The notes below the pieces were generated by a model. The model did no database searches and had not been told where the DNA came from. It saw nothing but the letters and a program-made list of their open reading frames with translations. A stretch of 64,000 bases of DNA from Terriglobia bacterium (GTDB lineage Bacteria; Acidobacteriota; Terriglobia; Acidiferrales; UBA7541): assembly GCA_020073585.1 (NCBI GenBank), contig JAIQEV010000004.1:1-64000 (forward strand), given 5' to 3'. This document shows, in pieces, positions 1 to 64,000 of this stretch (position 1 is its first letter; every line of letters begins with the position of its first letter). Both the position numbers and the translations under genes were made by a program.

Positions 1-165
1 CCTGAAAGATGGAACGGTCATTTCGCCGTCACAGGTGACTGGCAGTACTAGCAGCTACGCGTTGTATCTGTACAGCGACCAATTATCCGGGATGTCTTAT
101 TGCGTCGGCGTTTATGCGGATAGCGCCGGACAAGTCTATGTGGCTGAGAATACGATCTCAAAGCA
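1..165 (+). other. Orphan partial reading frame at the left edge
   Basis: Frame 2 from the first bases reads as a plausible protein interior for about 52 codons (Ser/Tyr/Thr/Gly-rich, ending near the motif VYVAENTIS). Its codon use is less G+C-biased than that of its neighbours. The frame stays open to 724, but beyond about 165 it only runs antisense through the thrombospondin-type repeats of the next feature, so the original 3' end is lost or lies at the junction near 165-205. I do not recognise the family. It could be the truncated end of a gene outside the window or chance coding-like sequence. Confidence 0.25.
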
Positions 166-171
166 ATGGCA

Positions 172-780
<609 letters not shown>

Positions 781-822
781 GAGTCAGAATCGCGCGCAGG
801 CAGAATCTTGCGCGCGAACCGC

Positions 823-869
823 GAATCACGAGTCACGTCACCAGTCACGAGTCACCAGTCACGAATCAC
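823..869. repeat. Short tandem repeat (14-bp unit) at a gene 3' end
   Basis: Two perfect adjacent copies of a 14-bp unit (gtcaccagtcacga) occupy 837-850 and 851-864. Degenerate related copies lie on either side, from 823 to 869. The repeat overlaps the stop codon of the DUF3037 gene (866-868) and lies between it and the broken OmpA fragment. It may have taken part in the rearrangement that truncated the neighbour, which is inference. Confidence 0.6.
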
Positions 870-1693
870 TGCAGCAGGGGGCGCAGCTTGGCGACCCAGA
901 CGGCGAAGCCTTCCAGGGGCACGGGGTCCACGCCGGCGTCGCGCAGGGTGTCGCGGACGAAGCGGTGGCGGTCGTTGTCCGCGGCCAGGGGCACGTCGGT
1001 GACCGCGGCGAATTCCGCGGAGGAGGTTTTGGCGCGGATGCGCTGGGCGGTGTAGGCCAGGAGCTTGGCGTCGGCGGGGGCGCGGGTGACGGAGAGGGCC
1101 TGCACGAAGCCGCGGGTGCCGTTGCGGCGGTAGGCATAGTCCAGCTTCATGGGGTCGCCGGGAAAGGTGAAGTCGTCCACGCGGATGTTCTTCTCCAGGC
1201 GCTCCCACAGGCGCGCCTGGCGGAAGACCTGGGTGCAGTAGCCGCGCACGGCGCCGCGGGAGCCGGGGCGCTCGAAGGAACCGGGGCGCGGGGCGGGCGG
1301 GGCCACGTGGTCGGCGTAGAGGCGCTCGAGCTCGGCGTCGAGGTCGCCGGCCAGGACGCCCTTCTGCGGAGCGAGCTGCAGGGCGTTGGAGAGCGTGGCG
1401 TCCCACTTGGCGAGCAGCTGCTGCCAGTCGCCGTTGGCGGCGGCGAACTGGCGCTCGAGGTCGTCGCGCAGGGCGCGCAGCAGGGCTTCGTCGGCGTGCG
1501 GGTGCAGGCGGCGCACGCGCGCGTATTCGCCGGGCTCTTCGAGGAGGCGCAGGCGGCGCTCGCCGGTGGCCGGGTTGTAGACCAGCACGCCGACATTGAC
1601 CCACTCGTCGCGGACCAGGTTGGGGGTGTAGCGCAGGATGCGGTAGGCGCAGGCCGGCCGCTCGGGTGTGGATAGCGTCGCAGTTTCAGGCAT
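866..1693 (-). CDS. DUF3037-domain protein, partner of the HipA-like kinase
   Basis: This 275-residue soluble protein matches the DUF3037 pattern. It opens with YRILRYTPN and VRDEWVNVGVLVYN, the usual conserved start of this family. The rest is Arg/Glu-rich helical sequence. DUF3037 proteins are often shorter (about 120-130 residues), so there is an extra C-terminal region here. The gene begins 3 bases after the stop of the HipA-like kinase gene, so the two are almost certainly co-transcribed and translationally linked. That pairing recurs in other genomes. Biochemical function is unknown. From context it may be a substrate, inhibitor or antitoxin-like partner of the kinase, but nothing in the sequence proves this. 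Confidence 0.75.
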   Translation of the reverse strand: MPETATLSTPERPACAYRILRYTPNLVRDEWVNVGVLVYNPATGERRLRLLEEPGEYARVRRLHPHADEALLRALRDDLERQFAAANGDWQQLLAKWDATLSNALQLAPQKGVLAGDLDAELERLYADHVAPPAPRPGSFERPGSRGAVRGYCTQVFRQARLWERLEKNIRVDDFTFPGDPMKLDYAYRRNGTRGFVQALSVTRAPADAKLLAYTAQRIRAKTSSAEFAAVTDVPLAADNDRHRFVRDTLRDAGVDPVPLEGFAVWVAKLRPLLQ

Positions 1694-1696
1694 GGT

Positions 1697-2500
1697 TCAC
1701 GTCCAGTTCGGAAACGGTTGCCGGGATGATTTTCGGGCCTCGCGCAGCAGGTCCGGCACGCGCTTCTTGCGCCGCTGCAGCTGTTCTAGCAGGGCGTAGA
1801 GCGTGTGCAGATCGTCGTCGTACCACTGCGGAGGAATCTCGCGGCTCACGTCGTCCAGCACGCTCTCGGTGATGCGCGACTCCAGGCGTTCGAGCCAGGG
1901 GGCGAAGGAGTTCATGCCGGTGACCCCTTCGTAGACGCGGTTGCGCGCGTAGAGGCCGCGCAGCGGGGCGTCCGGGAAGTTCCATTCCCCGGCGTTGAAG
2001 CAGAAACCCTGGTCGATCATCACCGTCTTGTAAGCCTCGCTCTGCGCCGCGCTCTCCCGGAAGAAGAGCGTCTGGCGGCCGTTGGTGTTGCAGGTCCACT
2101 TGTCGAAGACCAGCATGCCCGCGAAGTCATGCAGGTTTTCCACCGCGCGCAGCTGCTCGTCGGGCAGAAAGTCATGCAGTGTGAGGCGCCGCGGGTCGCC
2201 CGGATAGCGCGAGCCGAACTGCAGCCCCGGCACGCAGGGGAGACGCGTGCGCGCCAGCTCCATGGCCAGCGCCGGCGTCAGCCGGATCAGCTCTTCCGGC
2301 ACGTCCACGACGGCCAGCGGCGCCGTGGGCAGCCCCAGGCGCGCCGCCAGCCTGGTTCCCAGCAGTTCGTTGACCAGAATGCGTTTGTGTTGCGGATTGT
2401 TTTGGAACTTGACCACGTAGTAATGGCCGTCGCTGCAGCGCATCAGGTGCGCCTGGGCGCCGCCACGCATTCGCCGGATCTGTTCAAGGGCCCGCAACAT
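1697..2500 (-). CDS. HipA-like protein kinase (HipA_2 type)
   Basis: A 267-residue protein resembling the single-domain HipA-like kinases. The N-terminal lobe carries HYYVVKFQNN and the leucine-rich segment NELLGTRLAARLGLP. The catalytic loop is FDKWTCNTNGRQ (around residue 135), equivalent to the D..xN motif of HipA. The metal-binding segment is VMIDQGFCFN (around 160). It is much shorter than classical HipA (about 440 residues) and no HipB-like DNA-binding protein lies beside it. Instead the DUF3037 gene follows after 3 bases. HipA kinases phosphorylate proteins such as glutamyl-tRNA synthetase, but the target here is unknown. The start is the first ATG of the frame and no strong ribosome-binding site stands out. 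Confidence 0.75.
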   Translation of the reverse strand: MLRALEQIRRMRGGAQAHLMRCSDGHYYVVKFQNNPQHKRILVNELLGTRLAARLGLPTAPLAVVDVPEELIRLTPALAMELARTRLPCVPGLQFGSRYPGDPRRLTLHDFLPDEQLRAVENLHDFAGMLVFDKWTCNTNGRQTLFFRESAAQSEAYKTVMIDQGFCFNAGEWNFPDAPLRGLYARNRVYEGVTGMNSFAPWLERLESRITESVLDDVSREIPPQWYDDDLHTLYALLEQLQRRKKRVPDLLREARKSSRQPFPNWT

Positions 2501-2632
2501 GCGGCGCTATGCTAACGGGGTCGCGGGTGGACGGCAAGCTAGGAGTTATTTCCTCCCGGAACATTCCCATTTCGGCAGCTCGGCGGTTCGCAACGGGAAT
2601 GAATCATGCTGCGGGTGGGTTTCAGCTTGAAC
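2501..2632. other. Intergenic region upstream of the HipA-like/DUF3037 pair
   Basis: This spacer lies between the HipA-like gene start and the terminator of the lysine-rich protein gene. It should contain the promoter of the kinase/DUF3037 pair on the minus strand, but I see no convincing -35/-10 pair. There is no supported reading frame in it. Confidence 0.3.
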
Positions 2633-2664
2633 GCAAAACAGGCCCGGAATGATTCCGGGCCTGT
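2633..2664 (-). terminator. Rho-independent terminator of the lysine-rich protein gene
   Basis: A perfect 13-bp inverted repeat (2638-2650 with 2652-2664, core ggcccggaat/attccgggcc) is followed on the minus strand by TTTTGCG. It lies 32 bases past the stop of the minus-strand gene at 2696. Confidence 0.8.
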
Positions 2665-2695
2665 GCGATCCGCCAAAAACTTCGCGCGCCAGAGC

Positions 2696-2995
2696 TTAGC
2701 GTTTCTTGCGCTTTTTCGCCGCCTTCTTGCCGCCCTTTTTGGCTTTCTTCGCTTTTTTAGCCGGCTTTTTCTTGCCCTTGGCTTTGGCCTTCTTTTTCTT
2801 GGGCGCTTTCCGGGCTTTCCTGGCGGGCTTTTTCGCCGCGGGACGGGCTGCCGGCGCGGCCGCCGCTTCCGGCTCTTCTTCTATGACCAGCTCTTCTTCT
2901 TCACCCTCCAGAAGTTCCGCAGCGCCGATATCTTCCTCGTCGTCCAGGCGGGACAGCTCGTTGTCGTCGTCAAAGGCATCCTTCTCGAAATCCAT
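2696..2995 (-). CDS. Small acidic/lysine-rich histone-like protein
   Basis: A 99-residue protein of strongly split composition. Residues 1-43 are very acidic (runs of D/E such as EGEEEELVIEEEPE). Residues 50-99 are almost only Lys, Ala, Pro, Arg and Gly, in KKPA/KKAK repeats like histone H1 or bacterial Hc1/AlgP-type tails. There is no signal peptide or membrane segment. The C-terminal half probably binds DNA or RNA as a disordered polycation, and the acidic half may shield it or recruit partners. Both points are inferred from composition only. It has its own terminator and no operon partner. The Lys tract is GC-rich at third codon positions (AAG), so it is a real coding bias and not an A-run artefact. 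Confidence 0.6.
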   Translation of the reverse strand: MDFEKDAFDDDNELSRLDDEEDIGAAELLEGEEEELVIEEEPEAAAAPAARPAAKKPARKARKAPKKKKAKAKGKKKPAKKAKKAKKGGKKAAKKRKKR

Positions 2996-3219
2996 ACCAT
3001 CCTCCCCCTAGGGAATCCTCCCCGAGGTGCCGGGGCGGGACGCCTGGCCGGCCGGAGAGCGCCGGCAGCAGTTTTTGTCCTGTTGGCTTGGTATCGCAGT
3101 CCGCGTGTGTTTGTCAAGGATTCTCGAATGCGGCGGAAATCGCGGGTGCGGACGGCGGCTGCGGGAGAGCCCGCGGAGCAGCGGCCGCGCGGACCGGGAA
3201 GGCAATACCGGAAAATAGG

Positions 3220-4995
3220 TTAGGGCTTTCCTTCGGCGGCCACGGAAGCGCCGGCCAAGCCCTTGCGGGCCCGCTTGGCGGAGCGGTGCGCCTGCGCCGC
3301 GGGGGTGCGCTCCGGCCCGCCGCCCAGGGTGTAGATGCGCAGCATCATGCCGCGGCTGACGCGGTTGGCGCGCAAGCGGTTCCAGCGGCGCACCTCCTCG
3401 CTGGTCACGCTGAAGCGGTCGGCGATGCCGCCCAGGGTGTCGCCGCGGCGCACGCGGTAGCGCACCAGGCGGCTCTTGGCCGTTTCCGCCTGCGCCGCCG
3501 GGATGATCAGCTTCTGCCCCGGCTCCAGGGGCTGGCTGCGCTCCAGGCTGTTGACCTCGGCGATGGCCGCGGGGGTCACGCGAAAGCGCTTGGCGATGGC
3601 CGTCAGCGTCTCGCCCGCGGCCACGCGGTGCTGCCGCCAGCTCACCCACTTGTCCGCGGGAATGGCCGCAATCTCGGAGAAAAAACGGCCGGCGGTGCCC
3701 TGCGGCAGGCGCAGCTCGTAATCCGGCTCCGCGGGCGTGACCAGGCGCAGCAACGCGGGGTTCAGCGCGCGCAAGGTCTCCACGTCCACGTCAATGGTCT
3801 CCGCCACCAGGCGCAAGTCGATGGGCCGCCGGGGCTTGACCAGGTCGGTCAGCGCCGGGGTTTCCGGCTCGACGGCGATGCCGTAGTGCGCGGCGTCCTT
3901 GGCGATCAGGGTCAGGGCCAGGATGATGGGCACGTAGTTCTTGGTCTCCCGGGGCAGGACGTTGAGTTTGTAGAGCTCCCAGAAATCGGCGTAGCCGGTG
4001 CGCTCCACGGCCTTCTGCACGTTGCCCGGGCCGCAGTTGTACGCGGCCATGGTCAGATACCAGTCGCCGAACTGCGCGTAGAGATCGCGCAGATGGCGGG
4101 CCGCCGCACGGGTGGCCTTTTCCGGGTCCTGGCGCTCATCCACCCACCAGGTGTGGCGCAGGCCGTACTGCTGCCCGCGATAGGCCACGAACTGCCAGAT
4201 GCCGCGGGCCCCGGCGCGCGACAGGGCCTGCGGCTGGAAGGCGCTCTCGGCCTGGGCCAGATAGATGAGGTCCTGCGGCAGGCCCTCTTCGCGCAGCACC
4301 CGCGCGATCATCCCGCGGTAGCGCCCGGCGCGGCGCAGCCCGGTCTCCACGATGGCCCGCCCGCGGGGGGTCTGGAAAAAATTCAAAAAGGAGAGCACCG
4401 TGTCGTTGACCGTCAGCGGCAGGTCGTGCGAAACGTTCTTGGCGGCCTCTTCCGCGCGGTCCTTCAGCCGCGGATCCACGGGAAAGGTCATCTCCGCGAC
4501 TTCGTCGATGGGCGCGGCCACCGCCGAAGTCTCTTCAAAACCGTCCCCCGCGCGGAAGGCCTGCAGCTCGTAGCCGTAGACGGTGTCCACGATGCGCCGG
4601 AAGAGCTCGCCCGGCGGGGCGTCCGCGCTCAGGTCGTAGCCGCTCTCCAGCAGCCAGTCCACCGCCTGGTCGAAATCGCGCCGCGCCGCGGCCAGATGCC
4701 CGGCCCGGTATTCCTCTTCGCCGGCCGCGAATTTGGCCTGCACCCGCGCCAGCAGGTACTCCCGGGCGCCCACAACCTGCGGGCTGAGCGGGCCCAGGCG
4801 CGCCGCTCCCGGGCTGTGCAGCGGCAGCGGGGGCAGAGCTGCGGAGGCGGCCTGCGCCGCCGCGAGCGCCGGTATGTGCCCGTGCTGCCGTGCCGTGCCG
4901 CGGGCCTGCGCCGGGCGCCGCGCCGCGTCCTGGCAGCCGGCCCCGCCCAGGGCCAGCAGAAGAATCCCGCCGGCGATGTGCAGCCTTGGCTTCAT
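3220..4995 (-). CDS. mltD: Membrane-bound lytic murein transglycosylase D-like lipoprotein
   Basis: A 591-residue lipoprotein with lipobox LLLALGGAGC near residue 20. The SLT catalytic domain (about residues 200-340) shows the MltD family pattern: ESAFQPQALSRAGARGIWQF with the catalytic Glu, then MAAYNCGPGNVQKA. Two C-terminal LysM peptidoglycan-binding modules follow, starting near QHRVAAGETLTAIAKRF and RYRVRRGDTLGGIADRF. It should cleave glycan strands in the periplasm, forming 1,6-anhydro-MurNAc ends, anchored to the outer membrane. I chose the ATG at 4995, which starts a signal peptide (MKPRLHIAGG). The open frame runs further upstream to 5124, but that part has no signal features. E. coli MltD is about 450 residues, so this one has a longer N-terminal linker. 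It is a single gene, divergent from cspA. Confidence 0.9.
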   Translation of the reverse strand: MKPRLHIAGGILLLALGGAGCQDAARRPAQARGTARQHGHIPALAAAQAASAALPPLPLHSPGAARLGPLSPQVVGAREYLLARVQAKFAAGEEEYRAGHLAAARRDFDQAVDWLLESGYDLSADAPPGELFRRIVDTVYGYELQAFRAGDGFEETSAVAAPIDEVAEMTFPVDPRLKDRAEEAAKNVSHDLPLTVNDTVLSFLNFFQTPRGRAIVETGLRRAGRYRGMIARVLREEGLPQDLIYLAQAESAFQPQALSRAGARGIWQFVAYRGQQYGLRHTWWVDERQDPEKATRAAARHLRDLYAQFGDWYLTMAAYNCGPGNVQKAVERTGYADFWELYKLNVLPRETKNYVPIILALTLIAKDAAHYGIAVEPETPALTDLVKPRRPIDLRLVAETIDVDVETLRALNPALLRLVTPAEPDYELRLPQGTAGRFFSEIAAIPADKWVSWRQHRVAAGETLTAIAKRFRVTPAAIAEVNSLERSQPLEPGQKLIIPAAQAETAKSRLVRYRVRRGDTLGGIADRFSVTSEEVRRWNRLRANRVSRGMMLRIYTLGGGPERTPAAQAHRSAKRARKGLAGASVAAEGKP

Positions 4996-5141
4996 AGCTT
5001 TATGGTAGAGAGTTGCCGCGACCCGGGTCAACCGTTTCCCGCCGGGGAGGTGCGTGGGCGGAGAGCGCCGGCGGACCGAGTGGAGATGCAGAGCGGGCTC
5101 GGGCTCCCGGAAACACGTTCCCAATACGGCAATATTATTCC

Positions 5142-5169
5142 TTGCGAATTCCCGGAATTATGGTATTCT
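5142..5169 (+). promoter_or_regulatory. Candidate promoter of the cold-shock gene
   Basis: TTGCGA (5142-5147) and TATTCT (5164-5169) are separated by 16 bases in an unusually A+T-rich stretch. Initiation near 5176 would give a leader of about 155 nt before the cspA-like start at 5332. Long leaders are typical of cold-shock mRNAs. Confidence 0.5.
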
Positions 5170-5214
5170 AATTCTGCGTTTGTTGCTCTTGTATAACCTT
5201 TGGATTCGTGAAGG

Positions 5215-5250
5215 GGCTGCGAGACTCTAACTCGCGGCCTTTTTCGTTTT
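5215..5250 (+). terminator. Terminator-like hairpin inside the cspA-like leader
   Basis: GGCTGCGAG (5215-5223) pairs with CTCGCGGCC (5231-5239) through nine pairs including one G-U. A TTTTT run and a second TTTT follow (5240-5250). It lies about 40 bases after the predicted transcription start and about 80 bases before the cold-shock start codon. It could end a short RNA of about 75 nt or act as an attenuator. Confidence 0.6.
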
Positions 5251-5331
5251 ACGGCTCAGAGACACCGAAGGCTCACTAGAGGTTCGGAACACGAGGCACC
5301 AGATAGCTTAATTCAGAAAAGAGAAACACAA

Positions 5332-5538
5332 GTGAGTAAAGAACAAGGAACAGTGAAGTGGTTCAACGCCGGCAAGGGCTTCGGATTCATCCAGCGCCAG
5401 AGTGGCGAGGATGTTTTCGTGCACTTCTCCGCGATCATCGCGGAGGGGTACAAGTCCCTCAATGAAGGCCAGGCGGTTGAATTCGAAGTGACCAAGGGCC
5501 CCAAGGGCCTGCAAGCCTCGAACGTTCAGCCTCTCTAA
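5332..5538 (+). CDS. cspA: Cold-shock domain protein (CspA family)
   Basis: A 68-residue single cold-shock OB-fold protein. It carries both RNA-binding motifs, GKGFGFIQ (RNP1) and DVFVHFSAI (RNP2), and the usual start EQGTVKWFN. It acts as a cytoplasmic single-stranded RNA/DNA chaperone. The start codon is GTG at 5332, after the purine-rich AAGAGAAA. Length and sequence are standard for the family. The gene is monocistronic, with a long structured leader and a strong terminator right after the stop. Whether it is cold-inducible cannot be told from sequence. Confidence 0.95.
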
Positions 5539-5545
5539 GCTTCAC

Positions 5546-5581
5546 GGGGCGGGTCAGCTACGGCTGGCTCGCCCCATTTTT
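5546..5581 (+). terminator. Rho-independent terminator of the cspA-like gene
   Basis: A 13-pair stem (5546-5558 with 5563-5575, two G-U pairs) has a TACG loop and is followed by ATTTTT. It begins seven bases after the cspA stop codon. Confidence 0.85.
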
Positions 5582-5631
5582 GTCTCTACACGATGCGCCG
5601 AGCGGCCCGCGCCGGGCAGCCAGGAGTTCAC

Positions 5632-5871
5632 ATGAAAGGTCTCGCGGAAGGGCAGTACATCAAGCACTTTCAGTACGGCCTCGGGGTCATCACCGAGACC
5701 AATCCCGAGCGCACCTCCATCGATTTTGACCTGCACGGACCCAAGAAGTTCGTCACCGGCCTGGTGGTCGTGGAGCCCGCCGAAGGCACTCCCCCCAAGC
5801 GCAAGCGCGTCCGCCGCAAGAAAGCCGTAGTGGTTGCTCCGGTGGCGGTCGCCGCGCCGGGTGCCAAGTGA
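5632..5871 (+). CDS. Small conserved-type protein with beta-barrel-like N-terminus and basic tail
   Basis: This 79-residue protein has an N-terminal segment (GQYIKHFQYGLGVITETN, then SIDFDLHGPKKFVTGL) whose pattern resembles the small tudor/SH3-like folds of DUF3553 and UvrD C-terminal modules ('H..fG.G.V....g.....V.F..G.K'). This likeness is pattern-level only. A basic stretch KRKRVRRKK and an Ala/Val/Pro tail follow. I chose the ATG at 5632 because AGGAG precedes it; an in-frame ATG at 5593 sits too close to the cspA terminator and lacks a site. Its stop overlaps the next start in a GTGA arrangement, so the two are coupled. A nucleic-acid-associated role is a guess. Confidence 0.6.
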   Translation: MKGLAEGQYIKHFQYGLGVITETNPERTSIDFDLHGPKKFVTGLVVVEPAEGTPPKRKRVRRKKAVVVAPVAVAAPGAK

Positions 5872-6170
5872 ACGGCCAGCCGACCATCCAGTATCTGGGC
5901 TTCCGCCCCAGTTCCCAGGGCCGCGAATACGCCTTCAGCGTCCGCGAAACCTCCTGCGAGCCCTGCGAGTATTTCGTGACCATCGCCCATGAGGACTTCC
6001 AGGGCCGCGTCCGTTTCCAGGACGCCCCGGGCATCTGTTCCCAGCGTTTGCAGCGCGAGCTGGCGGCCGCCGCCAACCATCCCCTGGAAACCCGCTACCT
6101 GATCACCGAGGCGGAACTCGCCGAATACCGCGCCGCGCACGCCCCGCGCACGCCCGGCCGCCGTTCCTAG
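5868..6170 (+). CDS. Small hypothetical protein coupled to the preceding gene
   Basis: A 100-residue soluble protein beginning at a GTG that overlaps the preceding TGA (GTGA, four bases), indicating translational coupling. It has a beta-rich N-terminal half (YLGFRPSSQGREYAFSVRE, then CEPCEYFVTIAHEDF) and a helical C-terminus. I do not recognise the family. The CEPC pair at residues 30-33 could bind metal or be structural, but no second pair exists apart from one Cys at 57. Its function is presumably shared with its small partner. Confidence 0.6.
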   Translation: MNGQPTIQYLGFRPSSQGREYAFSVRETSCEPCEYFVTIAHEDFQGRVRFQDAPGICSQRLQRELAAAANHPLETRYLITEAELAEYRAAHAPRTPGRRS

Positions 6171-6218
6171 AGCCCATCCGGAAGCGCCGGTTTTTCCGGC
6201 CGGTAACTTTTTCAGGTG

Positions 6219-6262
6219 TGACCGCGAAGCGGTCAATTGTGTGCGTGACCGCATAGCGGTCA
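6219..6262. repeat. Two copies of a palindromic intergenic element
   Basis: TGACCGCGAAGCGGTCA (6219-6235) and TGACCGCATAGCGGTCA (6246-6262) are two near-identical 17-bp palindromes with TGACCGC arms, 10 bases apart. A weaker hairpin GCCGG-TTTTT-CCGGC lies just upstream (6187-6201) and may end transcription of the small-protein pair. The palindromes could be REP-like elements or a double operator. They are about 170-215 bases before the next gene. Confidence 0.6.
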
Positions 6263-6434
6263 ACCTCTTCCCTGCCTGCAACGCAAGCCCTGGGATGGCG
6301 GCTAGGTCACAGCCCCGGACAGTCCTATTGAATGCCGCCTTTTTTCGACTCACAATTCCCAGATAAGGGTGCTTTCTTCCTCTCGCGGAGCGCCGCTATG
6401 GCGCCCGTTCCCGGAAGCCGGAGTCTGGACCACG

Positions 6435-7184
6435 ATGGCCTTTGATCGCGCCGAACTGGAAAAGCTGGAGCGCCGCGAACTGCAGCTGACGATTCTCTCC
6501 GCGTTGGTGGTCCTGATTCTCGCCAGCGGCGTGGCCCTGTTCATGTACCCGCTGGTCTTCGTGCACGCGGACCCGGTCAACAAGTGGACGCCGCGCATCG
6601 CCTTCTTCGGCTTCTGCACGCTGTCCCTGCTCTTCGTGGGCTACCTGCTGGACCGCCACTTCACCGTGCGCGACCTGAGAAAGCGCCTGCTCGAAGAGCT
6701 CAACCGCAACGTGCAATTGCGCGATCAGGCCAGCGTGGACGTCCTGCAGACCATCCCGGACATAAACCACTTTCAGCACCGCCTGACCCTGGAATTCCGG
6801 CGCGCGGCCAGCCAGAAAAGCGCCCTTTCCCTGCTCCTGGTGCAGGTGACCCTCGAGGATAACGAAACGAATACGCCGGCGGGCAAGACGGCCCTCGGCG
6901 AAGCCGCCCGGGCCCTGGCCCGCAAGCTGCGCCCCACCGACTCCATCTACCAGTTCGGGACGGGCCTGTTCGGGGTGATCCTGCCGGATCTCACTCCGGA
7001 GATGGCCCGGCAGCTTACGCTGCGCGTGGGCGAATTTCTCCGCGCGGTCGGGGAGAGCGCGAAATTTTCCTCGCAGGTGCTGCAGTACGATTACCCCAAG
7101 GACGTCGCCAGCGTGCAGGAGATGGAAGAGATCGTGGATTCCCTGCTGCCCGGGGCGCGGACCCTGCCCGCGGACGCGGACTGA
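6435..7184 (+). CDS. Membrane protein with degenerate GGDEF-like domain
   Basis: A 249-residue protein. A short coiled-coil-like N-terminus is followed by two membrane helices (about residues 17-40, LTILSALVVLILASGVALFM, and 58-77, IAFFGFCTLSLLFVGYLL). A cytoplasmic domain matching the GGDEF fold order follows. The place where active diguanylate cyclases have RYGGDEF reads QFGTGLFGVILP, so the catalytic motif and the usual RxxD site are missing. It is probably not an active cyclase and may act as a structural or signalling scaffold. I took the ATG at 6435 (MAFDRAELEKLE). The frame is open upstream to 6369 but that part looks non-coding. It converges on the trans-sulfuration gene with a 3-base gap. 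Confidence 0.65.
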   Translation: MAFDRAELEKLERRELQLTILSALVVLILASGVALFMYPLVFVHADPVNKWTPRIAFFGFCTLSLLFVGYLLDRHFTVRDLRKRLLEELNRNVQLRDQASVDVLQTIPDINHFQHRLTLEFRRAASQKSALSLLLVQVTLEDNETNTPAGKTALGEAARALARKLRPTDSIYQFGTGLFGVILPDLTPEMARQLTLRVGEFLRAVGESAKFSSQVLQYDYPKDVASVQEMEEIVDSLLPGARTLPADAD

Positions 7185-7187
7185 GGC

Positions 7188-8372
7188 CTACGCCAGCGCC
7201 TGCCGCAAATCGGCGATGAGGTCGGCGGCGTCTTCCAGGCCCACCGAAACGCGCACCGTGCCGGGACTTACGCCCGCGCGCCGCAGTTCTTCCTGGCTCA
7301 TGTTGTAGTGCGAAGTGTAGATGGGCAGCACCACCAGCGATTCCACCCCGCCCAGGCTGGCCGCCAGCAGAAACAGGCGCACGCGGTCGCAGAAGCGGCT
7401 GGCGGCGGGCAGCCCGCCCTTCAGATCGAAGGCCAGCATCGAGCCGAAGCCGCGCATCTGTTTTTTCGCCAGCGCATGGTCGGGGTGCGAGGCCAGGCCG
7501 GGGTAATGCACGCGCGCGACCTTCGGATGCCGCTCCAGGAACTTGGCCACCGTCAGGGCGTTGGCGCACTGGCGCTCGACGCGCACGCCCAGCGTGCGTA
7601 TGCCGCGGATCAGCAGGTGCGCGGTCTGCGGGTCCATGGAACCCCCGAGAGAGATGATCATCGTGCGCACGCGCGCGATCCACTTGCGGCTGCCGGCCAC
7701 CGCCCCGGCGATCAGGTCGGAATGGCCGCCGAGGTACTTCGTGGCGCTGTGGACCACGAGGTCGTAACCCAGGGCCGCCGGCTGCTGCAGGAGGGGAGTG
7801 GCAAAGGTATTGTCGATCATGGAGACCAGGCCGTGCTGTTTGGCGAAGGCCGCGGCCTTGCGCAGGTCCACCAGGCGCAGGGTGGGATTGGTGGGGGTTT
7901 CGACGTACAGCGCCTTGGTGCGCGGGCTGAGGCAATCCGCGATACCGGCGAGGTCCGCTTCCACGAGCCGCGTGCGAATGCCCAGGTCCGTGAGAATGTC
8001 GCGCATCAGGCGGTAGGTTCCGCCGTAGAGCTGCGCGGTAGAGATGACTTCGTCGCCGGCTTTGAGCACGGCGAGGAGCGCGGAGGAGATCGCGGCCATG
8101 CCCGAGGCCGTGACCACCGCGGCTTCCGTGCCCTCCAGCGCCGCTATCTTGGCCTCGGCGACGGCCAGCGTGGGATTGCCGTAGCGCGTGTAGATGTAGG
8201 CCTTGCTCTTGCCCTCGGCCCAGCGCCGCATCTCCCGGGTGTTGGGGAAGGTGAAGGTGGACGAGCGGACGATGGGCGTATCCACCGGAGCGCTGACGCC
8301 GTGCCGCGCCGCCTCTCCGGCATGAATGGCGGTGGTTTGGGCGCCCTGTTGGCGTGCGGGTTTGTTCTTCAT
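7188..8372 (-). CDS. Trans-sulfuration PLP enzyme (cystathionine gamma-synthase / beta- or gamma-lyase family)
   Basis: A 394-residue fold-type I PLP enzyme. The Schiff-base lysine lies in HSATKYLGGHSDLIAG. Other family marks are SSTFTFPNT, YTRYGNPT, ASGMAAISSALLAVL, the PLP-phosphate region, ETPTNPTLRLVD, and IDNTFATPLLQQP. It would act in cysteine/methionine interconversion or methionine gamma-elimination. The sequence alone does not separate gamma-synthase, beta-lyase and gamma-lyase activities. The start is the ATG at 8372 (MKNKPARQQG) and not the upstream one at 8426, because the conserved TTAIHAG begins soon after it. It is a single gene between a convergent membrane protein and EF-G. 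Confidence 0.9.
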   Translation of the reverse strand: MKNKPARQQGAQTTAIHAGEAARHGVSAPVDTPIVRSSTFTFPNTREMRRWAEGKSKAYIYTRYGNPTLAVAEAKIAALEGTEAAVVTASGMAAISSALLAVLKAGDEVISTAQLYGGTYRLMRDILTDLGIRTRLVEADLAGIADCLSPRTKALYVETPTNPTLRLVDLRKAAAFAKQHGLVSMIDNTFATPLLQQPAALGYDLVVHSATKYLGGHSDLIAGAVAGSRKWIARVRTMIISLGGSMDPQTAHLLIRGIRTLGVRVERQCANALTVAKFLERHPKVARVHYPGLASHPDHALAKKQMRGFGSMLAFDLKGGLPAASRFCDRVRLFLLAASLGGVESLVVLPIYTSHYNMSQEELRRAGVSPGTVRVSVGLEDAADLIADLRQALA

Positions 8373-8481
8373 GAACCGGAATTGTTGGCTTCCCGCGCGA
8401 TTCTGGCAAGCATTAAATTGGAGCATGCTTTCCCGGCGGGGCGCACTCCAACGAGCGTGCTCCTGCGGGGAATCGCGGGCG

Positions 8482-10608
8482 CTAGACCTCTTCCTCGACC
8501 GGTTCGAGGCCGCGCTTGGCCTTCTCCGCGGCGATCACCTTCTCGGCCAGCTCCGGCGGCACGTAGTCGTAGTGCGAGAACTCCATGCTGTAGGTGGCGC
8601 GCCCCTGGGTCATGGAGGTCAGGTCGGTGGCGTAGCTGAGCATCTCCGCGAGCGGCACCTGGGCCTTGACGATGACGTTGTGGCCGCGCACTTCGCTGCC
8701 GCTGATGCGTCCGCGGCGCGAGCTGAGGTCGCCCATCAGGTCCCCAGAATACTGATCCGGGGCGTACACCTCGACGTTCATCACCGGCTCGAGCAGCGCC
8801 GGCCGGGCCTGCTTCATGGCCTCCTTGAAGGCCAGGGAGCCGGCGATCTTGAAGGCCATGTCCGAGGAGTCCACGTCGTGGTACTTGCCGTCGTAGAGGC
8901 TGACGCGGAAATCGGTCACCGGGAAGCCCGCCAGATAGCCGCGCGCGGCCGAGTCGCGGATGCCTTTTTCGACCGAGGGGATCCAGTTATTGGGGATGGC
9001 CCCGCCGAAGATGTCGTCCACGAACTCGATGCCCTGGCCGCGCGGCAGGGGCTCCATCTTGATGCGGCAGACGCCGAACTGCCCGTGCCCGCCGGTCTGC
9101 TTCTTGTGCTTGCCTTCGGCGTCGGCCTTGCCGCGGATGGTCTCGCGGTAGGGCACCTTGGGGGGCTTGAGGGTGAGGTCCACGTGATAGCGCTTGTGCA
9201 GCTTGGCCACCACCACTTCGATGTGCTGTTGCCCCGAGCCGGAGAGCAGGAACTCCTTGGTCTGCGGGTCGCGCGCAAAGCGCAGCGCCGGGTCTTCCTC
9301 GAGAATCTTGTGGATGGCCACGCCGAAGCGGTCTTCGTCGGCGCGGGTCTTGGGTTCGATGGCGAAAGTAATGGAGGGTTCCGGCAACTGCGCGGGCGAA
9401 TAGTAGATGGGCGCGGCCTTGTCCCCCAGGGTCTCTCCGGTGGTGGTCTCCTTGAGCTTGGCGATGGCCCCGATGTCTCCCGCGTGCAATTCGGCCACCT
9501 CGGAGAGCTGTTTGCCCTGCACCACCTGGATGTGCTGAAAGCGCTCCGGGAGGTTGCGGTTGTAGTTGCTGAGGGTGGCATCGTTCTTCAGCACGCCGCT
9601 CTTGACCTTGAAGTAGTTGATGCGCCCGGCGAAGGGATCGGCCAGGGTCTTGAAGACGAAGAGCGAGAGGGGCTGGGCGTCGTCGTATTTGCGCTCCACG
9701 CGCTCGCTCTTGCCGCCGGGCTCCTTAAAGCCGACTTGCGCGTGCTCGTCGGGATGCGGGAAGGCGTCGGCGAGGAAGGTGAGCAGGCTGGCGGTGCCGA
9801 CATTGCGGAGCGCGGAGACCAGCAGCACCGGCACGATCTTTTCCGCGACAATGGCCCGGCGCACCGCGGGGATCAGGTCGTGGATGGGGATGGTGCCCTC
9901 CCGGAAAAACTCCTCCATCATGGCGTCATCGCCTTCGGCGATCATCTCCACCAGTTTTTCGTGGGCTTCCTTGGCTTCGCCGGCCAGGGCCGCGGGAATC
10001 TCTTCGATGGTGGCCTGGCCGTCGCCGTCCGGCTTGTAGAAGTGCGCTTTCATGGCCACCAGGTCGATGACCCCGCGGAAGCCTCTTTCCGTGCCGATGG
10101 GCAACTGCAGCGCGACGACGGTGCGGCCAAAGGTCTGCTCCAGGGACTCCATGGAGCGCTCGAAGCTGGCCAGCTCGCGGTCCATCCAGGTGAGCACGAA
10201 GGCCCGCGGGATGTCGTACTCCATGCAGTAATCCCAGACCTTTTCGGTGGTGACTTGCGCGCCGACGTGGGCGTCCACGGCGATGAGCGCGGCGTCGGCG
10301 GCGATGAGCGAGGCCTTGGTTTCGGTGATGAAGGTGCTGTAGCCGGGGAGATCCAGGAGATTGATCTTCACTTTTTCGGAGGAGCCGGTGGCCGGCCACT
10401 CGGCATAGGCCAGGCCGGTCTGAATGCTCAGCTTGCGCGCGATCTCTTCCTCGTCCCAGTCGGTGGTGCTGCTGCCGTCCGCAACCTTCCCGAAGCGCGG
10501 CGTGGTGCCCGCGGTGAAGAGCAACGACGACACCAGTTGCGTTTTTCCGGTGCCGCCGTGGCCGACAATGCCCACGTTGCGGATGTCCTTGGTGAGATAG
10601 GCTTTCAT
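8482..10608 (-). CDS. fusA: Elongation factor G-like translational GTPase (second-copy type)
   Basis: A 708-residue protein with the full EF-G layout: G domain, domain II, III, IV and the C-terminal V. It should promote ribosomal translocation or recycling. The GTPase motifs differ from housekeeping EF-G. G1 is GHGGTGKT (usual GH.DAGKT), G3 is DLPGYSTF (usual DTPGHVDF) and G4 is LTWMDRE (usual NKMDR), so the Asn and Lys of NKxD are absent. This fits an EF-G-like paralogue (EF-G-2 or fusA2 class). No rpsL/rpsG/tuf genes adjoin it, which also argues against the str-operon copy. The start is the ATG at 10608 (MKAYLTKDIRN), preceded by GGGGGAC. The open frame further upstream is spurious. Confidence 0.88.
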   Translation of the reverse strand: MKAYLTKDIRNVGIVGHGGTGKTQLVSSLLFTAGTTPRFGKVADGSSTTDWDEEEIARKLSIQTGLAYAEWPATGSSEKVKINLLDLPGYSTFITETKASLIAADAALIAVDAHVGAQVTTEKVWDYCMEYDIPRAFVLTWMDRELASFERSMESLEQTFGRTVVALQLPIGTERGFRGVIDLVAMKAHFYKPDGDGQATIEEIPAALAGEAKEAHEKLVEMIAEGDDAMMEEFFREGTIPIHDLIPAVRRAIVAEKIVPVLLVSALRNVGTASLLTFLADAFPHPDEHAQVGFKEPGGKSERVERKYDDAQPLSLFVFKTLADPFAGRINYFKVKSGVLKNDATLSNYNRNLPERFQHIQVVQGKQLSEVAELHAGDIGAIAKLKETTTGETLGDKAAPIYYSPAQLPEPSITFAIEPKTRADEDRFGVAIHKILEEDPALRFARDPQTKEFLLSGSGQQHIEVVVAKLHKRYHVDLTLKPPKVPYRETIRGKADAEGKHKKQTGGHGQFGVCRIKMEPLPRGQGIEFVDDIFGGAIPNNWIPSVEKGIRDSAARGYLAGFPVTDFRVSLYDGKYHDVDSSDMAFKIAGSLAFKEAMKQARPALLEPVMNVEVYAPDQYSGDLMGDLSSRRGRISGSEVRGHNVIVKAQVPLAEMLSYATDLTSMTQGRATYSMEFSHYDYVPPELAEKVIAAEKAKRGLEPVEEEV

Positions 10609-10792
10609 GCAGTCCCCCAGTGGGCGGGGGTCTACCGGGCAGCAGGCCGCCGCCGAGGTTCGATTGGTGCTGGCAGGAGAGCGCGGCCCATCCTGGGGTC
10701 TCGTGCTGCGAGGCTCAGAGCAGGCAGTCGTGCCCGGACCGCTCCCTGAAATTGCGGATGCTAGCACAGGGCTTCGCCGGGAGCAATGCGCC

Positions 10793-13700
10793 TCAGGCGT
10801 CCGGAGAGGCCGCCGGGGTTTCGCGCGGCGGCTGGTAGCCGGCAAAAATGGGCACGAGGAAGAGAATAGCCAGCGTCGCGGTGAGCATCGAGCCCACCAC
10901 AACACGCGCTAGCGGCTGCTGCGCCTGCGCCCCGATCCCCGAGGAAACTGCCGCGGGCAGGAGCCCCAGCCCCGCGGCGAGACACGCCAGCAGGATCGGG
11001 CGCACCTCGATCATCGCGCCGGCCAGGACCGCGGCGTGGCGCGGCAGGCCTTTCTTTTCCAGGCGGCGGATTCCCGAGAGAAAGACCGAAGTGGCCAGGG
11101 TGGTCACACCGATGGCCGAAGTGAAGCCCACGGCCGCGGAGATGCTGAACGGCGTGCGGGTCACGAACAGAGCGATCAGGCCGCCGGTGGCGGCGAAGGG
11201 CAGAATGGAAAGGGTGATCAGGGCGTCCAGCAGGGAGGTGAACAGCACATGCAGGATGGCGGTGATGATCACCAGGCTGACCGGGATGATGATCCCCAGG
11301 CGCCGCTCTTCCTTCTTCAGGCTTTCGTATTCGCCGGCCCACTCGAAGTCGTAGCCGGGGGGCAGATGCACGCGCTGCGCCAGGCGGTCTTCGAGGCCGG
11401 CCATGGTTCCCGCGAGGTCGCGGCCGCGCACGCTGAACTTGATGGGGATATAACGGCGGCCGTTTTCGCGGTAGATCATGAAGGCGCCGGGACGCTGCGT
11501 GATCTGCGCCACCTGGGCCAGGGGCACGCGCCCGCCGTCGGGCGTGGGCAGCAGGATATTGCGGATGGCTTCCGGGGACTGGCGGAATTCGGGCTTGTAG
11601 CGCACGACAAAGTCGAAGCGGCGGTCGCCCTCGAGAATCTGCGTGACGGCCTGCCCGCCGATGGCCGCTTGCACGGCGGCGTTGACGTCGGCAGCCATCA
11701 GGCCGTACCGGGCGCTGGCCGCGCGGTCAATGGAGACGAGGAGCTGCGGCTGCCCGGTTTCCTGGAAGACGGCGAGGTCCGTCACCCCCGGCACCGCGGC
11801 CATCACGTCGTGAATCTCGGCCGCCTTGGCCACCAGCACGTCAATGTCTTCGCCGAAAAGCTTGAGCGAATTCTCGCCCTTCACGCCGGACATGGCCTCC
11901 TCGACATTGTCCTGAATGTTCTGCGAAAAGTTGAAGTCCACGCCGGGAATCTTGGCGAACCGAGCGTTGATGGCGTCGATCAGCTGCGGCTTGGTGAGTC
12001 CGGAGGGCCACTGCGCCGCGGGCTTGAGCTGCGTGAAAAATTCGATGTTGTTGAAGGTGGTCACGTCGGTCCCGTCGTCGGGGCGGCCCATCTGCGAGAC
12101 CACGGTGGTGACTTCGGGAAAGTCGCGCAGGACGCCGCGAATCCGGTCGGAGAGGCGCGAAGCCGCCTCGAAGGAGACATCCTGCGGGAGGGTGGCGCGA
12201 ATCCACAGGTTGCCCTCCTCGAGCTTGGGCATGAATTCCCCGCCGATGAAAGGAAACAGCGCGAAGGATGCGGCCATGAAGAGCAGCGCGGCGGTCAGCA
12301 CGAGGCGGCGGCGCTGGAGCAGCCAGGGAAGCTTGCGCTCGTAGTGATACTTGATCCAGCGCACCAGGTGCGTCTCGTCGGCATGCTTCTCATGCGCGCG
12401 GCGCGCGGCGACGCCCCAGGACGCCAGCACCGGCGCCAGAAAGAGCGCAAAGAGGCAGGCGCCCACGAGCGCGTAGCCGTAGGTGATGGACATCGGCGCG
12501 AAGATCCTGCCGGGAACGCCGGTCATGGTGAAGAGCGGGAGAAACGCCACCAGGATCACGGCCACGGAAAAGAACACGGGACGCGAGGCTTCCGCCATGG
12601 CCTCGGCGATGGCCGCGAAGACCGGCTCGTCCGGCCCACGCGCGCAGAGGCGGCGGTGGATGTGCTCGATCTCGATGACCGAAACGTCCACGAGAATCCC
12701 GAAATCGATGGCCCCGATGGAGATGAGGTTCGCGGAGGCGTGGGTGAGCACGAGCATCATGAAGGCAAAGAGGACGGCCAGGGGCACGGAGAGCGCGGCG
12801 ATGAAGGAAATGCGCAGATCGCCCAGGAACAGGATCAGCAGAACGGTGAGCAGGCCCAGACCGAAGAGCACGATTTCGCGCACCGTGCGCGTGGTGCGCT
12901 GGATCAGCGCGGTGCGGTCGTAGATGGCGCGGATTTTCATGCCCGCGGGGAGAATGTGCCGGTTCAGCTTGTCGATCTTGGCGCGCAGCGCCGCCAGCGC
13001 GGGAATGGATTGCTCGCCGCGCTGCAGCAGCACGACGCCCTCGACGACGTCGGGCTTCTCGTCCATGCCGGCGCGGCCCAGGCGCGGCTGGAAGCCCTCG
13101 TGGACTTCCGCGACGTCGCGCAGAAAGACGGGCACGCCGTTGCGCGCGGCCACCACCACGCTTTTCATCTCCTCGATGTTGCGCAGCAGGCCGATGCCCC
13201 GCACGTTGACGCTCTGGCTGCCCTGGCTCAGGTAGTTTCCGCCGGCGTTGGCGTTGCTGGCGTTCACCGCGGCCAGCAGCTGCGGCAGGGTGATGTTGTA
13301 TTGCAGCAGCCGGCTGGGATCCACCTCCGCCTGGTATTGCCGCGTGGTGCCCCCGTAGGTGGTGATGTCGATGATGCCGGGAACCTGCTTGATCTCCCGC
13401 CGCACCAGCCAGTCCTGCGTGGCCTTCAGCTCATTGAGGGAATAGCCCGCGCCTTCCACCTTGTAGCGGTAGATTTCTCCGATGGGCGACCACGGGGAAA
13501 TCTGCGCGGCGATGCCTGGCGGCAGGGAGACGAACTGCAGGCGGTTGATGACCTCCTGGCGGTCCTGGGTGTAATCGCTTTCGTAATCGAAATAGAGTTT
13601 GACGTCGCTCAACCCGAAGAGGCTGATGGAGCGCACGTACTGCAGGTGCGGCATCCCGAACAGCGTGGTTTCGATGGGCACGGTGATCTGGCGCTCCATC

Positions 13701-13876
13701 TCCTCGGCGGACCACGAGGGATTCTGGGTGATGACTTCGACGAGCGGGGGCGAAGGATCGGGGTAGGCTTCGATGTCCAGGCGGATGAAGAAATAGATTC
13801 CCGCGCCCACCCAGGCCACCAGGGCGAGCAGGAAGAGCACGCGATAACGCAGCAGAAAATTGACGAAAGTTTTCAT
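10793..13876 (-). CDS. Heavy-metal-type RND efflux pump (CusA/CzcA family)
   Basis: A 1027-residue inner-membrane RND transporter with the usual 12-helix, two-porter layout. HME-family marks are DIEAYPDPSPPLVEV near residue 35, NPSWSAEEMERQITVPIE, SISLFGLSDVKLYF, DFGILVDVSVIEIEH in helix TM4, and GGEFMPKLEEGNLW in the second half. It should export metal cations or small organic compounds by proton antiport with the adaptor and outer-membrane channel encoded just upstream. The TM4 motif departs from the commonest DFGIIVDGAVVMVEN, so substrate assignment (Cu/Ag versus Co/Zn/Cd) is not justified. It is the last gene of the operon, starting 6 bases after the adaptor stop. Confidence 0.92.
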   Translation of the reverse strand: MKTFVNFLLRYRVLFLLALVAWVGAGIYFFIRLDIEAYPDPSPPLVEVITQNPSWSAEEMERQITVPIETTLFGMPHLQYVRSISLFGLSDVKLYFDYESDYTQDRQEVINRLQFVSLPPGIAAQISPWSPIGEIYRYKVEGAGYSLNELKATQDWLVRREIKQVPGIIDITTYGGTTRQYQAEVDPSRLLQYNITLPQLLAAVNASNANAGGNYLSQGSQSVNVRGIGLLRNIEEMKSVVVAARNGVPVFLRDVAEVHEGFQPRLGRAGMDEKPDVVEGVVLLQRGEQSIPALAALRAKIDKLNRHILPAGMKIRAIYDRTALIQRTTRTVREIVLFGLGLLTVLLILFLGDLRISFIAALSVPLAVLFAFMMLVLTHASANLISIGAIDFGILVDVSVIEIEHIHRRLCARGPDEPVFAAIAEAMAEASRPVFFSVAVILVAFLPLFTMTGVPGRIFAPMSITYGYALVGACLFALFLAPVLASWGVAARRAHEKHADETHLVRWIKYHYERKLPWLLQRRRLVLTAALLFMAASFALFPFIGGEFMPKLEEGNLWIRATLPQDVSFEAASRLSDRIRGVLRDFPEVTTVVSQMGRPDDGTDVTTFNNIEFFTQLKPAAQWPSGLTKPQLIDAINARFAKIPGVDFNFSQNIQDNVEEAMSGVKGENSLKLFGEDIDVLVAKAAEIHDVMAAVPGVTDLAVFQETGQPQLLVSIDRAASARYGLMAADVNAAVQAAIGGQAVTQILEGDRRFDFVVRYKPEFRQSPEAIRNILLPTPDGGRVPLAQVAQITQRPGAFMIYRENGRRYIPIKFSVRGRDLAGTMAGLEDRLAQRVHLPPGYDFEWAGEYESLKKEERRLGIIIPVSLVIITAILHVLFTSLLDALITLSILPFAATGGLIALFVTRTPFSISAAVGFTSAIGVTTLATSVFLSGIRRLEKKGLPRHAAVLAGAMIEVRPILLACLAAGLGLLPAAVSSGIGAQAQQPLARVVVGSMLTATLAILFLVPIFAGYQPPRETPAASPDA

Positions 13877-13882
13877 GGCGGT

Positions 13883-14992
13883 TCAGGAGGCGGCGCGCAG
13901 CAGAAACGCGCCTTCGCTGACGATGACGTCGCCGGGCTGCAGCCCGGAGTTCACTTCCACCTGGGCGTCGCGCGAATCCCCGAGGGTCACCGCCCGGCGT
14001 TCGAACGTCCGCCCGGCTTTCCGCACGAAGACGAAGGCCGCGGCCCCGTCGCGCAGGACCGCGTCCGCGGGGATGAGCAGGACGTCCTTCGCCGGACGCA
14101 GCAGGCGGATGGAGGCGAACATTTCGGGCTTCAGCCGGCGATCCGCATTCTGGAGCTGCACGCGCACCTTGAGGGTGCGCGTCACGGGATCGAGCGCGCC
14201 GGACAGCGCCTCGACGCGTTCCGTCCATTTGCGATCGGGATAGGCGGAAACGCGCACCTCGGCCTGCGCGCCGACCTGCAGCGCGGCGAGGTCCTTCTCG
14301 AAGAGGTCGCCCACCGCCCACACGTGGCTGAGGTCCGCGAGGGTGCACACCGGCGCCGGCGCGTCCAGAGACTTCGAGAATTCGCCGGCGGAAGCGCCGA
14401 TATCCAGGATGACGCCGTCGCGCGGCGCGACCACCGAGAAGTGTTCCGAGGTTCCCGAAGGAGAAATGTCCAGGACGCGCAGGGCCGTCTCCGCGCGGTT
14501 CAGCTCCGCCTGGGCCATCTCGGCATCGGCGACGGCCTGCTGGTAATCCTTTTCGGAATAGACCTGGTTGTCGTAGAGCAGCTTGGCGCGGTCGCGGCTC
14601 TTTCTTTTGATCTCCGCATCCGTGCGCGCCTTGAGGTAGTCCGAACGCGCCGCGGCCACGTCGCTGCTCTGCAGCTCCGCGAGCACCTGTCCCTTGCGCA
14701 CGCGGTCGCCGGGCTTCACTTTCACGGCGACCAGCCGCCCGCCCACCGGCGGGTAGACGCGAATCACGGTTGTGGGATCGGCGGCGATGCGCGCGGAAAC
14801 CTCGGTGTAACCGGCGACGCGCGTGGCGGCCACGGTCATGGTCTGCACGCCCTGGGCGTCCGCCGGCAAGACGAAAGTCGTGGCGGCGCCCGCATCGCCG
14901 GGAGCGCCGGCGGCGGGGGGCGCGGGGTGCGTGCCGCATCCGGCGGCGCCCAGCGGCAAAAGCACGGCGAGAATCCAACGAAATTTCTTCAT
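13883..14992 (-). CDS. Periplasmic adaptor (membrane fusion) lipoprotein of the RND system
   Basis: A 369-residue CusB/CzcB-type adaptor. The signal ends in lipobox LLPLGAAGC, then a linker, a barrel-sandwich hybrid half (RVYPPVGGRLVAVKVKPGDRV), an alpha-hairpin coiled coil (about residues 115-175) and a second lipoyl half (FSVVAPRDGVILD). A beta-barrel and a membrane-proximal domain end the protein. It bridges the pump to the outer-membrane factor. The start is the ATG at 14992; it overlaps the stop of the preceding gene as ATGA, so translation is coupled. No His/Met-rich N-terminal metal-binding segment is visible. Confidence 0.9.
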   Translation of the reverse strand: MKKFRWILAVLLPLGAAGCGTHPAPPAAGAPGDAGAATTFVLPADAQGVQTMTVAATRVAGYTEVSARIAADPTTVIRVYPPVGGRLVAVKVKPGDRVRKGQVLAELQSSDVAAARSDYLKARTDAEIKRKSRDRAKLLYDNQVYSEKDYQQAVADAEMAQAELNRAETALRVLDISPSGTSEHFSVVAPRDGVILDIGASAGEFSKSLDAPAPVCTLADLSHVWAVGDLFEKDLAALQVGAQAEVRVSAYPDRKWTERVEALSGALDPVTRTLKVRVQLQNADRRLKPEMFASIRLLRPAKDVLLIPADAVLRDGAAAFVFVRKAGRTFERRAVTLGDSRDAQVEVNSGLQPGDVIVSEGAFLLRAAS

Positions 14993-16242
14993 GGCCAAAG
15001 CTCCGTTCCGGTGGCCAGCGTGAGCTGGTGCACGGCCAGCAGGACATCGCCATACGCCGAGCGCCACGCCAGCTCCGTGTCGCGATAGTTGCGCAGGGCG
15101 TCCAGATAATCGAGCAGGCTGCTGCCTCCGTGGCGATAACTGAACTCGACGTGATCGCGCACGCGCTTGGCGCGCTCGAGATAGTCCCGGGAATAGAGCT
15201 GGGCGCGCGCCAGCGACGAGCGGTAGGCCCGGTAGGCTTGCGTCACGTCGCTGCGCACCACGCTCTGCGCGGCGAGCTCGCCTTTCTTGCTGGCCTCCAG
15301 CTCGCGCTGCGTACGCAGCTTTTCGCCCTGATTGCGGTCGAAGATGCGCAGCGGCATCTGCACCGTAAAGCCCAGCGTATTGTCCGGCCCGTTGCGCTTG
15401 TATTCGCCCCCGACGGAGATGTCCGTGGCGCCATTGGCCACCGCGAGCCGCGCGTCGGCCTCCGCCTTGCGCACGCCGTCGCGCGCCGCGAGATAGTCCG
15501 GGCGGTTGGCCAGCCCTTTCGCCACCAGTTCTTCGAGGGTCACGCTCAATTCCGGCGCCGCGAGTTCCCCTTGCACGTCCAGGTTCTCCGGCAGGTCCGG
15601 GCGGCCGAGCAGGGTCTTCAGTTGCGTGCGCGCCTGGTCCAGCGCGAGCTGCGCGTTCAGCAGGTCGCTTTCGAAGCGCGCCTTCTCGCCGTAGATGCGG
15701 TCGTAATCCGTGGGGCTGATGTCCCCGGCCTTGAGGCGGATCTCATTCAAGCGCACCGTTTCCTGGTAGGTTGCCAGGTTGTCCTGGGCCAGTTGGAGAT
15801 TGGACTTGGCGACGAGCATGGCCGTAAAGCTGGCGCGCAGGGAAAATTCGAGCTGGCGCTGCACGTCGCGAAGCGACTCCTCAGCCAGCGTCGTGCCCCA
15901 GCGCGCGCTCTCCACCCGGTATTTGCGCTTCCCGCCGCGCTCGATGGTCTGCAGCACGCTGTCGGTGAACTCCTGGTCGTGGGCCATGTCGATCTGGCTG
16001 GGGTGAAAGGCGCGGAAATCCTCGTTCGCGGAGGTGAAGACGGGATTGGGCCGCAGGGCGGCGGTGATCTCATTGGCCTTCACGGCGTCGGTATGCGCGC
16101 GGTTGGAGAGCAGAAGCGCGTTGTTCGCGCGCAGCATCTCCAGCGCTTCAGGAAGCGTCAGCGGGCGCTGCTGCGCCTGGCCCCCCGGTGCGGGAAAGGC
16201 CGCGAGGGCGAGAAGCGCCGTTATACAAACAGCTCGCATCAT
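14989..16242 (-). CDS. Outer-membrane efflux factor (TolC/CusC family)
   Basis: A protein of about 417 residues with a cleavable signal (AVCITALLALAAFPAPGGQAQ) and two repeated OEP domains of long heptad-rich helices (LTLPEALEMLRANNALLL, and the second repeat near VTLEELVAKGLANRPDYL). It forms the outer-membrane duct of the tripartite pump. No lipobox is present, unlike E. coli CusC. I chose the ATG at 16242 because GAGGAG precedes it on the minus strand; ATGs at 16254 and 16239 are alternatives. It is the second gene of the operon after the small membrane protein and is coupled to the adaptor by a 4-base overlap. Confidence 0.9.
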   Translation of the reverse strand: MMRAVCITALLALAAFPAPGGQAQQRPLTLPEALEMLRANNALLLSNRAHTDAVKANEITAALRPNPVFTSANEDFRAFHPSQIDMAHDQEFTDSVLQTIERGGKRKYRVESARWGTTLAEESLRDVQRQLEFSLRASFTAMLVAKSNLQLAQDNLATYQETVRLNEIRLKAGDISPTDYDRIYGEKARFESDLLNAQLALDQARTQLKTLLGRPDLPENLDVQGELAAPELSVTLEELVAKGLANRPDYLAARDGVRKAEADARLAVANGATDISVGGEYKRNGPDNTLGFTVQMPLRIFDRNQGEKLRTQRELEASKKGELAAQSVVRSDVTQAYRAYRSSLARAQLYSRDYLERAKRVRDHVEFSYRHGGSSLLDYLDALRNYRDTELAWRSAYGDVLLAVHQLTLATGTELWP

Positions 16243-16307
16243 GGTTCTCCTCAAGAAATTGTGGATACCGAAGGAAACCGTTGTGAAAAACGGCGAGGAA
16301 ACGACTG

Positions 16308-16727
16308 TTAGGAGCGAACGGGAGGAGCGCGGCCCTCGGTGGGACGGTGCAGGGCCGAAACCGGAGAGAAAACTTTCAGCGCAGCCAAAAACTCACAAAA
16401 CGCAAGAGATTCCCTGCTCCGGGGAGCCGCCGCCAGGCCGTCGGTCGCTTGCGGAGCGCAGGGCGTTCCGTGGACCGTGTGCGCGGCATGGCCGTTCAGC
16501 AGCAGCGTGCGCGACGACTTTGTCTCCGGCATGGCCACCAACACGTCCGCGTGCAGATCATCGGTGAGCGAAATCACCGGAAAGAGCAGGACGAGCACCA
16601 GCGCCAGCGCGTAAAAGCTGTGCTGGCCCGCGCCGCGCTCGCGGAGCACGGGAAGCCAGCGCGCATACCAGACGGCGGTAAACGCCAGGGCGAGCACCAG
16701 CCAGGCGGAATTGAGCAAAATCTCCAT
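16308..16727 (-). CDS. Small membrane protein heading the RND efflux operon
   Basis: A 139-residue protein. It has two predicted membrane helices (residues 5-22, LNSAWLVLALAFTAVWYA, and 39-56, FYALALVLVLLFPVISL), followed by a soluble tail with a His/Cys stretch (HAAHTVHGTPC) that might touch metal. I chose the ATG at 16727 because the first helix starts right there. The longer frame to 16886 adds Arg-rich sequence with no sign of being real. It is 65 bases upstream of the outer-membrane factor and in the same direction, so it is probably part of the efflux operon. I do not recognise the family. Confidence 0.6.
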   Translation of the reverse strand: MEILLNSAWLVLALAFTAVWYARWLPVLRERGAGQHSFYALALVLVLLFPVISLTDDLHADVLVAMPETKSSRTLLLNGHAAHTVHGTPCAPQATDGLAAAPRSRESLAFCEFLAALKVFSPVSALHRPTEGRAPPVRS

Positions 16728-16884
16728 AAATCTACGTCCATCATGATAGCTCAGGCCCCCGCGGCCGGCAATCTGTCCGAGCGGAAAGAGTACGCTTCTT
16801 TGCACTGCGCCGCGCGGTGGATAGCGAACGAATCGTTGTGCCAGCCTTGTGGCGAAGCTGCGGGCTTGCGCAGCGTGGCGGGCC

Positions 16885-16926
16885 AAAAAGAGTCCGGCCG
16901 GAGGCGCGCAGGGCGTCTCCGGCCGG
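16885..16926 (-). terminator. Terminator of the Oar-like receptor gene
   Basis: CCGGCCGGAG (16894-16903) pairs perfectly with CTCCGGCCGG (16917-16926). On the minus strand it is followed by a TTTTT run (16885-16889). It lies about 60 bases past the receptor stop at 16989. Confidence 0.8.
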
Positions 16927-16988
16927 TGATTGTTTCGGAGGATCGGCGGGAGGCTGGCAGAAAAACCACCCCCCGTCCGTGCTCCGGC

Positions 16989-19900
16989 TTAGAACTCCAG
17001 CCGCACCGAGACCTGACCGGTGCGGCTGCCGCCGAAGTCGGAGGCACGCGCGGAGTCGATCTTGCCGAAATTCCCGCTGGCGATGTTCAGGTTGGGATCG
17101 GCCAGGTTCGTGTGATTGAGTACGTTGGTGAAGCTGGCGCCAACCTTCAGGTGCACGCGTTCGGTCCAGGCGAACTCCTTGGACAGGCCGGTGGAGAGGT
17201 TGACCATGCCGGGACCGACCACGGAGCCGGGTCGGGAGTTGCCGAAGCGGCCAATGGGGAGCGGATTCGGACCCGCACCGGTGCCGATCGTGCAGGGTGA
17301 TCCCGGTGTCCAACTGGGCATGCCGGGGCAGACGAACGAGCCGGGGTTGATCCAATTGTTGGCGCTCTGGTTCGCCGGAACCCAGTTGCCGGCCTGGTCG
17401 GGATACTGGGCGCGCTTGTAGATCGTTCCGGAACCCGTGCCCGAAGGATCACCACCGGTGAAGTACGGAGTGAGGAAGGGACCGGTCTGCCACAGGAGGA
17501 TGTTCGAGAGGCGCCAGCCACCCAGGGTGCCGCTCAGGAAATTTCCCCAGTTCTTGCCGAGGGTGTGTCCCTTGCCGATGGGCAGGTCATAGAGCGCCGA
17601 AGTGATCCAGCGATGGCGGCGGGTTCCGTAGACTTCGCCGTAATCGAGGCTGCGATCGCCGTAGTAGGTGGCCCGGGAGCCGCCGTTTTCGTCGGCAAAG
17701 CTCTGCTGGTGGGCCTGGTTGTCCGCCATGTTCTTGGCCAAGGTGTAGGCGGAGTTGAAGGAGAGGCCGTTGCGGAAGCTGCGATTGGCCTCCATCTGCA
17801 GGGCATGGTAGGTGGAGTTGGCGCTGCTGGCGCGGTTGTTGACGCGGCCCCAGTTGGGGAAAGGACGGTCGCTCAGGGGACGGTTGATGGCCGCGGTCGC
17901 CGACTGGATGCTCATGTCGTTGTAGTTGGGCGCCCACACCAGGTGCGTGGTCTTCATCCCGATGTAGGAGACGCGCGCGCCGATGCCCCAGGGAAGTTCG
18001 TGGTCGAAGGAGAGATTCCACTGCTCGGACAATGGGTCCTTGAAGTTGATGTCGTTCGCCGTTCCGAAGTAGGCAGTGCCGTATTGCGGTGGGCCATACC
18101 CGCTGCCCCCGTTGCTGTAAGCCGGCCACTGGTAAAGCGGGCCGCTCGCCGTCTGCTGATTGTCGAACGACTGCGTGCCGGCCTGCAGGGTGCCGGTCAG
18201 CGCATAGAAAATCCTGCCGAGGGTGGTGATGTTATACATGCCGAAGCCGGCGCGGATCGCCGTTTTGTCGTTGTTGAACGGACGGTAGGCAATGCCGATG
18301 CGCGGCATGAAGCGCAGCTTATCGGCCGTGCGCAGGGAATTCGGCAGGCCGGCCTGGCTCGCCGAGAGCACCGGCGTGCAAGGAGCGCCATTGATGACGG
18401 GCCCCGCGCCAGTCAGGTTCGGGCAGGCATTGAAGCTGGCAAGGAAGCCCGGATCCAGCAGCGAGGCCTTGCCATCGGGATAGACGACGCGGCCCGACTT
18501 TGCCAGCGTGGGATCGAAATTGCCGATATTTCCGGAGGCATCCTGGTAGCCAGGGTGGTACTCGTAACGGAGGCCGTAGGAAAGGGTCAAGCGCGGCGTT
18601 ACCTGCCACGTGTCCTGCCCGTAGAAGTTGTAATAGGTGGATCGGCCGTCGTTGTCCATCTGCACGGTGTCGTAGAAGCTGCTGTTGGGAAGACCGAGGA
18701 GGAAATCGGAGAATTCATTTCCGGTGAACAGGGCGGAGCTGAAATCGAAGGTGCCATAGTTATCCGCACCGTTGAAGCCCAGTGGCGAAACCGCCTGAAT
18801 GTGGCGGATATCCCCGCCGAACTTCATGGCGTGGCGGCCCTTGGTCCAGTTCAGAGTGTCGGTGTACTGGTAGGTGTTCGACTGGTTGATGTTGTTCAGC
18901 CGGTCCACATTCAGCGAGGTGAGATTGTTGAAGTCCAGCTCCGTCACGCCGTTGAAAAACAGGTTGTTGGAGCCGATGCCGTTGATACCCAGGCTCTGGG
19001 CGAACGCCGGACCCGTAAACGGATTCGTGGTGCCGTTACTGTTCCGGGTGTAGCCGAAGCGCGCTTCATTGATCAGAGTGGGCCGAAAATTATAGGTCGC
19101 CGAAACCACCATCATCCGGTACTGGTCGATGAAGGTGCTCGCGGGGAGCAGCAGTTGCGTGGGCTGCGCCTGGCTGATGTTCTTCCAGCTGAAGCGCCCG
19201 AAGAGCTGCAGCTTCGTGCCGACGTACTGGTCGCCACGGATGTCGAACTGGCTGGAGTGGTAGGTGCTATCCAGGTTCTGGACGTAGTTCGTGCTGCCGT
19301 CGAAAACGTTCGGATTGCCGGCATTGGGAAGCGGAAACAGCGACAGGAACTTCTGTGCGATGGGACTGATGCTGGCGCTGGGGATAACCTTGCCCGCGTA
19401 GGTGCCGCCGAGGAAAGGATTTTTCAAAGTGGTGACCGAGGTCACGTTAGTGAAGTCGCCGTTGCGCATGGCCGCGGTCGGGACGGTATTGAAAATCGTC
19501 GAGGCCTTTGGGAACCGGAAGCCCTCGAAGGTGCCGTAGAAGAAGGTGCGATTGTGGCCGTTGTAGAGTCCCGGGATCTGCACCGGACCGCCTCCGCTGG
19601 CGCCGAAGTCGTTGCCGATCTTCGCCGGCTTGCCGGGCGTGCCTACGCGAACGTAGGGATTGGCGTCCAGGGCAGCGTTCTGGTGATACCAGAAAATGTC
19701 GCCATGATAGCTGTTGGTGCCGCTCTTGGTAACCGTGGTGATGGCGCCCGGCTGGCCGAACTCGGCGTTGTTGTTGACGCCGTCCACGCGCAGCTCGCCG
19801 ATGGTTTCCGCGGAAGGCCAGGCGTCCGAAAGCGGGTTGTTGGAGCCCGCATCCTGCGTGGTGATGCCGTCCACCGAAGTTTCGGACATGAACGGCAGAC

Positions 19901-20474
19901 CGCCCTGCACGGAGAACTTGCCGTTGCTGTCCGCCTGAACTCCCGGGAGGCTCTGCACCAGTGCTAACGGGCTGGTGCTGCCGCCCGCGCGGTAGTTTGC
20001 CGGCAGTTCCAGGACTCGCGTGGAGTCGAAGCTGGCGCTGATCGAGGCGGTCTCGGTGTTTATGACGCCGGCGGTCGTGTCCTTCACTTCCACCGTTTCG
20101 CCGAGCGTGCCCACCTGCAGGGTCACGTCTTCACGGAGCTCTTGCCGCGCAACGAGGAGCACATTTTCAATCACCGCGATACCAAAACCAGACTTGCTGA
20201 CCGCAATCGTGTAGCGGCCCGGCTTGAAGTCGGGCGCACGGTAGTTCCCGAACGAATCCGTCGTGAAGGTGCGCGATGCGCCTTCCTCGACGTTGGTGAT
20301 TTTGACTTCGGCGTTGGAGATGACGCTGCCGCTGGCATCCTTCACGGTGCCAAGAAATGTCGCCTGCGTGGACTGGGCGAGCAGCGCGGCGGGATTCGCA
20401 AAGGCCACGCACAGAAGCAGCGCTAGAATCCTCTGCGTAGAAAACCGGGTAGAAAGGCTTTTCTTCAAGGACAT
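16989..20474 (-). CDS. Oar-like TonB-dependent receptor with carboxypeptidase-regulatory-like domain
   Basis: A 1161-residue outer-membrane protein. A signal peptide (LLLCVAFANPAALLAQ) is followed by a CarboxypepD-reg/Ig-like domain (TFLGTVKDASGSVISNAEVK, about residues 38-120). A plug-like region comes next (VQSLPGVQADSNGKFSVQGG, SVDGITTQDAG, AEFGQPGAITTVTKSGTN). The rest is a long beta-barrel with aromatic strands ending in QVSVRLEF, the usual C-terminal Phe. The family is greatly expanded in Acidobacteriota and probably imports large polymers or peptides. The substrate is not known. The start is the ATG at 20474, with GGAGGG before it. It has its own terminator and is divergent from the phosphoesterase gene. 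Confidence 0.9.
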   Translation of the reverse strand: MSLKKSLSTRFSTQRILALLLCVAFANPAALLAQSTQATFLGTVKDASGSVISNAEVKITNVEEGASRTFTTDSFGNYRAPDFKPGRYTIAVSKSGFGIAVIENVLLVARQELREDVTLQVGTLGETVEVKDTTAGVINTETASISASFDSTRVLELPANYRAGGSTSPLALVQSLPGVQADSNGKFSVQGGLPFMSETSVDGITTQDAGSNNPLSDAWPSAETIGELRVDGVNNNAEFGQPGAITTVTKSGTNSYHGDIFWYHQNAALDANPYVRVGTPGKPAKIGNDFGASGGGPVQIPGLYNGHNRTFFYGTFEGFRFPKASTIFNTVPTAAMRNGDFTNVTSVTTLKNPFLGGTYAGKVIPSASISPIAQKFLSLFPLPNAGNPNVFDGSTNYVQNLDSTYHSSQFDIRGDQYVGTKLQLFGRFSWKNISQAQPTQLLLPASTFIDQYRMMVVSATYNFRPTLINEARFGYTRNSNGTTNPFTGPAFAQSLGINGIGSNNLFFNGVTELDFNNLTSLNVDRLNNINQSNTYQYTDTLNWTKGRHAMKFGGDIRHIQAVSPLGFNGADNYGTFDFSSALFTGNEFSDFLLGLPNSSFYDTVQMDNDGRSTYYNFYGQDTWQVTPRLTLSYGLRYEYHPGYQDASGNIGNFDPTLAKSGRVVYPDGKASLLDPGFLASFNACPNLTGAGPVINGAPCTPVLSASQAGLPNSLRTADKLRFMPRIGIAYRPFNNDKTAIRAGFGMYNITTLGRIFYALTGTLQAGTQSFDNQQTASGPLYQWPAYSNGGSGYGPPQYGTAYFGTANDINFKDPLSEQWNLSFDHELPWGIGARVSYIGMKTTHLVWAPNYNDMSIQSATAAINRPLSDRPFPNWGRVNNRASSANSTYHALQMEANRSFRNGLSFNSAYTLAKNMADNQAHQQSFADENGGSRATYYGDRSLDYGEVYGTRRHRWITSALYDLPIGKGHTLGKNWGNFLSGTLGGWRLSNILLWQTGPFLTPYFTGGDPSGTGSGTIYKRAQYPDQAGNWVPANQSANNWINPGSFVCPGMPSWTPGSPCTIGTGAGPNPLPIGRFGNSRPGSVVGPGMVNLSTGLSKEFAWTERVHLKVGASFTNVLNHTNLADPNLNIASGNFGKIDSARASDFGGSRTGQVSVRLEF

Positions 20475-20839
20475 CAGTACACCCTCCAGTTAAGTGCCGG
20501 GCCGCAGGTCCACGCGGAAACTCTGCTTCGCAGTTCAAACGGAAGGACGGGCCCGGAAATGTGCCAGGATAGTGCCCGAGGAATCTGACCAGGAGGCGAC
20601 GCGGCGATAAATATTGCGTGAACGCGCGGTGCGGAAAAAAGGCGTGCCCGGAAGCTCCGTATCACGCTGTTTGTCAGTGCTTGGAATTGCGGGCCGGCCC
20701 CAGGCGGGCTTTCCGGGGTCCCCCAGGGCACGGCGTCAGTCGCCCGCGAATTCACTTGCCTGCAATATTTTTGCGCTATATTGCCAGCCATGCGCGGGCG
20801 CAGCGGCGCGCCCGAGGCGAACCGGGGGGAAAGTAGCGG
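20475..20839. other. Divergent intergenic region between the Oar-like receptor and the phosphoesterase
   Basis: This 365-base spacer must hold both promoters. The only convincing element is the plus-strand -35/-10 pair given separately. Two related AT-rich words (gcaatattt) occur, one on each strand, near 20611-20619 and 20762-20770. No coding frame looks real. Confidence 0.4.
20756..20782 (+). promoter_or_regulatory. Candidate promoter of the phosphoesterase gene
   Basis: TTGCCT (20756-20761) and TATATT (20777-20782) are separated by 15 bases in an A+T-rich patch within G+C-rich sequence, about 58 bases before the ATG at 20840. The spacer is shorter than ideal. Confidence 0.35.
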
Positions 20840-23800
20840 ATGAAAACGGCAACCAGAATTGTGGCAGGGCTTATCGCGGGCCTGCTCTGCTGTGCGACGG
20901 CGCTCTGCCAGCAGGAGCCAGCGGGTGAAGGGCGGCGGATCTCTCCGGCAGGTGTTTTGCTCCTGGACGCGGCGACACGGCTCCCCGCCGTGGGCGCCCT
21001 GCCCACGGTCTTCCTGCGCAGTCCGGACCATTCCGGCAAAGACGGCCAGGGCCGCTATCTGCTGGTGATGTACAGCGGCTACGGCGTGCAGTTCAGCGCG
21101 GATACCAACCATGCCCAGCAATCCGTCGGGGTCATCGACCTCAATGCACTCCCCCTTCCCGTGGTCATCCAGAACGTCTATTTCCCCACGCCGCAGAGCG
21201 CCAACGTGGGCATCGCCTTCTCTCCCGCCGCGCAGGCCGGCGGCGCCTATGACCTCTATGTCTCGGGCGGCTACGAGAACAAGGTGTGGATCTTCCGCTT
21301 CGATCCCCATGCCGCGGCGCCCGTGCAGCCGGATTCCCCCGGCCCGGACACCAAAGTCCACGCTCCTTTCATTGACATCGCCAACCCCGGAGAAGCATCG
21401 CCCGCCGATTACAACGACGGCAAAGCCGCGCTCTATCCCACGGGCATCGCTCTTACCCCGGATGGAGAGACGCTGCTCGCCGCCAACAATCTCGGCGACA
21501 ACCTCACGATCGTGCGTCAGGTGCACGGCGCGCGCGCCGCCCAGCGCGTGGATCTGCATCATCCGGAGAAGAAGAGCCAGAACATCTATCCCTATGACGT
21601 CGTGGCGCTGGGCCGCGGCACTCGCGTCCGCGCCTATGTCTCGTGCTGGAACGACTCTTCCGTGGCGGTGATCTCCCTTGCCGGCTCTCCGGCCGTGCGC
21701 CGTTTCATTTCCGTGGATCGCCATCCCACAGCCATGATCCGCAATGCGCAGGGCACGCGGCTCTTCGTGGTCAACTCCAACGCGGACAGCGTCTCCGTGA
21801 TCGACACGCTCGCCGACCGTGAAGTGGAACGCATCGATGTGCGCCTGGCGGAAACGGCGCTGGTGGGGGCCAGCCCGGAAGGTCTGGCGCTCAGCGCCGA
21901 CGAGAAGACCCTGTATGTCGCCAACGCCCACAGCAACGCCGTGGCTGTCGTGGCGCTCTCCGAGCGCGCCCGCCACGCCGCACCCGCGGCCCATTCGGAG
22001 AAGCCCGCGGCCTCCCGCATTCTCGGATTCATCCCCACCGGGCAGTATCCTTCGGCTGTGGCCGTCGCCGCGGGCCGCCTCTTCGTGGGCAACGGCAAAG
22101 GCACCGGCTTCGAAGCCTCCTCGATGCAGGTCAGCAACAGCGGGCGCACTCCCAATGTGCCCAACGCCGCATTTCCTCCGGAGAAAAAACCCGGCGATCA
22201 GGGCGGGCAGTACAGCGGCTCGATCGTCTCCGGGAACATCAGCATGATTGCGCTGCCCGGCGAACCGGCGCTGGTGCGCTACACGCAGCAGACGATGCAG
22301 AATGACGGGCTCCTGGGCTTGGCCGTGCCCCGCCTGTTTCCCGGCGCAAGTCCCATCCGCCACGTCATCTACGTCATCAAGGAAAACCGCACCTACGACC
22401 AGGTCTTCGGCGACGTCACCGTCGCGGGTAACGGGCAGCCCGCCGACGGCGACGCGCGCTTCGCCATCTTCGGCGGCGGCGCCGCGGCGCAGCGTCCCGG
22501 CGGCGCGGCACAAACGGTCACGCCCAACCAGCACGCGCTGGCGCAGCGCTTCGGGCTCTTTGACCGCTTCTTCGTGAACTCCGAAGCGAGTCCCGACGGG
22601 CACAACTGGTCCACCGCCGCTTTTTCCACCGATTACGTGGACAAGGGCTTCCGCTGGGAGTACTCGGACCGCGGGCGCACCTACGACTGGGAAGGCTACA
22701 ACCGCCTGCCGGACTACGAGCCGCCGGGAAACCTCGCCGTGGATTCCTCCAAGCAGGACACCCTGCAGGCCCTCGCCGAGCTTCTGGAGAGGCACATTCC
22801 CTACCGCCAGGGCGGCACGGACATCGCCGAGCCCAAAACCCTGTACCTGTGGGACGCCGCGGCTCGCGCCGGACTCACCTACCGCAACTACGGGGAGTTC
22901 GTCAGCGTCATCTCCGCGAAGGACGTGGAAGCCGCGCGCGCGCATCGCGAAAAAGCCTATCCCGACATCTCCCCCGCCGTGCGCTCGGTGGCCACCAAGC
23001 AGTCCCTCGAAGCCCATCACAGCCCGAGCTTCCGCAGCTTTGACGTGACCGCGCCGGACAGCATGACCGTGGAGTGCTATCGCGCCGCCGTTTCCGCGGG
23101 CGGCGCGCTCGACCCCGCGGTCACGCGCGACAATCCCGCCTCCGCCTGCCGCGGCAACTCGCGCTTCGGCGAGTGGCTCGCCGAATTTCAGTCCTTCGTC
23201 GCCGCGCGCCAAGCCGGCCGCGGCGACCCCCTGCCCGCGCTCAGCGTCATGCGCATGCCCAACGACCACACCGCCGGAATGAAGCCGGGCTTTCCCACGC
23301 CGCAGTTCTACGTTGCGGAAAACGACTACGCCGTCGGCCGCCTCATCGAAGCCGTCTCCTCCAGTCCCTACTGGAAAGACACCGCGCTCTTCTTCGTCGA
23401 AGACGACGCGCAGGCCGGACCCGATCACGTCGATTCCCACCGCTCCGTGGCTCTGGTGGTCAGCGCCTATAACCGTCCCGGCGCGCTCATCCATCAGTTC
23501 CACAACACCGTCAGCCTCATCCGCACCATCGAGCTGCTGCTGGGCATGGCGCCCATGAACCAGCTCGACGCCTCGGCCATCCCCATGGACATTTTTCAGG
23601 AGGCTCCCGACTTGCGCCCCTACCACGCCGTGCTGCCGCGGATTTCCACGGACAATCTGGTCACCGAAAAGCCGCGGGACGCCGCCAGCGCGCAGTGGAT
23701 GCGGCGCGCCGAGCGTCTGGATTTTGCCCACGCCGATCTTTCCGACCCCGAAGTGCTGAACGAAATGATCTGGTTTGCCTGCCGCGGCCGGAATTCGGCA

Positions 23801-23905
23801 ATGCCCGCGGCCGCGCAGTTGCCGGTCTATCAGGCCATGCGGCTCGGCCTGCAGGATGCCGAGGACTCCGCCAGCGCCCGCCGCGCGGACGACGACGACA
23901 AATAG
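20840..23905 (+). CDS. Secreted YVTN beta-propeller / phosphoesterase-family protein
   Basis: A 1021-residue protein with a signal peptide (IVAGLIAGLLCCATALCQ). The first half is a lactonase/YVTN-type seven-bladed propeller, with repeats such as RLFVVNSNADSVSVIDTLAD and KTLYVANAHSNAVAVVAL. The second half is a PF04185-type phosphoesterase (phospholipase C/acid phosphatase) domain beginning HVIYVIKENRTYDQVFGD near residue 508. It has SPDGHNWS, PNDHTAG and FFVEDDAQAGPDHVDSHRS. The conserved acidic and His residues suggest metal-dependent phosphoester hydrolysis in the periplasm or outside. The substrate is unknown. The combination is common in Acidobacteriota. It is a single gene, divergent from the Oar-like receptor with which it might cooperate. 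Confidence 0.85.
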   Translation: MKTATRIVAGLIAGLLCCATALCQQEPAGEGRRISPAGVLLLDAATRLPAVGALPTVFLRSPDHSGKDGQGRYLLVMYSGYGVQFSADTNHAQQSVGVIDLNALPLPVVIQNVYFPTPQSANVGIAFSPAAQAGGAYDLYVSGGYENKVWIFRFDPHAAAPVQPDSPGPDTKVHAPFIDIANPGEASPADYNDGKAALYPTGIALTPDGETLLAANNLGDNLTIVRQVHGARAAQRVDLHHPEKKSQNIYPYDVVALGRGTRVRAYVSCWNDSSVAVISLAGSPAVRRFISVDRHPTAMIRNAQGTRLFVVNSNADSVSVIDTLADREVERIDVRLAETALVGASPEGLALSADEKTLYVANAHSNAVAVVALSERARHAAPAAHSEKPAASRILGFIPTGQYPSAVAVAAGRLFVGNGKGTGFEASSMQVSNSGRTPNVPNAAFPPEKKPGDQGGQYSGSIVSGNISMIALPGEPALVRYTQQTMQNDGLLGLAVPRLFPGASPIRHVIYVIKENRTYDQVFGDVTVAGNGQPADGDARFAIFGGGAAAQRPGGAAQTVTPNQHALAQRFGLFDRFFVNSEASPDGHNWSTAAFSTDYVDKGFRWEYSDRGRTYDWEGYNRLPDYEPPGNLAVDSSKQDTLQALAELLERHIPYRQGGTDIAEPKTLYLWDAAARAGLTYRNYGEFVSVISAKDVEAARAHREKAYPDISPAVRSVATKQSLEAHHSPSFRSFDVTAPDSMTVECYRAAVSAGGALDPAVTRDNPASACRGNSRFGEWLAEFQSFVAARQAGRGDPLPALSVMRMPNDHTAGMKPGFPTPQFYVAENDYAVGRLIEAVSSSPYWKDTALFFVEDDAQAGPDHVDSHRSVALVVSAYNRPGALIHQFHNTVSLIRTIELLLGMAPMNQLDASAIPMDIFQEAPDLRPYHAVLPRISTDNLVTEKPRDAASAQWMRRAERLDFAHADLSDPEVLNEMIWFACRGRNSAMPAAAQLPVYQAMRLGLQDAEDSASARRADDDDK

Positions 23906-23966
23906 AAACGCCAGGAAAAGATTCGCGGCGGGAGAAACGCGGCACGCTCAGCGGCGGATATGTGGT

Positions 23967-24884
23967 CTAGACCCCGGTGAGGAACGCGCCCTGGGCGTCC
24001 ACCAGGCCGTAGGCCATGCGCGGGGTGTTGAAGGCGTAGCCGGGATTGCCGCCGGGGTCGAGCAGGATCAGCCCGCCCGTGCCGCGGCCGCGCTCGGCCA
24101 GCACGCGCACCGCTTCGCGGGCCGCCAGCATGGCCAGCTCCGCCGGTTTTTCGTCCGAGTCCGCAAGCCGCCGCAGGTTGTCCGCCGCGGTCTTGGCCAT
24201 CACGATTTTCATGATGGCTTCGCCATGGCCCGTGCAGGAGACCCCGCCGGCGGTGGCATCGGCGTAGCAGCCGCAGCCGATCAGCGGGGAATCGCCGACG
24301 CGCCCGGGAAGCTTGCAGCAGGTGCCGCCCGTCGAGGTCCCGGCGGCGAGCCGCCCCTCGCGATCCACCGCCACCGCGCCGACCGTGCCCTGCTCGTGGC
24401 CCCGATGATGCTCCGCGGCGTGCATTTCTTCGCGGCAGCGCTCCCAGGCTGCGCGTTCCGCCGCCGTCACCAACTCTTCCGGGTCGCACCAGGCCATGCC
24501 CTGGTCTTTCGCGTAGCGCTCCGCGCCTTCCCCGACCAGCATCATGTGCGGGCTGTTTTCCATGACCTTGCGCGCCAGGCGGATCGGATTGCGGATGCGC
24601 TGCACCGCGGCCACCGCGCCGGCGCGCAGCGTCGCGCCGTCCATCACGATGGCGTCGCATTCCACGCGCCCGTCCAGGTTCAGGTGCGAGCCGGTGCCGG
24701 CGTCAAAGACCGGCGCGTCCTCGAGGACCACGATCGCCGCTTCCACCGCGTCCAGCGCCGCGCCCCCGCGCGACAGGATCGCCCAGCCGGCCTCCAGGGC
24801 GCGCCGCATGCCGTCCCGGCAGGCTGCCACCGCCTCGTCCGGAATATCCCACGCGCCGCCATGCACGATCAGAGAGGGTCTCAT
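23967..24884 (-). CDS. iaaA: Isoaspartyl peptidase / plant-type L-asparaginase
   Basis: A 305-residue Ntn-hydrolase of the asparaginase-2 family. It starts LIVHGGAWDIPDE. Autocleavage would occur before the nucleophile Thr167 in HEQGTVGAVAVD, and the substrate-binding segments are GDSPLIGCGCYAD and SCTGHGEAIMK. It removes isoaspartyl dipeptides and can hydrolyse asparagine, in the cytoplasm here because no signal peptide is seen. Length fits the family (about 300-320). It is convergent with the phosphoesterase gene (61-base gap). Confidence 0.9.
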   Translation of the reverse strand: MRPSLIVHGGAWDIPDEAVAACRDGMRRALEAGWAILSRGGAALDAVEAAIVVLEDAPVFDAGTGSHLNLDGRVECDAIVMDGATLRAGAVAAVQRIRNPIRLARKVMENSPHMMLVGEGAERYAKDQGMAWCDPEELVTAAERAAWERCREEMHAAEHHRGHEQGTVGAVAVDREGRLAAGTSTGGTCCKLPGRVGDSPLIGCGCYADATAGGVSCTGHGEAIMKIVMAKTAADNLRRLADSDEKPAELAMLAAREAVRVLAERGRGTGGLILLDPGGNPGYAFNTPRMAYGLVDAQGAFLTGV

Positions 24885-25028
24885 CCCAGCCAGATTGGCA
24901 AAGCCGCGCCGCTTTGTCCAGGCGGGAGGAAGCGGGACGGCATTCTTGCCTGTCTTCTTTGTTTTATGGTTTGGCGAAGTAACCGGACCGGCTGGAATGC
25001 CGGTCCCGCGCAGTTGCAGCAGGAAAAA

Positions 25029-25508
25029 CTACTCGTCTTCGTGGATGGTCAGCAGACGCACGATTTCGAACTCTTTGATTCCCGCGGGCGTGTGCACCTG
25101 CACTTCGTCGCCCACGCGGCGGTTGAGCAGCGCCCGGCCGATCGGCGAGGTGGTCGAGAGCAGCCCCTTCTCCACGTCCGCTTCCTCGGTGCTCACCAGC
25201 TTGTATTCCACTTTCACGGACCTCTGCACATCCATCACCCAGATGCGCGAGCCGTAGCCCGAGCGGTCCTTGGGGATATTCGTCAGGTTCAACATCCCCA
25301 GATCGCCCATGCGCTTTTTCAGGTGGCCGATTTTCGCGTTGACGTACCCCTGCCGCTCCTTGGCGTACTTGTACTCCGCGTTCTCGGAGAGGTCGCCGTG
25401 CGCGCGCGCCACCGCGATCTCCTTGGGGAGCTCGATGTTCAGCTCGTGCTCCAGCGCGGCGATCTCTTCCTGCAGCTTTTTCTTGATCTTGCTCAGTGGG
25501 TCGGACAT
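25029..25508 (-). CDS. greA: Transcription elongation factor GreA/GreB
   Basis: A 159-residue Gre factor. The N-terminal coiled coil carries the tip motif ARAHGDLSENAEYKYAKERQ, with the two acidic residues that reach the RNA polymerase active site. The C-terminal FKBP-like domain includes SPIGRALLNRRVGDEVQVHTP. It rescues backtracked polymerase by stimulating transcript cleavage. I chose the ATG at 25508 (MSDPLSKIKKKL), with GGAAGAG upstream. A longer frame to 25547 would run through the leader hairpin. The gene is preceded by a perfect TATAAT and a terminator-like leader. It is monocistronic as far as can be seen. Confidence 0.93.
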   Translation of the reverse strand: MSDPLSKIKKKLQEEIAALEHELNIELPKEIAVARAHGDLSENAEYKYAKERQGYVNAKIGHLKKRMGDLGMLNLTNIPKDRSGYGSRIWVMDVQRSVKVEYKLVSTEEADVEKGLLSTTSPIGRALLNRRVGDEVQVHTPAGIKEFEIVRLLTIHEDE

Positions 25509-25519
25509 AGGTCTCTTCC

Positions 25520-25572
25520 AAAAAGGTCTTGCGGGGCGAGCGGCCACTGGGAGGCCGGTCTATCCCCGCAAG
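25520..25572 (-). terminator. Terminator-like hairpin in the greA leader
   Basis: On the minus strand CTTGCGGGG (25572-25564) pairs perfectly with CCCCGCAAG (25536-25528). An inner CGGCC/GGCCG stem (25557-25553 with 25545-25541) extends it. The sequence then reads ACC and TTTTT (25524-25520), only 11 bases before the greA ATG. It starts about 5 bases after the predicted -10 box. Termination here would leave a small leader RNA of about 55-60 nt, as with GraL of E. coli greA. Confidence 0.65.
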
Positions 25573-25577
25573 CTTCT

Positions 25578-25607
25578 ATTATAGTGTGGGGTGATTTCGC
25601 GCCACAA
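25578..25607 (-). promoter_or_regulatory. Promoter of greA
   Basis: On the minus strand a perfect TATAAT (25583-25578) lies 18 bases after TTGTGG (25607-25602). Initiation would fall directly before the leader hairpin. Confidence 0.65.
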
Positions 25608-25649
25608 GAGCAACTGCGGCGTTCCCTCCGTTGGCCAGCGCGGGGCTTG

Positions 25650-26093
25650 TTAGCGCACCTGGAGCGTCACCGTCTGGCTCATGCTGTGGCCCTGGCCGTC
25701 CTCCACCGTTAGCGTGTAGGTCGTGTCTTTCGTTGGGCTTACGTCCAGGCAACGGGAATAGGACGGCCACACCGGCCCCACCGGCGGTTCCAGCGTTACC
25801 TTCTTGGCGTTGGCCACCCCGTAGCACAACTGCGCCATCTCCCCGCGCCGCAGCACCCCCGGCGAAGCATAAAAGCTCTAGATCTCCAGCCGCCGCCCGC
25901 CCATGGACTCGACCGTCTGCTGGTCCTGCGCGCGCCGCTTCCCTGCCGCGCGCTGTTCCAGCGCGCGGTTCTCCTGCCAGCGCCCGAAAAAAATCCCGCC
26001 CACATAGAGCAAAGCCAAGCCCAGCGCCAGCGACGTGTACAGCAGCGGATTTTTCAGCGCCGCTTTCGTTTTCCGCGGCGGATCAGAGTGCAT
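25650..26093 (-). pseudogene. Membrane-anchored Ig-like/Big-type protein interrupted by an in-frame TAG
   Basis: One continuous frame from the ATG at 26093 (GAGGAG site upstream) runs to the TGA or equivalent at 25650, broken only by TAG at 25878-25880. Before the amber codon are 71 residues: a basic N-terminus, one membrane helix (LLYTSLALGLALLYVGGIFF) and a Gln/Arg linker ending RRLEI. After it come 76 residues of a beta-sandwich domain (SFYASPGVLRRGEMAQLCYG, TYTLTVEDGQGHS, TVTLQVR). The two parts make one sensible protein of about 147 residues. So this is a recent nonsense mutation, a sequencing error, or readthrough/recoding. The second half also has an ATG at 25856 that could give a soluble fragment. 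Confidence 0.65.
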
Positions 26094-26111
26094 CTGCGCT
26101 CCTCGCAACCA

Positions 26112-26226
26112 TCCTCCCGGGAAATTCGACCGGTGCGAGCGGCTGCTTCCTTGAAGATATCCTTTTTCGCCCGTGCCGCAAACTACCCGCCTTCGAACTG
26201 CTTCCCCTCGAACGCTCGGGAGCCGC
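26112..26226 (+). pseudogene. Decayed remnant of a deazaflavin nitroreductase 3' end
   Basis: Frame-shifted plus-strand translation gives PVRAAASLKISFFARAANYP and then, in another frame, FELLPL. This parallels the C-terminus of the intact gene downstream (PVPAGSSPQAFAALAANYP, FELLPL). The DNA at 26166-26223 visibly matches 26717-26776. It lies about 550 bases before the matching part of the intact gene, so it is the leftover of a tandem duplication or of a related lost gene. Confidence 0.55.
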
Positions 26227-26311
26227 GCCGCGGAGCGCATTCGCGCGTTTGCCGAGATAGACTTTTGTTGACCTTCGCCCATCGCGATCCATTCGGCCTT
26301 ACAATAGGCCG

Positions 26312-26767
26312 ATGAGCACGAACTCGAACCTGCCGGTCTTCCGCGCGCCGAATGCTTTCGAGCGTTTTTTCAACCGCGCCTTCGGATTCCTGGTCGGGCT
26401 GGGGTTCGGCTTGGGCCACAATTACCTGCTCCAAGTCTCCGGCCGCAAAACCGGACGTGTCTACTCCACGCCCGTCAATCTCCTCGAATTCCGGGGGCAG
26501 CGCTTCCTGGTTGCGCCGCGCGGGCGCACACAATGGGTGCGCAACGCCGAATCCGCCGGCGAAGTCACCCTCAAAAGAGGACGAAACGCCCGGAAGTTCC
26601 GCCTCCGCCCGCTCCCGGACGCCGAGAAGCCGGAAATTCTGAAGGAATATCTGGATCGCTTCACGCCGACCGTGCAGCGCTACTTTCCCGTGCCCGCGGG
26701 TTCGTCCCCGCAGGCCTTCGCCGCCCTGGCCGCAAACTATCCCGTCTTCGAGCTGCTTCCCCTCTGA
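26312..26767 (+). CDS. Deazaflavin-dependent nitroreductase-family protein
   Basis: A 151-residue split-barrel protein of the nitroreductase/F420H2-dependent (Ddn-like, PF04075) family. Marks are the amphipathic N-terminus PNAFERFFNRAFGFL, LLQVSGRKTGRVYSTPVNLLEF, FLVAPRGRTQWVRNAESAG and the C-terminal NYPVFELLPL. Such proteins reduce quinones or nitro compounds with F420H2, sometimes at the membrane face. Whether this organism makes F420 cannot be told here, and many family members have untested cofactors. The start is the ATG at 26312. It is a single gene, with a decayed relative just upstream. Confidence 0.8.
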   Translation: MSTNSNLPVFRAPNAFERFFNRAFGFLVGLGFGLGHNYLLQVSGRKTGRVYSTPVNLLEFRGQRFLVAPRGRTQWVRNAESAGEVTLKRGRNARKFRLRPLPDAEKPEILKEYLDRFTPTVQRYFPVPAGSSPQAFAALAANYPVFELLPL

Positions 26768-26812
26768 CGCTCCGGCGCCTGGCCGCGGATTTTAGCCGCG
26801 TCAAGACACGAA

Positions 26813-26848
26813 CGGCGGGAGAGAACCCGTCTGGGTTCTCTCCCGCCG
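26813..26848. terminator. Strong hairpin between convergent genes
   Basis: A perfect 16-bp inverted repeat (26813-26828 with 26833-26848) and a four-base loop GTCT lie between the nitroreductase stop (26767) and the Oar-like receptor stop (26892). Neither side has a clear T-run, so it may be a bidirectional or non-canonical terminator. Confidence 0.6.
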
Positions 26849-26891
26849 CCGCACTGCTCCAGACTTTGCCCTTTCGCGTTTACGACACGGA

Positions 26892-29800
26892 TCAGAACGT
26901 GTAGCGCAACGCGAACTGGAACGCCCGCGGGCCGCCGGAACCGAAGAAGCCGCCGGCCGTGTTCCGCGCCTCGTTGAATCGCGCGGAGGTGATGTCGTTG
27001 TTGTAACCCGAGTAGTTGTTGTTGTTGGTTCCGCGGATGTTGGTGACGTTGAAGAGGTTGAAGACTTCGGTAATGAATTGCAGCTTCTGTTCCTTGAACA
27101 GGGTCCAGGTCTTGGTGCCCCGCAGGTCGAAGGAGTTGAAGCCGCTGCCAAACTTCAGGCTGGGGTTTACCGGGTTGAGCATGCCGCCAGAATGACAGGG
27201 AATCTGGTTCACGCCGCTGCACACCGGCAGGGCGTTCCACGCGGCGATGGCCGCGTTCAACTGCGTTCCGGTGGTAATTTCGCGCCCCAGGGCGTTGCGC
27301 GCCAGAATGGGCAGGCGCGTGCCGAGTGCGGGCACGAGCGAATCCATGGGCACGGAAGAGCTCATGGTCCAGATGGGGGAGAGGGTGATCTTCCAGGGCA
27401 CCTCGAAAACGCCGAAGAAGACCAGGCGGTGGCGTTCGTCGGTGGGCGCATAGCCCTTCTCCAGGCGCGTGTTGTTGCTGCGGAAGATGAGGTTGACGGC
27501 ATCCTCCGCGCCGTTGAAGGGAATCTGGTCGTCGTTGGAGAAGTTGAGGGTTTTCGAGAGGGTGTAGTTGACGTTGAAGCCCCAGCGGAAATTGGCACTG
27601 CCCGTGGGCCGCTTCTGCAGGCTGAGGAGCAATGCGTCATACCAGCTCTTGGCCGTGGACTCGATGTTGGTCACCTGGTCGGAACGGCCGGTGAGCGGGT
27701 CGGTGATGGTGCAGGGGTCGAATCCGTTGGTGCAGACGATATTCGGCGAGGTGCTGGTGGTGCTGCGCAACAGGCGGCCCCATATGAAGCGCTGCCCGAA
27801 GTTGTGAAGGCCGTCGGCGGAAATCAGCCAGTTCTTGGCAAACATCTGCTGCACGCCGAGGGTGAATTGCTGGACGTAGGGACGCTTGGCTTTCGGGTCG
27901 ATGTGGTTGACGCCGATGCCGAAGACCGCCGCGCCTCCGGAAAAGGGAGCGAGGAGGGTCGGCGTTCCGGTGTCAAACACAGGCTGTATCGTACCCGCTG
28001 CCGGCGTCGCGTTGCAGTCTATGACCCCGCCGCCGTAGAAGTTATGGCACGTCGAACCGCCAAAAGCGGCCAGGGGCAGGATGCGGCCGTTCAGCAGAAG
28101 CTCCAAGAGAGGCACTTCCGTGACGACGCGGTCATAATAGATGCCGTATCCGCCGCGGACCACCGTCTCCCCGTGCTTGAGGGGATCCCAGGCGAAGCCG
28201 ATGCGCGGGCCAAACTGCTTCAGGTCCTTCCCGCTATGGGTGCCCAGGATATTCTCGGCGAACTCGCAGGTATTGTCCGCGGTGGTGAGGGTCGGGCAGG
28301 GGCGCAGGTTGCTGGCGTCGCCCACGATATCGTCGAACTCCCAGCGGATACCCATGTTCACCGTGAAATTCGACCGCAGGCGCCAGTCATCCTGAACGTA
28401 GGTTCCAAAATAGGCGTTGGGGTAGAAGGGAACGCTCGGCGGACGCGAGGGAGCCGCACTCTTGAGCGCAACCGCGATGGGGATATCCCGATCGTCGACT
28501 ACGCCATCCTGATTGCGATCGCAGAGCAGGATGGGGATGGCCTGGGCCTGGCAGACGTCACCCCCGAAATTTCCGGTCAGGTAAATCGTACCGCTACCGA
28601 AGAGGTCGAAGAGCGCGTAGGTATTGAGGTGCTGCCATTCACCGCCGAAGCGCACGGTGTGATTGCCGAGCACCCAAGAGAGCGTGTCGCGGAGCTGGTA
28701 GCGGTTGAACTTCGTGCTCTGCGGGATGCGGAAGTTGGCGCCGTCCTGCAGGCTGGCGAAGCGCACCTCGTTGCCCGCGGCGAGTCCCGCGGGATTGGTG
28801 ATGGGATCATCGGGGCTGAAGGCCGGCATGTCGTTCAGGAAGTAGTCGGCGTGAAAGATCAGGCTGTTGATCACGCGCGGTGAAATCATGCGCGTCCAGT
28901 CGGCGAGCACGGAATTGAAGCGGTTCAACGAGCTTTGGCGGTTGGCGGCCGTGCCTTGCGGCTTGCGCAAGCTGCCGTTGGCAATCTCCAGCGAACGGTT
29001 GAAGGTGTAGCGCACCGCCAGGGTGTCCTTGTCCGTCAGCTTGAAGTCGGTGCGGGCGTTGAGCAGAAAATCGTGGAGGAAAGCGGGGGCCGAGGCGCTG
29101 ACAACGGCGTTGGACGTGAAATCACGCTGGCCCACGGAGACCGCGTGCGTCTGGTCGCGGTACTCGGAGGAGACGAACCACCAGGCGCGGTCCTTCTTGA
29201 GCGCCCCGCCGACGGATCCGCCGAATTGTTCGCGGGCGAAAGAGGGCGTGGGCTGGGTGCGGTCAAAGGTCGCGGGCAGGCCCTGCAGCGTCTTGTGGCG
29301 GAAGAAGAGGAAGGCCGAGCCGTGCAGGTTATTGGTTCCGGATTTGGTGACGATGTTGATGATGCTGGAGCCCGAACGGCCCACTTCCGCGGTGAACTTG
29401 TTCGTGGCGATCTGAAATTCCTGGACACTGTCCTCGGGCAGGTTGGCCAGCGTTCCGCCAACGACCTCGTCGTTGTTGTCCCCGCCGTCAATGGTCAGGT
29501 TGCCGCCACGGCCAAAGGCGCCGGCGGAGGAAACTTCCAGGGTATTGGTCTTGGTGGGATCAAAATTGGTCGCCGGGCGGTTGCCGGGAATCAGGAAGGC
29601 CAGCTCGAGGAAGTTGCGGCCATTGAGGGGGATGTTTTCGATGGTCTGGGATTCCACCAGGCCCTGCACTTCGGACTGGGTCACATCCACCTGCACTTCG
29701 CCTATTTGAACATTGACAACCTGGCCGACTTTAGCCAGGACCAGTTTCACGTCCAGCGTGGTGGCGCGGCCAACTTCCAAGCGGACATCCTTCGCTTCCG

Positions 29801-30059
29801 AGGTCGCAAAGGAGAGAGCCTCGAAGCGCAGGGTGTAGTCTCCGGGAGCCATGTTGGCAAAGGTGTAGAAGCCCTGCGCATCGGTGGTCGTGTCGCGCGA
29901 GACGCCTGTGCCTTGGTTGGTAATCGTGACCTTAGCGCTGGCGACCGATGCGCCCTGCGGATCCGTCACTGTTCCATTCAAGGTGGCCGTCGGGAGCTGT
30001 CCCATGGCGGCCAGCGAAAAGATCAGACACAATAAAAGGCCGATCATTGAACGAAGCAT
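26892..30059 (-). CDS. Oar-like TonB-dependent receptor (second copy)
   Basis: A 1055-residue outer-membrane receptor. The signal (GLLLCLIFSLAAMGQ) is followed by a carboxypeptidase-regulatory-like domain (TLNGTVTDPQGASVASAKVT). The plug segments include PLNGRNFLELAFLIPGNRP, SRSAGAFGRGGN-like LTIDGGDNNDE, and GRSGSSIINIVTKSGTNN. A long barrel ends in FQFALRYTF. The start is the ATG at 30059 because GGAGGGG lies eight bases upstream. The open frame to 30242 is not credible. Cys pairs are unusually frequent in barrel loops (for example PILLCDRNQDGVVDDRD, a calcium-loop-like segment). It is divergent from the glycosyltransferase gene. The ligand is unknown. Confidence 0.9.
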   Translation of the reverse strand: MLRSMIGLLLCLIFSLAAMGQLPTATLNGTVTDPQGASVASAKVTITNQGTGVSRDTTTDAQGFYTFANMAPGDYTLRFEALSFATSEAKDVRLEVGRATTLDVKLVLAKVGQVVNVQIGEVQVDVTQSEVQGLVESQTIENIPLNGRNFLELAFLIPGNRPATNFDPTKTNTLEVSSAGAFGRGGNLTIDGGDNNDEVVGGTLANLPEDSVQEFQIATNKFTAEVGRSGSSIINIVTKSGTNNLHGSAFLFFRHKTLQGLPATFDRTQPTPSFAREQFGGSVGGALKKDRAWWFVSSEYRDQTHAVSVGQRDFTSNAVVSASAPAFLHDFLLNARTDFKLTDKDTLAVRYTFNRSLEIANGSLRKPQGTAANRQSSLNRFNSVLADWTRMISPRVINSLIFHADYFLNDMPAFSPDDPITNPAGLAAGNEVRFASLQDGANFRIPQSTKFNRYQLRDTLSWVLGNHTVRFGGEWQHLNTYALFDLFGSGTIYLTGNFGGDVCQAQAIPILLCDRNQDGVVDDRDIPIAVALKSAAPSRPPSVPFYPNAYFGTYVQDDWRLRSNFTVNMGIRWEFDDIVGDASNLRPCPTLTTADNTCEFAENILGTHSGKDLKQFGPRIGFAWDPLKHGETVVRGGYGIYYDRVVTEVPLLELLLNGRILPLAAFGGSTCHNFYGGGVIDCNATPAAGTIQPVFDTGTPTLLAPFSGGAAVFGIGVNHIDPKAKRPYVQQFTLGVQQMFAKNWLISADGLHNFGQRFIWGRLLRSTTSTSPNIVCTNGFDPCTITDPLTGRSDQVTNIESTAKSWYDALLLSLQKRPTGSANFRWGFNVNYTLSKTLNFSNDDQIPFNGAEDAVNLIFRSNNTRLEKGYAPTDERHRLVFFGVFEVPWKITLSPIWTMSSSVPMDSLVPALGTRLPILARNALGREITTGTQLNAAIAAWNALPVCSGVNQIPCHSGGMLNPVNPSLKFGSGFNSFDLRGTKTWTLFKEQKLQFITEVFNLFNVTNIRGTNNNNYSGYNNDITSARFNEARNTAGGFFGSGGPRAFQFALRYTF

Positions 30060-30366
30060 GATTACCCCTCCATTCCTGAGTTTGAACTCGTAATGGTCAG
30101 TGGACTTCCGTTCGTGCGTTGTGGTCCGGTCGAGACTGCGGTAAACGAGACGGAGAGGTCCCCTGCCCCCCATGTGCAATAAATTGGGCGGAGAATAACA
30201 CAGCCAATTGCCGATTACGACGAATTTTTCGGGATGGGTCAAAGCTTTTTAATTTCAGGCCGCAGACGGAGCCAGCGGCGTTGCTACGCAGGGTACACAT
30301 TCCGCGGCCAGGCTTGCGGCAAATCCGGCGCTCAGCCATGATCGTTTTTGAGGCCTCCCAAAACGC
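30060..30366. other. Divergent intergenic region, Oar-like receptor / TMTC-like gene
   Basis: This 307-base spacer should contain the receptor promoter (minus) and the TMTC-like promoter (plus). On the minus strand TTGACC, a 17-base spacer and CGTAAT occur near 30240-30212, a moderate -35/-10 match. No small gene is supported. Confidence 0.3.
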
Positions 30367-32241
30367 ATGCCAGGCTCGAAGAGATTTGCGGCCCGCCCGG
30401 CGCTGTCCGCCCCGGCCCTTCACGCTGACCGCCGCCTGGTCTTTTTCCTGGCGCTCTTGCTGGCCGCGGGAACAGCGGTGCTCTACGCTCCTGCCGTTCA
30501 CAATGGTTTTGTCAATTACGACGATCCCGATTACGTGACCGGGAATGCCCACGTTCTGCAGGGCGTCACCTGGACGAACGTTGTGTGGGCGTTCGGCACG
30601 AACAATCCGGCGGCAAACTGGCATCCGCTCACCTGGATTTCACACATGCTGGATGTGCAGTGGTACGGAACCCGCCCCGCCGGGCATCACCTCACCAATG
30701 TCCTGTGGCACACGCTGAACGTCACGATTCTGTTTTTCTTTCTGAACCGGATCACGGGCCGCGCCCTGCGCAGCGCCGCCGTGGCCGCTCTTTTCGCACT
30801 GCACCCCCTCAATGTGGAGTCGGTCGCGTGGGTCGCGGAGCGCAAGGCCGTACTCTGCGTCTTCTTCCTGCTGCTCGCGCTGTGCGCGTACGGCTGGTAC
30901 GCGCGCCGGCCGGGCTTGGGGCGTTATCTTTGCGTGCTGTTGTTTTTTGCCTTGGGGCTGATGGCCAAGATCATGGTCATCGCCCTGCCCTTCGCCTTGC
31001 TGCTGCTGGATTACTGGCCCTTGCGAAGGTTTCCGGAGGCCGGCCAGCCGGGGGAACGGCGTCCCTTCTTCTCCGCTTTTCTCTCCTTGGTGGCCGAAAA
31101 GATTCCGCTCTTCCTGCTGGCCGCGGCCGGCGGCGGGATGACGCTTTACATGCATCGCAAGGAAGGCGCGTTGACCGGGCTGATGCCGCTCAGTTGGCGC
31201 TTGCAGAACGTCGTCTATTCCTATGTGGCGTACCTCGGCAAGCTGATCTGGCCCTCCCGTTTGGCGGTCTTCTATCCCCACCCGGAAAACTCGCTGGCTT
31301 GGTGGAAGGTGCTCGGCGCCGCCCTGGTGCTTGCGGCCATCAGCGGGCTCGTCTGGCGCTTCCGGGAAAGAGGCTACCTGCTGGTGGGCTGGCTGTGGTA
31401 TCTCGGAACGCTGTTTCCGATGATCGGCGTGGTGCAATCCGGACGGCAGGGAATGGCCGACCGCTACACCTACATTCCCGCGCTGGGGTTGTTTCTCGCG
31501 GCGGTCTGGCTTCTGGGAGATTGGGCCGCGGGTCTGCAAGGAAAGCAAGGACTGGTGACCGCGTCCCTGGCGCTCCTGCTGGTCCCTTACGCCGGCGTGA
31601 TGCGAGCCCAGATCGGCTATTGGCGCGACAGCTACACGCTCTTCAGCCACGCGCTCGAGGTAACCACGAACAACGGCATTGCGGAAAACAATCTGGGCAC
31701 GGCTCTGGTGGAAATAGGTCAGCCGGAGCACGCGGCGGCGCACTTCGAAGCGGCTATCCGGCTCATCCCGGAGCTCCCCTCCGCGCATTACAATCTCGCT
31801 GTGCTGCGGCAAAGGCAACGGCGCCTGGAAGAGGCCGCCCGCGAGTATCGCCTGGTTCTCTCCCTCCCTTGCGACTCCCAGCAGGCCGCGCAGGCGCACA
31901 ACAATCTCGGCATCCTGTATATGGAGTCGAAAAATTCCGCGGCGGCCCTGACGGAGTTGAACGCCGCCATCGCTCTCAATCCCGGCGAACAGAACAGCTA
32001 TATGGGACGCGGGATGCTCGAACTGGAAGCTGGGAAGTTCGATGCCGCGCTGACCGATTTCTCGCGCGCGGCGGAGATCGCTCCTTCCCCGGCGGCGTAC
32101 TTCTGGTTGGGGCGCGCGCTGGAAAACAAAGGGGAGTACCAGCGCGCCGCCGGGGCTTATGCCGCGGCCTTGCGGCTGGCTCCGGGAATGGTGGACGCGC
32201 GCGCCCGCCTGGAGGCCCTGCGCGCCAAGGCCGGGGAGTGA
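30367..32241 (+). CDS. Multipass GT-C-like protein with TPR domain (TMTC-like)
   Basis: A 624-residue protein with about ten membrane helices in residues 25-415, followed by five TPR units (about 430-615, for example NNGIAENNLGTALVEIGQ, AQAHNNLGILYMESKN, PAAYFWLGRALENKGE). The first luminal/periplasmic loop holds the acidic motif NYDDPDYVTGN and NWHPLTWISHMLD, typical of TMTC/PMT-type GT-C transferases. It probably transfers a lipid-linked sugar to protein on the periplasmic face. The donor and acceptor are unknown. The ATG at 30367 has no strong ribosome-binding site. The next gene, a methyltransferase-glycosyltransferase fusion, follows after about 100 bases, suggesting a small glycan-modification unit. 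Confidence 0.8.
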   Translation: MPGSKRFAARPALSAPALHADRRLVFFLALLLAAGTAVLYAPAVHNGFVNYDDPDYVTGNAHVLQGVTWTNVVWAFGTNNPAANWHPLTWISHMLDVQWYGTRPAGHHLTNVLWHTLNVTILFFFLNRITGRALRSAAVAALFALHPLNVESVAWVAERKAVLCVFFLLLALCAYGWYARRPGLGRYLCVLLFFALGLMAKIMVIALPFALLLLDYWPLRRFPEAGQPGERRPFFSAFLSLVAEKIPLFLLAAAGGGMTLYMHRKEGALTGLMPLSWRLQNVVYSYVAYLGKLIWPSRLAVFYPHPENSLAWWKVLGAALVLAAISGLVWRFRERGYLLVGWLWYLGTLFPMIGVVQSGRQGMADRYTYIPALGLFLAAVWLLGDWAAGLQGKQGLVTASLALLLVPYAGVMRAQIGYWRDSYTLFSHALEVTTNNGIAENNLGTALVEIGQPEHAAAHFEAAIRLIPELPSAHYNLAVLRQRQRRLEEAAREYRLVLSLPCDSQQAAQAHNNLGILYMESKNSAAALTELNAAIALNPGEQNSYMGRGMLELEAGKFDAALTDFSRAAEIAPSPAAYFWLGRALENKGEYQRAAGAYAAALRLAPGMVDARARLEALRAKAGE

Positions 32242-32341
32242 TGGCCATGAGTAGTCGGGCGCACAGGGCGCGGCCCTGCCCACGACAGCATGCGGGATGG
32301 CCATGCTACTATCTCGGAATGCCAGCCGGAAAAAAATCACG

Positions 32342-33808
32342 ATGAACGCCGCGCCGCCGGAGGTCCGCGCGCCGAAGAACTGGGGCCCGGAGGCTCTGGA
32401 CACGGTCCGCCAAGCGCGCCGCGAACATCAGGATGCCATCGCCGGGCGCCGGGACGAATGGATTCGCGCCAACCGCTACTTCTATGACGGGCTCAAGCGC
32501 GTGCTGCGATTCATCGTAGAGCCGGGGCAACGCGTCCTCGAGGTGCGCTGCCAGACCGGCCACCTGCTTGCTTCCCTGCGGCCCGCGTACGGCGTCGGCG
32601 TGGAGATCGGCAACGCCATGGTGCAATGCGCGCGCCAGCAGCACCCCGGCCTGCACTTTGTGCAGAGCGATCCGGAAGCCCTGGAGTTGAACGAAACCTT
32701 CGACCACATTCTTTTCAGCCATATTTTCGATACTGTCGACATTCTTCGCGCCTTCGAACGCATCCGCAAGCACTGCACTCCCGATACCCAACTGGTGGTC
32801 ATCAACTACAATCACTTGTGGCAGCCCATTCTCGATTTAGCCAGCAAACTGGGGTTGCGCTCGCGGTTCGTCGAGCCGAACTGGGTCAGCGAGAACGACG
32901 TCCACGGGTTCCTCAAGCTTGCGGGCTTCCGCCTGGTGCGCAAACACCGCCTGCTCTTGCTTCCGAAATGGATTCCGGTTTTTTCCTGGGTGATGAACGG
33001 GTTGCTGGCCCGTTTGCCTGGTTTGCGCCGCCTCTGCCTGATGCAGGTTCTGGTGGCCCGGCCCCTCGCGAAGCCCCAGCGCGAAGAGGACGTGAGCGTT
33101 TCGGTGATCATCCCCTGCCGCAACGAAGTGGGCAACGTCCAGGAGGCTGTGAAACGCATGCCCGCGATGGGCAAACACACCGAGATCCTCTTCTGCGACG
33201 ACAAATCCACCGACGGTACGGCGCAGGAGGTCCGGCGCATGCAGGCGCTCTACCCCGGCAAGGACATTCGTTTGGTGGAAGGGCCGGGCATCTGCAAAGC
33301 GGAGAACGTGTGGACCGGCTTCCGGGCCGCGCGCGGCGACGTCCTGATGATCCTGGACGCCGACCTGACCGTCATGCCCGAAGAATTGCCGATGTTTCTC
33401 CGCGCCCTGCTCGCTTCCCCGGGCAACTTCGCCAACGGCAGCCGCCTGGTCTACCCCATGCCCTCCCAGGCCATGAAATTCACGAACATGATCGGCAACA
33501 AATTCTTCGGGCTGGTCTTTTCGTTTCTCCTGGACCAGCGCATCAAGGACACCCTTTGCGGCACCAAGGTCCTCTGGCGCAAGGACTGGCTGCGCATGGA
33601 GCCCCATCTGGGAAGCTGGGGCATCAAGGATCTGTGGGGCGACTATGAGTTGCTGTTCGGGGCCAGCAAGCTGCACCTGGAGATTGTCGAGGTCCCCGTG
33701 CACTATCAGGAACGCATTCATGGCGTCACCAAGATGACCAGAGTTTTTTCCAATGGCCTGCGCATGCTGCGGATCTGTGCGCATGCGTGGTACCGCCTCG
33801 GTGGGTAG
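32342..33808 (+). CDS. SAM methyltransferase - GT2 glycosyltransferase fusion
   Basis: A 488-residue two-domain protein. Residues about 45-210 form a class I SAM-dependent methyltransferase (QRVLEVRCQTGHLLASL, with Arg-Cys where many have GCG/GTG, GVGVEIGNAMVQCA, FDHILFSHIFD). Residues about 255-488 are a GT-A family 2 glycosyltransferase (VSVSVIIPCRNEVGNVQEA, ILFCDDKSTDGT, the DXD-like MILDADLTVMP, and the C-terminal motif LHLEIVEVPVHYQER). GT2 members of this type make dolichyl/polyprenyl-phosphate sugars or glycan precursors. Such a product could feed the adjacent GT-C protein, which is inference. I chose the ATG at 32342; an in-frame ATG at 32297 is an alternative. Confidence 0.82.
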   Translation: MNAAPPEVRAPKNWGPEALDTVRQARREHQDAIAGRRDEWIRANRYFYDGLKRVLRFIVEPGQRVLEVRCQTGHLLASLRPAYGVGVEIGNAMVQCARQQHPGLHFVQSDPEALELNETFDHILFSHIFDTVDILRAFERIRKHCTPDTQLVVINYNHLWQPILDLASKLGLRSRFVEPNWVSENDVHGFLKLAGFRLVRKHRLLLLPKWIPVFSWVMNGLLARLPGLRRLCLMQVLVARPLAKPQREEDVSVSVIIPCRNEVGNVQEAVKRMPAMGKHTEILFCDDKSTDGTAQEVRRMQALYPGKDIRLVEGPGICKAENVWTGFRAARGDVLMILDADLTVMPEELPMFLRALLASPGNFANGSRLVYPMPSQAMKFTNMIGNKFFGLVFSFLLDQRIKDTLCGTKVLWRKDWLRMEPHLGSWGIKDLWGDYELLFGASKLHLEIVEVPVHYQERIHGVTKMTRVFSNGLRMLRICAHAWYRLGG

Positions 33809-34071
33809 TCTTTTTCCCCGGAGCGCTTCCCGCCATTTTCTGCGCCTGCTCTTCTCTTCTGCCATACGGCCTCCTGGGATGTCGGAGGCCCAAAATCATC
33901 CCTAACCTGCCAGTCCGGTTTTAGGGGAATGCATGATAGATGGCTTAAAAGCAGATAATTCAGGTTAAGCCAGTCGGTATTTGCGTCAAAACCCTCAGCT
34001 TAGTGAAATTTCACACACCAAGATAGTTTATTCGGCTCCGCAGCGTCAGCAGGCAGCGAATCGTCCGACCA
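33809..34071. promoter_or_regulatory. A+T-rich intergenic region with inverted repeats before the Rrf2 operon
   Basis: This spacer holds a 7-bp hairpin GGCCTCC/GGAGGCC (33868-33874 with 33884-33890, possible terminator without T-run). It also holds an imperfect CCCTAACC/GGTTTTAGGG stem (33900-33926) and a perfect inverted repeat TGGCTTAA...TTAAGCCA (33941-33948 and 33965-33972). A third TGGCTTAA lies at 34172-34179, directly before the Rrf2 start. The last set is a plausible operator for autoregulation. Confidence 0.45.
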
Positions 34072-34099
34072 TTGTAACCGCTTGAACGTTAAGTATTTA
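34072..34099 (+). promoter_or_regulatory. Candidate promoter of the Rrf2/CuA/NrfD operon
   Basis: TTGTAA (34072-34077) and TATTTA (34094-34099) are separated by 16 bases. A partial dyad CTTGAACGTTAAG (34081-34093) lies between them and could bind a repressor. The area is clearly A+T-rich. Confidence 0.35.
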
Positions 34100-34181
34100 T
34101 ATATAGACGATGGCGCAGCGCGAGAGATGGTGTTCCATTTGCATTATGAAATCCACAGTAGATACCCAGAATGGCTTAAAA

Positions 34182-34658
34182 ATGTCCCTGCAAGTTCTCT
34201 CAAGGACAGTGAGGCACGCGATTAAAATACTGACTTTTCTTGCGATTTCGGTCGGACACCCGGTGCCGGCTTCCCGAGTGGCGCAGTGCGCTCAAGTCCC
34301 CTGCTCCCAGGCTGCGAAAATTCTGCACTATCTAACCTTGCGGGGGTTAGTGCGCTCACGCCGCGGTTCGAGCGGAGGCTATCTGCTTCGGGAGGGTGCG
34401 GAGCAGACCACCTTTGAGCAGGTGATGCAGCTTTTCACGCCACCAGTCTCTGATGAGGAAGACTATCAACCCACCGGCCCTCTCCGGGAGATGTGGCTGG
34501 AGACCACCCGGCACTACCAGCAGGCCTGGGGGCACCTCACCATCGCGGAACTTGCCACACGCGCCGCAAGCGGGAGCGAATGCCCGTTCGAAGCGAGCGG
34601 GGCCGAATCGGAACCGGATTCGGCCGACTCGGATACAGGCAAGAGAGAACCACTGTGA
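34182..34658 (+). CDS. Rrf2-family transcriptional regulator
   Basis: A 158-residue winged-helix regulator with the classic Rrf2 N-terminus: SLQVLSRTVRHAIKILTFLA, then the recognition region QAAKILHYLTLRGLVRSRRG and SSGGYLL. The domain ends with LTIAELAT. The three-cysteine loop that binds an Fe-S cluster in IscR, NsrR and RsrR is not present. The only Cys residues are two in the HTH region (CAQVPC) and one near the C-terminus, so redox or NO sensing by a canonical cluster is doubtful. The start at 34182 fits the family; ATGs at 34110 and 34146 are in frame. The stop overlaps the next start (GTGA). It probably controls this respiratory operon. Confidence 0.8.
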   Translation: MSLQVLSRTVRHAIKILTFLAISVGHPVPASRVAQCAQVPCSQAAKILHYLTLRGLVRSRRGSSGGYLLREGAEQTTFEQVMQLFTPPVSDEEDYQPTGPLREMWLETTRHYQQAWGHLTIAELATRAASGSECPFEASGAESEPDSADSDTGKREPL

Positions 34659-34792
34659 AGAAGTCTCTCCCAGCACGCGTTGTTGCGGCCCTCCTTGCGG
34701 CCGCGGAGTGCGCCGGCCGGCAGCGCATGAGCGGGCGCGCCAATCGGACGGACGAAAAGGCGGACGCCATCCTGAAGTACATGACGCACTGA
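34655..34792 (+). CDS. Tiny secreted peptide between rrf2 and the CuA gene
   Basis: A 45-residue frame starting at a GTG that overlaps the Rrf2 stop. It has a short basic N-terminus and a hydrophobic Ala-rich stretch (ARVVAALLAAAEC) like a signal peptide or lipoprotein signal, then a charged tail ending ADAILKYMTH. It fits the gap before the CuA gene's own GGAGGTGAGG site. It may be a real small periplasmic factor or the stub of a lost cytochrome, as DAILKYM-type endings occur in c-type cytochromes. I do not recognise it. Confidence 0.4.
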   Translation: MKKSLPARVVAALLAAAECAGRQRMSGRANRTDEKADAILKYMTH

Positions 34793-34818
34793 AGAAATTC
34801 TTTTTTGGAGGTGAGGCA

Positions 34819-35235
34819 ATGCGTTTCTCCAGGTATTTCATGGCAGGCAGCGTGATGCTCGGCGGGCTGTTGCTTCTCGGACAACTCCCGCGAGTGGCGC
34901 GCGGCGGGCCGAAGGTCATCAACGTGATCGCGGATAAGGACAACCGTTTCAAGATCCCCGGACAGACCAAGCCCGTCATCACCGTGAAGGCCGGCGAGGT
35001 CATCCGCTTGCGCATCACGGCGCACAAGGCCAGCGAGTGGGACAAGGACGGAACCGTCCATAGCTTCACGATCAAGGAACTGAAAGATCAGGGCTGGGAT
35101 CTGCGGCTGAAAGAGGGCGTCCAGGAATTTACCCTGGTGGCGCCGAGCGACCCCGGGGAGTATCTGATCGAGTGCACGGTGAAATGCGGCGACGGACACG
35201 ATGACATGAGAATGAGCCTGGTCGTTACCCAATAA
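34819..35235 (+). CDS. Stand-alone CuA-type cupredoxin
   Basis: A 138-residue exported protein. A signal or anchor (YFMAGSVMLGGLLLLGQL) is followed by a single cupredoxin domain. The C-terminal loop reads C119-TVK-C123-GDG-H127-DD-M130, exactly the C-x3-C-x3-H-x2-M ligand spacing of the binuclear CuA centre in cytochrome oxidase subunit II and NosZ. The remaining ligand is probably H81 in TVHSFTI. The Glu/Trp carbonyl position of the loop differs (Gly/Asp here). It should shuttle electrons in the periplasm. There is no oxidase subunit I nearby, and the gene sits with Fe-S/NrfD/cytochrome genes. The ATG at 34819 has a strong site (GGAGGTGAGG). Confidence 0.8.
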   Translation: MRFSRYFMAGSVMLGGLLLLGQLPRVARGGPKVINVIADKDNRFKIPGQTKPVITVKAGEVIRLRITAHKASEWDKDGTVHSFTIKELKDQGWDLRLKEGVQEFTLVAPSDPGEYLIECTVKCGDGHDDMRMSLVVTQ

Positions 35236-35244
35236 GGACATCCC

Positions 35245-36063
35245 ATGACCCTTCCTCGTAGAAGCTTTTTCCAATTCCTGGCCCGCGGAACCGGGGCCGT
35301 CGTCGCTTCGTGGGCGGCCGTGAAGGGCATCTCGGCCACGATGTTCCGCGAGGTGCTTCCGGCGCGTTCCGTGGCGCCCACCAATCAAAAGTGGGTGATG
35401 GTGATTGATCTGGCGAAATGCGACGGCTGCCGGGATTGCACCCGCGCCTGCGGCACCATGCACTTTGTTCCGCCCATGCAGGAATGGGTCAAGGTTTTCG
35501 AAGTGCTCGACAACCCGGCGGCGGGCCGCTATTTCCTGCCGCGGCCCTGCATGCAGTGCGACAACCCGCCCTGCGTGCGCGGCTGTCCGGTGGGCGCGAC
35601 CTTCAAACGCACCGACGGCATCGTGATGATGGACCAGGAGCGCTGCATCGGCTGCCGCAACTGCATCGCGCAATGCCCGTACTCCGCGCGCTCGTTCAAT
35701 TGGGGAGAACCGCAGCACACCGCGGCGGAACTCTCCATGCCGTACTCGATGGAGTACAACTACCCGCACCGCAAGGGCGTCGTCGAGAAATGCATCTTCT
35801 GCCCCCACATGCTGCGCGCGGGCAAGCTGCCCGCGTGTGCGCAAGGGTGCAAGATGGGCGCCATCTATTTCGGGGATGAGCTGGAGGACGCGGTCACGAA
35901 CAGCAAGGGCGAAACGATTCCCTTCACAAAAATTGCCAAGCGCGGCGCGGCGTTCCGCCTGCTGGAAGAACTGGGAACGGAGCCGCGCGTCTACTACCTT
36001 CCTCCGGCGAGCCGGAAGTATCCCACGCCGGATGAAAAGAAGGCACTGGAGATGCATTCGTGA
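35245..36063 (+). CDS. Periplasmic four-cluster ferredoxin subunit (NrfC/DmsB-like)
   Basis: A 272-residue Fe-S protein with a Tat-type signal (PRRSFFQFLARGTGAVVASWA). Sixteen cysteines are arranged as four cluster motifs: C59/62/65/69, C102/105/110/114, C134/137/140/144 and C183/186/198/202. This is the standard pattern of NrfC/PsrB/HybA electron-transfer subunits. It would pass electrons between the NrfD-type membrane subunit and periplasmic cytochromes or the CuA protein. The start is the ATG at 35245, ten bases after the CuA gene stop. The stop overlaps the next start (GTGA). No molybdopterin catalytic subunit accompanies it, unlike Psr/Dms/ActB systems. Confidence 0.9.
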   Translation: MTLPRRSFFQFLARGTGAVVASWAAVKGISATMFREVLPARSVAPTNQKWVMVIDLAKCDGCRDCTRACGTMHFVPPMQEWVKVFEVLDNPAAGRYFLPRPCMQCDNPPCVRGCPVGATFKRTDGIVMMDQERCIGCRNCIAQCPYSARSFNWGEPQHTAAELSMPYSMEYNYPHRKGVVEKCIFCPHMLRAGKLPACAQGCKMGAIYFGDELEDAVTNSKGETIPFTKIAKRGAAFRLLEELGTEPRVYYLPPASRKYPTPDEKKALEMHS

Positions 36064-38102
36064 TTTCCAAACGAGAAGAGCATTTACTCAGCACCCTCAC
36101 GGAAACCTCCGGGCGGTTCTATCGGTGGATTGCCCTGCTTCTGGCCATCGTGCTGTGGGGGCTCTATGCCTACGTGCATCAGTTGCGCCACGGCCTGGTC
36201 GTAACCGGGATGCGCGATGAAGTTTCCTGGGGCCTGTACATCACCAACTTTGTCTTCTTCATCGGCATCAGCCATGCCGGCACCCTGATTTCCGCCATCC
36301 TGCGCGTCACGCATACGGAATGGCGGCGCCCCATCACCCGGCTGGCCGAAGCCATCACCGTGTTTGCGCTGTGCATTGGAGGGCCGATGGTGATCATCGA
36401 CCTCGGCCGCCCGGAGCGCATGCTCAACCTGTTCCGCTACGGCCGCATTCAATCGCCGATTCTCTGGGACGTGCTTTCGGTCTCCACCTACCTGACCGGT
36501 TGCATTCTCTACCTGTACATCCCGATGATTCCGGATTTCGCCATGCTGGCCGAGCGGTCGAGCCTGGGGGCGTGGCGGCGGCGCTTGTACAAGAAACTTT
36601 CCCTGGGCTGGACGGGCAGCCCGCAGCAGTGGACCCTGCTGGAACGTTCCATTTCGGTGATGGCCGTGGTCATTATTCCCTTGGCCATTTCCGTGCACAC
36701 CGTCGTCTCCTGGATTTTTGCGATGACCCTGCGGCCCGGCTGGAATAGCAGCATCTTCGGCCCCTACTTTGTCGTGGGCGCCATCTACTCCGGTGCGGCG
36801 GCGGTGATTTTCTCGATGTACGTGCTGCGGCGTGTGCTGCGCTTGCAGGATTATCTGCAGCCCGTGCACTTCCGCAATCTGGGGCTGCTGCTGCTCTCTT
36901 TCGCGCTGCTGTACCTGTACTTCAACATCAACGAATACCTGACCATGGGCTACAAGTTCGAAGGGATTGAGAAGGAATATCTCACGCGGCTCTTCTTCGG
37001 GGATTACGCGCCGATGTTCTGGACCGTGCAGGCCGTCGGCGTCTTCATCCCCGCGCTGCTGTTAATGGCCGTGCTGGGACTGGGCCGCCATCAGTCCTTC
37101 ACTATTCCCGGGGTCGCGCTGGCTTCGTTTTTGGCCATTGTGGGCGCCTGGGCCAAGCGCTATCTCATCGTGGTTCCCACGCTCTCGAGCCCCTTCCTTC
37201 CCGGGCAAAGGATTCCCTGGGAATGGACGCACTATCGGCCCACCTGGGTGGAATGGTCCGTCACCGCGGCGGCCGTGGCCGTGTTTCTGCTGATCTATGC
37301 GCTGTTCTCCAAGCTCTTCCCGATGGTCTCCATTTGGGAGACGCGCGATCCGGACGCAGTCCCGGTGGAGGCGGAAGCTGCGGCGCCCGCCCCTCGCGGC
37401 TGGGGCGCTATTTCCTCGATCCCGATCATCCTGATCACGCTGACGCTCGCGGGGGCCAGCCTGGCCCATGCCGGCGAGACCCGCAAGCCCCGGAAACCTG
37501 CGCCGACCGCGCTCTCCTTGGAATGGCAAGCTCTCCCGGCGGACAAACTTGCGGCGGCCTCGGCGGAGGAAGAACCGCCGGATGCCATCACTGCCGGACG
37601 AGTGCAGCACAGCCTTTCGCAACTTTTCGGACAACTGCATTTCGGATCCAAGAATGCCGAAGAGCAGAAGCCGCCCTCCGCAATCGCCCTGAAGGCCACG
37701 TTGAAGGATGAGCGGGGAGCTCCTGTTGCCATGCAGCCGGTGAGCTTTTCCTTGCGCACCTCCTTTGGCCTTGTCCAGTACGGGAGCAGACCAACCAATG
37801 AAGAAGGAAAAGCGGAATTGGTTGTGCGCGAGCGGCGCTACGGCCGGTACCCGGTGCTGGTCGCCTATGGCGGGGATGAAGCCTTCGGCGGCACCCGCGC
37901 CGAGATCTCGGTGGATTTTGGCTTGCGTCCGGCTCCGGGGCTGCCCACCGCGGGCGTGCTTATCGCGCCGTACGCCACGGCCGCCATCGGCCTGCCCTTC
38001 GTGATCTTTTACGGGATCATGTGGGTGGTGTATTTGTACGCCTTTGGCTACTTGATCCTCTGGCGCGTGCGCCGTGCGGGGCGTGAGAAACATCCCAACT
38101 GA
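36060..38102 (+). CDS. NrfD-type quinol-interacting membrane subunit fused to an Ig-like domain
   Basis: A 680-residue protein starting at GTG 36060. Residues 20-425 form the NrfD/PsrC/ActC fold (about nine or ten helices), with the usual WGLYITNFVFFIGISHAGT and DLGRPERMLNLFRYGRIQSPILWD. It should bind menaquinol/quinone. The remainder is unusual. Residues 449-472 look exactly like a cleavable signal peptide (SSIPIILITLTLAGASLAHA), followed by a linker. Then comes an Ig/CarboxypepD-reg-like beta-sandwich (about 535-628, KATLKDERGAPVAMQPVSF, TNEEGKAELVVRERRYG) and a last membrane helix (635-665). So two once-separate proteins seem fused. It overlaps the Fe-S gene by four bases and forms a complex with it by context. 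Confidence 0.85.
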   Translation: MISKREEHLLSTLTETSGRFYRWIALLLAIVLWGLYAYVHQLRHGLVVTGMRDEVSWGLYITNFVFFIGISHAGTLISAILRVTHTEWRRPITRLAEAITVFALCIGGPMVIIDLGRPERMLNLFRYGRIQSPILWDVLSVSTYLTGCILYLYIPMIPDFAMLAERSSLGAWRRRLYKKLSLGWTGSPQQWTLLERSISVMAVVIIPLAISVHTVVSWIFAMTLRPGWNSSIFGPYFVVGAIYSGAAAVIFSMYVLRRVLRLQDYLQPVHFRNLGLLLLSFALLYLYFNINEYLTMGYKFEGIEKEYLTRLFFGDYAPMFWTVQAVGVFIPALLLMAVLGLGRHQSFTIPGVALASFLAIVGAWAKRYLIVVPTLSSPFLPGQRIPWEWTHYRPTWVEWSVTAAAVAVFLLIYALFSKLFPMVSIWETRDPDAVPVEAEAAAPAPRGWGAISSIPIILITLTLAGASLAHAGETRKPRKPAPTALSLEWQALPADKLAAASAEEEPPDAITAGRVQHSLSQLFGQLHFGSKNAEEQKPPSAIALKATLKDERGAPVAMQPVSFSLRTSFGLVQYGSRPTNEEGKAELVVRERRYGRYPVLVAYGGDEAFGGTRAEISVDFGLRPAPGLPTAGVLIAPYATAAIGLPFVIFYGIMWVVYLYAFGYLILWRVRRAGREKHPN

Positions 38103-38216
38103 CCGCTGCGCGTCCGCCGGGCGGCGATCCAGTCGCGCGCCGGAACCAACCGCTTTTTGCATGCGCTAAGCCAGGGAGCAAGCACAGTCCGGGCAATTGC
38201 GTAAGGCAGGTGACGG

Positions 38217-40322
38217 ATGAGTGGAAACAGGTTGCAGGGCGCATGCAAAACGCATCGGACGTCTGCGCTTGCACAATTCAATTCCTGGCTGACCCTTCGC
38301 CGCCTCTCCTTATGCCTTTCCGTGCCCGTGCTGTGTGCAGCGCTGCTGCTGGCAGCCCGAGCAGGATTCGGGCAGGCGAATCCCGCGGCGGTGGCAGACC
38401 CGCACCCCGGCGCGGAGCAAGTGTGGACGCCGCAGTTGAACGCGGCGGAGCGCTGCACGGCGTGCCATCCGGGAGTCGCACCGCCCAGCGCCGCGCGGCC
38501 CTCTATCCAGCAGCCGGGCCGCGTTGATCCGCTTGTCCCCCATCACACGAAGGACTGGGGCTGCACCGTGTGTCACCGCGGCCAGGGCGCCGCCGCAGAA
38601 AAGGAGCAGGCCCACCAGCCCGAGCTCGCTCCGGCGCAACCCCTCCTTCCCACCCGCTACCTGCAGGCTTCCTGCGGCATCTGCCATCGCGCGGATCTCC
38701 CGGATACTCCCGATCTGAACCGGGGCCGCCTGCTGCTCGGTGAATTCCGCTGCGTGGGCTGCCACCGCCTGGAGGGGATCGAGCGCCCCGCCATGCTCGG
38801 TCCGGACCTGACCGACATCGGAAACAAAGTCAGCGCCGAGTGGATCTACAAGTGGCTGAAAGAGCCGCGCACGATCATCGATGATTCGGGCAACACCGCA
38901 GTGAACGGCTACCAAATGGAGCCGCGCATGCCGCAGTTCCGCCTGAACGAGGAGGAACTCCGGAACCTCACCGCGTACTTGAGTTCCCTGCGCGGCAAGC
39001 CGGTGGAACCCTATGCGTTCGATCCCAAAGTGGTGGCCGCCCTGGAAAACAGCCCGGATCTGGTGGATCAAGGCGAAGCCCGCTTCCGCCAGATGTTCTG
39101 TACCACCTGCCATTCCCTGGCCGTTACCCGCGGCGGCGAGACCAAGCTCATTGGCGGAGACATCGGACCCGAAATGACCAAGGTCGGCAGCAAGACGAAC
39201 CCGGCCTGGCTGGCGGCCTGGCTCCGCAATCCGCAGGCCTTTCTCCCGAAGAGCAAGATGCCGCGCTACGAGTGGTCGGATCAGGACCTGTACGTGGTCA
39301 CTCGTTATATCAGCGCAAAACTGACGGACCCGGACTTGCTCCAAGGGGTTCCGAAACTGGACGCGGCCACTCCGGAACAGATCCGTCTCGGCCGCCGGGT
39401 GTTCCTGAAGAAAGGATGCGGGAGCTGCCACGCCGTTCCGGGCGCCAAGCTGCAAGAAGATTTTGGCCCGAACCTTGTCAGTTTGGGAGCGGAGAGTATT
39501 TCCCATCTGCACTTCGGCGATGCCAAGATTCCCCGCAGCCTGACCGCCTATCTGCAGGCGAAAATCGGCGACCCGCTCTCGGTGAATCCCACTGCGGATA
39601 TGCCGCAGTATCGTTTCAACTCCGCGGACCTGGATGCGATCACGACGGCGCTGCTGAGCATGACGGGCGCTCCCGGGAGCGGCGGGATGGAGCGCTTGAT
39701 TGTGCCGCGCACGCCAGCGGAGTTTCACCCTGCCGGCGCATTCGCGCAGGTCTATGAGCGATACCAATGCGATGCCTGCCACCAGTTCAACGGTTACGGC
39801 GGGACGCTCGCGACGGACCTCTCGTATGAAGGCAGCCGCGCGCAGCGCCAGTGGCTGATCGACTTTCTGAAGAACCCGCAGACTCTGCGTCCCAGTCTCA
39901 TACTGCGCATGCCGCAGTTCAACATGACCGGCCAGGAAGCTGCCATCGTGGCCGACTTCATCGGCCGGAATCTCCGGAGTCCCGCGGTAAATCCCGCCGG
40001 CGTGGACCCCGCGCAGTTCACGCCGCAGATGGCGGCGCTGGGCAAGCAGCTTTACGAAGTGAAGTATCAGTGCCAGGCCTGCCATTCCATCGGGGCGGGC
40101 GGCGGATACGTCGGACCCGAGTTGAGCAACGTGGGCAACTGGATGACGGCGGCCTGGATCGCAGCGTGGCTGAAGGACCCGCAGGCGCTGCTGCCCGGGG
40201 GCATCGAGCCGCGCCGCGCTCTGACCGAAGACGAGATCAAGGCGCTCACGGCGTATCTGGTGAGTTTGCGGCAGAGCGAGCCGGCGGGACGCGCGGCCGC
40301 GGCCGCAGGAGTGGGGCAATGA
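38217..40322 (+). CDS. Octaheme c-type cytochrome
   Basis: A 701-residue exported protein with eight CXXCH sites (Cys at about 80, 116, 153, 179, 295, 401, 518, 619). An N-terminal signal or anchor (LSLCLSVPVLCAALLLAA) precedes a triheme module (CTACH, CTVCHRGQG, CGICH). Then come four or five tandem class I cytochrome-c units, each with a GP.L...G..v...W...WL..P and MP.f.l...E...L..YL pattern supplying a distal Met. The same triheme module opens the pentaheme cytochrome of the nos cluster at 53.8-55 kb. It is probably the periplasmic electron acceptor/wire of the NrfD-FeS complex. The start is the ATG at 38217 with AAGGCAGG upstream. It overlaps the next gene (ATGA). Confidence 0.88.
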   Translation: MSGNRLQGACKTHRTSALAQFNSWLTLRRLSLCLSVPVLCAALLLAARAGFGQANPAAVADPHPGAEQVWTPQLNAAERCTACHPGVAPPSAARPSIQQPGRVDPLVPHHTKDWGCTVCHRGQGAAAEKEQAHQPELAPAQPLLPTRYLQASCGICHRADLPDTPDLNRGRLLLGEFRCVGCHRLEGIERPAMLGPDLTDIGNKVSAEWIYKWLKEPRTIIDDSGNTAVNGYQMEPRMPQFRLNEEELRNLTAYLSSLRGKPVEPYAFDPKVVAALENSPDLVDQGEARFRQMFCTTCHSLAVTRGGETKLIGGDIGPEMTKVGSKTNPAWLAAWLRNPQAFLPKSKMPRYEWSDQDLYVVTRYISAKLTDPDLLQGVPKLDAATPEQIRLGRRVFLKKGCGSCHAVPGAKLQEDFGPNLVSLGAESISHLHFGDAKIPRSLTAYLQAKIGDPLSVNPTADMPQYRFNSADLDAITTALLSMTGAPGSGGMERLIVPRTPAEFHPAGAFAQVYERYQCDACHQFNGYGGTLATDLSYEGSRAQRQWLIDFLKNPQTLRPSLILRMPQFNMTGQEAAIVADFIGRNLRSPAVNPAGVDPAQFTPQMAALGKQLYEVKYQCQACHSIGAGGGYVGPELSNVGNWMTAAWIAAWLKDPQALLPGGIEPRRALTEDEIKALTAYLVSLRQSEPAGRAAAAAGVGQ

Positions 40323-40786
40323 GGAAGCACTTTGCGTTTGTCGCTCTGGCTCTCTGTCTGGGTGCCGGCTTTTCCGCGTACCGCGGAGGCGCCGCGGCGC
40401 AAGCCGATCCGCGGCAAAAAGCGTATGCGACGGAGCCCGACTGGAACGACCCGCAACGCCTGATCCCGCTGAATTATCAGCAGGCGCGGGGCAAGCGCCT
40501 GTTCTATCAATATTGCGTCTGGTGCCATGCGGATGCGACTCCGGCTGGACCCTCCAACCGCGCGAACCTGAACCCGGTACCGCCCTTGCTGAATGACGGA
40601 GCCGCCCTAAACGGGAAAAGCGACGAATTTCTGCTGGAAATCACCACCCTGGGGGGCAGCGCGATGGGGAAATCGGCGATGATGCCTCCTTATGGACGGA
40701 CGCTGACCCGCGAGGAAATTCAGGCGTTGATCGCCTTTGCTCGTGCGATTGCACAGCCGCCCTATCAGCCTCCGGCCCCGCGATAA
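40319..40786 (+). CDS. Monoheme cytochrome c
   Basis: A 155-residue exported class I cytochrome c. The signal peptide (FAFVALALCLGAGFSAYRG) is followed by a single heme site CVWCH near residue 66. A Met-containing distal segment (GSAMGKSAMMPPYG) and the closing helix TREEIQALIAFARAIA follow. The ATG at 40319 overlaps the octaheme gene stop, so expression is coupled. This is the last gene of the CuA/NrfD operon. It could be the mobile carrier that takes electrons from the complex to a terminal enzyme. ActE of alternative complex III holds an equivalent role, but close homology is not shown. Confidence 0.88.
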   Translation: MRKHFAFVALALCLGAGFSAYRGGAAAQADPRQKAYATEPDWNDPQRLIPLNYQQARGKRLFYQYCVWCHADATPAGPSNRANLNPVPPLLNDGAALNGKSDEFLLEITTLGGSAMGKSAMMPPYGRTLTREEIQALIAFARAIAQPPYQPPAPR

Positions 40787-41335
40787 CCGGAACACTCAGG
40801 CAGGTAAGCACCAAGCGCGCTATTCTTATCGTCGAACCGACCCGTTCATTTCCAACTCGGCACACCAGGACAGATTTGGCACCGCCACCGGCCGGCATTT
40901 CCAACCACGGCTTCAAGAACCAACCAAGTCTTTGATTCAACGACTCTAAATGGACCCGCGCAAGCTTTCATTGGGCTTTGGCGTGCCCGGTTTGTGAACC
41001 GCGAGCTCTCGGCACTGGCATACGTGGAGGGAACGAATACCGCGGCGTCGCTGCTGTTCCCAAAGAGAATCTCGTAGTTATTGATTCAGACCGGGGCAGA
41101 AGTCCCAAAACCGAAATCTGTTTCCTGAATGGAACAATTCTACGGTTTGGAGAGTTTTTCTAAATCCCTGATTCCGGGAGAGTTGCAAGCGCTTCCGGGG
41201 AAAAGATTTGGCCATTCGGCTGCTTTGTTTGGGAGAGACCTGACCCTGTCGACGGCGCACTTTCCGAGTCACGCTGATCGAGCCATGCCGCCTCTTGCCT
41301 GAAAGTGCTCTGCTGCCAGCATAAGGAGCATCCCC
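40787..41335. other. Non-coding stretch between the respiratory operon and the TonB receptor
   Basis: About 550 bases without a convincing gene. Short frames exist but have no homology-like features or sites. It must hold the promoter of the receptor/YfiR/kinase unit. I see no clear terminator after 40786 and no confident promoter. The last bases carry AAGGAG (41323-41328). Confidence 0.4.
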
Positions 41336-43504
41336 ATGATGCGCACAGTCCGCTCCGAGGAGGGAATCCTCGGACGCGAAGGGCCTCCACATGCACGAAT
41401 GAGCACGGGGTACGACTTCGGGCACGCAGGGGTTGCGCCCAGATCATTGCCGGGACGAATGCAGTTGCCAGCGATTTGTGCACTTATGCCAGGGGCCAAC
41501 CGCCGCCGGGTCAGCCTGACGGCGGCGGTGTGTGCGCTCGCAGTTTTCCTGGCGCTGCCGGCGGCCGCGCAGGAACCCCCTCCGGATCTAACCGAGTTGA
41601 GCCTGGAAGAGCTCATGACCATCGAGGTCGAGACCGTCTACGGGGCCTCCAAATTTGCGCAAAAAGTGACCGAGGCGCCGGCTTCGGTCACCATCGTCAC
41701 CGCCGATGAAATTCAAAAGTATGGTTACCGGACCCTGGCGGACATTGTGCGCAGTGTGCCCGGCTTCTACGTCTATTACGACCGGAGTCACAGCTACGTG
41801 GGTCTTCGTGGATTAGCCGAACCGGGGAGTTTCAACCCCCGCATTCTTTTGCTGATCGATGGGCACCGCGCCAATGACAACATCTTCGACCAGGCTTACC
41901 TCGGTACGGAGGGCATTGTCGACGTGGACTTGATCGACCGTGTGGAATTCATCCGCGGACCGGGCTCTTCGCTCTACGGCTCGAATGCCTTCCTGGGGGT
42001 CATCAACATTCTAATGAAGCGCGGACGGAACCTGAAGGGCGCCGAGATGTCCGCAAGTGCGGCGAGCTTGGATACCTATCAAGGGCGCCTCAGCTACGGA
42101 GCGCAGTTCTCGAACGGCGTGGAAATGCTGGTGTCCGGCACGATGTACGATAGCCACGGGAACCGCAAGCTCTACTACCCGGAATTCGATTCGCCACGGA
42201 GCAACCACGGCATAGCGGAAGATGCGGATGGTGACCGGTTTCAGGCTGTGCTTGCGGATTTTGCTTTCCGGGACTTCCGTTTGCGGGGAGTTTACCACGC
42301 CAGAGAGAAACAGATCCCCACTGCCACGTACTCGGTCTTCAATGATCCGCGCGTACGGACCGATCACAGCCAGAGCTATCTTGATCTGAAGTACGAGCAC
42401 ACCTTCCGCGATTCTTGGAGTGTTCTCGCCCGGGTGTTCTACGACCGCTTTGAAGCCCACGGAACATATATCTATGACATAAGCGGCCAGGGGATCCCGC
42501 CATTCAACGTCAATAGGAATCTTGCGCATGGCGAATGGTGGGGCCTGGAGTCCAGTGTCTCCAGGAAAATTGCGGGGAAGCACCATCTCACGCTGGGAAC
42601 CGAATACCGTGATAACCTGCGGCAAAACCAGAAAAACTACGACGAAAATCCCTTTATCCTGAACGTTGACGACCAGCGGAGTTCCAAGAACTGGGCGCTC
42701 TATGTCCAGGACGAATTCCGCATCCGGAAGGACCTGACCCTCTCCGCCGGATTGCGCTACGACCACTACTCGACCTTTGGCGGCACGGCCAACCCGCGGC
42801 TGGGTCTGATTTACAGCCCGTGGAAAAAGACGGCGTTCAAGATTCTCTACGGGCAGGCGTTTCGCGCCCCCAGTCCGTTTGAGTTCTACTTCGTCATCGG
42901 TCCCGGTCCGAAGCGCGATCTCCATCCGGAACAGATCAAGACCGTGGAACTGGTCTTTGAGCGTTATCAGGGCAAGCACCTGCGCCTGTCGGTCGGCGGG
43001 TTCTACGACCAGATGCACAATTTGCTGGCCTATCAGGTTTTTCCCGATATCGGCATGGTCCAATTCACCAACTGGGACCACGTCCATGGCAAGGGCCTGG
43101 AAGGAGAGCTGGAAGGAAAGTGGTCGAACGGTGTTTCCGGCCGCATCTCTTACGCGATTCAACAAACCGAGAATGACCAGACCGGGCAGTTCCTGACCAA
43201 CTCGCCCCGTCATCTGGCCAAGGCCAATCTGATCCTGCCGCTGGCAAAAAAGAAGCTTTTTGCGGGCCTGGAAAGCCAGTTCGTCAGCCGCAGAGGAACC
43301 GAGCAAAACACGGCAGTGGGCGGCTATTTCGTCACGAACATAACGCTGTTCGGCCAGAAGCTCTGGAAAGGCCTGGCGGTATCCGCGAGCGCTTACAACC
43401 TCTTCGACAAGCGCTATGCCGACCCGGCCTCGGCGGATTTTCGCCAGCAAGCGATTCCTCAGGACGGCAGAAGCTTGCGCATCAAACTGACTTGGCGGTT
43501 TTAA
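41336..43504 (+). CDS. TonB-dependent receptor of the YfiR-associated type
   Basis: A TonB-dependent outer-membrane receptor with plug (APASVTIVTADEIQKYGYR, PGFYVYYDRSHSYVGLRG, VEFIRGPGSSLYGSNAFLG) and a 22-strand-type barrel ending LKLTWRF-like IKLTWRF. Its mature N-terminus carries LTELSLEELMTIEVETVYGA, typical of receptors encoded with YfiR-like proteins. The start is uncertain. ATG 41336 has an excellent AAGGAG site, but the signal peptide (RRRVSLTAAVCALAVFLALPAAAQ) begins only about 57 residues later. ATGs at 41459 or 41486 would place it normally, though without clear sites. The YfiR-like gene follows after 13 bases. Its ligand is unknown, possibly a siderophore, vitamin or metal complex. 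Confidence 0.85.
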   Translation: MMRTVRSEEGILGREGPPHARMSTGYDFGHAGVAPRSLPGRMQLPAICALMPGANRRRVSLTAAVCALAVFLALPAAAQEPPPDLTELSLEELMTIEVETVYGASKFAQKVTEAPASVTIVTADEIQKYGYRTLADIVRSVPGFYVYYDRSHSYVGLRGLAEPGSFNPRILLLIDGHRANDNIFDQAYLGTEGIVDVDLIDRVEFIRGPGSSLYGSNAFLGVINILMKRGRNLKGAEMSASAASLDTYQGRLSYGAQFSNGVEMLVSGTMYDSHGNRKLYYPEFDSPRSNHGIAEDADGDRFQAVLADFAFRDFRLRGVYHAREKQIPTATYSVFNDPRVRTDHSQSYLDLKYEHTFRDSWSVLARVFYDRFEAHGTYIYDISGQGIPPFNVNRNLAHGEWWGLESSVSRKIAGKHHLTLGTEYRDNLRQNQKNYDENPFILNVDDQRSSKNWALYVQDEFRIRKDLTLSAGLRYDHYSTFGGTANPRLGLIYSPWKKTAFKILYGQAFRAPSPFEFYFVIGPGPKRDLHPEQIKTVELVFERYQGKHLRLSVGGFYDQMHNLLAYQVFPDIGMVQFTNWDHVHGKGLEGELEGKWSNGVSGRISYAIQQTENDQTGQFLTNSPRHLAKANLILPLAKKKLFAGLESQFVSRRGTEQNTAVGGYFVTNITLFGQKLWKGLAVSASAYNLFDKRYADPASADFRQQAIPQDGRSLRIKLTWRF

Positions 43505-43517
43505 GGCCATAGGAACA

Positions 43518-44159
43518 ATGAAGAAGCGCTTAAAACCTAGTAGAAAAAGATGTGCGGCGGGGGCAACTGGTTTCCGGCTGCGTCGCTTCGTCCGCGGCAG
43601 GCTTGTCACCCGGCTTGTGGCCGGGATGCTCTGCGTCCTGCTGAGTGGCGCAAGCGAAGTGCGCGCCCAAGCCGAACGCCCCGGCGAATATGAGGTCAAA
43701 GCCGCGTTTCTTTACAACTTCGCGAAGTTTGTGGAGTGGCCCGCCGAGGCCTTTTCCAACCCCAGTGCGCCGATCCGCCTGTGCGTGCTGGGCGAGGACC
43801 CCTTTGGCCGCGTCCTGGATCAAACGGTGCAGGATAAGAGCGTCAACGGCCGCACCTTGCTGATCCTGCGCTCGCAGCAAGTGCGGGAGCTGCGCGCTTG
43901 CCACATTCTTTTTATCGGCGCCTCGGAGCAGAATCGTCTTCCGGAAATCTTCACCGCCCTGCGGGGGAGCAGCGCCCTGAGCGTCGGGGATACGGAACAG
44001 TTCGTTCAGTCCGGTGGCGCGATTCAATTCACCCTGCAAGACAGCCGGGTGCGCTTCACCATCAATCTCGCTGCGGCCGAGCGCGCGCGGCTGAAGATCA
44101 GCTCGAAGCTGCTCTCTCTGGCCCGCGTCGTTCGCGACGACGCGCCAAAGGGTGGTTGA
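43518..44159 (+). CDS. YfiR-like periplasmic protein
   Basis: A 213-residue protein. A long Arg-rich N-terminus leads into a signal ([19 protein letters not shown]). A YfiR-family (DUF4154) domain follows: [55 protein letters not shown] and [22 protein letters not shown]. YfiR proteins are periplasmic regulators, best known for restraining the diguanylate cyclase YfiN. Here the neighbour is a hybrid histidine kinase with a periplasmic CHASE8-like domain. The likely role is to modulate that sensor in response to the outer-membrane receptor upstream. The stop lies directly before or within the kinase start region, showing tight coupling. Confidence 0.88.
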
Positions 44160-44160
44160 A

Positions 44161-46944
44161 GTGTCCGGGATTCGCGATCTTTCCATCCGCCGCAAGCTCA
44201 TGCTCATCATCCTGCTGACGAGCAGCGTGGCGCTGCTCCTGGCCTTCGCCATTTTTGAGATTTATGACGTGCTCACCTTCCGGCAATCCATGGTTCGCGA
44301 CCTTTCCACCCTGGCCGCGATCACCGGATCGAACAGTACCGCGGCGCTCACCTTCTACGATCCGAGCGCGGCGCGCGAGGTCCTGGATTCTCTGCGCGCG
44401 GATAAACAGATTGTCGCTGCCTGCATCTATTCCCAGAAGGGCGAAGTATTCGCCAAATACCGGCGCGGGGACGCCTTTGCGAACTTCGAACCCCCGCCCC
44501 CGCAGGCGGAGGGAACGCGATTCGGGGCCAACCGCCTGGTGCTGTACCAGCGCATCCTTCTGAACGGAGATCCCATCGGCACCATCTATCTCGAAGCGGA
44601 TCTCGAGGAGATGCGCGCCCGCTTTGTGCGCCATGTGGCGGTCGGTGTCATCGTGCTCCTGGGTTCGACGCTGGTCGTTTTTTTTCTTTCCACCAGGTTG
44701 CAGAAGATCATCTCCGGTCCCATCCTCCAATTGACGCGAACGGCAATGGTTGTCTCCCGGGAGAAGGACTATTCCGTCCGCGCGATAAAACGGAGCGGCG
44801 ACGAGTTGGGGCTGCTCGTCGATCAATTCAACGCCATGATGGGCGAAATCCAGACGCGGGATGTGCAGCTGCAGGCCGCGCAGCAGGACTTGGAGAAGCG
44901 CGTCGAGGAACGCACCCGGGAGTTGCAGCAGGAAATTGCCGAACGCAAGCGCGCCGAAGAGGAGTTGCGGAGGGCCAAGGAAAGTGCCGAAGCGGCCAGC
45001 CGGGCGAAGAGCGAGTTTCTGGCGAATATGAGCCATGAGATTCGCACGCCCATGAACGGAATATTGGGAATGACCGAGCTGGCGCTGGACACCGAGCTGA
45101 CCGCCGAGCAGCGCGAGTATCTGACCACCGTGAAATCGTCCGGGGATTCGCTGTTGAGCTTGCTGAACGACATTCTGGATTTTTCCAAGATCGAAGCGGG
45201 GAAGCTGGACTTTGACGTTATCGAGTTTCGCCTGCGGGACAGTCTCGGGGAGACCATGAAAACTCTGGCCTACCGGGCGTACCAAAAGGGATTGGAGCTG
45301 GCCTATCGCGTGAAGCCGGAGGTTCCGGACGTGGTGGTGGGAGATCCGAGCCGGCTTCGTCAAATCGTGGTGAATCTGGTGGGCAACGGGATCAAGTTCA
45401 CGGAGCGCGGGGAAGTAACGTTGGAGGTGGAGAAGGAGAGGGAAGATCAGGAAGAGGTGGAACTGCACTTTGCGGTGCGGGACACCGGGATCGGGATTGC
45501 GGCGGAGAACCACGAGCTGATCTTCGAAGCCTTCACGCAGGCCGACAGTTCGATGACGAGAAACTATGGGGGTACGGGGCTGGGGCTCGCGATCGCGGCG
45601 CGCTTGGTGCGCATGATGAAGGGACGCATCTGGGTGGAGAGCGACCCGGGGCACGGCAGCACCTTTCACTTCACCGCTCGCCTAAGCAAGCCTCAGGAAA
45701 AGATCGCCGCGCCAAAACGTGTGCATCTTCGGATCCTGCGTAATCTGGCGGTGCTCATCGTCGACGACAACCAGACAAATCGAACAATCTTGAAAGAGAC
45801 GCTTCGGAATTGGGGGATGAAGCCGGCGGCCGTGGAGTCCGGCAAGGCCGCTTTAGCGGCCCTGCAGCAAGCGCAACAGGCGGAGAGTCCGTTTGTCCTG
45901 GTCCTCGTTGACGCGCAAATGCCGGGAATGGACGGGTTTGATCTGATTCGGCGCATTCGGGAGGACTCCACCTTTTCGGGGCCCACCATCATGATGTTGA
46001 GCTCGAGTGGCCAGCCGGGCGACGCGGCCCGCTGTCGGCAACTGGGTGTTGCCGCGTATCTTGTGAAGCCCGTCCAGGAGCCGGAACTGCTGGCTGCCAT
46101 CCGAACGGCCCTGGCCGGGCCGGAGGCGCGGACCACGAAGCCCGACCTGGTGACACGGCATTCCTTGCGGGAAGCGCGATGCGTGGGCCGAATCTTACTA
46201 GCGGAAGACAACGCGGTAAACCGCCAGCTTGCCATGCGGCTCCTCGAAAAACACGGCTACAGCGTGATCGTGGCCGCGAATGGGCGAGAGGCTCTCGCCG
46301 TACTGGAGAAAGAAGCGGCGGACCTGGTGCTGATGGACGTGCAGATGCCGGAGATGGACGGCTTCGAGGCCACCAGGATCATCCGCGAACGGGAGAAGAA
46401 GAGCGGCGCACACCTCCCCATCCTGGCCATGACCGCTCACGCCATGAAAGGAGATCGCGAACGGTGCCTCGCGATGGGCATGAATGGTTACATCATCAAA
46501 CCAATTAAGACCCAGGAACTGTTCGAAACCATCGAGCACTTTCTGCCGGCGCAATTTGCCGAAGAGCAAAGCGCCAGCGTGCCGCAGCCGCCGGCCGAGG
46601 AAGTCTTCGATCTGGCAACGGCACTCCGGCGCGTCGAAGGGGACAGGGAATTGCTGACGGAACTCGTCAGCCTTTTCGAGCACGAATCCGCGCAACTTCT
46701 CGCGGAAATGCGCGCGGCACTCGCGCAGCACAATACCCAAGCCTTGCAGCACGCGGCACACACCTTGAAGGGCTCCGCGGGAAATTTGGCCGCCGCGCTG
46801 GCCTACGCCGCTGCGGTGGAAGTGGAGAGGCTGGCCCGCGAAGGAGATCTCGGCCATGCCGAGACGGCCCTGGCAGCCCTCGAAAAGGAAATGACCCGGT
46901 TGCGTCCGGCACTCGAGGAATTCATTCACAGGGTGGAGAAATGA
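44161..46944 (+). CDS. CHASE8-HAMP hybrid histidine kinase with two receivers and HPt
   Basis: A 927-residue sensor. TM1 lies near residues 13-34 ([20 protein letters not shown]). A periplasmic CHASE8-like domain follows (about 35-155, [19 protein letters not shown]). TM2 is near 160-182, then HAMP and a coiled coil. The HisKA domain has phospho-His292 ([13 protein letters not shown]), and the HATPase has N/G boxes ([24 protein letters not shown]). REC1 has Asp584 ([11 protein letters not shown]), REC2 has Asp726 ([11 protein letters not shown]), and the C-terminal HPt has His867 ([11 protein letters not shown]). All catalytic residues are present, so a full His-Asp-His relay is possible. The output regulator must be encoded elsewhere. 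GTG 44161 is chosen because AAGGGTGG precedes it; GTG 44152 is the alternative. Confidence 0.9.
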
Positions 46945-46984
46945 GTCCGGCAAACCAGGTGGCGGCGCAAGATTGCCGCCGGAC
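46945..46984 (+). terminator. Hairpin right after the histidine kinase stop
   Basis: GTCCGGC (46945-46951) pairs with GCCGGAC (46978-46984), with an inner GGC/GCC stem. There is no T-run, so it is at most a Rho-type or weak terminator. Confidence 0.3.
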
Positions 46985-47109
46985 CTGCGGGATTCCAAGA
47001 TAACATTCGAGCAGTTCAATTTCCGGGCGTGGCGAGTGAAAAGACAGCAGGCGGTGCGCTAGTCACGGCCGGCAATTTCACCATTGTGATGAGAGGGTTT
47101 AAGTAAATC

Positions 47110-47203
<94 letters not shown>

Positions 47204-47222
47204 GCGGCTAACTTCTTGCAAC

Positions 47223-47228
47223 ATTGTA
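47223..47228 (-). promoter_or_regulatory. -10 box of the tRNA-Ser gene
   Basis: On the minus strand TACAAT lies about 20 bases before the tRNA 5' end. A weak -35 (TGTCAC) sits 17 bases further upstream. Confidence 0.4.
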
Positions 47229-47364
47229 GCTTATTACCGCATTTGGTGACAGTCCATCTTTTGATCGCCTCATTTTGGTGCAGGCTGTCAGCGGATGATG
47301 TGATCAAGGCGATTCGCCAGCAAAAGTGGATCGGGAGAAAAAGAAATTGCTTCCGGGGACGCAC

Positions 47365-48213
47365 TCACAAATCCCGCCTTCGTAACCAGCGACCAGCGAC
47401 AAGAAATGGAACGCTGGCCCAGAGGAGCAATGCTGCTATAAGAAGAAGATTGCTTATGATCTGGCCGCCCAGGAACTTCATCAACGCCGCCCCCGCGGCG
47501 CCGAAGATGGAGACGTCACCCACCAGCATGAGGCCGGAGACGCGTACCATGTCCACCGGGTTTCCAAAAAGCGACACGAAAATGAATTGATTGGCCATTT
47601 TCTCCCGGAGAACAAAGGAAATACCCATCACCAGCAGGTCGTAAAAGAGAACAAAGAAGAACCAGAGAAAAAGCGACATCCCGGAGGCCTTGGCTCGGGT
47701 TTCCGCCAGCGTCGCAACCAGAGCCCCCAGTGACAGAAAGACGAGCGCAAGAAGCTGTGCCAGCGCGACAAAGCCGAGATACCGCGTTAGGCCAGACGTT
47801 CCTGCCTTGATGGCGATGATTACTCCTGCGAGGCCGAAGCCAAACAACGTTGCGGTCCAAATCGACAGAAAAAGCCCCAACAATTTTCCGAGCAGGATTT
47901 CGATGCGCCCGACCGGCTGCGAGAACAGGAGCTCGCTCGCTCCTTTTTCCCCGGTCAGACTGAGGGTCGCCATGCTCAATGAAACAATCGGGATGAGATA
48001 GAGGACCAGGTTAAGCAAACTCGCGGCGGTCCGCATAAATCCCTGAAATCCGACCGTACCGGCAGTGACGAGGCCGAAATAGGAAATCGCCAGCGAGAGA
48101 ATCCCAAAGGCTACCGCAAGAAGGAGCGTCCATTTGTTGCGAATATTAGTCTTTGCTTCGAGACTGGCGATCGTGGAGACGGCGCTAAAATCCATCGGTT
48201 TTCTCCGTGACAT
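47365..48213 (-). CDS. nosY: NosY: ABC transporter permease for NosZ copper-site maturation
   Basis: A 282-residue ABC-2-type membrane protein with six predicted helices (for example LLLAVAFGILSLAISYFGLV, LYLIPIVSLSMATLSL, LFLWFFFVLFYDLLVMGISF). It also has the cytoplasmic signature LTGEKGASELLFSQPVGRIEILLGKLLGLF typical of NosY. With NosF and NosD it forms the complex that delivers sulfur or copper components for the CuZ centre. The start is at 48213 (MSRRKPMDF); an ATG at 48195 is the alternative. A 110-base gap separates it from nosL. The gap holds an AACCCAA/TTGGGTT stem with an inner GCCCC/GGGGC pair (48217-48270), possibly affecting expression of nosY. It is the last gene of the cluster. 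Confidence 0.9.
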   Translation of the reverse strand: MSRRKPMDFSAVSTIASLEAKTNIRNKWTLLLAVAFGILSLAISYFGLVTAGTVGFQGFMRTAASLLNLVLYLIPIVSLSMATLSLTGEKGASELLFSQPVGRIEILLGKLLGLFLSIWTATLFGFGLAGVIIAIKAGTSGLTRYLGFVALAQLLALVFLSLGALVATLAETRAKASGMSLFLWFFFVLFYDLLVMGISFVLREKMANQFIFVSLFGNPVDMVRVSGLMLVGDVSIFGAAGAALMKFLGGQIISNLLLIAALLLWASVPFLVAGRWLRRRDL

Positions 48214-48323
48214 GCAAACCCAAGACGCTCGAACGCCGCAGCCCCACTCGCGGGGCCGTGGATTTGGGTTCTACAATTAGCACCCCATATTGAGCGTGTC
48301 GTGTCATGAGCCTCGGCAAGTTC

Positions 48324-48743
48324 TCAGATCTTCCAGAGGTCCTGGAAGTTGAGGACCTCCGCGTGAAATTTAATGGAGAACTCTTCAGCCTTCGTTTTCT
48401 CCTGGAAAGCTACCAAGCCGCTGGCCATCGGACTGTGAAGTTCTTTGGACTTCACGTAATAGGACTTCTCGGCCGGCAGCCAAATGCGTTTGTCGTAATC
48501 CGTCACGAAATAGGCAGCTGCTTTTTCACGCAAATCGCGGTCCCGGACGTACCGAATCATGCAGCGAATATCGTCGAACTTGACGATTGTCCCTTCCTGG
48601 TCCACGAACTCCGCGGCATATCGTCTCTCCGAAATCGCCATTTTGCAGGACGAGCAGATATCTCCCGGATCGAGTTCAGCTGGTTCCGGATGGCCGCCGC
48701 ATCCCACCATTGCCACCAACAGAAGTAGGAGGATTCTTCTCAT
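48324..48743 (-). CDS. nosL: NosL copper chaperone lipoprotein
   Basis: A 139-residue lipoprotein (signal with LLLLVAMVGC). The NosL copper-binding motif CSSCKMAI sits near residue 35, followed by the usual FDDIRCMIRYVRD and LPAEKSYYVKSKELHSPM. NosL delivers Cu(I) to apo-NosZ at the membrane, working with NosDFY. The gene starts inside the 3' end of nosF (68-base overlap), which is longer than usual and implies coupled translation. Length and motif are standard. Confidence 0.9.
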   Translation of the reverse strand: MRRILLLLLVAMVGCGGHPEPAELDPGDICSSCKMAISERRYAAEFVDQEGTIVKFDDIRCMIRYVRDRDLREKAAAYFVTDYDKRIWLPAEKSYYVKSKELHSPMASGLVAFQEKTKAEEFSIKFHAEVLNFQDLWKI

Positions 48744-49638
48744 TGATGTACCTCAGATAGATTTCTTCAAGAGATGGTTCCTCAGTCGAGAAGCGCTCGA
48801 TCATCGCGCCTGTCGCTTCCAGAGCGCGCAAGATCGGCAGACGCTCCTGAGGCGCGGCCAAAACGATCAACCTCCGATCGGCCAATCGCGCATCTCTTGC
48901 ACCAGCGTCCAGTGCGACGCGGATGAAACGCTCCTCCGGATTGAGCAAGACCAGGCAAATCCTTGAACTATTCATGAACTCTTCTCGCAGCGTGGCCACG
49001 GATTCGGCGGCAACGAGCCTGCCGCCGACCAGCACCGCCACCTGGTCTGCCATCGCTTCCACGTCGGAAAGAACGTGCGTGGAAAAAATGATCGTCTTGC
49101 CCTCTTTCTTAAGACTGTTAATGAATTGCCGAAATTGGATGGTTCCTTCCGGGTCTAGGCTGGTTGTTGGCTCGTCGAGAATCAGGACAGGCGCTCCCGG
49201 CAAGAGCGCCACGGCAATACCGAGACGCTGCGTCATTCCGCCGGAAAGCTCGCGAATCGGCCGATCGGCTAGCCCATTGAAGTTGAGGCTGAACCTCTCC
49301 AGGACTTGTTCAATCCGGCCCGCCGGAAGTTTCCGCAATCGCCGGTAGAACTCCAGAATCTCCTGGACCGTCAAGTTCTCCTGAAAGACGACGCGCTGCG
49401 GAAGATAGCTGAGCAGCTCGCGCGCTTCTCCTATCTCTTTCCGGCCCTCTGGCAGGTTGATCAAGAGCTGGCCGGAGGTTGGCCGCATCAGGCCCACCAG
49501 GCACTTCAAGGTAGTGGATTTGCCGCTGCCATTCGGTCCGAGCAACGCAAAAGATTCTCCTGCGCCTGCACGGAAAGATACATCCTCGACGGCGCGCAGC
49601 TCGCCGAAGCTCTTGCACAGATGGCATACCTCGATCAT
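48676..49638 (-). CDS. nosF: NosF: ABC transporter ATPase
   Basis: A 320-residue ATPase with Walker A GPNGSGKST, Q-loop region LPQRVVF, signature LSGGMTQRLGIA, Walker B VLILDEPTTSLDPEG and the switch His in FSTHVLSD. It powers the NosDFY complex that matures NosZ. Its start overlaps the nosD stop by four bases (ATGA), and its 3' end overlaps nosL. The C-terminal about 20 residues (Gly/Pro/Ser-rich) coincide with the overlap and look dispensable. Confidence 0.93.
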   Translation of the reverse strand: MIEVCHLCKSFGELRAVEDVSFRAGAGESFALLGPNGSGKSTTLKCLVGLMRPTSGQLLINLPEGRKEIGEARELLSYLPQRVVFQENLTVQEILEFYRRLRKLPAGRIEQVLERFSLNFNGLADRPIRELSGGMTQRLGIAVALLPGAPVLILDEPTTSLDPEGTIQFRQFINSLKKEGKTIIFSTHVLSDVEAMADQVAVLVGGRLVAAESVATLREEFMNSSRICLVLLNPEERFIRVALDAGARDARLADRRLIVLAAPQERLPILRALEATGAMIERFSTEEPSLEEIYLRYINEKNPPTSVGGNGGMRRPSGTS

Positions 49639-51038
49639 CGCTTCTTGCCCTGGACTATCAGGAAAACAGAGAGCGCGACCATGAGAAGTGGCACGACCAC
49701 GGAAGAATGCCCTGCCACGGGGGGTCTGCCGGCCTCCGGCATTTGCACGGACAAAACGACAGGTTTCATCAACGGGTAGAAATCGAATTCTTTGGAACCC
49801 TCAATGACTGGGAAGGCCTTATCTGCCAGCGCGATGGCCTGGGCGGCGGGGCTGAAAAGATAGAGGCGCAGGCGCGGATAGTTCCCTTCCAGGTGCTCGA
49901 ACACGTTCTGGATTTTGAAGGGCACGTCCCCGATCCCGTCGGCATCCAGGTCGTACCCGGTGTAGTCGTTCCAATAATTGCCGTTGCCCAAACGACTCCA
50001 TAGGGTGGTCGTCCTTTTTCCGACCAGTTGAATTGGGCTCAAGTTGGCCATAAAGTTGTTCCGCTCGAAGACGTTCCCTTCCGCGCTGCTGAAGATCTCG
50101 ATCGCGGTGTCGTTTGCGGCGATTAGATTTCTCTGGAAAATGCTCCGCCGGAGCGCTTCCATGAAGATACCCACTACGTTGTCCACAATCAGGTTGTCTT
50201 CCACGAGGCAGTCATCGCTGTCCTGGAAAAGAATGCCAAAAGAGCTGAAGCCGCGGTTGTGTAGAAAGCCATTTCGCCGAAGTTCGATCCTGTGCGAGTA
50301 CATGATCGCTGCGCCGGCAACGTTGTTGTAAAAGAGATTGTCTTCGAATTTGTTGTCGTCTGAGAACATGTAATGAATACCATACCGCAGCTCAGAGACG
50401 CGATTTCCGGTGATGGTAGTGTGGTAGGCGTTCTGGAAATACATGCCGTCGCGGAGCAGTGTGATGCTATTTGCACGGATCACGTTGTCGCGAGAGTTCC
50501 AGATGTGGATGCCGCTGCCTCGCTCACCCAATTCGAGGTATTCACGCCCACGGATGGTGTTGTCCGCAATCAGATTGTGGTCGGCGCTGAAGAGGTAAAT
50601 TCCGAAAAGCACATCGCGCAGCTCGTTCTGCTCGATCTGGTTATGGCTGGACTTGAGCAGAATGCCGGAATCTTCGTCGACCAGCATTGTGCCGCTGGAT
50701 TCGATGACGAATCCGCGGAGGACACAGCCGGCAGCCGTCACCGTGATGACGCTCGCCTGTCCGTCGCCATGGATGATCGGCTTGCCGACGCCTTCGAGCG
50801 TGACCTGCTTGTCAAGGATCAGGTTGCCCCGATAGAAGCCGCTTTCCACGTGAATCGTGTCACCTGCCCGGGCCGTGTGGATTGCTTCTTGAATGGAGCG
50901 GAATGGGCCTTGTTTGCTGACCACCAAAGGTTTGGAGATTGCGTCACCGGCCCGGCAGGCGGAGGTGACCAGCAGACCGATTAGAAGGAGAGTGCTGGCA
51001 AGGGCAAATGATTTGCGTTCCAGCCCATGCGGCCTCAC
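49635..51038 (-). CDS. nosD: NosD periplasmic copper-site maturation protein
   Basis: A 467-residue protein. A signal peptide (LASTLLLIGLLVTSAC) is followed by a right-handed parallel beta-helix of CASH/PbH1 repeats (residues about 50-330, for example NQIEQNELRDVLFGIYLF, DNVIRANSITLLRDGMYF). The NosD-specific end reads NYWNDYTGYDLDADGIGD. A C-terminal helix (VVVPLLMVALSVFLIVQ) could anchor it. NosD interacts with NosFY and with NosZ during CuZ assembly. Sequence and size match nos-cluster orthologues. It overlaps nosF by four bases and follows the NosB-like gene by 64 bases. Confidence 0.93.
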   Translation of the reverse strand: MRPHGLERKSFALASTLLLIGLLVTSACRAGDAISKPLVVSKQGPFRSIQEAIHTARAGDTIHVESGFYRGNLILDKQVTLEGVGKPIIHGDGQASVITVTAAGCVLRGFVIESSGTMLVDEDSGILLKSSHNQIEQNELRDVLFGIYLFSADHNLIADNTIRGREYLELGERGSGIHIWNSRDNVIRANSITLLRDGMYFQNAYHTTITGNRVSELRYGIHYMFSDDNKFEDNLFYNNVAGAAIMYSHRIELRRNGFLHNRGFSSFGILFQDSDDCLVEDNLIVDNVVGIFMEALRRSIFQRNLIAANDTAIEIFSSAEGNVFERNNFMANLSPIQLVGKRTTTLWSRLGNGNYWNDYTGYDLDADGIGDVPFKIQNVFEHLEGNYPRLRLYLFSPAAQAIALADKAFPVIEGSKEFDFYPLMKPVVLSVQMPEAGRPPVAGHSSVVVPLLMVALSVFLIVQGKKR

Positions 51039-51102
51039 GATTTTCCTCTCCTCGAAGCTTCTCGTTCAGCTTGTACCCGCGGTGACCACTCCGGAAATCT
51101 GA

Positions 51103-51801
51103 TTACAGCCCCTGGACCTGCCTTCGGGACATTAGCAGCGACACCACCAGCAGCAGAAAAAAAGCGATCATGAAATAAGAAGCCGTCCCCGGATAACTGT
51201 ACACTGTGAAATTCGCAAGCTGCTTTGACCCCAACATCGGAGGCATGAAGGCTGGAACTTTGACCGCCGCCATGGGGTCCAGGTTGTGGCCATACTGATA
51301 GAGGCGACTGTAGAAACTCCAGAAGGAGAACATCCCGAAATACAAGAACAGAACAGCCGTGTCCACCAGGTTGGACATCTTGCCGATCACAACCGTGCGC
51401 AGCGTCAGAATAAAAAATACGCCGACCACCAACGGAATCCAGGCGAACTCGCTGAAATCGCTTTCCAGCAGGGGACGCATTCCGATGTAGTGGTTGAGCG
51501 TGTTGATTTCCCGCAGATCGTCTCGGCCTGGGGGATGCCCGCCCTCGAGGGTGTACGTATAGATATGAAGATCCAAACCGTCGGGAAACTGATTCGAATA
51601 CATCGTCATGTTCCAGAGCGGGAGAAGATAGGTAGGGATAAGCAAAAAGGCCGCCACCAGCAGGAGCAGACGGCTCAACCCGCCGAGGGGTAAGTCGAAA
51701 AAGGCGTTGGCCCTCGCGAGGAACGCTTCAATGCTCCATTGGACCTTCGCCGGCCCATGCACTTGTTTTGCGAGAGCAACCGACTTCGGCAGGCTGGACA
51801 T
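51103..51801 (-). CDS. NosB-like multi-helix membrane protein of clade II nos clusters
   Basis: A 232-residue membrane protein with about five helices (LLLLVAAFLLIPTYLLPLWN, FAWIPLVVGVFFILTL, VDTAVLFLYFGMFSFWSFY, YFMIAFFLLLVVSLLM). A periplasmic loop carries the conserved-looking segment PDGLDLHIYTYTLEGGHPPG and INTLNHYIGMRPL. Its place directly after nosZ, before nosD, matches NosB of clade II (atypical) nos clusters, whose function is unresolved. The symbol nosB would rest on position and topology, so I leave it blank. The start is the ATG at 51801 with GGAGAA upstream. Confidence 0.75.
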   Translation of the reverse strand: MSSLPKSVALAKQVHGPAKVQWSIEAFLARANAFFDLPLGGLSRLLLLVAAFLLIPTYLLPLWNMTMYSNQFPDGLDLHIYTYTLEGGHPPGRDDLREINTLNHYIGMRPLLESDFSEFAWIPLVVGVFFILTLRTVVIGKMSNLVDTAVLFLYFGMFSFWSFYSRLYQYGHNLDPMAAVKVPAFMPPMLGSKQLANFTVYSYPGTASYFMIAFFLLLVVSLLMSRRQVQGL

Positions 51802-51878
51802 AAGACATTCTCCTTTGAGATGGCCGGCGGTTCTCATGGACCACCGGCCATCCTCTGAAGAGGTTTCTCCCCGAAACC

Positions 51879-53732
51879 CTATTTGGGCTTCACCAGTAGA
51901 TATCCTTGCATCTCCTGGTGCAGCGCCGAGCAGAAGTTCGTGCAGTAATAAGGGAAAACGCCTGCTTTGTTGGCGACAAATTCAATGGTCTTGGTTTCCC
52001 CTGGATCCACAACCACGTTGATGTTGTATTCGTTCAGCCCAAAGCCATGCAGCTCATCCGTCGTTTGTTCGATATTGGTGAGATGGATGGTTACGGTATC
52101 GCCCTGGTTGACTTCGACTTTCCATGGCTCAAAGTGACTCCGGACGGCGATCATCTTCACGGTCACGTGATTTCCGCTCCGTTCGGCCTTGGCGTCTTTT
52201 TCGTCCCAGATGGCTTGGGGGTGCTTGTTGTCTGCTTGTGTGTAGACCTCGATGGGCTTCAGCTTATCGGCCTTGATCATTTCCGCGTAGTGGGGCTCGG
52301 GTTCGGTGAACGCGTCATAGAGGAGCTTCATTTTCTCGCCGGTGATGTCTATAAGCTGGGAGCTTTCCGGCTGCGATGGTCCGACGCTCAAGTGCCGTCC
52401 GTGGGAAAGCTTGTTCAACGCCACCAGGTATTTGCCGAGCGGATGCGTCGTGTCGCCTTCCGCCGCCGCCAGGTGGCCGATGTTGTAGGAAACCGGAATC
52501 TTGTCCACAACCTCCCAGGTCCCCAGCTTCCACTTGGCAATGGCGCTCTCGACGAAAAGACTCGTATACGCGTAGCCCTGGTTGTCGAACTGAGTATGCA
52601 ACGGCCCCAATCCGACATTCACTTCTGCGTCTTTGATCGCATCATAGTTGAGAACAGGTATGCCGTCCTCTTGACCGGTGAAGTTCTTGGCCTGGATCGC
52701 GGTCAGAATTTTTTCCATGTTGAATGCGGTGGTAATCGACTGCAGCTTGCCGCTGCCGATGATGTACTTGCCGTCCGGGCTGACATCCACGCCATGCGGA
52801 CTCTTGGAACATGGAATCAGGTAAACGACACCTGGGACCTCCTTCGGGTCGATCACCTTCGCACCGCCCAGCATCTTGAACTTGCCCTGCTGGATCGCCT
52901 GCTCGGCCGTCTTCAAATTCACGGCCGCGATATAGTCGCGGTCTTTTTGCGTTGATGTAACCTCCAGCTTGCCGATGGCGCGTTCTGTGTTGTAAGAGGT
53001 CCAGAAGGCCCAACCGTTGCTGGCTCCCTTCCCTGCATCCCCCAGGTCAAAGTCGAACGGCGGCATGAGGATCTGCCAGCCGAGACTCATCTGGCCGGTC
53101 TTAGGATCGATTGCCACAACCGACACGACTCCGTGGTATGCCGTCGCGTATTGCTCAACCGGCGCATAGGTCCCCTTGGGCAAGGGAATCGAGAAGCGCG
53201 AGGCCGCTAGCAAATATTCGCTGTTCGGCGTGAGAAAGGTAGACCCGTGGTTCCCGGAAACATTCGGAAGCGGACCGAGGATTTGTCTGGTCTTGAAATC
53301 TCTCAGATCAATTCGCGCCACCCGATTGTTTGCGTTGTCGTTGATGAAGAGCCAGCGCCCGTCGTAGTCGCCGTTGGTCTCGCTGATCGCCGGATGGTGG
53401 GCGTCCCCCCAGCTAAATCCGCCGAGCATCTCCTTGGTCTCCTTATCGAAGCCGTAGCCGGTTCCGGGATACGGCGTGAAGACCGGTATCGTCGCGATGT
53501 GTCGCATCGAGGGAACTCCGGCGACGTACACGTTGCCCGATTGTCCGCCGGAATAAAAAAGGTAATACTCATCCATATCGCCCGGGGCAACATACGTTGC
53601 GAGAGCCGCTTCCGCCGCTTCGCCCCTGGTTACGCCCGCTTTCTTCTTACAACCGTCCGACAGCAACGTGAGTGAGACTAAAAACAGCCCACAGATGAGG
53701 AGGACCCATTTGGCTTCAAATTTCCTGTTCAT
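51879..53732 (-). CDS. nosZ: Nitrous oxide reductase (clade II type)
   Basis: A 617-residue periplasmic enzyme reducing N2O to N2. The seven CuZ histidines are all present in the beta-propeller: H112/H113 (GDAHHPAIS), H162 (GNHGS), H313 (SPHGVD), H379 (PLHT), H420 (IGHLA) and H481 (PEPHYAE). The C-terminal cupredoxin has the full CuA set: H562, C597, C601, H605 and M608 (CTNFCSALHQEM). The N-terminus is a Sec-type signal without twin arginine, ending near LLSDGC (imperfect lipobox). This and the gene order mark it as clade II. It follows the pentaheme cytochrome gene by about 50 bases. Confidence 0.97.
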   Translation of the reverse strand: MNRKFEAKWVLLICGLFLVSLTLLSDGCKKKAGVTRGEAAEAALATYVAPGDMDEYYLFYSGGQSGNVYVAGVPSMRHIATIPVFTPYPGTGYGFDKETKEMLGGFSWGDAHHPAISETNGDYDGRWLFINDNANNRVARIDLRDFKTRQILGPLPNVSGNHGSTFLTPNSEYLLAASRFSIPLPKGTYAPVEQYATAYHGVVSVVAIDPKTGQMSLGWQILMPPFDFDLGDAGKGASNGWAFWTSYNTERAIGKLEVTSTQKDRDYIAAVNLKTAEQAIQQGKFKMLGGAKVIDPKEVPGVVYLIPCSKSPHGVDVSPDGKYIIGSGKLQSITTAFNMEKILTAIQAKNFTGQEDGIPVLNYDAIKDAEVNVGLGPLHTQFDNQGYAYTSLFVESAIAKWKLGTWEVVDKIPVSYNIGHLAAAEGDTTHPLGKYLVALNKLSHGRHLSVGPSQPESSQLIDITGEKMKLLYDAFTEPEPHYAEMIKADKLKPIEVYTQADNKHPQAIWDEKDAKAERSGNHVTVKMIAVRSHFEPWKVEVNQGDTVTIHLTNIEQTTDELHGFGLNEYNINVVVDPGETKTIEFVANKAGVFPYYCTNFCSALHQEMQGYLLVKPK

Positions 53733-53785
53733 CTCCGTTTACTCCTTTGCCTTGAAATTGGAACTTAGGGTCTCGTTTGCAAAGA

Positions 53786-54988
53786 CTATTTTTTGGCGCG
53801 CGCCTGCTTCGCTTCTTGCTCCAGCTTTCTCTGGTAGGCAATCTTGAGTTTTGCGATCGCTTCGTCCTTCTCGGCGTCGGTGAGTTGAATCTGTGACCCG
53901 AGCACCAGCGCCATGGTCCCGGTAGGGTTGTGCAGAAAATCCTCCAGCGTCTTTCCGAAGCGCGTTTGCACATCGGCGTACGCGTTGGACAGGTCGGGGC
54001 CGATTTTGGCTGCCGATTCGATGCCGAGCGTGCTCACGTCGTGGCAAACAAAGCAGGTCTTCTTTACGAAGAATGCGCCTTCACCGGTCATCATCTGCCG
54101 CTCTTTTTCGATCTCTTCCGGCGTCGGCAGGTCGGCCACTGCGGCGCCCGGGATGTAGCTCACCGGCAGATTTGTCCGCTTCCAGCTCAGAACGAGCAGG
54201 GCGAGAGATTGCGCTTCACGGCTTCCGAAGTTGAAGTTCGGCATCACCGTCTCGCTCACCAGCGATTTCGGACTTTTGAAATGCGCGACGTGCCAGCCGA
54301 AAACCGATGGCCTGCCGGACATGTGCGAGTAGTCGTACTGTTCGGGGGACTTGTCTCCAACAGCGCTCAAATCTGGCCCGATCACGCCGCCGCGGCCGTT
54401 GATTTTGTGGCACGCGCGGCAGCCTTTCTCCCGCACGAGCTGCTTCGCATAGTTGATGTAGTCGGCGCCCGCAGTCTGGCGGTCATAGCGGTGGCAAGTA
54501 TTGCAGTTCGTCTGGAGCATGGCCGTGCGGTCGCTGATCACATAGGTCTTTCCCAGTTCGGTATAGAGCAGCGGTTCCTCCCATTCCTCTATCCCGGTGG
54601 CGTGCGCGGAAGCCACGTCCACGGCGAAGCCCTGCCCACCGTGGCACATGGTGCATCCGTACTTGGAGAGCGGGTGTTTTTCGAGGATTTCCCTGGGGTG
54701 TGACCGGAAAGGCTGCGGGGCGCTCTCAAGGCCCTTCCACTCCATACCGAGATGGCAGGTGACGCATCGGTCGACGCGACCCAACCTTTGGACCCAGATC
54801 TGCTGGATTCCCTCGGGAGCCTGCTGCGCGCGGTCCGCCCCAAACCGCTTAGCGACGAGTTCTTTGAAATCCGACTGGTATCCTTTCCACTCTGGGCGAA
54901 TGTCGCCCCAGAAGAGGAATGCAGTGAGAAGCAACGTCACCCCTCCGAGCGAGTAGATCCACAACCCATCTTGGCTCTTCCACTTCAT
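53786..54988 (-). CDS. Pentaheme cytochrome c of the nos electron-transfer chain
   Basis: A 400-residue protein with one N-terminal membrane anchor (IYSLGGVTLLLTAFLFW) and five CXXCH sites (Cys at 75, 112, 162, 190, 312). The first three form the module CVTCH / YGCTMCHGGQG / CNTCHRYD shared with the octaheme cytochrome at 38.2 kb. The last two lie in class I cytochrome-like domains (GPDLSAVGDKS, MPNFNF). By position it takes electrons from the Rieske/cytochrome b complex and passes them to the CuA site of NosZ. It starts 9 bases after the cytochrome b stop. Confidence 0.88.
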   Translation of the reverse strand: MKWKSQDGLWIYSLGGVTLLLTAFLFWGDIRPEWKGYQSDFKELVAKRFGADRAQQAPEGIQQIWVQRLGRVDRCVTCHLGMEWKGLESAPQPFRSHPREILEKHPLSKYGCTMCHGGQGFAVDVASAHATGIEEWEEPLLYTELGKTYVISDRTAMLQTNCNTCHRYDRQTAGADYINYAKQLVREKGCRACHKINGRGGVIGPDLSAVGDKSPEQYDYSHMSGRPSVFGWHVAHFKSPKSLVSETVMPNFNFGSREAQSLALLVLSWKRTNLPVSYIPGAAVADLPTPEEIEKERQMMTGEGAFFVKKTCFVCHDVSTLGIESAAKIGPDLSNAYADVQTRFGKTLEDFLHNPTGTMALVLGSQIQLTDAEKDEAIAKLKIAYQRKLEQEAKQARAKK

Positions 54989-54997
54989 CGTCTTTCC

Positions 54998-56323
54998 TCA
55001 AAACTTCTTCGGCATCTCCGGCCACGCCTCCCACGGCCAGTAGAACTTCCAGTACGGCCCCCGCAGAAACGTACCGATGACGGTCAGGAGGAGAATTCCT
55101 GCAACGATGGCCAGAAAGACCCAGTTCTGCGTCCGGCGCTCCAGCGAGAACCAGACCCCTGCGGCCCGAATGGTACTCCGGTCGAGATACGGCCAAACCG
55201 CAAGGAGGATCACGAGGATGGCGGGAAGCAAGATTCCGCCGATTAGCGCTCCGTTAATCGTGAAGTCGCCGATCTTCACCGTCGTATCCGTCACCAGCTC
55301 CTGGAGCCAGAGGAAATACCAAGGGGCTTTCGCGGGATTGGGTGTGACGCTCGGATTGGCCTGGGCTTCCAATGGCGCCCGCACAACCACAGCAAGCAGA
55401 ACACTGATCGCCAGAGTCGCCAAAAACACCATCAGTAACCGCCGGGTTAGCTGCGGTGACGAATCCACCGAGTGCTCTTCCTCGTTGACGAGGGCAGTTT
55501 CGACGTGCACGGCCGAACCCCGGGCGATTCCTAGCAAGGAATAAGTCTTGGATTTCTTCGGTGCAGTTTGTTCGTGTTTTTGCGTGAGCGAGAGCTGGTC
55601 AACGCAGGCGAGGCCTCCGTCCTTCCGCACTCGCCACATGTGCCAGGAGAAGAGAAGAAGCACGACCCCAGGCAGGACAAAACAGTGCAGCACATAAAAC
55701 CGCAGAAGCGTGCTCTGCGCGATCTCGTTTCCGCCCAGAAGGAGAAATCGGATCTTCTCGCCCGCCAAAGGGGCCGCGCGGGCAATGTTTGTGCCCACGG
55801 TGATCGCCCAGTAGGCCAGTTGGTCCCAGGGCAGCAGATAGCCGGTGAACGACAGCAGCAGAGTCATAAGAAGCAGCGCGATCCCCAGGAGCCAGTTGAA
55901 AGGCCGCTCTTGGCCGGCGGCCGTGCCATTCTTGTAAGAACCGGTCAGGAACGCCCGCACCATGTGCAGAAACACGGCTGCCACCATGAGGTGCGCTGCG
56001 ATGCGATGCAGGCCGCGGATGAACCAGCCGTAGGACACCACATACTCGAGATCTTTAACCGATGGATAAGCGCGTTCTACCGAAGGAACATAGAGAAACA
56101 TCAGAACCACGCCCGTGACCGTTAGGATGAGGAACAGGATCGCGGAGACCGTGCCCAGCCATAGCGAATAGCGAAAGCTCAGGCTCTGCTGCCCGATCTT
56201 GGCGGGGAGCCAATGCAGCAGCAGATTTCGAACGATCGAATCACCCGCTTCGCGCTCGCTCTCTGGACTCCACGTCCAGGTCAGCCGTTTTCCGAGACTC
56301 TTGTTCGCTTCCATTCGGGCCAC
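54998..56323 (-). CDS. Cytochrome b of a Rieske/b complex (fused b6-subunit IV form)
   Basis: A 441-residue integral cytochrome b with eight or so helices. Heme-b ligand pairs are H106/H120 in [17 protein letters not shown] and H213/H228 in [18 protein letters not shown]. The second pair is spaced by 15 positions as in cytochrome b6, not 14 as in bc1. The Qo-site region reads [12 protein letters not shown], the PEWY equivalent with Ala for Glu, as in Gram-positive menaquinol bc complexes. PWDQLAYWA is also typical. It oxidises quinol. It lies between Rieske and pentaheme genes (2- and 9-base gaps) and is probably dedicated to N2O respiration. Confidence 0.92.
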
Positions 56324-56325
56324 CG

Positions 56326-56886
56326 TTAAACCGTCAATCGAAAGCTCTGGCTCACGCGTTCAGAGAGATCCACCACGAGCTGCCCGTCTTCCGGGGCGAC
56401 TTCAAGCCGGTACCACGCAAGGGGCCCGGGCGCGGGTCCTGCATAGTTGGTGCCGTCGCCGTAGTACTTCGAGCCGTGACACGGGCAATGAAACTCGCGC
56501 CGCTCCTCGACCAGGCGGCCCTTGATTTGCACCTTTTTGGGCTGGCTCAAATTGATCATCTTCACCGTGCACCCGAGATGCGTGCAGACGGCTGAGACGG
56601 CATAGAAAGTTTTTTGCTCGCGAAATACGAAGACGCGGCGGTCCTCGAAAAACGTGGCGCCCTCGGGGAATTGATCGGGCAGGCCAGCTTTGAACCGCTG
56701 CGGTTCCTCATACAGGACATTGGGAACCAGGGCGCGCAGGAGCGTATACGCTTGCCCCGCAACGGCGACAAGCATCGCCCCGAGCCCGAGCCGGCGGAGC
56801 CACGACCGCCGTGACTCCGGCGACTCCAACGCCCTGCTTCCTTTCGTCGCTTGTTTCATTTCAGGAAACGGTTTCGTGCTCTTCAT
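56326..56886 (-). CDS. Rieske [2Fe-2S] protein
   Basis: A 186-residue membrane-tethered Rieske protein. The N-terminal anchor ([21 protein letters not shown], with twin Arg upstream as in Tat signals) is followed by a Rieske domain. It has box 1 C101-T-H103-LGC106 and box 2 C134-P-C136-H137-GS. C101, H103, C134 and H137 bind the cluster; C106/C136 can form the disulfide. It transfers electrons from quinol at the Qo site to the cytochrome. The ATG at 56886 has GGAGA upstream and lies 26 bases inside the previous gene, so translation is coupled. Confidence 0.93.
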
Positions 56887-58795
56887 AGAAGAGAATCTCC
56901 ATGGTCATTGCGTCTGTGGGGCAGCGGATCGCGCAGAGCCCGCAGCGGATGCACTTCTCATCGTCCTTGATCATCGCCGAGAGCTGACCTTTGTCCGCGA
57001 GAGGCAAGCCGTACAGCTCCGACAGTTTTTCGGCTGTCTCCAATTCCAGATCCAATTGGTCGAGCGGCACGAGTTTGAGGCAATACTCAGGGCAGACATC
57101 CACGCATCGGTTGCACAACACGCATCTCTCGGGATCGTAAATTGTCTGGATGTGGCAATAGAGGCACCGTTCGGCTTGGCGCCGCGCGTCCGATTCGGAG
57201 TAGCCGATTTCCACTTCCGAGATCCCTGTGCGGCGATTGAGTTCGATTGTCGGCGGACTCTCCCGTTTGCGTTTCTCGTACGCGGCGGCCATCTGATAGG
57301 TGCGCATCGGAATCTTCCGGAAGGAAATCTGCGTCCTTGGCCGGCCCTCGACACCCCTTAGGTAGCAGTCGATCGATTGAGCAGCCCGTTTCCCGTTGGC
57401 AATGGCTTCGATCAGATTTCGAGGGCCGAAGGCTACATCGCCTCCGGCAAAGATGCCGGGAGCGGACGTTGCCAGAGTTTCCGCATCCACCTTAATCGTC
57501 CCTTGGGGCGTTAACTGGACACCGTCTTCGGGTTTCAGGAAGGAAAGATCGGCCCGCTGGCCGATCGCCAGGATGACGGTATCTGCTTCCAGGCTTTCGC
57601 TGACGGTGGGATCGTAAATAGGATTGAAGCGGCCGTTCTCGTCGTAGGTGCGCTTCACGCCAATCAATGCGATGGAATGAACGCGCCCATCCTGCCCCAG
57701 GAACCGCTGGGCGCCCCGCTGCGGGTGGAAGACGATGCCTTCCTTTCTCGCCTCCTCGAATTCTTCCTTGCCCTGAGCCGTGCGAAGCACCGGCATCTCG
57801 TCAAGGGACTCCAGGCTGACGATGCGCACGTCCGTCACGCCGGCGCGCACCGCGGCGCGGGCCGCGTCCAATGCCGCAACCATCGCTCCTTCGGGCGCGC
57901 CACGCTCGGCTTCCCCCTCAAGCGCGGCGCGCAGCGCCATGCGTGCCGCGTCGAAAGCCACGAAGCCACCGCCAATCACCACGACTCGCTTGCCGAGTTG
58001 AATCCGGTAGCCGCGATTGATGTTCAACAGGAAATCGATGGCCTTGACAATTCCGTCCAGTCCCGAGCCTTCGATCGCAAGCTCACGTCCGCGCTGCGTG
58101 CCAATGCTCAAAAAGATCGCTTCGTAGCCGAGCTTGCGAAGTTCCGGGAGCCCGAGACCTTCGCGCAGCGGCGAATTGAGTTTCAACTCCACGCCTAGGC
58201 TTAGGATCTTGTCAACCTCTCGCCCGATCACCGAACGCGCCAGCCGGAATTCGGGAATCCCCTGAGACATCATCCCGCCGGCGCTATCGCTGGCTTCGAA
58301 GACCGTCACCCGGTAGCCCATCAGCGCCAGATCATGCGCCGCCGAAAGCCCTGCCGGGCCTGCTCCGATCACCGCGGCCTTCTGCCCGCGCGCAACGTTC
58401 TTTTTGCTGGCGATCAGGGTTGGAAGATGCCAACTGACTTTGTTGCCGGGCTCTGTCCGGCCTTCGAAAAGTTTTGTCTGTGTATCGGGCTGAACCGATT
58501 CGGCGCCATACTTTTCGCAAACAAAACGCTTCAGAGCCCGGATGCTGATCGGGGCATCGATGACGCCACGCCGGCATCGATCTTCACAGGGCGCCGCGCA
58601 GACTCTCCCGCACACGGAGGCAAAGGGGTTGGGAGACCGCGCGGTCAAGTACGATTCCTCATCTCTTCCTTCGGCAATTTCCTGAACGTATTTCCCGGCA
58701 TCGGTATGAATGGGGCATCCCGCCTGGCATGGGATCATGCCCTTCCAAAATTCAAGACCGGGGATTACAAGTCGATACTGGGCAGGGTTCGCCAT
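56861..58795 (-). CDS. GltD-like FAD/NAD(P) oxidoreductase with Fe-S domains at both ends
   Basis: A 644-residue cytoplasmic protein related to glutamate synthase small subunit and NfnB/DPD-type electron-input modules. The N-terminal helical Fe-S domain has CQAGCPIHTDAG and CGRVCAAPCEDRC. The FAD site is AVIGAGPAGLSAAHDLAL, the NAD(P) site VVVIGGGFVAFDAARMAL, and the second FAD motif GIFAGGDVAFGPRN. The C-terminus adds two ferredoxin motifs (CVLCNRCVDVCPEYC and CIRCGLCAIRCPTDA). There is no glutamate synthase large subunit. Heading the Rieske/cytochrome b/nosZ genes, it may exchange electrons between NAD(P)H, ferredoxin and the membrane. The start is the ATG at 58795. Confidence 0.85.
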   Translation of the reverse strand: MANPAQYRLVIPGLEFWKGMIPCQAGCPIHTDAGKYVQEIAEGRDEESYLTARSPNPFASVCGRVCAAPCEDRCRRGVIDAPISIRALKRFVCEKYGAESVQPDTQTKLFEGRTEPGNKVSWHLPTLIASKKNVARGQKAAVIGAGPAGLSAAHDLALMGYRVTVFEASDSAGGMMSQGIPEFRLARSVIGREVDKILSLGVELKLNSPLREGLGLPELRKLGYEAIFLSIGTQRGRELAIEGSGLDGIVKAIDFLLNINRGYRIQLGKRVVVIGGGFVAFDAARMALRAALEGEAERGAPEGAMVAALDAARAAVRAGVTDVRIVSLESLDEMPVLRTAQGKEEFEEARKEGIVFHPQRGAQRFLGQDGRVHSIALIGVKRTYDENGRFNPIYDPTVSESLEADTVILAIGQRADLSFLKPEDGVQLTPQGTIKVDAETLATSAPGIFAGGDVAFGPRNLIEAIANGKRAAQSIDCYLRGVEGRPRTQISFRKIPMRTYQMAAAYEKRKRESPPTIELNRRTGISEVEIGYSESDARRQAERCLYCHIQTIYDPERCVLCNRCVDVCPEYCLKLVPLDQLDLELETAEKLSELYGLPLADKGQLSAMIKDDEKCIRCGLCAIRCPTDAMTMEILFYEEHETVS

Positions 58796-58831
58796 GAGAA
58801 AGACGCAAGTTCCCCTTAGAGACAAGAGCAC

Positions 58832-59411
58832 CGCGCTGACCAGAAACGCCAGGAACGCTCTGCGGCACAGCCCATTGAGACTTAAGAACTTAGCTGTTCG
58901 GTCCTATATCCACCCCCCTCGAGATTGTCGGCTTGGCAGCGAGCGAAATCCCCCACTGCCTGGGGCTTTTGGCTACCGAACTCAATCGCCTCAAATGGGC
59001 TTGTGGATATCCGCGGCCCAAAATGGAACGTGAGATTGTCCGGGAAGAGCACCAGCTTGGCAGCAACCCCGTGATTGCGCTTACTTGGGAAGACGGTATG
59101 CGGGTGCCCCGTCAGAATATCTTGAGCGCTGCGAAGCGGCACTACGAGAGTACGACAACCAACGAGGGAGCCACTTTCCCGCTGCGGGGCGATAGGAGCG
59201 ATTTTGAAGTGCCGCGCATCTCCTGAGCCACATCAAGCTTAGATCGCCTCACGGCGAGCGATGTGTGCGGAGCCGCCGGGCATACTGCGCTTGGTCGCGG
59301 CCTTGATTCTGCAGAAACCGAAAAAGTGAAGTGGCCCGGTTCGAGAAGTGATTTCCGGGGGACGTAAGAGTTTCCGATCACGCAAGCAGTGCGACGGACG
59401 TAGGTCGTCAA
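58832..59411. other. Gap between the Ehr-like and Rieske/nos operons
   Basis: This 580-base stretch probably holds the promoter of the GltD-like/nos unit, though I see no convincing one. A plus-strand frame (58933-59226, TTG start, 97 residues, ASEIPHCLGLLATELNRLKW, MEREIVREEHQLG) and minus-strand frames (58882-59142, 59142-59411) are open. None has a good start site or a recognisable family. It could be degraded sequence. Low support for any gene. Confidence 0.3.
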
Positions 59412-60284
59412 TCAAGACCCATGCCGTTCCGGAAAGAGCTTCTCCCGCAAGCGTCCAACAGCGAGCAGGATTCCGTGGAGGAGAGCTTGCGGCCGGGGTG
59501 GACATCCGGGGATGTACACGTCGACGGGCATGACGTTGTCGACGCCTCCGAGAGAGGCGTAGTTCTTGCCAAAGATACCGCCGCTGATGCCGCAGGCGCC
59601 AACCGCGACCACGACTTTCGGTTCTGGCATAGCTTGGTAGGTCTTCAACAGGGCTAGCTCCATATTCCGGGTGACAGGCCCGGTGACCAGGAGCATATCG
59701 GCGTGACGCGGAGAGGCGACAAATTGAATGCCGAAGCGTTCCAGGTCGTAGACAGGATTGTTCAGGGCCACGATTTCGAGTTCGCATCCGTTGCATGAAC
59801 CCGCATCCACTTCTCGAATGGCTAGGGAGCGCCTCAGGAGTTTCTGGATCTTTTCGCGCGCTTTCTGTCCAACACTTTCGACGTCCGCTTCGACATCGCC
59901 GAGGCGCCGATGCACGGCGCGCAACTCCCGATGGGTACGGTCGGTATTCAACGAGTATTCCGCGGTTAGGATGAGGTTACGGCGGTCCGCACTTGCCAGC
60001 TCAAATTCTTGCGTGATTCGCACGGCCTGATCGGCGGACGCTTCCGCACACAAACCGCAGAAGACGCACAGACCGTAATCGACCGTGACTCGCCGGGAGT
60101 CACCCTCATCGCACACGAAAATCGCTCCGGTTGGGCATACCTCCGCGGCATCCCGCGCATCCTTCCATTTTTCGAAGTCGAAGCTCGGCCGCCCGCGAAA
60201 GCGCTCGGAGATTTGAGCCGGCTCGCCGGGATACTTCGTCGTTACAATGCCGGTCGCGATCGTTTTCTGGATGATCTTGAACAT
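59412..60284 (-). CDS. Ferredoxin-NuoB fusion subunit of an Ehr/Hyf-like complex
   Basis: A 290-residue protein. Residues 1-110 are a polyferredoxin-like (HyfH/HycF type) domain. Residues 150-290 are a HyfI/NuoB-type small subunit with the proximal cluster ligands C164, C167, C231 and C261 (GSCNGCELEIVALN, GACGISGG, PGCPPRP). The ferredoxin part keeps C50 (VCPTGAI) and C73/C76/C79 (CVFCGLC). The other CXXCXXC and the partner Cys (S83 here) are missing, so exactly one of the usual two [4Fe-4S] clusters can form. It works in the peripheral arm next to the large subunit, whose gene ends 3 bases upstream of this start. Confidence 0.85.
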   Translation of the reverse strand: MFKIIQKTIATGIVTTKYPGEPAQISERFRGRPSFDFEKWKDARDAAEVCPTGAIFVCDEGDSRRVTVDYGLCVFCGLCAEASADQAVRITQEFELASADRRNLILTAEYSLNTDRTHRELRAVHRRLGDVEADVESVGQKAREKIQKLLRRSLAIREVDAGSCNGCELEIVALNNPVYDLERFGIQFVASPRHADMLLVTGPVTRNMELALLKTYQAMPEPKVVVAVGACGISGGIFGKNYASLGGVDNVMPVDVYIPGCPPRPQALLHGILLAVGRLREKLFPERHGS

Positions 60285-60287
60285 TGG

Positions 60288-61865
60288 CTAGCGATCCGTT
60301 CCCGAGTAGGAAAGATTGAAACTCTTGTTGATGACCGGAAAGTCCGCAATGATGTTTCCTTGGACTGCCTCGACCAGGGCCGGCCAGTTATTGAGGGAGG
60401 GATCTTTGATCTTGCAACGTTCGAGGTGATTGGCGGGGCCGGTACGAATCCAATGGATGATTTCGCCACGCCATCCCTCGACGGCGCTCAGCGCACAGCG
60501 GTCCGCGGGAATGGGCGGGACTTGCGCACGGAAATCTCCGTGCAGACTGTCATCCGCAGCGCTCCGGAGGATGCCCAGGGATTCGTTCACCTCGTCGACC
60601 CGGACCTGCATTCGGTGGATCACGTCGCCAACCTGATAAACGGGCACGCGGAAGGAATAGCGGCCATAGGCCGCATAAGGGTGATCGCGGCGAACGTCCA
60701 GATCCATCCCTGAGGCGCGTCCGGCCACACCTACGACTCCCAAGTCCTTTGCCTTTTCAGGGCGGAGGACTCCGGTCTGTTCCAACCGGTCACGCGTGGA
60801 TTCGGAAGAGTCAATCAGCGCGACTAGATCCTGAAATTCGCTTGCGAAAGCATCGACTGCGGCACGGAGCGAGGCCAGTTGCACGATATCCCAGCCCCTT
60901 CGCACGCCGCCGACGCAGACCATGCCCCGCAAGAGACGATTGCCGGTCAACTGTTCGTTTAGGCTGACCAGCATCTCCTTCAAGCGGCTGGCGTGGGCAT
61001 TCGCGACGACGAAGCCGACATCGGTCGCAATCGCTCCGATGTCGGCAACATGATTGCAGATTCGTTCGAGCTCCAGAAGGATCGTTCGCATGACGAGGGC
61101 GCGCAGGGGAACCTCCATCTGCGCGGCGCGTTCGACGGCCTGACAGAAAGCTGTGCCATGTGAAAAACTCGAATCCCCGGAGATGCTCTCCGCGAGAAAC
61201 ACGGCTTTAGGTATGGGCAATTTCTCAAAGAGTTTTTCCGTGCCCTTATGCGTGTAAAACATGCGAAGTTGCAGATAGAGGATCGGCTCACCAGCTACCG
61301 CGAAATTGAAATGGCCGGGCTCGATGGTTCCGGCATGAACCGGCCCGACTGGCACTTGAAAAACGCCCTCACCCAAAGCGGGCCGGTAGATGTGGCGTTC
61401 TCCCTCGAAAGGCGGTAGTACGGTCTCCAGCGGAAAGTCCTTGCACAAGGGATGAACATCCGGCCAGTTGTCATGCAGGGCGACTCTGCGAGGATTGGGG
61501 TGTCCGTCGGCCTTCAAGCCAAACCAATCCTGGATTTCGCGCTCCTGCCAGTTCACGGCGGGCAGTTCGGCTGAGAGCGATGGAAACTCGGGATGGTCGG
61601 CACGCACCGGTGCCCGCACAATCAGATACCGAGTGTCGCCCTTCCGTTCAAATACGTAGTAGTTGAAGAAGACACCTTCCGCGGAACGCCGGTCCTCGGC
61701 GAACACCGTAACCAGTCTGGCTTCGACCGCGCTTCGCAGGTATTCGGCAAGAGCTCGAATGTCCGGATCACCGAAAAGAACATAGATTTCTTCTTCACGC
61801 TCCGCAGATATCGATTGAATCTGCGCGCCAAACTTCTGTTGAAGAGCCTCAAAGAACGCAGACAT
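60288..61865 (-). CDS. HyfG/HycE-like large subunit without NiFe ligands (Ehr type)
   Basis: A 525-residue fusion of a NuoC-like N-terminal domain (about 1-150, AVNWQEREIQDWFGLKADGHPNPRR) and a NuoD/hydrogenase-large-subunit-like domain. The N-terminal NiFe motif ERxCGxC reads ESISGDS (residues 226-232), so both Cys are Ser. The C-terminal DPCxxC motif reads NLSYSG (517-522), with Ser and Gly. Hence it cannot bind a NiFe centre and is not a hydrogenase. It matches energy-converting-hydrogenase-related (Ehr) complexes, thought to couple ferredoxin or quinone redox to ion pumping. HyfF-like and HyfI-like genes flank it with 8- and 3-base gaps. Confidence 0.88.
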   Translation of the reverse strand: MSAFFEALQQKFGAQIQSISAEREEEIYVLFGDPDIRALAEYLRSAVEARLVTVFAEDRRSAEGVFFNYYVFERKGDTRYLIVRAPVRADHPEFPSLSAELPAVNWQEREIQDWFGLKADGHPNPRRVALHDNWPDVHPLCKDFPLETVLPPFEGERHIYRPALGEGVFQVPVGPVHAGTIEPGHFNFAVAGEPILYLQLRMFYTHKGTEKLFEKLPIPKAVFLAESISGDSSFSHGTAFCQAVERAAQMEVPLRALVMRTILLELERICNHVADIGAIATDVGFVVANAHASRLKEMLVSLNEQLTGNRLLRGMVCVGGVRRGWDIVQLASLRAAVDAFASEFQDLVALIDSSESTRDRLEQTGVLRPEKAKDLGVVGVAGRASGMDLDVRRDHPYAAYGRYSFRVPVYQVGDVIHRMQVRVDEVNESLGILRSAADDSLHGDFRAQVPPIPADRCALSAVEGWRGEIIHWIRTGPANHLERCKIKDPSLNNWPALVEAVQGNIIADFPVINKSFNLSYSGTDR

Positions 61866-61873
61866 CGTTTACC

Positions 61874-63376
61874 TCATCGTCCGTTCATCACAATGCCCGC
61901 TGCGCCCTGAATGAGCCGGAACAACGGAGCGGGTATCCAGAAGCCCATGACAATAATCACCAGAGCCAAGCCCACGACAGAGGAGTTCTTCCAGCGGCAG
62001 ATCTCGGCCGGAGGAAGGCCGGGGTCCGGACCAAGCACAAGGTTGGCGATGTGGATGAGGAATCCAGAGAAAATCGCCACGAGAAAAATGATGAACAGAA
62101 TGGCTAGAACGAGATAGCCTCCGCGGAATCCTGCTCGGAGAATGGTGAACTCGCTCAGGAACAAGCTGAAGGGAGGTGCCCCGGTGACGGCAAGAGTCAC
62201 CATGAGGAAAGCAGCTCCGCTCAGGGGCATCGAATGGATCAACCCCCCTTTGGCCTCGCGGAATAGATCCGTCTTCACGTGTTGCTGGACATTGCCGGCG
62301 CAAAAGAAAAGGAGGGGCTTGGTAATCGAATGAAAAGTCATGTGAAGAAGCATGCCCAGGATGCCCAAGGGCCCTCCGAAGCCGAGTCCAAGCACCATGA
62401 TCCCGCTGTGGTCGATGCTGGAATAGGCCAGCATGCGCCGGAAGCTCTTCTGGACGAGGATGAAGGGAACGGCAACCCCCATCGAGAGCAGTCCAAAAAG
62501 AATCAAAAGGTGCGAGGCAAACTCCGGCCCTAAGCATTTCGCACTCAAAATGTAGAACCGCACGAGACCGTAGAGAGCGCAGTTGAGGACTGCCGCGGCG
62601 AGCATGGCCGCCCCCGGAATGGGCGCTTCGCTGTACGCGTCGGGCTTCCAAGTATGCATGGGAGCGATGCCAGCCTTCGTTCCGTATCCTAGCAAAATGA
62701 GGATGAAGGCCAGGCGCATGGTGGGTTTGTCAAATTGGGCGGCATTTCCGACGAGGACGGACCAGTTCAGACCCGCAAGCGTGTTCGTTGCGAGAACTTG
62801 ATGTGCGGAATAATAGGTCAGGATTGTACCGAACAGGGCCATCGAAAGGCCGACGCCTCCGATAATGGCGTACTTCCACGCGGCCTCAAGAGACGTCTCC
62901 CGGCCGTAAAACATAACCAGGAACACGGACGCCAATGTGGTTCCTTCGATCGCTACCCAGAGTATTCCGAGGTTGTTGGCAAGAGCGACGAGAATCATGG
63001 AAAAAACAAACAGAGGCGTAAGCGCGTAGTATTCTCGCAGCTTCGGAACGGCGTTCCCGCCGCCCACTGCTTCGTTCTCCTGGAAAACTCCGTTTCTCTC
63101 CTCATGACGAAAATAGCCGACAGCATAGATAGAACATACAAGGGCCACGAAAGCGGTCAAAAGAATGACCAACGCACTCAAAGCGTCCGCGTAAAAAAAT
63201 CCATCCCAAAGCGAAACGGGGCCACTCCGAAGTACCTGAATCCCCAGTGCAGCGGCCAGGCACAGCAGAACGGCGAAGGCAGCGAGATTGACCACCTCCA
63301 TGACCGGCCGTCTTCGGAGAAAGAAGGCCAGAGGACTGGCGGCAAGAGGAACGATTAGGAGCCAGAGCAAAATCAT
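61874..63376 (-). CDS. HyfF/NuoL-M-like proton-pumping membrane subunit
   Basis: A 500-residue protein with about 14 membrane helices of the Mrp/NuoLMN antiporter family. Marks include the helix-7/8 region KAGIAPMHTWKPDAYSEAPIPGAAMLAA, with conserved Lys and the H-x-W-L/K-P motif, and FHSITKPLLFFCAGNVQQH with the second pumping Lys. It should translocate H+ or Na+ across the inner membrane, driven by the peripheral arm encoded downstream. Its ATG at 63376 lies 8 bases after the HyfE-like stop. Length matches HyfF (about 500-530). Confidence 0.92.
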   Translation of the reverse strand: MILLWLLIVPLAASPLAFFLRRRPVMEVVNLAAFAVLLCLAAALGIQVLRSGPVSLWDGFFYADALSALVILLTAFVALVCSIYAVGYFRHEERNGVFQENEAVGGGNAVPKLREYYALTPLFVFSMILVALANNLGILWVAIEGTTLASVFLVMFYGRETSLEAAWKYAIIGGVGLSMALFGTILTYYSAHQVLATNTLAGLNWSVLVGNAAQFDKPTMRLAFILILLGYGTKAGIAPMHTWKPDAYSEAPIPGAAMLAAAVLNCALYGLVRFYILSAKCLGPEFASHLLILFGLLSMGVAVPFILVQKSFRRMLAYSSIDHSGIMVLGLGFGGPLGILGMLLHMTFHSITKPLLFFCAGNVQQHVKTDLFREAKGGLIHSMPLSGAAFLMVTLAVTGAPPFSLFLSEFTILRAGFRGGYLVLAILFIIFLVAIFSGFLIHIANLVLGPDPGLPPAEICRWKNSSVVGLALVIIVMGFWIPAPLFRLIQGAAGIVMNGR

Positions 63377-63384
63377 ACGTTTGC

Positions 63385-64000
63385 CTACTCTCGCAACTTC
63401 CGAAGCTTGCTGACGTCCATCGAATCGAACGCCTCGCGAATGCGGAATACAAGAATGCCGAGAACCATTACGGCAACGAGAACATCAAAAAAGATGCCGA
63501 GCTCAACAATCAACGGCATTCCGTACGTCAACGAGATCGCGGCGAGGAAGAGGCCATTCTCCAGAGAGAGCAAGCCCAGGACCTGTGACAAGGCCTTGCG
63601 GCGGTTCAGCACCGTGAAGAAACCGATCAGGAACAGTGCGATCGCCACGGCGAGCGTGTTATGCCCAAGTGCCGCTCGGACAGAGGTTTCCTCTGGATGG
63701 TAAAAGGACTCCGCAACAACGTAGCCCACCAGGGTCAGGCAGCCTGCGATGAGAATCGACAGCGGAGCGTTGATCAGCGGTTCAATCTCCCGCCGGATTT
63801 CGATTCTATTTACGAGACGCTCCAGCAGCCAAGGAAGCAGTCCCGCCTTCAAGATGAGCGTCAGCAGGGCAACGATATATATATGGCCGGCGTGGTTGAA
63901 GTAAGCGATGATGCCGGCGATCGTCGCTAATAGGAACGACTGCACCGCGAAGATGCGAATGCTCGAAACCAGCCAGCGCTGCCCGACCGCGGCGATCTGC
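63385..64000 (-). CDS. HyfE-like membrane subunit (5' end outside the window)
   Basis: The frame is open through the right edge, where it reads ..QRWLVSSIRIFAVQSFLL, the typical HyfE N-terminal segment, so the start codon lies beyond 64000. A GTG at 63945 is internal. The visible 204 residues carry six helices (LLATIAGIIAYFNHAGHIYI, LSILIAGCLTLVGYVV, TLAVAIALFLIGFFTVLNRR, LVAVMVLGILVFRI) and the KALSQVLGLLSLENGLFL stretch related to NuoK. It is a membrane-arm subunit of the Ehr-like complex. Further upstream genes (hyfB/hyfC-like) would be expected just outside the window. Confidence 0.88.
   Translation of the reverse strand, partial: QIAAVGQRWLVSSIRIFAVQSFLLATIAGIIAYFNHAGHIYIVALLTLILKAGLLPWLLERLVNRIEIRREIEPLINAPLSILIAGCLTLVGYVVAESFYHPEETSVRAALGHNTLAVAIALFLIGFFTVLNRRKALSQVLGLLSLENGLFLAAISLTYGMPLIVELGIFFDVLVAVMVLGILVFRIREAFDSMDVSKLRKLRE

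Follow-up and report, generated by a model that had tools for sequence, protein, structure and literature searches.

A clade II nos operon headed by homologues of anammox Rieske/cytochrome b complexes: a possible route from menaquinol to both N2O and NAD+

Introduction

The literature describes nitrous oxide reductase, NosZ, as the sole biological sink of N2O known so far, and the locus considered here raises the question of how electrons reach this enzyme and where else they may go on the way. The window, i.e. the whole stretch of 64,000 nucleotides that was analysed, carries a clade II nos cluster which a preliminary description took to have electron delivery built in, through a Rieske protein, a cytochrome b and a pentaheme cytochrome c, with a GltD-like protein as an unusual head gene serving electron input. 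Clade II nos cluster types with Rieske, b-type and c-type cytochromes appear in the legend of Fig. 5 of PMC11096178 and, judged by its genes, the window is a further member of this group. We suggest, at about even chances, that the first four genes encode an anammox-type Rieske/cytochrome b complex with a built-in NAD(P) oxidoreductase, which would bifurcate menaquinol electrons to NosZ and NAD+.

Results

The operon consists of ten genes on the minus strand, in the following order:

56861..58795, minus strand, GltD-like FAD/NAD(P) oxidoreductase with N- and C-terminal Fe-S domains (ATG at 58795, open frame up to 58831; Pfam Fer4_20, Pyr_redox_2 and Fer4; Kuenenia homologues at 36% and 35%; model pLDDT 89)
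56326..56886, minus strand, Rieske protein (PF00355; best solved relatives 9rk4 and 9rk3)
54998..56323, minus strand, cytochrome b6 fused to subunit IV (PF00033 and PF00032; Kuenenia matches; heme-ligand spacing)
53786..54988, minus strand, pentaheme cytochrome c (five CxxCH motifs; conserved in 64/64 nos-linked loci)
51879..53732, minus strand, NosZ, Sec type (clade II) (TIGR04246, 909.6 bits; ligands)
51103..51837, minus strand, NosB-like membrane protein (position and conservation; without library match)
49635..51038, minus strand, NosD (TIGR04247, 420.8 bits)
48676..49638, minus strand, NosF ABC ATPase (PF00005 and position)
48324..48743, minus strand, NosL (PF05573)
47365..48213, minus strand, NosY ABC permease (PF12679 and position)

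The GltD-like and Rieske genes overlap, as first described, by 26 bases, and the earlier statement that Rieske, b6-spaced fused cytochrome b and pentaheme c run in one transcript direction with tiny gaps or overlaps is borne out by the coordinates, by the 14 residues between H213 and H228 of the cytochrome b (the b6-type spacing) and by CxxCH motifs at 75, 112, 162, 190 and 312 of the pentaheme protein. Across the nos-linked loci the median gaps are -14 bases (GltD/Rieske), 15.5 (Rieske/cytochrome b), 10 (cytochrome b/c) and 30 (c/NosZ). The ten-gene order is beyond chance, since dozens of loci, filed under several phylum names, show it again; together with the small gaps and overlaps, this conserved order agrees with electron delivery to NosZ being built into the operon. 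Scans for promoters (one promoter-like site against 4.1 expected) and terminators (23 terminator-like sites against 14.7 expected, many inside genes) were uninformative. A tie of the complex I-like genes at 59.4–63.4 kb to the operon was considered and rejected, as their three proteins had no match above 60 bits in the related loci listed.

With the Sec-type model TIGR04246, whose cut-off is 625, the NosZ of the window reached 909.6 bits. Alignment to a solved NosZ placed seven histidines in the motifs AHHP (111), GNHGS (160), SPHGV (311), PLHTQ (377), IGHLA (418) and EPHYA (479), and the motif comprising LHGFG (561) and CTNFCSALHQEM (597) was also present; we take these residues to be the CuZ and CuA ligands respectively, and they are intact, as had been claimed. 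The genes that mark a Sec-type nos cluster, nosD, nosF, nosY and nosL, were likewise all found by library matches, F and Y partly by position, and the protein adjoining nosZ at the place of nosB is conserved across loci, but is not named by the Pfam and NCBIfam libraries. Neither nirS nor nosR nor nosG/C1/C2/H was among the ten annotated genes of the operon. In genome-level searches NirK gave no match above cut-off, NrfA matched only in part (26.5 bits, cut-off 24.1) and the menaquinone gene MqnC was above cut-off. Each of the two PF00115 matches in the genome lies just after a cupredoxin (COX2-like) match, and both proteins are therefore read as probable oxidases and not NOR.

The head is no rarity. 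Of the 41 sampled Acidobacteriota genomes whose NosZ passes the cut-off, 25 have pentaheme c immediately upstream of nosZ, 13 do not and three are undecided; the whole head was also found in Anaeromyxobacter, Ignavibacteria and other bins. From two sets of genomes with NosZ, one of 98 and one of 38, the analysis covered the best 30 loci each, plus seven further regions; nine duplicate loci were left out of the alignments. A scan for relatives of this cytochrome b took the best 80 of 585, so that the nos-linked share within it is no natural frequency; among its 62 loci with at least 2.9 kb upstream of cytochrome b, GltD and Rieske precede cytochrome b in 57. Three loci (L126, L131 and L136) have Rieske, cytochrome b and c but no GltD gene next to them; it could lie elsewhere. 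Taxon names are those of the record titles, and that of L117, 'Acidimicrobiia', conflicts with its own Acidobacteriota grouping. The preliminary description had proposed such a survey, allowing that the arrangement might already be standard in characterized clade II species. At the level of genes this is largely the case, because of the 57 loci and because the full arrangement is present in the gene sets on record for two named strains of Anaeromyxobacter (L089 and L104); the GltD-like head gene can no longer be called unusual. The genome itself holds a second GltD-Rieske-cytochrome b-subunit IV-multiheme c module (L204, G000:C4) in which cytochrome b and subunit IV are separate, an octaheme and a monoheme c are present, and nosZ is absent. 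Around the nos-free modules, Pfam annotation showed neighbours of various kinds.

What the preliminary description missed is that the head subunits are, by sequence comparison, homologous to the Rieske/cytochrome b complexes with NAD(P) oxidoreductase of the anammox bacterium Kuenenia. The two best solved relatives of the Rieske protein, 9rk4 and 9rk3, are anammox Rieske proteins of such complexes (Kuste4569/Kustd1480). In genome G546, whose Rieske protein is 100% identical to the 9rk4 fragment, both Kuenenia gene sets are present, and the window matches them at 48% and 50% identity for cytochrome b, 39% and 35% for Rieske, 36% (1e-106) and 35% (1e-104) for GltD, and 24% (1e-8) and 27% (8e-27) for the multiheme c. 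The arrangement itself is known and widespread; a literature search found no statement linking a nos operon head to the anammox NAD(P)-oxidoreductase complex.

Residues proposed to hold an interfacial heme in Kuenenia (H43 and R247 of Kuste4571, R511 of Kuste4570) correspond to H37, R233 and R575 of the window; residue 550 of Kustd1483, the arginine of another paper, does not lie at the place of R575. H37 is kept in 61/61 filled nos-linked rows, R233 in 61/63 and R575 in 53/54; in the second module of the genome, Q stands at the place of R233. We rejected H37 as a specific mark of GltD/NAD coupling because it is retained in L126, L131 and L136. The Rieske Ser139 is present in 61/61 nos-linked rows, and Tyr141 is F in 17 of the 61. 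The fifth heme of the multiheme c occurs in 64/64 nos-linked copies versus 5/13 nos-free copies. The heme c_N cysteine, present in both Kuenenia copies, is absent: W55 takes its place in the window, and none of the 62 filled nos-linked rows has Cys there.

The Fe-S ligands of the GltD-like protein are fully conserved (17 cysteines in 54/54 nos-linked rows). E341 is likewise found in 54/54 rows, with arginine at that place in Kuenenia, which suggests an NAD(H) enzyme. The model of the protein has its best folds in the Nfn-ABC group, and its best sequence matches are also Nfn; this likeness reflects a common GltD-plus-ferredoxin architecture and says nothing certain on function. The distances of GltD and NosZ are correlated over 42 complete loci (r 0.92, a value that none of 999 permutations reached), as are those of NosD and NosZ (r 0.85); common descent accounts in part for the correlation of distances. 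A quick GltD tree of 80 rows showed 13 label changes between nos and other; since several 'other' rows are contigs ending before the nosZ position, and long branches meet, nothing is concluded on a single origin of the nos link. The gene might be a passenger of amino-acid or other metabolism that came first by accident, and the libraries indeed name the protein only GltD-like or NAD(P)-binding, no NCBIfam curated cut-off being passed among the 25 matches listed. Its order and overlap, the conserved cysteines, the distance correlation with NosZ and the anammox counterparts all speak against this reading, which we consider very improbable.

Discussion

We propose that menaquinol would be oxidized at the outer quinone site. 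One electron would pass by the Rieske cluster into the four hemes that form the core of the pentaheme cytochrome and from these, perhaps with the fifth heme as a last step, to CuA of NosZ and so to N2O. The second electron would travel through the two b hemes, possibly also through a further heme b between the halves of the dimer with H37 as ligand, and would reduce NAD+ by way of the Fe-S clusters and the FAD in the GltD-like subunit; by this split, N2O reduction would pay for NADH. The sequence itself establishes which genes are present and in what order, the homology of the head to the anammox complexes, the cofactor ligands and the recurrence of the genes as a unit. That the four products form one complex, feed NosZ and hold an interfacial heme is inferred and so, above all, is the direction of flow to NAD+. 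Bifurcation in anammox is itself a proposal, in which NAD(P)+ reduction is suggested for Kuenenia too.

The main rival to NAD+ reduction is the direction assumed in the preliminary description, i.e. that the GltD-like subunit oxidizes NADH and passes the electrons through its Fe-S clusters to the quinone pool or the b hemes, giving an NADH:N2O oxidoreductase unit. Anatomy and ligands fit this equally well, E341 suggests an NAD(H) enzyme and NADH is a usual donor of respiration. According to the anammox authors (PMC12954380), however, energy would be wasted in this direction where proton-pumping NADH dehydrogenases exist. The Rieske serine, which the same paper ties to high potential, is in our view more than input would need. 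Electron input is only one possible direction; those authors, who studied the closest relatives, favour the reverse, in which NAD(P)H is formed. We regard input as rather unlikely.

An ordinary Q cycle is a further alternative, in which a menaquinol:cytochrome c reductase feeds NosZ and the GltD-like subunit makes marginal use of the complex, or works for a different donor or acceptor in the cytoplasm, for example ferredoxin. Quinone is reduced by standard bc1 complexes even though these have no heme c_N, so that the missing heme is compatible with a Q cycle; the three loci without a neighbouring GltD gene would fit, and clade II N2O respiration in Wolinella is reportedly served by a Rieske/cytochrome bc complex. 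Against this stand the 57 of 62 loci with GltD before Rieske, the overlap of the two genes, the presence of GltD in both Kuenenia complexes and its fully conserved Fe-S ligands, and we consider this alternative improbable. Bifurcation to N2O and NAD+ remains our preferred reading for the window. We put forward its extension tentatively: clade II N2O reduction might drive, in more than one phylum, a bifurcating Rieske/cytochrome b complex that makes NADH without a further step and so resembles a 'complex III' whose electrons leave both to N2O and to NAD+.

Should NosZ indeed be coupled to NADH formation in part of clade II, reducing N2O would provide not only proton-motive force but reducing power too, which would bear on yields and on the question of why nosZ is retained by non-denitrifiers. 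The idea of an NAD(P)H-making Rieske/cytochrome b complex, so far a proposal for anammox bacteria, would extend to named strains of Anaeromyxobacter, where gene deletion and work with membranes or purified enzyme should be easier. Anaeromyxobacter would then be a test system for the anammox proposal, and a cleaner one for want of heme c_N: PMC12954380 discusses this heme as a difficulty, and with the missing cysteine of the nos-linked rows the heme itself falls away.

Among known systems, the Nfn-ABC and StnABC bifurcating transhydrogenases give the best folds for the GltD-like model, but their partners differ from the Rieske and cytochrome b of the window. In canonical cytochrome b6f, Cys35 of b6, which binds heme c_i (c_N), aligns with W55, and cytochrome f stands where the window has the pentaheme c. 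The NosG/C1/C2/H route of Wolinella is said to depend on a Rieske/cytochrome bc complex as well, whereas the ten genes of the window include no nosG/C1/C2/H and hold the Rieske and b genes within the operon beside a GltD-like partner. Anaeromyxobacter L089 and L104 share all ten genes with the window, order included, and nothing essential differs. The complexes Kuste4569-4574 and Kustd1480-1485 of Kuenenia stuttgartiensis (PMC12954380) have in common with the window a Rieske protein, a multi-Fe-S GltD-like NAD(P) oxidoreductase, a b6-type cytochrome b, subunit IV and a multiheme c; a 14-residue stretch in subunit IV, the Fe-S cysteines, the Rieske serine and the equivalents of H43, R247 and R511 are also common to them. 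In Kuenenia, however, cytochrome b and subunit IV are separate and not fused, the multiheme c has six or eight hemes instead of five, the nucleotide-binding strand reads Y-R-R and not S-L-E, GltD does not precede Rieske, and the next gene in the operon encodes an HAO-like octaheme protein in place of NosZ. Because the heme c_N cysteine is absent, we file the head of the window, as far as its sequence allows, as a variant and not a member of the anammox-type Rieske/b complex.

Gene content of the nos operon

Gene and domain annotation bore out the ten genes, all in one orientation, of the preliminary description, and its statement that the copper ligands of NosZ are intact also held, the expected residues (which we take to be these ligands) being found in position by motifs and alignment. 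The enzyme is of the Sec type (TIGR04246 profile score 909.6 bits). Upstream of nosZ the following head genes are found.

Minus strand, upstream of nosZ: GltD-like flavoprotein with Fe-S domains at the N- and C-terminus
Minus strand, upstream of nosZ: Rieske protein
Minus strand, upstream of nosZ: cytochrome b6 and subunit IV as a single fused chain
Minus strand, upstream of nosZ: multiheme cytochrome with five CxxCH motifs

By eye, the pentaheme cytochrome has a hydrophobic stretch at its N-terminus. The GltD-like protein has 17 cysteines that are invariant in 54 nos-linked alignment rows, and its predicted structure (pLDDT 89, confident) found its best fold matches in Nfn-ABC and StnABC.

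Distribution of the head

The GltD-like head had been thought unusual, a view not borne out by a survey of nos loci in the window's phylum and in other groups. In a sample of 396 genomes from the phylum, 41 had a NosZ above the cut-off, and every one of their nos regions (the window's and L154-L193) was inspected: the pentaheme gene lies immediately 5' of nosZ in 25 and is absent from 13, the contig ending too near nosZ to score in three (L161, L192, L193), and the head is intact up to GltD in 23. It was found in none of ten inspected genomes with a below-cut-off NosZ (of 11, G158 being left out), some of whose contigs end near nosZ. Of the best 80 among 585 cytochrome b relatives, 49 are followed by nosZ at a distance of at most 4 kb and 13 with sufficient sequence lack it, the other 18 being too short. 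Among those linked to nosZ are Anaeromyxobacter (L089, L104), Ignavibacteria/Bacteroidetes bins, Candidatus Chrysopegis kryptomonas (L074), a Planctomycetales bin (L090) and a Desulfomonile bin (L125). The phylum of L089 has NosZ in 38 of 195 genomes, with the pentaheme gene upstream in 10 of 30 loci inspected; that of locus L075 has NosZ in 98 of 296, with the head in one of the 30 best loci (L240) and, among further regions, in genomes G451, G764 and G805 but not G897 or G846. In L240, the pentaheme gene and the end of a cytochrome b gene lie upstream of a NosZ 47% identical to the window's. Locus L117, titled Acidimicrobiia, is identical in sequence to L170 from G192, a genome placed in the same phylum as the window, and its title is probably wrong.

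From this distribution, the head is a property of a large NosZ subgroup and may have been exchanged; to judge from L240, it seems swappable between NosZ lineages. Considered as a gene cluster, the window belongs to a widespread set.

Each of the 64 nos-linked cytochromes carries five hemes, and the 13 confirmed nos-free copies all have the four-heme core, with the fifth, C-terminal heme in five. Loci L062 and L066 (cytochrome b 74% and 71% identical) lack the fifth heme, and nosZ is absent within the available sequence. The last domain of the pentaheme cytochrome is likely to contact NosZ. In L062 (10001-16007) the relative of the head is followed, in place of nosZ, by genes for a cytochrome c assembly protein, a NarJ-like protein (nitrate reductase delta) and a multiheme cytochrome c.

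Genome setting and related modules

The window's contig (112 kb) belongs to a 4.0 Mb genome of 96.7% completeness and 3.3% contamination. This genome alone, of 61 in the search of relatives, has NosZ above the cut-off; none of 35 congeners does. The G+C content of the cassette is 57.3%, versus 64.5% in bases 1-40,000 and 62.6-65.0% in four other stretches of the genome, and its closest NosZ proteins among 42 complete loci (L067 and L064, about 81% identity) are in records titled Acidobacteriota and Blastocatellia. We infer horizontal acquisition of the cassette; alternatively, the sparse distribution of NosZ could reflect loss in relatives, or the cassette could lie on a mis-binned contig. Genome G047, of the same class, encodes a cytochrome b 71% identical to the window's, yet no NosZ above the cut-off. 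The whole of 40000-64000 has a G+C content of 58.1%, below the 64.5% of bases 1-40,000, and is possibly an island; a tRNA-Ser(gct) lies at 47110-47203, immediately after nosY.

The genome contains the menaquinone gene MqnC, two COX1-family genes, both adjoining COX2-like matches, and a weak, partial NrfA match, with no NirK above the cut-off; from its gene content, the organism looks like a non-denitrifying N2O reducer.

A second module in this genome (L204, the stretch G000:C4:63000-82000, at 6429-12995) has the order GltD, Rieske, cytochrome b, subunit IV, octaheme c and monoheme c, with no nosZ match in that stretch. At 34453-40786 of the window, genes for a cupredoxin-like protein, an NrfC-like protein (by eye) and NrfD (PF03916) precede those for an octaheme c and a monoheme c, the octaheme protein (eight CxxCH) being 62% identical to that of L204 over 638 residues. 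One cytochrome pair seems to serve both NrfD-type and Rieske/b-type modules. At 59412-63376 lie NuoB-, NuoC/D- and NuoM-like genes whose large subunit lacks CxxC and hence a NiFe site; they are read as complex I-like or of the Ehr type, and no match to their products exceeded 60 bits in the compared loci, including those of Anaeromyxobacter, Ignavibacteria and other bins.

Relationship to the anammox complexes and proposed function

Rieske and b/c cytochromes have already been published for clade II nos clusters (PMC11096178), reportedly also by Hein (2017). No link between a nos cluster and the anammox NAD(P)-type complex was found in the open-licence literature, represented mostly by opening lines of abstracts, or in passages of PMC11409646, PMC13274427, PMC11096178, PMC6896113 and PMC6828613; prior mention in print is possible.

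Among solved structures, the top two relatives of the window Rieske protein are 9rk4 and 9rk3, which are the Kuenenia stuttgartiensis proteins Kuste4569 and Kustd1480 (PMC12954380). Their complexes include a putative NAD(P) oxidoreductase, and a bifurcation of menaquinol electrons between NAD(P)+ and a high-potential acceptor has been proposed for them. Of 294 genomes from the phylum that includes G458, one (G546) matched the 9rk4 fragment at 100% identity, and both Kuenenia gene sets were taken from that genome. It encodes homologues of the window Rieske, GltD-like, cytochrome b and multiheme c proteins, and both its subunit IV proteins share a 14-residue stretch with the window's fused protein. 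Homology and cofactor ligands of the head subunits are established at the level of sequence.

On the best-supported reading, the head forms a complex that would oxidise quinol and deliver the electrons by two routes, one by way of Rieske and pentaheme c to N2O, the other by way of the b hemes and then the GltD-like subunit to NAD+; formation of the complex, its contact with NosZ and the direction of electron flow are inferred. In the GltD-like protein, the second of the Rossmann folds has E341 in all 54 nos-linked rows, in contrast to arginine in both Kuenenia proteins; by the customary rule for folds of this kind, the protein is predicted to use NADH. The main rival reading is NADH input through the same subunit.

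The second rival is an ordinary Q cycle with GltD in a side role. Where both Kuenenia copies have the cysteine for heme c_N, every one of the 62 filled nos-linked rows has W, Y or L; since bc1 complexes also lack this heme, its absence is not decisive. It does fit the two-outlet reading, as the authors of the anammox study treat the potential of heme c_N, and quinone reduction nearby, as difficulties (PMC12954380).

The same paper proposes that H43 and R247 of Kuste4571 and R511 of Kuste4570 hold an additional heme b at the interface of the dimer (PMC12954380); this numbering matches the G546 proteins exactly, and the residues align with window H37, R233 and R575. H37 is invariant in all filled rows, nos-linked or otherwise (61, 29 and 3 rows); in a further alignment, L205, the ordinary bc protein of the window's genome, has aspartate at that position. 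Its retention in three loci without an adjoining GltD gene counts against a tight link between H37 and GltD. We place the window head with the anammox-type complexes, as a variant coupled to nos.
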